This document shows positions 1 to 13,576 of a stretch of 13,576 nucleotides of DNA, piece after piece (the first letter of the stretch is position 1; each line of letters begins with the position of its first letter). Source of the DNA: an uncultured Acidobacteriota bacterium (GTDB lineage Bacteria > Acidobacteriota > Blastocatellia > Pyrinomonadales > Pyrinomonadaceae); NCBI GenBank assembly GCA_946480545.1, contig CAMLKY010000009.1, positions 1 to 13,576 on the forward strand. Direction: 5' to 3'. The notes under the pieces are model-generated. The model was given only the letters and a program-made list of their open reading frames with translations. It was not told the origin of the DNA and did not search any database. The position numbers and the translations under genes were made by a program.

Positions 1-11
1 TTAAGGTCCCC

Positions 12-93
12 TAACCGCAGATAGCGCAGATGACGCAGATCCGGAAATGATAAGATCGGATCTGCTCCGCTTAACCTGCGTCCTCTGCGGTTA
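12..93. repeat. Intergenic hairpin repeat, family A copy 1
   Basis: Imperfect inverted repeat. The left arm (12-40) holds three near-tandem subunits of the form CGCAGAT at about 9-nt steps; the right arm (about 61-93) is a diverged reverse-complement copy ending CTGCGGTTA. It lies downstream of the M1 peptidase on that gene's strand. Five other copies are at 2724-2790, 3882-3953, 6721-6784, 8005-8094 and 9277-9347. That the window opens almost inside a repeat fits an assembly break at a multi-copy element (inference). Confidence 0.7.
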
Positions 94-130
94 ACTACCG
101 CCGCCATCACCGGATGCAGCCGGCTTGAAG

Positions 131-201
131 GCCCCGGTCGCTACCGACTCCCGGTTCTGACAAAACGCAGTGCCCCGGTCGCTACCGCTCGCGGTTCTGA
201 C
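131..201. repeat. Two direct repeats with a 41-bp period
   Basis: A unit of about 30 bp occurs at 131-161 and again at 172-201. Both begin GCCCCGGTCGCTACCG and end GGTTCTGAC; they differ by one extra base and one substitution in the middle. Each contains a small dyad (CGGT-CGCT-ACCG). The second copy ends on the first base of the peptidase stop codon (201-203), so the pair forms the immediate 3' flank of that gene. There is no T-run to suggest an intrinsic terminator. Nothing else coding was seen in 1-200. Confidence 0.8.
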
Positions 202-1856
202 TACTGCGCCTTCAATACCCAACCATTCGGATCTATAGTCGGTGCAGCACCGGCGAATGACACGCTGCCGCGACCTCCGTTCATTTCCAGTCGTTGTGTC
301 TTGCCATCCACAACTACGTCTATAGGCATGGGGAACGGCATGCTGTTAGGTGTCTCCCAACGAAGATTGAGCGTGGTGCCGGAGGTCTCGGTCACTAACC
401 GCGGCAGCTTCGGCTGTCTCAAGTACATCTCGAAAAACCAGTCCAGGTCCATCTTCGACTCTTCCTCAGCAATGGCCAGGAAATCGTCGGTGTTCACCAG
501 ACGCGTCTGACGCCCGTCCGTCCACGACTCCATTTCTTTCGTCGGGTAAGCCATCCGACGCAGTGCACGAAAGAACGCGTCGTCGCCGATGAGATATCGC
601 AGCGTGTGCAGCGTGACCGCGCCTTTGCCGTAGATGTCACCGTTCGATTTCACGTAGTCCGGCGCGAGCAGGTAGACCTGATATGCGGGAGACAATTCGC
701 GCGGTGCGACGGTTTGAATATTCAGCGTCGCCTTCGCTTTGCCTTTCATCGACGCGAAGTATGCGTCCTTCTTTCCCAGGTGCTCGAGATAGAGCGAGTC
801 CATGAAGGATTGAAATCCCTCGTGGATCCAGAAGTCGCGCCAGTCTGATGCCGTGACGAGGTTCGCCCACCACTCATGCCCAAACTCGTGAAGCATCAGC
901 CAATCAAAGCCGTGTTCGTTCTTTTGAAACTTGTTACCGTACGCGATGAGCGTCGCGTGTTCCATACCGAGATGCGGCGTTTCAACGATGCCGAGCTTTT
1001 GCGATCTCCAGGGAAATGGACCGAGATATTTTTCAAAGAACGCGTTGTATTTCTTGGTCTCGTCTATAAGCCAGGCGCCTTTGTCGTGGCTCTCCGGAAG
1101 GATATAGAACTCGATCGGGATCGTCTCGCCGGTGACGCTCTTGACACTGTCTTTGATCACTCGATAAGGTGCGGCATTGAACAGGATCTCGTAGTTCGGG
1201 ATCGGGTTCGTCATCCGCCAGTTGTAGGTCGTCGTACCGTCAGGGTTCTTCTTCGAACCTTCGAACCGTCCCGGTCCCGCGACAACAAGCGGGTCCGGAA
1301 CCGTGACGTCCATCGTCACGACATCGGCCTTGTCCGATGGATGATCCTTCACCGGGAACAGGAGGTCGGCGCCGTCATTCTGCATCGCGATCGAGACCCA
1401 GTCCGCACCAGACGCAGTCTTCTTCCACATGAAACCGCCGATCCATGGCGGATTTGGGGCTACACGCGGTTCACCCGAATACGAAACGGCCGTCTTGATC
1501 TCGTCACCGACCTGCTTCGTCATCGGAAAGTAAATCCAGACTCGGCCCTCCTTTCTCTCAAAGCGGAGCGGGCTGGTACCGTCCGTAACGTTCGCGATGG
1601 TGTAGGGAAGATCTAGATCGAGGACGATCGCATTTGTCGGGATTACGATCCGTGCCGTCATCGTCGTCACGCCCGAGATCGACTTCGCACTTGGATTAAC
1701 ATTTACGTCGACGTCGTATGACATGACATCGAATGCCGCCTGCTCGAACATCAGAGGGCCGCCGGTGGAGGTCGGCCGGACGCCATGTTCACGCTGAGCG
1801 AATGAAGAAAGAGAGACGAGGGACAACAGGAAAACAGCTACTGCTAGACGATTCAT
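201..1856 (-). CDS. Secreted M1-family zinc metallopeptidase
   Basis: Zinc aminopeptidase-type protease, 551 residues, predicted to be exported. Residues 1-20 are a signal peptide (Lys/Arg-poor hydrophobic run ending SFAQ). Residues about 40-230 fit the N-terminal beta-domain of M1 enzymes. The catalytic domain shows GMEH at 297-300 (equivalent of the GAMEN exopeptidase motif), the zinc site HEFGH at 323-327 followed by EWW, and the third zinc ligand Glu346 in WIHEGF, giving the HExxH-x18-E spacing of family M1. Tyr409 in IYGKGA is the likely transition-state Tyr. The protein is shorter than M1 enzymes with full C-terminal helical domains, as in other bacterial secreted M1-like proteins. The ATG at 1856 is chosen because the signal peptide starts there; no good Shine-Dalgarno is visible. 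Substrate unknown: aminopeptidase activity is inferred from family, and GMEH instead of GAMEN may alter exopeptidase specificity. Confidence 0.93.
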   Translation of the reverse strand: MNRLAVAVFLLSLVSLSSFAQREHGVRPTSTGGPLMFEQAAFDVMSYDVDVNVNPSAKSISGVTTMTARIVIPTNAIVLDLDLPYTIANVTDGTSPLRFERKEGRVWIYFPMTKQVGDEIKTAVSYSGEPRVAPNPPWIGGFMWKKTASGADWVSIAMQNDGADLLFPVKDHPSDKADVVTMDVTVPDPLVVAGPGRFEGSKKNPDGTTTYNWRMTNPIPNYEILFNAAPYRVIKDSVKSVTGETIPIEFYILPESHDKGAWLIDETKKYNAFFEKYLGPFPWRSQKLGIVETPHLGMEHATLIAYGNKFQKNEHGFDWLMLHEFGHEWWANLVTASDWRDFWIHEGFQSFMDSLYLEHLGKKDAYFASMKGKAKATLNIQTVAPRELSPAYQVYLLAPDYVKSNGDIYGKGAVTLHTLRYLIGDDAFFRALRRMAYPTKEMESWTDGRQTRLVNTDDFLAIAEEESKMDLDWFFEMYLRQPKLPRLVTETSGTTLNLRWETPNSMPFPMPIDVVVDGKTQRLEMNGGRGSVSFAGAAPTIDPNGWVLKAQ

Positions 1857-1905
1857 AATTTGTAATTGTAAGGAAGTGGATAAGTCATATTAGCATGTGC
1901 CGTCG

Positions 1906-2027
1906 GAAGAAGCGGGGGCAAAGCCGCCCTTCCGGACCTGCGAATGTCGCTATCATTCGATGTAAGTGTAACGTTGGGTCGCCGCCAAACCCGCACGTCC
2001 GGGAAGGGCGGCTTGACCCCGCTCTTC
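1906..2027. repeat. Long GC-rich inverted repeat (family B)
   Basis: Two arms of about 30 nt, 1906-1936 and 1998-2027, are near-perfect reverse complements; each contains an AAGCCGCCCTTCC-like core next to GCGGGG. The 61-nt centre contains a smaller hairpin, CGAATG-7 nt-CATTCG. It lies between the divergent peptidase and cyclophilin genes, so it is not a terminator for either. A related half-copy occurs at 12235-12261. Confidence 0.7.
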
Positions 2028-2067
2028 TGCTTTACTCATCAGGTTTTCTTGTCTCAAAATAGATTGA

Positions 2068-2800
2068 ATGTTTAGGACGGCGATATTCATCTTGATATTG
2101 ACGACGCTGGCCGGCGCGCAACAAACGCCCGCGCCAAAAGCGAATCCCAGGCCGACGCCCGCGCCCGCGGCAGCCAAACCCGAACCCTTCGATAAAGCCG
2201 ATGTCGCGACGATGTCAAAGCAATGCGTATCGCTGGATACGGAGAGCGGCGTCATCGAGCTCGAGCTGTATCCCGAGCACGCGCCCGAATCTGTGAGAAA
2301 CTTTCTGAATCTTGCCGCGACGGGTTTGTTCGACGGGACGAGTTTCAGCCGGGTTGTCCCCGGGTTCGTCGAAGGTCCCGTCCGCGTCGGGATCGTGGTC
2401 GCGGGAAGGGGGCAAGGTTACAAGGGCGATAGGCGAACGGGCGCAGCGGACAATACCCGACGAGCCGAACAAGATCATTCACGAGCGCGGTATCTTATCG
2501 ATGGCCCGCCCGGACGAACCGAACAAAGCCACTACCGATTTCTTTATCCTGCTAAAAGAGGCGCCATACCTCGACGGTAAGTTTGCCGCATTCGGTCGGG
2601 TCACCAAAGGGATGGAAGTTGTCGAGACGATCAATAAAGCCCCGGTCACCGGCGAGAAACCAGAAAAGCCTGTGCGAATCCGAAAAGCGACGGTTACCCT
2701 GTGTGGTGACAAAGGGCATTTGAACCGCGGAGACGCAGAGGCGCAGAGAACATTTATTAGCTTTTCTCTGCGCCTCTCCGTCTCCGCGGTAAAACTCTAA
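2068..2800 (+). pseudogene. Secreted cyclophilin-type peptidyl-prolyl isomerase, frameshifted
   Basis: Cyclophilins catalyse cis/trans isomerisation of X-Pro bonds; this one would act outside the cytoplasm. The first frame, from ATG 2068, gives a signal peptide (MFRTAIFILILTTLAGAQ), a Pro/Ala linker and the cyclophilin start, including ESVRNFLNLA and the catalytic-Arg motif FSRVVPGFV (to about 2368). Homology then moves to another frame, with TIPDEPNK, GILSMARPDEPN, TTDFFIL and LDGKFAAFGRV, stopping at 2798-2800. The expected QGGD segment after GFV is missing at the shift (about 2368-2400), so the active-site Gln is lost. The 3' frame runs through a hairpin repeat (2724-2790), giving an unusual tail. 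In the first frame alone, translation would stop at 2580 with nonsense sequence. This is a decayed gene or an assembly indel. No Shine-Dalgarno precedes 2068. Family assignment is strong; functionality is doubtful. Confidence 0.85.
2724..2790. repeat. Intergenic hairpin repeat, family A copy 2 (best-preserved)
   Basis: Arms 2724-2750 and 2764-2790 pair at 26 of 27 positions around a 13-nt loop. The arm reads ACCGCGGAGACGCAGAG followed by a third CGCAGAG-like subunit. It sits between the convergent 3' ends of the cyclophilin remnant and the TPR gene, and overlaps the read-through tail of the cyclophilin frame. The strong stem could act as a bidirectional transcription barrier, although no T-tract follows. 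Confidence 0.85.
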
Positions 2801-2801
2801 C

Positions 2802-3116
2802 TCACTCCCCGAAATCCAAATCCAGCGTCATCCGGTACTCGTTAGCCATTGATGGATGTCCGTGCGACATGGAGACGTCAATGCCCTTCCGGTATGTCTC
2901 GATGGCTTTCTCGCGGTCGCCGTTGAGTGCATATGCGTTCGCAAGTGTGCCGTACGCATTGCCCTCGTCGTCCGATTTCGCGAGATAGTCTTCGAGAACG
3001 CGGATCACATCTTCATGTCGGCCCAGCTTCTCGTACTCCTTCGCTAGCCCGAACATCACCATCGTGTTCGATGGATCAGCGACAAGCATCTGTTCGAAAA
3101 CTTCGATTCGGTTCAT
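2802..3116 (-). CDS. Small TPR-repeat protein
   Basis: Protein of 104 residues made almost entirely of tetratricopeptide repeats: residues about 1-33 (VFEQMLVADPSNTMVMFGLA), 34-67 and 68-101 (ANAYALNGDREKAIETYRKG), with the usual Gly/Ala/Tyr and Ala-Pro-type positions. TPRs are helical protein-protein interaction scaffolds; no signal peptide is seen, so it is probably cytoplasmic. Its ATG (3114-3116) overlaps the stop of the upstream SYLF gene (3113-3115) in an ATGA arrangement, implying translational coupling. The partner is unknown. The 3' end abuts a hairpin repeat. Confidence 0.85.
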   Translation of the reverse strand: MNRIEVFEQMLVADPSNTMVMFGLAKEYEKLGRHEDVIRVLEDYLAKSDDEGNAYGTLANAYALNGDREKAIETYRKGIDVSMSHGHPSMANEYRMTLDLDFGE

Positions 3117-3811
3117 CGTGCGTAGACTGCGACCGTCTGGCCAAACTTTCGCAGTGATGCCGGCGCGGCCGAAGCAGGGAGAGGGGCATTGCCGATTATA
3201 TCTTTCAGGTTCTTTTCGTAGATTGCCCGGTTCAGATCCTTGTCCGAGTTGATCGAGACACCCTTGAGTGATACGCCTGCGAAAAGTCCTTTGCTGCGCG
3301 AGTAGGTAAGTATCTCGGCATCGAAAGTTGCGTTCGTCGACGCGGCCGCCGTACGACCGATCGGTCCGGCCGCGACGCTTCCTTCGCCGCCGAGCTCGAA
3401 CTTATCTTCGACCAATCCCTTCATTCCCTTGTCATTCATTATCAGCAGCACATAATCGGTTTTCGAGCCGCCGATCTGCAATCCAAGACTGCCGCCAGCC
3501 ATGTTCAAGAAGGCAGGTGCACTCCAACCTCTGCCGATACGCCGCACTGCGATTCCTTTTCCTCCCTGGCCGCCGATGATGAACGCGCCTTTGATCGTCC
3601 CCGGAAAGACTACGACCGCCTTGGCCTTGTTCAGAAGGTCGCGCGGGATCGATTTATCCCGGATCGACATGATCTCGGTCATGACTTCCGACGCCTTATT
3701 GACGCGCTCAACCGCGTCCTGCAGATCTTTGCCGGTTTTCTTTTGAGCGAACGCGGGTGCTGAGAAAAATAGGAGCAGGATGGTAATGCTTGCAGCGAAT
3801 TTAAACTTCAT
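3113..3811 (-). CDS. Secreted SYLF-domain (Ysc84/DUF500) lipid-binding protein
   Basis: 232 residues. Residues 1-22 form a signal peptide (hydrophobic core ITILLLFF, ending APAFAQ). The remainder matches the bacterial SYLF domain: AKAVVVFPGTIKGAFIIGGQ, then GGKGIAVRR, GWSAPAFLNMAGGSLGLQIG, TDYVLLIMNDKGMKGL and the FDAEILTYSRSKGLFAGVSL region. Eukaryotic SYLF domains bind phosphoinositides and actin; the bacterial role is not established, and a periplasmic or envelope lipid-binding role is inference. The start at 3811 is chosen over an upstream ATG (3943) because it opens the signal peptide and has GGAGG at 3816-3820, 4 nt upstream. It overlaps the TPR gene by 4 nt downstream. A candidate extended -10 promoter lies at 3836-3844. 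Confidence 0.92.
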   Translation of the reverse strand: MKFKFAASITILLLFFSAPAFAQKKTGKDLQDAVERVNKASEVMTEIMSIRDKSIPRDLLNKAKAVVVFPGTIKGAFIIGGQGGKGIAVRRIGRGWSAPAFLNMAGGSLGLQIGGSKTDYVLLIMNDKGMKGLVEDKFELGGEGSVAAGPIGRTAAASTNATFDAEILTYSRSKGLFAGVSLKGVSINSDKDLNRAIYEKNLKDIIGNAPLPASAAPASLRKFGQTVAVYAR

Positions 3812-3835
3812 AGAACCTCCTTGTGATTCGGTGAC

Positions 3836-3844
3836 AGTATACCA
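3836..3844 (-). promoter_or_regulatory. Candidate extended -10 promoter for SYLF-TPR operon
   Basis: On the minus strand the sequence TGGTATACT matches an extended -10 element (TGN followed by TATACT, five of six against TATAAT). It would start transcription about 18 nt upstream of the SYLF ATG, leaving room for the GGAGG site. No convincing -35 is visible, as expected for extended -10 promoters. Sequence match only. Confidence 0.42.
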
Positions 3845-3881
3845 AAGCCAGGATATCTCAGGCTGAGCGGCAGAACGAAGA

Positions 3882-3953
3882 ATCTCACGCGGAGCTCGCG
3901 AAGTACGCAGAGTCTGATACCCCTCTGCTAACTCCGCGAGCACTGCGTGAGAT
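3882..3953. repeat. Intergenic hairpin repeat, family A copy 3
   Basis: Arms 3882-3912 and 3923-3953 (31 nt each) pair at about 26 positions around a 10-nt loop; the arms contain CACGCGGAG and TACGCAGAG subunits. It lies between the 3' end of the radical SAM gene and the promoter region of the SYLF gene, which point the same way. Confidence 0.75.
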
Positions 3954-3961
3954 CATTCAAC

Positions 3962-4981
3962 TCAGAAGAGGGATTGCTGGGCCGGTTCAGGGGTGGCGGC
4001 GACCGCTTCGGTCTCAGTGGGCATCTCGTGGTTTCGGAAGCCGAAACGTTTTGCGTGGAATTCGAAGAGCTTCTTTGTAACTTCCCACTGCTCGGTCCGT
4101 CCAGCATCACGCTCGGCGTAAGAACGGTGCTGCAACTGGCCGCCGCGCTCTCGCTTCATCGCATTGATCACTTTTGCAGCAGCAGTCGGCGACAGACGCT
4201 CGTGCATCTTGGCAACGAAATACTCCTCGATCGAGTCGCTGTCGAGATGGAGCATCGACATAAACGCGCGTTTCGCTCCTGCCTCGCGAGCACGTTTGAG
4301 CAGCTTTGGAATATCCGATTCGTTGTAACCCGGAATAACCGGAGCCACACCGATGCCCACTTCGATACCCGCATTCGCGAGTGTCTCCATCGCCCGGAAT
4401 CGCGCCTCGGGAACGGGCGTGTATGGTTCAAACGGATTCGACTTCTCCTTCGTAAAGAAGGGAAGCGAGAAATATACCCAGCAGTTGAGCTTCTTCAGGA
4501 TGTCGATGTCGCGGGTCACGAGCGGCGACTTGGTGATCACCCCGACCGGCACGCCGAACTCCGCACATACCTCCAGGCATTGGCGGGTCAGTTCGTAACT
4601 CGCCTCGAGCGGAAGATACGGATCGGTCGCGAACGAGAAATCTACATGCGGCATTTTCTGCCGGGTCTTCTTGAGCTCGTCACGCAGCACCTGCGGAGCG
4701 TTTGGTTTGACGACGATCTTCGTCTCGAAGTCGGTCCCAGCCCCGTATCCCAGAAACTCGTGATACCGCCGCGCGAAACAATAAGTACAGCCGTGGACGC
4801 ATCCGCGATAACAGTTCACGGTGTACCGCCACCCGCCTTCCCAATCGGAAGCGAACGCTTTCGTGATCATCTTCTTGGTCGCAGTTTCCTCGAAAACCTC
4901 AAGCTTTGTCGGCGGCGGCTCGCCTATGAACTCCGCCGAGTATTTATCGAACGGGTTCGGCGGGTTCTTGACGTATCGCAT
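3962..4981 (-). CDS. Radical SAM protein of the spore photoproduct lyase (SPL) family
   Basis: 339 residues. The iron-sulfur motif is at 61-68 (CVHGCTYC, CxxxCxxC), preceded by NCYRGC and followed by FARRYHEFLG, the signature of the SplB-like COG1533/Rv2578c group. Further family segments include KPNAPQVLRDELKK, FSFATDPYLPLEASYELTRQCLE, the GVITKSPLVTRD strand and GVAPVIPGYNE. The enzyme should bind a 4Fe-4S cluster and cleave S-adenosylmethionine to a 5'-deoxyadenosyl radical. The true substrate is unknown: these proteins occur widely in non-spore-formers, so spore DNA repair should not be assumed. No Shine-Dalgarno is seen upstream of ATG 4981. A terminator at 5034-5083 separates it from the upstream gene, so it probably has its own promoter. 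Confidence 0.9.
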   Translation of the reverse strand: MRYVKNPPNPFDKYSAEFIGEPPPTKLEVFEETATKKMITKAFASDWEGGWRYTVNCYRGCVHGCTYCFARRYHEFLGYGAGTDFETKIVVKPNAPQVLRDELKKTRQKMPHVDFSFATDPYLPLEASYELTRQCLEVCAEFGVPVGVITKSPLVTRDIDILKKLNCWVYFSLPFFTKEKSNPFEPYTPVPEARFRAMETLANAGIEVGIGVAPVIPGYNESDIPKLLKRAREAGAKRAFMSMLHLDSDSIEEYFVAKMHERLSPTAAAKVINAMKRERGGQLQHRSYAERDAGRTEQWEVTKKLFEFHAKRFGFRNHEMPTETEAVAATPEPAQQSLF

Positions 4982-5033
4982 AGATGAAACAATAGCCTAT
5001 GCCCGGGCCACAATCAAGGCAGGTACGGTAAAG

Positions 5034-5083
5034 AAAAAAGAGTTGTGCAATACATCCCGGCGATGCATCTCACAACCCTTTTT
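5034..5083 (-). terminator. Rho-independent terminator after the secreted protein gene
   Basis: On the minus strand, 16 nt after the stop of the 5099-6037 gene, a stem opens GGGTTGTGAGATGCATC, closes over a short GCCGG-type loop and returns as GATGTATTGCACAACTC, followed by TTTTTTCTTT. About 13-14 of 17 stem positions pair. The A-rich flank on the other side gives it bidirectional character, but no plus-strand gene ends here. Confidence 0.8.
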
Positions 5084-5098
5084 CCGAGTGCCATTTGG

Positions 5099-6037
5099 CT
5101 AATTGTCTATCTTGTCCGGTAACGTCGAACGATCGAAGTAGTACGAGACCACTCCGCGTAGTTTCTTGATCACGACGGTCTCGGGCAGGGTTTCGAGGAC
5201 ATCCCGAAGTGTTGTTTCTGGGACGAATTCATCATCCGTTGGAACCAATCCGACGGTAACGATCTGCGGCCCATCTTCCGACTCAACTTCGTACTCGAGA
5301 GCGTAGCCCGCGACTTTAATGCCAGCGGACGTGACTTCGCGCTTGAAGTCATCGATCGACTGTGGCTCTTCGAACCTTCTACGCTCGAACTCGCTTCTGT
5401 TCGCTTTGCCCTGAAGGATCTTGGTTGTTGGAAGGATCTCGCCGTCGAAGAGATTACCGGTCTTGGTGTAGTGTCGGTTGAGACCCTTATCGTATTTATG
5501 GGTGTCCCATTTATCCGAGGTCCACCAAAGCTCCTCGGATATCGCCGGTGTATAGGCGAGGTTACCGGCATTACCCGCGGCACCCGCCCAGTTGTACCAA
5601 AAATAGATGTAGTATCGCGTTCCGACAGTTGGGAAGTTGCCGTTTTCAACAACCACCTCAGCTTCTTCACGTTCGCCGTTTCCGTTGTCATCCTCAAAGT
5701 CGAAATACGGGTTCGGAAAGTTCGTTGAGTAAACACCGGTCGCATGGAGATTGTGATTAAGGTCGGTCATGTCATGCGTGTAACGTTTACCACTTGAAGC
5801 GTAGCTTTGAACCCCATTTCGTCCGGCTTGATTCCAATACATGCTCACGCCGAAGACGTGGCCGCTGCCTGTTGCCGTCCATCCATGACACGTATTGTTG
5901 TAGTAGGGTGAATACGATCCGTCGTAGTAGTAGTACCAGGTGCCGGTTCCATTGCACCAATCTTGTGCAGTAGCTCCTACACAAAAAAAGGCGCACAAAA
6001 ATCCCGCGAGAAGAAAAGCATTGAATTGTTTTTTCAT
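5099..6037 (-). CDS. Secreted protein of unknown function, aromatic-rich N-terminal half
   Basis: 312 residues; family not recognised. Residues 1-24 are a signal peptide (MKKQFNAFLLAGFLCAFF, cleavage likely after ATA). The mature N-terminal half is rich in Tyr, Trp, Gly and Asn (WYYYYDGSYSPYYNN at 34-48), with Cys28 and Cys50 as a possible disulfide. Residues 115-127 (EDDNGNGEREEAE) resemble an acidic calcium-loop motif. Trp-rich strands (YYIYFWYNWAG, ELWWTSDKWDTH) follow. The C-terminal part (about 225-312) is a separate-looking acidic alpha/beta segment (VAGYALEYEVESEDGPQIV, VVIKKLRGVVSYYF). The ATG at 6037 is supported by AGGAG at 6044-6048 and the signal peptide. It probably forms a single-gene unit: candidate promoter at 6121-6149 and terminator at 5034-5083. 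Confidence 0.75.
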   Translation of the reverse strand: MKKQFNAFLLAGFLCAFFCVGATAQDWCNGTGTWYYYYDGSYSPYYNNTCHGWTATGSGHVFGVSMYWNQAGRNGVQSYASSGKRYTHDMTDLNHNLHATGVYSTNFPNPYFDFEDDNGNGEREEAEVVVENGNFPTVGTRYYIYFWYNWAGAAGNAGNLAYTPAISEELWWTSDKWDTHKYDKGLNRHYTKTGNLFDGEILPTTKILQGKANRSEFERRRFEEPQSIDDFKREVTSAGIKVAGYALEYEVESEDGPQIVTVGLVPTDDEFVPETTLRDVLETLPETVVIKKLRGVVSYYFDRSTLPDKIDN

Positions 6038-6120
6038 TGGTTGCTCCTATTTGTCTAGCTTAGTCAGAGATCGCTATCCAAGGTTGCATGGAGGCAGCGC
6101 GGAATCGGGTGTGGCATCTG

Positions 6121-6149
6121 AGAATAAAACAAACCAGATTTGAAAGCAA
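6121..6149 (-). promoter_or_regulatory. Candidate sigma70-type promoter for the 6037 gene
   Basis: On the minus strand, TTGCTT (complement of 6144-6149) and TATTCT (complement of 6121-6126) are separated by exactly 17 nt. They lie about 84 nt upstream of the secreted-protein start codon, in an AT-rich patch that differs from its surroundings. Pattern match only. Confidence 0.4.
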
Positions 6150-6189
6150 TGATTTTGGACCGAGCCAAAACCTCCTGGGCCGCCGGGGT

Positions 6190-6714
6190 TCAAAGCTCTC
6201 TCTGCATCAGTAAATCGGTTTGTGAGTCTTTTCCGAGCTGAAAGACGTGACTGCCGACGACGCGAAAGCCATTCTTTTCGTAGAACCGCTGGGCGCGTGG
6301 ATTATATTCCCACACGCCGAGCCACATGACGTCCCGGTTTTCTGACCGGGCTCGGGCGAAGCAGGCGTCCATCAATCTTTGGCCCACACCCTGGCCGAGA
6401 TGTTTCTGGTGTGAATAAAGTCGCTGCAGCTCGACAGGTCTCGTCGCGGTGATGCCGGGTTCGACGCTGTCGATGATTATCTTCGCGTAGCCGGCAGCCT
6501 CACCATCGATCTCGGCGATGATAAAGATGTTCTTTTCATCGGCGAGCTCGGCGGCGATCTGATCCTGATTGAACGCCTGGCGCATGTAGTGGTTGAGGTC
6601 GTCGGGGGCGTTCTTGGGGTGGTGTGCGAACGCGTCCCAGAATGTCGTGTATGCGAGATCGGTGAGAAGCTTGGCGTCTTCTGGTGTAGCCTGGCGGATG
6701 AGAATCTCAGACAT
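6190..6714 (-). CDS. GNAT-family N-acetyltransferase
   Basis: 174 residues, the usual length for a single-domain GNAT. It shows ILIRQATPEDAKLL at the N-terminus, the beta4 strand IFIIAEIDGEAAGYAKI, the acetyl-CoA pyrophosphate loop QKHLGQGVG at 103-111 (Q/RxxGxG type) leading into helix alpha3 (RLMDACFARA), and the late motif WLGVWEYNPRAQRFYEKNGFRVVG. The enzyme transfers acetyl from acetyl-CoA to an amine; the acceptor cannot be told. It follows the acyl-CoA dehydrogenase on the same strand after 74 nt filled by a hairpin repeat, so co-transcription is possible but not shown. No Shine-Dalgarno is visible before ATG 6714. Confidence 0.88.
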   Translation of the reverse strand: MSEILIRQATPEDAKLLTDLAYTTFWDAFAHHPKNAPDDLNHYMRQAFNQDQIAAELADEKNIFIIAEIDGEAAGYAKIIIDSVEPGITATRPVELQRLYSHQKHLGQGVGQRLMDACFARARSENRDVMWLGVWEYNPRAQRFYEKNGFRVVGSHVFQLGKDSQTDLLMQREL

Positions 6715-6720
6715 AATTTA

Positions 6721-6784
6721 GCCGCGGATTCGCACAGGATGAACGCAGATCAGATCCGCCCCATCCGCCGCGCACGTCCGCGGC
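6721..6784. repeat. Intergenic hairpin repeat, family A copy 4 (degenerate)
   Basis: Left arm about 6721-6750 (GCCGCGGATTCGCA...) and right arm about 6751-6784 (...CACGTCCGCGGC) share an 8-nt perfect outer stem, with looser internal matches to CGCAGAT/CGGAT subunits. It fills the gap between the acyl-CoA dehydrogenase stop and the GNAT start, which are co-directional. Confidence 0.6.
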
Positions 6785-6788
6785 GTAC

Positions 6789-7961
6789 CTATTTCATGAT
6801 CAACTTCGCGATCGTCTGCAATTGCATGTTCGAGGTCCCTTCATAGATCGCGCCGATCTTCGAGTCGCGCCAGAACTTTTCTACCGGATAATCTTTCACG
6901 TACCCGTAACCGCCGAAGAGTTCGATCGCTTTCGACGAAACGCGTTCGGCGCACCGCGATGAATAAAGCTTCGCGATCGCGGCTTCTTTCAGGAACGACT
7001 TTCCGGCATCTTTCAATCGGGCAGCATTGTAGACGAGAAGCCGTGTGGCCTCGATCTCAACCGCCATCTCCGCGAGTTGGAACTGGACGGCCTGGAAGCT
7101 TCCGATCGACTGTCCGAACTGTTCGCGCTCGGCGGTGTATTTCAATGCGGCCTCATACGCGCCCTGTGCAATACCGAGCATCTGAGCGCCGATGCCGATG
7201 CGGCCCTCGTTCAACGTCTCGATCGAAACTTTGTAGCCCTTGCCGACCTCGCCGAGCACATTCTCCTTCGGCACTTTGCAGTTGTCGAGGATAAGCTCGG
7301 TGGTCGATGAAGCCCGGATCCCGAGCTTATCTTCTTTCTTCCCGACGGAAAAACCTTCGAACTGCTTCTCGACTATAAACGCTGTAATGCCCTTGTAACC
7401 GGCGGCCGGATCGATGGTCGCGAAGACGATAAAGATCTCCGCCTCATTGCCATTGGTGATCCAAAGCTTCTGCCCGTTCAGTTCATAATGATCGCCCTTC
7501 TCGACGGCCCGCGTTTTCAGAGCAAAGGCGTCTGAGCCCGAAGCTGCTTCGCTCAACGCGTAGGCGCCCACACGCTGGCTCGCGAGCTGCGGCATGTATT
7601 TCTTTTTCTGCTCGTCATTCGCCCACCGCATGAATGCGTTCGTCACCAGCGTGTTATGCACGTCGACGAAGACCGAGACGCTCGCATCAACACGAGCAAG
7701 CTCTTCGATCGCGACGATCGCATTAAAGATCGTCGACCCGGCCCCGCCATGCTCCTCGGGCGATTCGATCGCCATCAGACCGAGCTCGAAGCACTGCCGG
7801 ATGATGTCAGGATCGAGCTTTCCGGCGTGCTCCATCGACTCGACCTTCGGCCGGACCTCGCCCTCCGCAAACTCGCGAACCGACGCGCGGAACAATTCTT
7901 CTTCTTCGGACAAAACGGTCAGACCGTGATTCGATAACGCCTGTGCTGCGGCTGTACTCAT
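6789..7961 (-). CDS. Acyl-CoA dehydrogenase (FAD-dependent, short/medium-chain type)
   Basis: 390 residues, typical for the family. The enzyme oxidises acyl-CoA to trans-2-enoyl-CoA in beta-oxidation, passing electrons to electron-transfer flavoprotein. The FAD/substrate signature YALSEAASGSDAFALKT is followed by LNGQKLWITNG. The C-terminal domain has LNEGRIGIGAQMLGIAQGA, REQFGQ and ELFGGYGYVKDYPVEKFWRD. The catalytic base is Glu374 in IYEGTSN, the position used by short- and medium-chain enzymes. The start at 7961 (MSTAAAQ) is preferred over an upstream TTG (7985) because AAGGAA lies at a suitable distance. A palindrome at 7982-7998 resembles a fatty-acid repressor operator. The actual substrate (fatty acyl or branched-chain acyl) cannot be told. 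Confidence 0.95.
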   Translation of the reverse strand: MSTAAAQALSNHGLTVLSEEEELFRASVREFAEGEVRPKVESMEHAGKLDPDIIRQCFELGLMAIESPEEHGGAGSTIFNAIVAIEELARVDASVSVFVDVHNTLVTNAFMRWANDEQKKKYMPQLASQRVGAYALSEAASGSDAFALKTRAVEKGDHYELNGQKLWITNGNEAEIFIVFATIDPAAGYKGITAFIVEKQFEGFSVGKKEDKLGIRASSTTELILDNCKVPKENVLGEVGKGYKVSIETLNEGRIGIGAQMLGIAQGAYEAALKYTAEREQFGQSIGSFQAVQFQLAEMAVEIEATRLLVYNAARLKDAGKSFLKEAAIAKLYSSRCAERVSSKAIELFGGYGYVKDYPVEKFWRDSKIGAIYEGTSNMQLQTIAKLIMK

Positions 7962-7981
7962 ACGAATTTCCTTGTTTTCTT

Positions 7982-7998
7982 GCAAACCGATTGTTTGC
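7982..7998. promoter_or_regulatory. Palindromic operator-like site GCAAAC-N5-GTTTGC
   Basis: A perfect inverted repeat with 6-nt arms and a 5-nt centre (CGATT), 21 nt upstream of the acyl-CoA dehydrogenase ATG, next to its ribosome-binding site. The arms resemble the (G/C)AAAC...GTTT(G/C) half-sites of the TetR-family fatty-acid regulator PsrA, though the spacer is 5 rather than 2-4. Regulation by an acyl-CoA-responsive repressor is inference; no such regulator is in the window. Confidence 0.45.
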
Positions 7999-8004
7999 GA
8001 TTTC

Positions 8005-8094
8005 TTCGAACGCGGATTTCGCGGATCAGGCGGATTTTGACGGTATTAAGATCAATCCGTTTGATCCGCTCCATCCGCTAAATCCGCGTTCGAA
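8005..8094. repeat. Intergenic hairpin repeat, family A copy 5
   Basis: Outer arms TTCGAACGCGGATTT (8005-8019) and its exact reverse complement (8080-8094) enclose further CGCGGAT/GCGGAT subunits on each side, at about 9-nt steps. It lies between two divergent gene starts (acyl-CoA dehydrogenase and the membrane protein), a position incompatible with a simple terminator role. Confidence 0.8.
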
Positions 8095-8137
8095 AAAAAA
8101 TCTTTGCGAAGAAGCCAGGATCAACTACGCCGTATTT

Positions 8138-8166
8138 TTGTTATTTACCCTTGGTTGCAATACCAT
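8138..8166 (+). promoter_or_regulatory. Candidate sigma70-type promoter for the membrane protein gene
   Basis: TTGTTA (8138-8143) and TACCAT (8161-8166) are separated by 17 nt, each matching the consensus at four of six bases, about 32 nt before the GTG start at 8198. The surrounding stretch is AT-richer than flanking DNA. Pattern match only. Confidence 0.38.
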
Positions 8167-8197
8167 TCTATTTCAAGGCAAAAAGCAAGGCAAAGCA

Positions 8198-9280
8198 GTG
8201 AATCTCGACAAGGCGCCCATCGATCCCGACATCCGCACACCGCGCCTATCAGCAAAACATACCAGTCGTCTGACCATTATCGGCATCGTCCTCACCGTAG
8301 GCGGGATCGCACTCTTTTCTTATTTCGTGTACGCGGTCGGTGTGGGCGAGATCATGGCCAACATCGATAAGTTCGGTGTCGCCGGGTTCGTTGTCATACT
8401 TGGGATCTACTCTCTCCGGATCTGTGCCCGCGCCGGTGCGTGGACACTGTCTGTGTATGAGCCGTACACGCTTCGAATGAAGGACACGGTCCCGGCGGTG
8501 ATCATCGGTGAGGCGATGAGCAGCATGATACCGCTTGGGATCCTGATCAGCGGAACGACCAAGGCGGTCGCTGTCAGAAAACGCGTTCCGCTGGTCGTCG
8601 GACTCTCATCCGTCGCGACCGAGAATCTCTTCTACAGTTTTGTGACGAGCGTATTCCTGATACTCGGGGCGTTCACGTTAGTTCGAACGTTCGAGATGGA
8701 CGACGGGTGGGTGCTGACGATCGATATACTGATCGCGGTTATATGCGGCGTGGTCGTCTTTCTGATCCTCCTGGTCGTAAAGCAATGGCACTTTGCGAGC
8801 GAGACGTGCGAGTGGCTTTATCGAAAAGGAATCGCGGTGGGTCTGCTCGAGCACGGTCGTCTTCAGGTTCGCCTGTTCGAGAATTTCATCTACGGGTTCT
8901 ACCGCCGTTATCCGAAACGGTTTCTGCCGATCTGCCTTTGCGAATCGGCGTTTCACCTGCTCGGAATATTTGAGGTCTGGTTCATACTCATCCGAATCTC
9001 CTCACCCGATCTTCTTTCGGCCTTTCTCCTCGAATCTGTCAGCCGCCTCATTACGATCGTGTTCAAGCTGATACCGTTCGTCATCGGCGTCGATGAAGCG
9101 GGCGCGCAATTCGTCGGCGACACGGTTGCGATCGGGGCGGGGATCGGAGTCACGCTCGCCGTCATACGAAAAGGCCGCATCCTGTTTTGGACGGCGATCG
9201 GCCTGCTGCTGATCATCAAGCGCGGTTTGTCGATCCGGGCGATGTCGACGGTCCAGGAAGGCCCGGAGGATGCTCTTTAA
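8198..9280 (+). CDS. Lysylphosphatidylglycerol synthase/flippase-like integral membrane protein
   Basis: 360 residues with about eight hydrophobic segments, including LTIIGIVLTVGGIALFSYFVYAV (about 25-47), VAGFVVILGIYSL, IIGEAMSSMIPLGILISG, SFVTSVFLILGAFTL, ILIAVICGVVVFLILLVV and FWTAIGLLLII near the C-terminus. Layout and the segments RICARAGAW, EAMSSMIPLG and GVDEAGAQFV fit the membrane domain of MprF (UPF0104, LPG_synthase_TM), found alone in many bacteria. There is no C-terminal aminoacyl-transferase domain, so it is a stand-alone membrane part, possibly a lipid flippase or transporter (inference). The start is GTG 8198, with AAGG 7 nt upstream and a sensible cytosolic leader; the open frame extends back to 7943, but that stretch crosses a hairpin repeat and the dehydrogenase start. 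Transcribed divergently from the dehydrogenase. Confidence 0.83.
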   Translation: MNLDKAPIDPDIRTPRLSAKHTSRLTIIGIVLTVGGIALFSYFVYAVGVGEIMANIDKFGVAGFVVILGIYSLRICARAGAWTLSVYEPYTLRMKDTVPAVIIGEAMSSMIPLGILISGTTKAVAVRKRVPLVVGLSSVATENLFYSFVTSVFLILGAFTLVRTFEMDDGWVLTIDILIAVICGVVVFLILLVVKQWHFASETCEWLYRKGIAVGLLEHGRLQVRLFENFIYGFYRRYPKRFLPICLCESAFHLLGIFEVWFILIRISSPDLLSAFLLESVSRLITIVFKLIPFVIGVDEAGAQFVGDTVAIGAGIGVTLAVIRKGRILFWTAIGLLLIIKRGLSIRAMSTVQEGPEDAL

Positions 9281-9347
9281 ACGCAGAAACCGCAGAGATC
9301 GCCGAGGAGTATTTTCCCCTCTGCGGTCTCCGCGGTCTCTGCGTTAA
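9277..9347. repeat. Intergenic hairpin repeat, family A copy 6
   Basis: Starts on the stop codon of the membrane protein gene (TTAA) and ends TTAA 7 nt before the convergent DUF3455 stop. The left arm holds ACGCAGAAA and CCGCAGAGA subunits; the right arm (from about 9317) is their reverse complement with a few mismatches and one bulge. It could act as a bidirectional terminator between convergent genes. Confidence 0.78.
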
Positions 9348-9353
9348 GTGTAC

Positions 9354-9917
9354 CTAATCTACCTGCTTGTAGAAGTAATACTCCGTCGTATACGGAACGC
9401 GGGCTTCCTGGCCGACTACGGTTCCGGGTTCGGCGGGGCGGACGCCCCCGACGGTGTTCACGCGCTGGATGTACGTGACACCGTCAAAGATCCCCGGACC
9501 GCTGCTCGATACAGCCGTCAACCGCAGCCATGGAACAGCCGTTGGATCCGGCGTGCATGGGACAGCGGTCGTACCCGAGCTGATGACAAGACTGCCGCTG
9601 TTGCTTTCCCACGTCGGTCCGCCATAGTGCGTCCCGATCAGGCCGCGGTAGTTCTTGTTCGCGAACAATCCCGCCTCCGGAGCGACAAACGCCCAAGTCG
9701 TTCCATTCCATCGATAGATCTGGACACCGACCGCATAGACGCTCAACGCGACGCGATGTCCTTCCGGTGCCGCGAGCTGTTCGCATCCGACCGGAAGTTC
9801 AGGTGCGGCCGCTCCGACCTCCTGAGCGATCGCAAAGCTCGCCGCCGCATGTCCGACCGCGACGACACCGATCATTAATGCGATACGAATGATCTGTTTT
9901 GTATTGATGATGTTCAT
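9354..9917 (-). CDS. Secreted DUF3455 protein
   Basis: 187 residues. Residues 1-32 form a signal peptide (IALMIGVVAVGHAAASFAIAQ). The rest follows the DUF3455 pattern: VGVQIYRWNGTTWAFVAPEAGLF, GLIGTHYGGPTWES, GSLVISSGTTA, AVPWLRLTAVSSSGPGIFDGVTYIQRVNTVGG and the closing VPYTTEYYFYK. The function of this family is unknown; no catalytic motif is evident and it is probably periplasmic or secreted. Start supported by AGGAG at 9926-9930, 8 nt before ATG 9917. It follows the haloperoxidase-like gene by 36 nt with a near-identical ribosome-binding region, suggesting one operon. Confidence 0.87.
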   Translation of the reverse strand: MNIINTKQIIRIALMIGVVAVGHAAASFAIAQEVGAAAPELPVGCEQLAAPEGHRVALSVYAVGVQIYRWNGTTWAFVAPEAGLFANKNYRGLIGTHYGGPTWESNSGSLVISSGTTAVPCTPDPTAVPWLRLTAVSSSGPGIFDGVTYIQRVNTVGGVRPAEPGTVVGQEARVPYTTEYYFYKQVD

Positions 9918-9953
9918 TATTATTTCTCCTTTCTTGTATCTATTGCGGAAGAT

Positions 9954-11093
9954 CTACTGCACGCAGCGTCGCGGCTGCATGAGATTCTGAAAAACGTAAT
10001 TACCAACGCTGCGCCCGATCGACTGACCGGCGACGTTATCGAAGGTGAAGTGGATCCCACCCCAGACGCGTGCCCGCTCCTGCTCGTTGGCCATAGCCGA
10101 GAAGCCCTGGTATGAACGGGTCGCTCCGCCGGCTCCATCCCACGTGTGTGAAAAGGGGATGTCGTCGCGTCCGAAGAAAAGTGCCAGCACCGTGGATTGC
10201 GAAGTACCGATCGTCGCCATATTTCCCGCGTAAGACGGGTACGGCGGCGTGCCGATCAAAGAGCTCCACGAAGGATCCGGGTCGGTATCCGGATTGCCGT
10301 CCTCATCTGCACGGCGGATCGCCGTGACGGGACGCCACAATCCGTAAGCGAACTTGCTGGCGAAAGCGGTCTGCAGCGCGTCGTGCAACGAGATGTTGAT
10401 CAACGCGAACAGCCGAGCCTTCTGGATCGTCGAGCTATTCTGCTCTTCGGAAACTGTCCTGGCGACGTTGTTCCAAACCAACAGAAAGTTCGTCGGAGTA
10501 TTCACATTCGCCCAAAGCCGAGCAGCCTGGGTTTGATCGGCAGTGCGCGTCGTGCTCGTCGCGGAGCCAAGCTCCTTAACTTCCTTAAACGCGAGTGCGT
10601 ATTGCGCGCTGCTGATGGCAGGCGGCGGTCCGGGTGCGAACTGCGTCGCCGACTGAATGCCGAACGGCGTGACATTCGGATAATGCGTGAATGTTGCCGG
10701 CGAGTTCGCGGGCGGTGTCGGCTGCCAGTTGCCTGGCGTCGAGGGAAGCGAGTACGCAGGCGGAGTTACGTTCCAGCCGTCGTTCGCTCGTGCCGCGATC
10801 ATGTTTATCGCGACGCGTTGACCAACTCGGATACCTTGCTGCGCACGGTAAGGATCGATGCCTTCCAACGACGCCTCAAGCTCGGTCGCAAAGACCGACG
10901 CGCGAGCCGGGTAAAGCGCAATCAGCACGTCATGTGCGGCCTGGGCCGCAGCGGCATCAAGCGATGCGTTCTTCGAGCCGGGGACGTCGGTCAGGTATGC
11001 GGTATAGCTGCCATCGACCGAGTTTGCCGCATCGAACATCGCCGCGTGCATCATCGCGTAGCTGCGAACGGGCATGATCGTCGCCGGGTGCAT
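9954..11093 (-). CDS. Vanadium-dependent haloperoxidase-like protein (PAP2 superfamily), main frame
   Basis: 379 residues from the first in-frame ATG; the true gene probably began at 11244 (separate entry). Homology extends upstream of 11093 in this frame (NRVLRETVLTPG), so this start is artificial. The family binds vanadate and oxidises halides with hydrogen peroxide, or acts as a phosphatase. Vanadate ligands can be placed: K247 and R254 in KFAYGLWRP (K-x6-R), R342 and the axial H348 in RVWGGIH (R-x5-H). The central PSGH(S) motif, which supplies Ser, Gly and the acid-base His, is instead SYAGNM at 287-292, so Ser is replaced by Ala289 and His by Asn291. Activity may therefore differ from classical haloperoxidases or be absent. 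N-terminal helices (MPVRSYAMMHAAMFDAANSV) are typical of the secreted bacterial members. Confidence 0.87.
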   Translation of the reverse strand: MHPATIMPVRSYAMMHAAMFDAANSVDGSYTAYLTDVPGSKNASLDAAAAQAAHDVLIALYPARASVFATELEASLEGIDPYRAQQGIRVGQRVAINMIAARANDGWNVTPPAYSLPSTPGNWQPTPPANSPATFTHYPNVTPFGIQSATQFAPGPPPAISSAQYALAFKEVKELGSATSTTRTADQTQAARLWANVNTPTNFLLVWNNVARTVSEEQNSSTIQKARLFALINISLHDALQTAFASKFAYGLWRPVTAIRRADEDGNPDTDPDPSWSSLIGTPPYPSYAGNMATIGTSQSTVLALFFGRDDIPFSHTWDGAGGATRSYQGFSAMANEQERARVWGGIHFTFDNVAGQSIGRSVGNYVFQNLMQPRRCVQ

Positions 11094-11112
11094 CCCGGGT
11101 GTGAGGACTGTC

Positions 11113-11244
11113 TCACGAAGAACACGGTTCCTCGGCGCCGGTGTTCTGAACGCTTTCGCTCAACTGCTGCCCGCTTCCGACCGAATGAATTAAAAGTAAG
11201 AATGCGAAGGTCAGAACTGTCCTGACCAGATTTATCTTTTTCAT
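11113..11244 (-). pseudogene. Frameshifted N-terminus (signal peptide) of the haloperoxidase-like gene
   Basis: From ATG 11244, with AGGAG at 11252-11256, the frame encodes a clear signal peptide (MKKINLVRTVLTFAFLLLIH, then SVGSGQQ) and stops at 11113 after only 43 residues. In the main haloperoxidase frame, the sequence just upstream of its first ATG reads NRVLRETVLTPGMHP, the usual N-terminal helix, normally preceded by Trp (WN). Restoring two bases (or removing one) at 11127-11133, where the minus strand reads GAGGAAC, gives ...GAEWNRVLRETV and joins the two frames. The intact gene would span 9954-11244. This is a recent mutation, an assembly indel or, less likely, a programmed shift; no slippery run is present. 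Confidence 0.78.
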
Positions 11245-11302
11245 TATTTTTCTCCTATTTAGTTCCTTACTGCTGTGCTTTCTTGCGCAGAGGTCCCCCA
11301 TT

Positions 11303-11322
11303 CCCGTCGCCGCAGCGACGGG
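11303..11322. repeat. Perfect 8-bp GC hairpin between methyltransferase and haloperoxidase genes
   Basis: CCCGTCGC, a 4-nt loop (CGCA) and GCGACGGG. It lies 48 nt past the methyltransferase stop and 59 nt before the haloperoxidase start, both on the minus strand. There is no T-tract on either side, so an intrinsic terminator is not supported; it could be an RNA structure in the leader of the haloperoxidase transcript. Confidence 0.5.
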
Positions 11323-11369
11323 CGAGGCAAACCTAATTGCAAAGAAACTTGTTTCAGGCCACGGCGTTC

Positions 11370-12194
11370 TTACGCCTTGACCGCGCGTACCTCCAGATAC
11401 TCAGACCCGACAAGCGTCGAACCGTCGGTCGCACGATTGTTGTCGATCCAGAGGCGTTCGAGATCGGCACGCAGGGCTTCTTCACCCGCTGCGCCGACCG
11501 CGTCAAATGCTTTTTGTGTCGGCCCGTAGAACTTGCGGAAATGCTCGACCGTTTCCGCCGGTCCGAACGGGAATACAAAGTCGATATCGCGACGCGTCAT
11601 CTGAAGCTCAGCGATCCCATCCGCGAACCGCGACTCAACGGTAGCCGCATCGCCCCACAACAGCGGCGAAGGCATCCCCGCCGGTGGCGGCACATGCTTA
11701 CCGGTGACCTTGAACATCTGGCCGATAAATCCCTGGGGTGTCCAATTCGCCATCGCGATCACCCCGCCCTTAGCGCACACACGGATCAACTCCGCAGCCG
11801 TCACGTCGGGTCTCGGAGCGAACATCGCACCGAACATCGTGATCACGACCTCGAAAAGCCCGTCGTCGTACGGCATAGCCTCGGCGTCACCGATATCGAA
11901 CTCGGCGCTCACGCCCGCCTCGACGGCACGCTCGATAGCCTGCTCGATCAGATACGGTGCGATGTCGATGCCCGTCACCTCGGCGCCCGCTCGGGCCGCC
12001 GGGATCGCCGTGTTCCCGTTACCGCACGCTACATCGAGAACTCGAGTCCCCGGTTGAATCCTCAGGCGCGAGACAAACTCTTCCGCACCCGCCTCGAACG
12101 AACGAGCGATCTCGCCAAAGTCACCCGCCGTCCATGTTGCACGCAGCTTGTGTTTGAGCTGCTCGATCTCTGTTGTCATTTTCAAACTGTCCAT
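11370..12194 (-). CDS. Class I SAM-dependent methyltransferase
   Basis: 274 residues. Motif I is RVLDVACGNGNTA at 51-63; the acidic end of strand beta2 is GIDIAP with Asp77; then FDIGDAEAMPYDDGLFEVVITMFGAMFAPRP (motifs II-III) and AAELIRVCAKGGVIAMANWTPQGFIGQMFK. The fold is the methyltransferase 11/25 type; the acceptor is unknown. The start at 12194 is preferred to the internal Met at 12179 because AGGAG (12203-12207) sits 8 nt upstream. Transcribed divergently from the winged-helix regulator across a 330-nt gap that holds the regulator's repeat array. Downstream, 125 nt separate it from the haloperoxidase-like gene, so co-transcription is uncertain. Confidence 0.87.
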   Translation of the reverse strand: MDSLKMTTEIEQLKHKLRATWTAGDFGEIARSFEAGAEEFVSRLRIQPGTRVLDVACGNGNTAIPAARAGAEVTGIDIAPYLIEQAIERAVEAGVSAEFDIGDAEAMPYDDGLFEVVITMFGAMFAPRPDVTAAELIRVCAKGGVIAMANWTPQGFIGQMFKVTGKHVPPPAGMPSPLLWGDAATVESRFADGIAELQMTRRDIDFVFPFGPAETVEHFRKFYGPTQKAFDAVGAAGEEALRADLERLWIDNNRATDGSTLVGSEYLEVRAVKA

Positions 12195-12234
12195 ATCAAC
12201 TACTCCTATGATTGCGTTATCTATTCACCGCGGG

Positions 12235-12261
12235 GCGGGGGCCGAAGCCCCTTTCCACCGG
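12235..12261. repeat. Family B half-copy
   Basis: GCGGGGGCCGAAGCCCC followed by TTTCCACCGG resembles the left arm of the inverted repeat at 1906-1936 (GCGGGGGC, AAGCC, CTTCCGG in the same order and spacing). It contains a perfect GGGGC-CGAA-GCCCC hairpin (12238-12251). No matching second arm was found nearby, so it appears to be a single arm. The rest of the 12195-12425 gap shows only a weak promoter-like pair (entry at 12352). Confidence 0.5.
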
Positions 12262-12351
12262 TTATTCTTATGGTCCTGCCCTTGGTTCACTCGCTCGCTA
12301 GACTGACTGGTCGCGATCACCGTTTCTCTTTTCACAGGGTGCGACCGACCG

Positions 12352-12380
12352 TTAAGCTCGCCGCGGGCTTGTGCTATCAT
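12352..12380 (+). promoter_or_regulatory. Candidate promoter upstream of the regulator
   Basis: TTAAGC (12352-12357) and TATCAT (12375-12380) with a 17-nt spacer. The -10 matches at five of six positions; the -35 is weak. Transcription would start near 12387, placing the 11-bp repeat array downstream in the leader. Alternatively, the real promoter may lie inside the AT-rich array. Confidence 0.35.
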
Positions 12381-12425
12381 TCGCCTAGCCCGACGTACAC
12401 GAAATCTAGCAACACCTCGGCTTTA

Positions 12426-12513
12426 CCGTCCTTAGAATCGGATTAAAGATCGATTAGAAGAGGCTTAAAGATCGGTGAGAATAGCGTTATAGACCGATTA
12501 GAAAGTTATTAGA
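12426..12513 (+). promoter_or_regulatory. Array of eight 11-bp direct repeats before the winged-helix gene
   Basis: Eight consecutive 11-nt units start at 12426, 12437, 12448, 12459, 12470, 12481, 12492 and 12503. Aligned, position 7 is T, position 9 is A and position 11 is A in all eight; position 8 is T in seven. The consensus is nnnCGnTTAGA. Alternate units resemble each other more, giving a 22-bp super-period (GATCGATTAGA at 12448, GACCGATTAGA at 12492). The array ends in the AGAAGG ribosome-binding site of the regulator. The 11-bp direct-repeat spacing is that of PhoB/OmpR-type tandem binding sites; autoregulation is inference. Confidence 0.75.
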
Positions 12514-12524
12514 AGGTGAACTCG

Positions 12525-13508
12525 TTGAAAGAAAAGCACCTTTACAGCTTTGGTGACTTCACGCTGAGCGTCGAGGACCACAGTCTGATGCGTGGCGGCG
12601 AGAATATTCCGCTCACGCCGAAGATGTTCGACCTGCTTTTGGTGCTCGTCCAAAATCCGGGAAAGGTCCTGACGAAGGATTTTCTTCTCGAATCTGTCTG
12701 GCCGAACAGCTTTGTCGAAGAAGGAAACATAACTTTCAATATCCGTCAGCTTCGGAAAGCCCTCGACGACAATCATCAGGCACCGCAGTACATCGAGACC
12801 GTAACGCGGAGGGGCTATCGATTCTTGCCCTCGGTAGAAGCGGTCACAACCGCTCCGGCCGAAGAACCGCAGACGGCACCGGCTCCGCGTGCAGTAGAGA
12901 CAAGAGGTCGTTGGAGGGGGATCGCCTTTGCAGGCACCCTGGTGACGCTTATCGCCGCGGTCGCGATCGGCGCATGGTTTCTCAAAGGCCGAAGCGTCGA
13001 CTCCGCGGCAATACTCAACAGCCCATTCGAGCGCGAGAAACTGTCCACCGACGGAAAGGTCTTTCACGTCGCGATCTCGCCGGACGGGAAGAATGTCATC
13101 TACACAAACAAGATCGGCGGCAAACAGAGCGTCTGGCTCAGACAGCTTGAAACGTCCAATAACGTTCCGCTGATTCCGCCTTCCGATGACTTTTACGGTG
13201 GGCTCGCCATGGCGCCGGATGGCAACAGCATCTACTTTGTACGCAGCGGTCTTCAAGGCCCGCAGTTGGTTGTCTACCGTATGTCGATCTTCGGAGGCAT
13301 ACCCCAGAAGATCGTCGGCGAAACTCAGGGCTGGATAAGCCTGTCGGCCGACGGAACACGCATTTCATTCGTCCGTTGTCCGTATACCGACGAGGACTAT
13401 TGCTCGCTGTACGTCGCGGACGCACACGATGGCGGCAACGAGAAGAAACTTGTGACACGTCCGCGGCCGATCCGGATCGGTGACTCGGCGAAGGCGAAGC
13501 CCTCATAG
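12525..13508 (+). CDS. Membrane-anchored winged-helix (OmpR/PhoB-type DNA-binding) regulator with PD40/TolB-like propeller, 3' truncated
   Basis: From TTG 12525 the protein is 327 residues. Residues about 8-100 are a Trans_reg_C winged helix: GDFTLSVEDHSLMRGG, IPLTPKMFDLLLVLVQNPGKVLTKDFLLESVWP, FNIRQLRKALDD and YIETVTRRGYRFLP. A transmembrane segment follows a Pro/Ala linker (about 130-150, IAFAGTLVTLIAAVAIGAWFL), then PD40-type blades (AISPDGKNVIYTN, AMAPDGNSIYFVR, SLSADGTRISFVR). This is the one-component CadC/ToxR-like layout: DNA-binding inside, sensor propeller outside. The start TTG 12525 has AGAAGG 8 nt upstream; GTG 12516 is possible but has no spaced ribosome-binding site. Homologous architecture ends at about 13490 (IRIGDSA); the final residues and the stop at 13508 lie in compositionally foreign sequence, so the natural gene was longer. 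Confidence 0.88.
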   Translation: MKEKHLYSFGDFTLSVEDHSLMRGGENIPLTPKMFDLLLVLVQNPGKVLTKDFLLESVWPNSFVEEGNITFNIRQLRKALDDNHQAPQYIETVTRRGYRFLPSVEAVTTAPAEEPQTAPAPRAVETRGRWRGIAFAGTLVTLIAAVAIGAWFLKGRSVDSAAILNSPFEREKLSTDGKVFHVAISPDGKNVIYTNKIGGKQSVWLRQLETSNNVPLIPPSDDFYGGLAMAPDGNSIYFVRSGLQGPQLVVYRMSIFGGIPQKIVGETQGWISLSADGTRISFVRCPYTDEDYCSLYVADAHDGGNEKKLVTRPRPIRIGDSAKAKPS

Positions 13509-13576
13509 GCGGCGCGGCACGCGTCGAAGTCGTCGCGGCCCACGGCGCGGCCGCCGAAGAAGCTCCGCTCGACCAC
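13490..13576 (-). other. High-GC segment at the window end, coding-like on the minus strand
   Basis: Counting 13501-13576 gives about 75% G+C, well above the rest. Read on the minus strand from 13576, the frame VVERSFFGGRAVGRDDFD continues to about 13490 with nearly every codon ending in G or C, the signature of a gene from a high-GC organism. The product is not recognised. It joins the regulator reading frame where propeller homology ends, suggesting a chimeric join at about 13480-13495. Confidence 0.5.

Follow-up and report, generated by a model that had tools for sequence, protein, structure and literature searches.

What does a long array of direct repeats do when it stands immediately in front of a transcription regulator gene? 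The question is raised by a 13,576-nucleotide stretch of DNA (the window) from an uncultured Acidobacteriota bacterium of the class Blastocatellia (GenBank assembly GCA_946480545.1, contig CAMLKY010000009.1, positions 1 to 13,576, forward strand). Eight consecutive 11-bp units at 12426-12513 directly precede the gene of a winged-helix regulator. A first reading, made from the sequence only, proposed that they form a polymeric operator for that regulator.

An array of eight 11-bp units

The array is divided as follows.

12426..12436, + strand: unit A, the leader unit CCGTCCTTAGA (repeat analysis, comparison with relatives)
12437..12458, + strand: units B1-C1, TTAAA + TTAGA (repeat analysis)
12459..12480, + strand: units B2-C2, TTAAA + TGAGA (repeat analysis)
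12481..12502, + strand: units B3-C3, TTATA + TTAGA (repeat analysis)
12503..12513, + strand: unit D, AAGTTATTAGA, overlapping a Shine-Dalgarno-like sequence (sequence, repeat analysis, comparison with relatives)

In order, the units are CCGTCCTTAGA ATCGGATTAAA GATCGATTAGA AGAGGCTTAAA GATCGGTGAGA ATAGCGTTATA GACCGATTAGA AAGTTATTAGA. Column counts bear out the eight 11-nt units and the three invariant positions described in the sequence-only reading: T7, A9, and A11 occur in all eight units, T8 in seven, and G10 in five. The 11-bp period in direct orientation is that of a pho-box-like operator. The array has a GC content of 37.5%, compared to 56% for the window.

The periodicity survives comparison with shuffled sequence, a check that the first reading had itself proposed. 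Self-identity at lag 11 was 0.442, which was equalled in 27 of 20,000 dinucleotide shuffles, or in 855 of 20,000 when the best of lags 6-30 was counted. The 22-bp super-period noted earlier is stronger. Self-identity at lag 22 was 0.636, and none of the 20,000 shuffles came as high, either at lag 22 or at any lag from 5 to 30. The window-wide maximum of lag-11 identity lies on the array, and so does the window-wide maximum over lags 4-29, which is at lag 22. Likewise, the top of the eight scores that Tandem Repeats Finder (TRF) gave in the window belongs to 12432-12503 (period 22, 3.3 copies).

A one-component regulator, probably membrane-anchored

12511..12516, + strand: Shine-Dalgarno-like AGAAGG, 8 nt before TTG (read from the sequence)
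12525..13484, + strand: regulator gene, TTG start, cut short by the window (homology to the ortholog ends at ~13484)
12597..12824, + strand: Trans_reg_C (PF00486) winged-helix DNA-binding domain (Pfam match)
12723..12749, + strand: recognition-helix residues G67-Q75, with F71 at 12735-12737 and R74 at 12744-12746 (coupling analysis)
12921..12983, + strand: hydrophobic segment of 21 residues, a probable transmembrane helix (read by eye from the translation)

In the regulator, an OmpR/PhoB-type winged helix is followed by a hydrophobic segment and then by a PD40 propeller. Its Trans_reg_C match scored 79.8 bits against a Pfam cut-off of 26.2, and the Pfam order Trans_reg_C then PD40 was found both in the truncated protein of the window and in a full-length ortholog. 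No Pfam match to a receiver domain was found in either protein. The best solved relative of the DNA-binding domain by sequence is CadC (5ju7, E 1.6e-17). In other words, the protein has the ToxR/CadC-like layout of an N-terminal winged helix and another domain at the C-terminus, with the receiver domain absent, and it is probably membrane-anchored like those proteins.

The gene most likely starts at TTG 12525 and not at GTG 12516. In the ortholog the homologous TTG immediately follows an in-frame stop (TAG), and in two further relatives (L024 and L025) so does the homologous leucine codon. AGAAGG is placed 8 nt ahead of the TTG. The earlier statement that the array ends exactly at the ribosome-binding site also needs amending, as the last unit overlaps AGAAGG (12511-12516). 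At the other end, homology of the regulator to the ortholog breaks off abruptly at a tail of 74% GC (13485-13576), so the contig end may be chimeric.

Arrays recur before related genes

The ortholog (L001/L022), from a metagenome-assembled genome of Acidobacteria gp4, encodes 712 residues that are 65% identical to the window protein and have the same domain order. Eight units are present at the same place, with one junction of 10 bp. Relatives at E <= 1e-30 were found in at least 82 of the 162 genomes of the class. The window gene and 125 relatives, the best of the matches listed at that threshold, made up a set of 126 genes in which distant family members are consequently under-represented. 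Five loci (L031, L036, L037, L039, and L043) were left out beforehand because the match did not run from the gene start, the flank was shorter than assumed, or the frame was broken.

Autocorrelation of the upstream regions (130 bp before the aligned start) peaked at lags 11 (0.315), 22 (0.304), and 31-33 (~0.28). These peaks were absent from the 126 comparison regions lying 215-345 bp upstream and from coding sequence. Thus, the search for an 11-bp autocorrelation peak in related genomes, which the first reading had suggested as a check, came out in favor of the array. The best lag of a single upstream region was 11 in 49 cases, 22 in 23, 10 in 21, and another value in 33.

Individual arrays were called with a matrix whose training set included many of these upstream regions. 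Of the 126 genes, 86 reached a score of at least 7 upstream, 2 far upstream, and none in the coding stretch. The remaining 40 relatives fell below 7 upstream. One of the two far-upstream regions that passed (L027) is a second TTAGA array, which was found by pattern. An earlier caller that used no matrix separated the regions less cleanly (60 of 126 upstream vs 19 of 126 far upstream).

Further evidence comes from genes outside the training. A later batch of 30 loci consisted of 14 new class members, 7 loci outside the class, and 9 repeats of earlier genes, and 12 of the 14 new class members reached 7. None of 34 presumed response regulators of the same fold did so (highest score 4.1); these controls were assigned from open-frame length and a high Trans_reg_C score, and their starts were set at the furthest in-frame ATG, some of which may be wrong. 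This indicates that the arrays go with the one-component family rather than with the fold in general.

Outside the class but within the phylum, 27 genes were scored; 7 of them reached 7.0 after rounding, one of them at exactly 7.0, and the lag-11 peak was weaker (0.299). The 27 genes include near-duplicates, and phylum-wide generality is for that reason not claimed. In three of these genes (L308, L310, and L315), arrays end in CAAAG units beside an NLTVNISALR helix, which suggests that the scheme extends partly beyond the class.

Unit bases follow the recognition helix

If each array is bound by the product of its own gene, then the bases of the units should change with the DNA-recognition helix. 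The unit cores do differ between paralogs (TTAGA, TGAGA, TGAAA, TCAAA, CTAAA, TAAGA, GGAAA, and others). The helix was compared with the units in 106 genes (77 of 100 earlier genes, 3 new ones, 25 loci from the class search, and the window), and coupling was counted in the 89 that passed score 7. The genes were picked partly as array-bearing, which inflates the proportion 89/106 and should not create a coupling between helix and base.

Among the columns of the DNA-binding domain, residue 71 had the highest mutual information with base 10 and residue 74 with base 8. Both residues lie in the recognition helix. The 89 genes include close relatives, and the values were therefore compared with base changes simulated on a tree of the DNA-binding domain without the helix. 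Each of the two couplings was reached in none of 1000 runs, and each ranks first of 79 columns. All 37 genes with an aromatic residue 71 (F or Y) have G10, and 48 of the 52 with a non-aromatic one have A10. For residue 74, K goes with G8 (9 of 9), R with T8 (17 of 19), and Y with C8 (8 of 8). The window agrees with the rule, having F71 with G10 and R74 with T8. Four genes with R71 have GGAAA cores although they are merely 42-66% identical outside the helix, and a fifth, the held-out L301, has GGAAA as well.

The coupling has limits. Some columns outside the helix are also strongly associated (D82 and L30 with base 10; F100 and P45 with base 8). In the 89 genes, base 7 showed no coupling beyond the tree null, and the coupling of base 11 to the helix was negligible. 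The partial Mantel correlation was modest: 0.131 overall (2 of 1000 permutations), 0.113 for pairs less than 50% identical (12 of 1000), and absent for pairs less than 40% identical outside the helix (631 of 1000). Of 12 held-out genes at score 7 or more, the helix could be read in 11; seven agreed with the residue-71 rule (L297, L299, L301, L303, L309, L312, and L317), two were ambiguous (L295 and L300), and two were contrary (L298 and L318). In other classes, two R71 genes (L327 and L334) have CTAGG, against the rule. These exceptions indicate that the residue-71 rule is local to the class and depends on context.

The position of residue 71 can be related to solved complexes. It aligns with the Gln of the CadC helix VVTQSIS (Gln70 by our count) and, by our own alignment, with Val197 of PhoB. 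In the portions of the reports available, PhoB Val197 contacts thymines (PMC3973317), and in the CadC model a specific contact is assigned to the glutamine (PMC5430869).

The recurrence of arrays in the family and the way in which the core tracks the helix of the adjacent protein make a self-operator the most likely reading, and it is very likely that the array is bound by the product of the gene downstream of it. The polymeric operator of the first reading is supported by the 11/22/33-bp peaks of the relatives and by these helix-tracking bases.

A promoter-like element lies upstream of the array

How would a regulator bound at the array affect its own gene? Two motif matches upstream bear on the answer.

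12352..12357, + strand: -35-like hexamer TTAAGC, 17 bp before the -10-like motif (sequence; same hexamer and spacer in ortholog L001)
12372..12380, + strand: extended -10-like TGCTATCAT (similar TGTGCTATNATTCG-like stretches in several orthologs)

The window has TTAAGC, a 17-bp spacer, and TATCAT with an extended TG at 12352-12380, and the ortholog has TTAAGC, 17 bp, and TATGAT. Among the 126 regions, the motif TGNTANNNT occurred 45 times at 95-155 bp before the aligned start, compared to ~11 times in mononucleotide shuffles. This zone of enrichment is upstream of the arrays. We infer that 12352-12380 is a promoter. Measured from the promoter-like element, the array begins ~45 bp downstream and ends at ~135 bp, which corresponds to ~+40 to +127 if transcription starts ~7 nt after the -10-like motif, and it overlaps the Shine-Dalgarno-like sequence. 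Pho-box-like operators for activation sit upstream of the -10.

The location of the array downstream of a promoter-like element and over the ribosome site points to a road-block type of negative autoregulation as the most likely mode. In the proposed mechanism, winged-helix domains would bind the array head-to-tail, one monomer per 11-bp unit, with the recognition helix reading the TTAGA-type core. The bound regulator would block elongating RNA polymerase, resulting in cooperative negative autoregulation, and the number of units in the head-to-tail filament would set the steepness and strength of repression. Given binding, a negative sign is likely. Taken as a whole, the array is probably a polymeric self-operator through which the regulator cooperatively represses its own gene by blocking polymerase.

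Alternatives to self-repression

The main competitor keeps the self-binding and reverses the sign: recruited by the array, the regulator would act as an activator of its own promoter or of a start site close to the array. PhoB and CadC activate at their targets. CadC, an activator according to the available text of its report (PMC5430869), is also the closest solved relative, and a second, unseen promoter might exist. However, it is upstream of the arrays that the extended -10-like motif is enriched, and between the called array and the aligned start many relatives have only ~10-30 bp, which leaves scant room there for a core promoter. Activation is thus unlikely, although it is the strongest of the alternatives.

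The array could instead be bound by another regulator of the OmpR/PhoB type or serve the divergent methyltransferase gene, a role that the sequence-only reading had suggested in addition to autoregulation. The array does lie in a divergent intergenic region. In the ortholog L001, however, the methyltransferase is two genes away and the divergent neighbor is another ORF, which we take from its resemblance by eye to be ferritin-like; the array has stayed with the regulator. On this synteny, control of the methyltransferase was rejected, and the earlier suggestion is unsupported. The core also follows the helix of the adjacent gene, and the alternative as a whole is improbable.

Slightly less probable still is a role in the 5' UTR of the mRNA, where purine-rich repeats around the ribosome site might, for example, be bound by ribosomes or by an RNA-binding protein. 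Such a role would suit an array that is probably transcribed, overlaps a Shine-Dalgarno-like sequence, and has many AG-rich cores in the family. It does not suit a unit of about one turn of the DNA helix, cores such as TCAAA and CTAAA, or a base identity that follows the DNA-recognition helix of the encoded protein. Finally, the imperfect similarity within the array and the duplicated look of its 22-bp blocks might suggest a chance or slippage-born tandem repeat without function, but the chance of this is close to nil in view of the lag-22 result and of the ortholog and most examined relatives, which have retained 11-bp arrays of differing sequence in the same position.

Comparison of the window with L001 yielded a separate observation. 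An ORF at 9954-11093, presumably of the vanadium-haloperoxidase/PAP2 type by its resemblance, sits in a cluster otherwise common to both, and the corresponding stretch of L001 is without such an ORF. Elsewhere in the window (2068-2800), what looks by eye like a cyclophilin-type peptidyl-prolyl isomerase is seemingly split over two frames (ORFs 2068-2580 and 2312-2800).

Arrays elsewhere in the genomes

In the genomes of six relatives, TTARA repeated over three units, with one mismatch allowed, was found 29 times and its reversed counterpart 37 times, so there is no excess. This makes a wide regulon built on long arrays unlikely; shorter sites would escape the pattern. Seven of the 29 hit loci were inspected. 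One (L232) is an array before a family member, and at L233, L257, L259, and L260 a family gene was not evident nearby.

The remaining two of the seven are arrays. At L251 (G001:C8:42988-43025), a four-unit array is immediately followed by the ATG of a remnant frame; the frame is very short and resembles the N-terminus of the family, and the array is possibly an operator that has outlived its gene. At L249 (G109:C357:4914-4951), a second four-unit TTAGA array lies ~245-280 bp upstream of the aligned start of ortholog L027, near a divergent ORF that we take to be Hcp-like.

Unit number and probable growth of the array

Units were counted from a recognizable first unit, defined by GTC or TTC at unit positions 3-5, which was present in 72 of the 89 arrays examined. 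Arrays of four units are the most frequent (44 of 72). Five units were found in 12 arrays, three in 8, six in 3, seven in 1, one in 2, and eight in 2. The two arrays of eight units are those of the window and its ortholog, and the view of the first reading that eight is exceptional was correct.

Comparison of the three inner 22-bp blocks of the window with one another gave 15-17 matching positions of 22, and comparison of them with the inner 22-bp pairs of five relatives gave 12-18. In the alternative phase (C-B) the agreement is 16 of 22, so the exact segment that was duplicated is not fixed. The simplest history has an ancestral operator of four units, A-B-C-D, whose inner pair was multiplied by duplication in 22-bp steps, giving A-(B-C)x3-D already in the common ancestor of the window and ortholog lineages. 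A growth step of 22 bp, and not 11, would fit binding as pairs.

Comparison with known systems

Operators of the OmpR/PhoB type are made of 11-bp direct-repeat units (7 conserved positions plus 4) and are bound head-to-tail (PMC4415409, in the part available), and tandem trimers and tetramers are described for M. tuberculosis PhoP in the accessible part of another report (PMC4832192). The array resembles a pho box extended in series, with 11-bp direct repeats and a regulator of the same winged-helix fold. Unlike PhoB, the window regulator is one-component and probably membrane-anchored. Furthermore, the array is located downstream of a promoter-like element at the regulator's own start, and usually has four units, here eight.

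The likeness to ToxR and CadC lies in the N-terminal winged helix, hydrophobic segment, and presumed C-terminal sensor domain. In the available text of the CadC report, the suggested motif begins with TTA, as the core of most units of the window does, and the complex is mainly non-sequence-specific with few specific contacts (PMC5430869). Unlike in ToxR and CadC, the C-terminal domain of the window regulator is a PD40 propeller and the recurrent putative target is the regulator's own 5' region.

Operators with several direct-repeat units and oligomerizing regulators are also described, in the parts available, for complex operators of Streptomyces PhoP (PMC4415409) and for CarH/CarA and RdfS (PMC9304148, PMC11963761). 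These are other proteins and regulons, seemingly not recurrent self-operators across a paralogous family as far as those parts go. According to a general survey of transmembrane transcription regulators, these proteins are abundant in Acidobacteriae; its available text, when searched for 'autoregul' and 'binding site', contained neither (PMC10269533). In the open-licence full-text literature, judged by titles and the beginnings of abstracts, no paper on 11-bp self-operators in this family was found, nor any study of the family itself.

Implications for the family

Sequence recognition by OmpR/PhoB-type regulators is not fully understood, according to the accessible part of one report (PMC4832192). 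The pho-box kind of operator is already known, and the main interest of the present arrays would lie in a testable recognition code: most of the examined genes carry a probable target beside the protein sequence, and the code can thus be read directly and tested. It is reasonably probable that, in this class, members of a large paralogous family of membrane-anchored winged-helix regulators each have a private polymeric self-operator that co-evolves with the protein. The code would be near-digital (residue 71 for base 10, residue 74 for base 8), such that each genome shows its own specificity table, and operator length, commonly four units and up to eight, would be tunable by duplication of 22-bp pairs. 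The arrays may also offer a way into the function of this large family of membrane regulators, one in which self-repression is likely and operator length would evolve in 22-bp steps.
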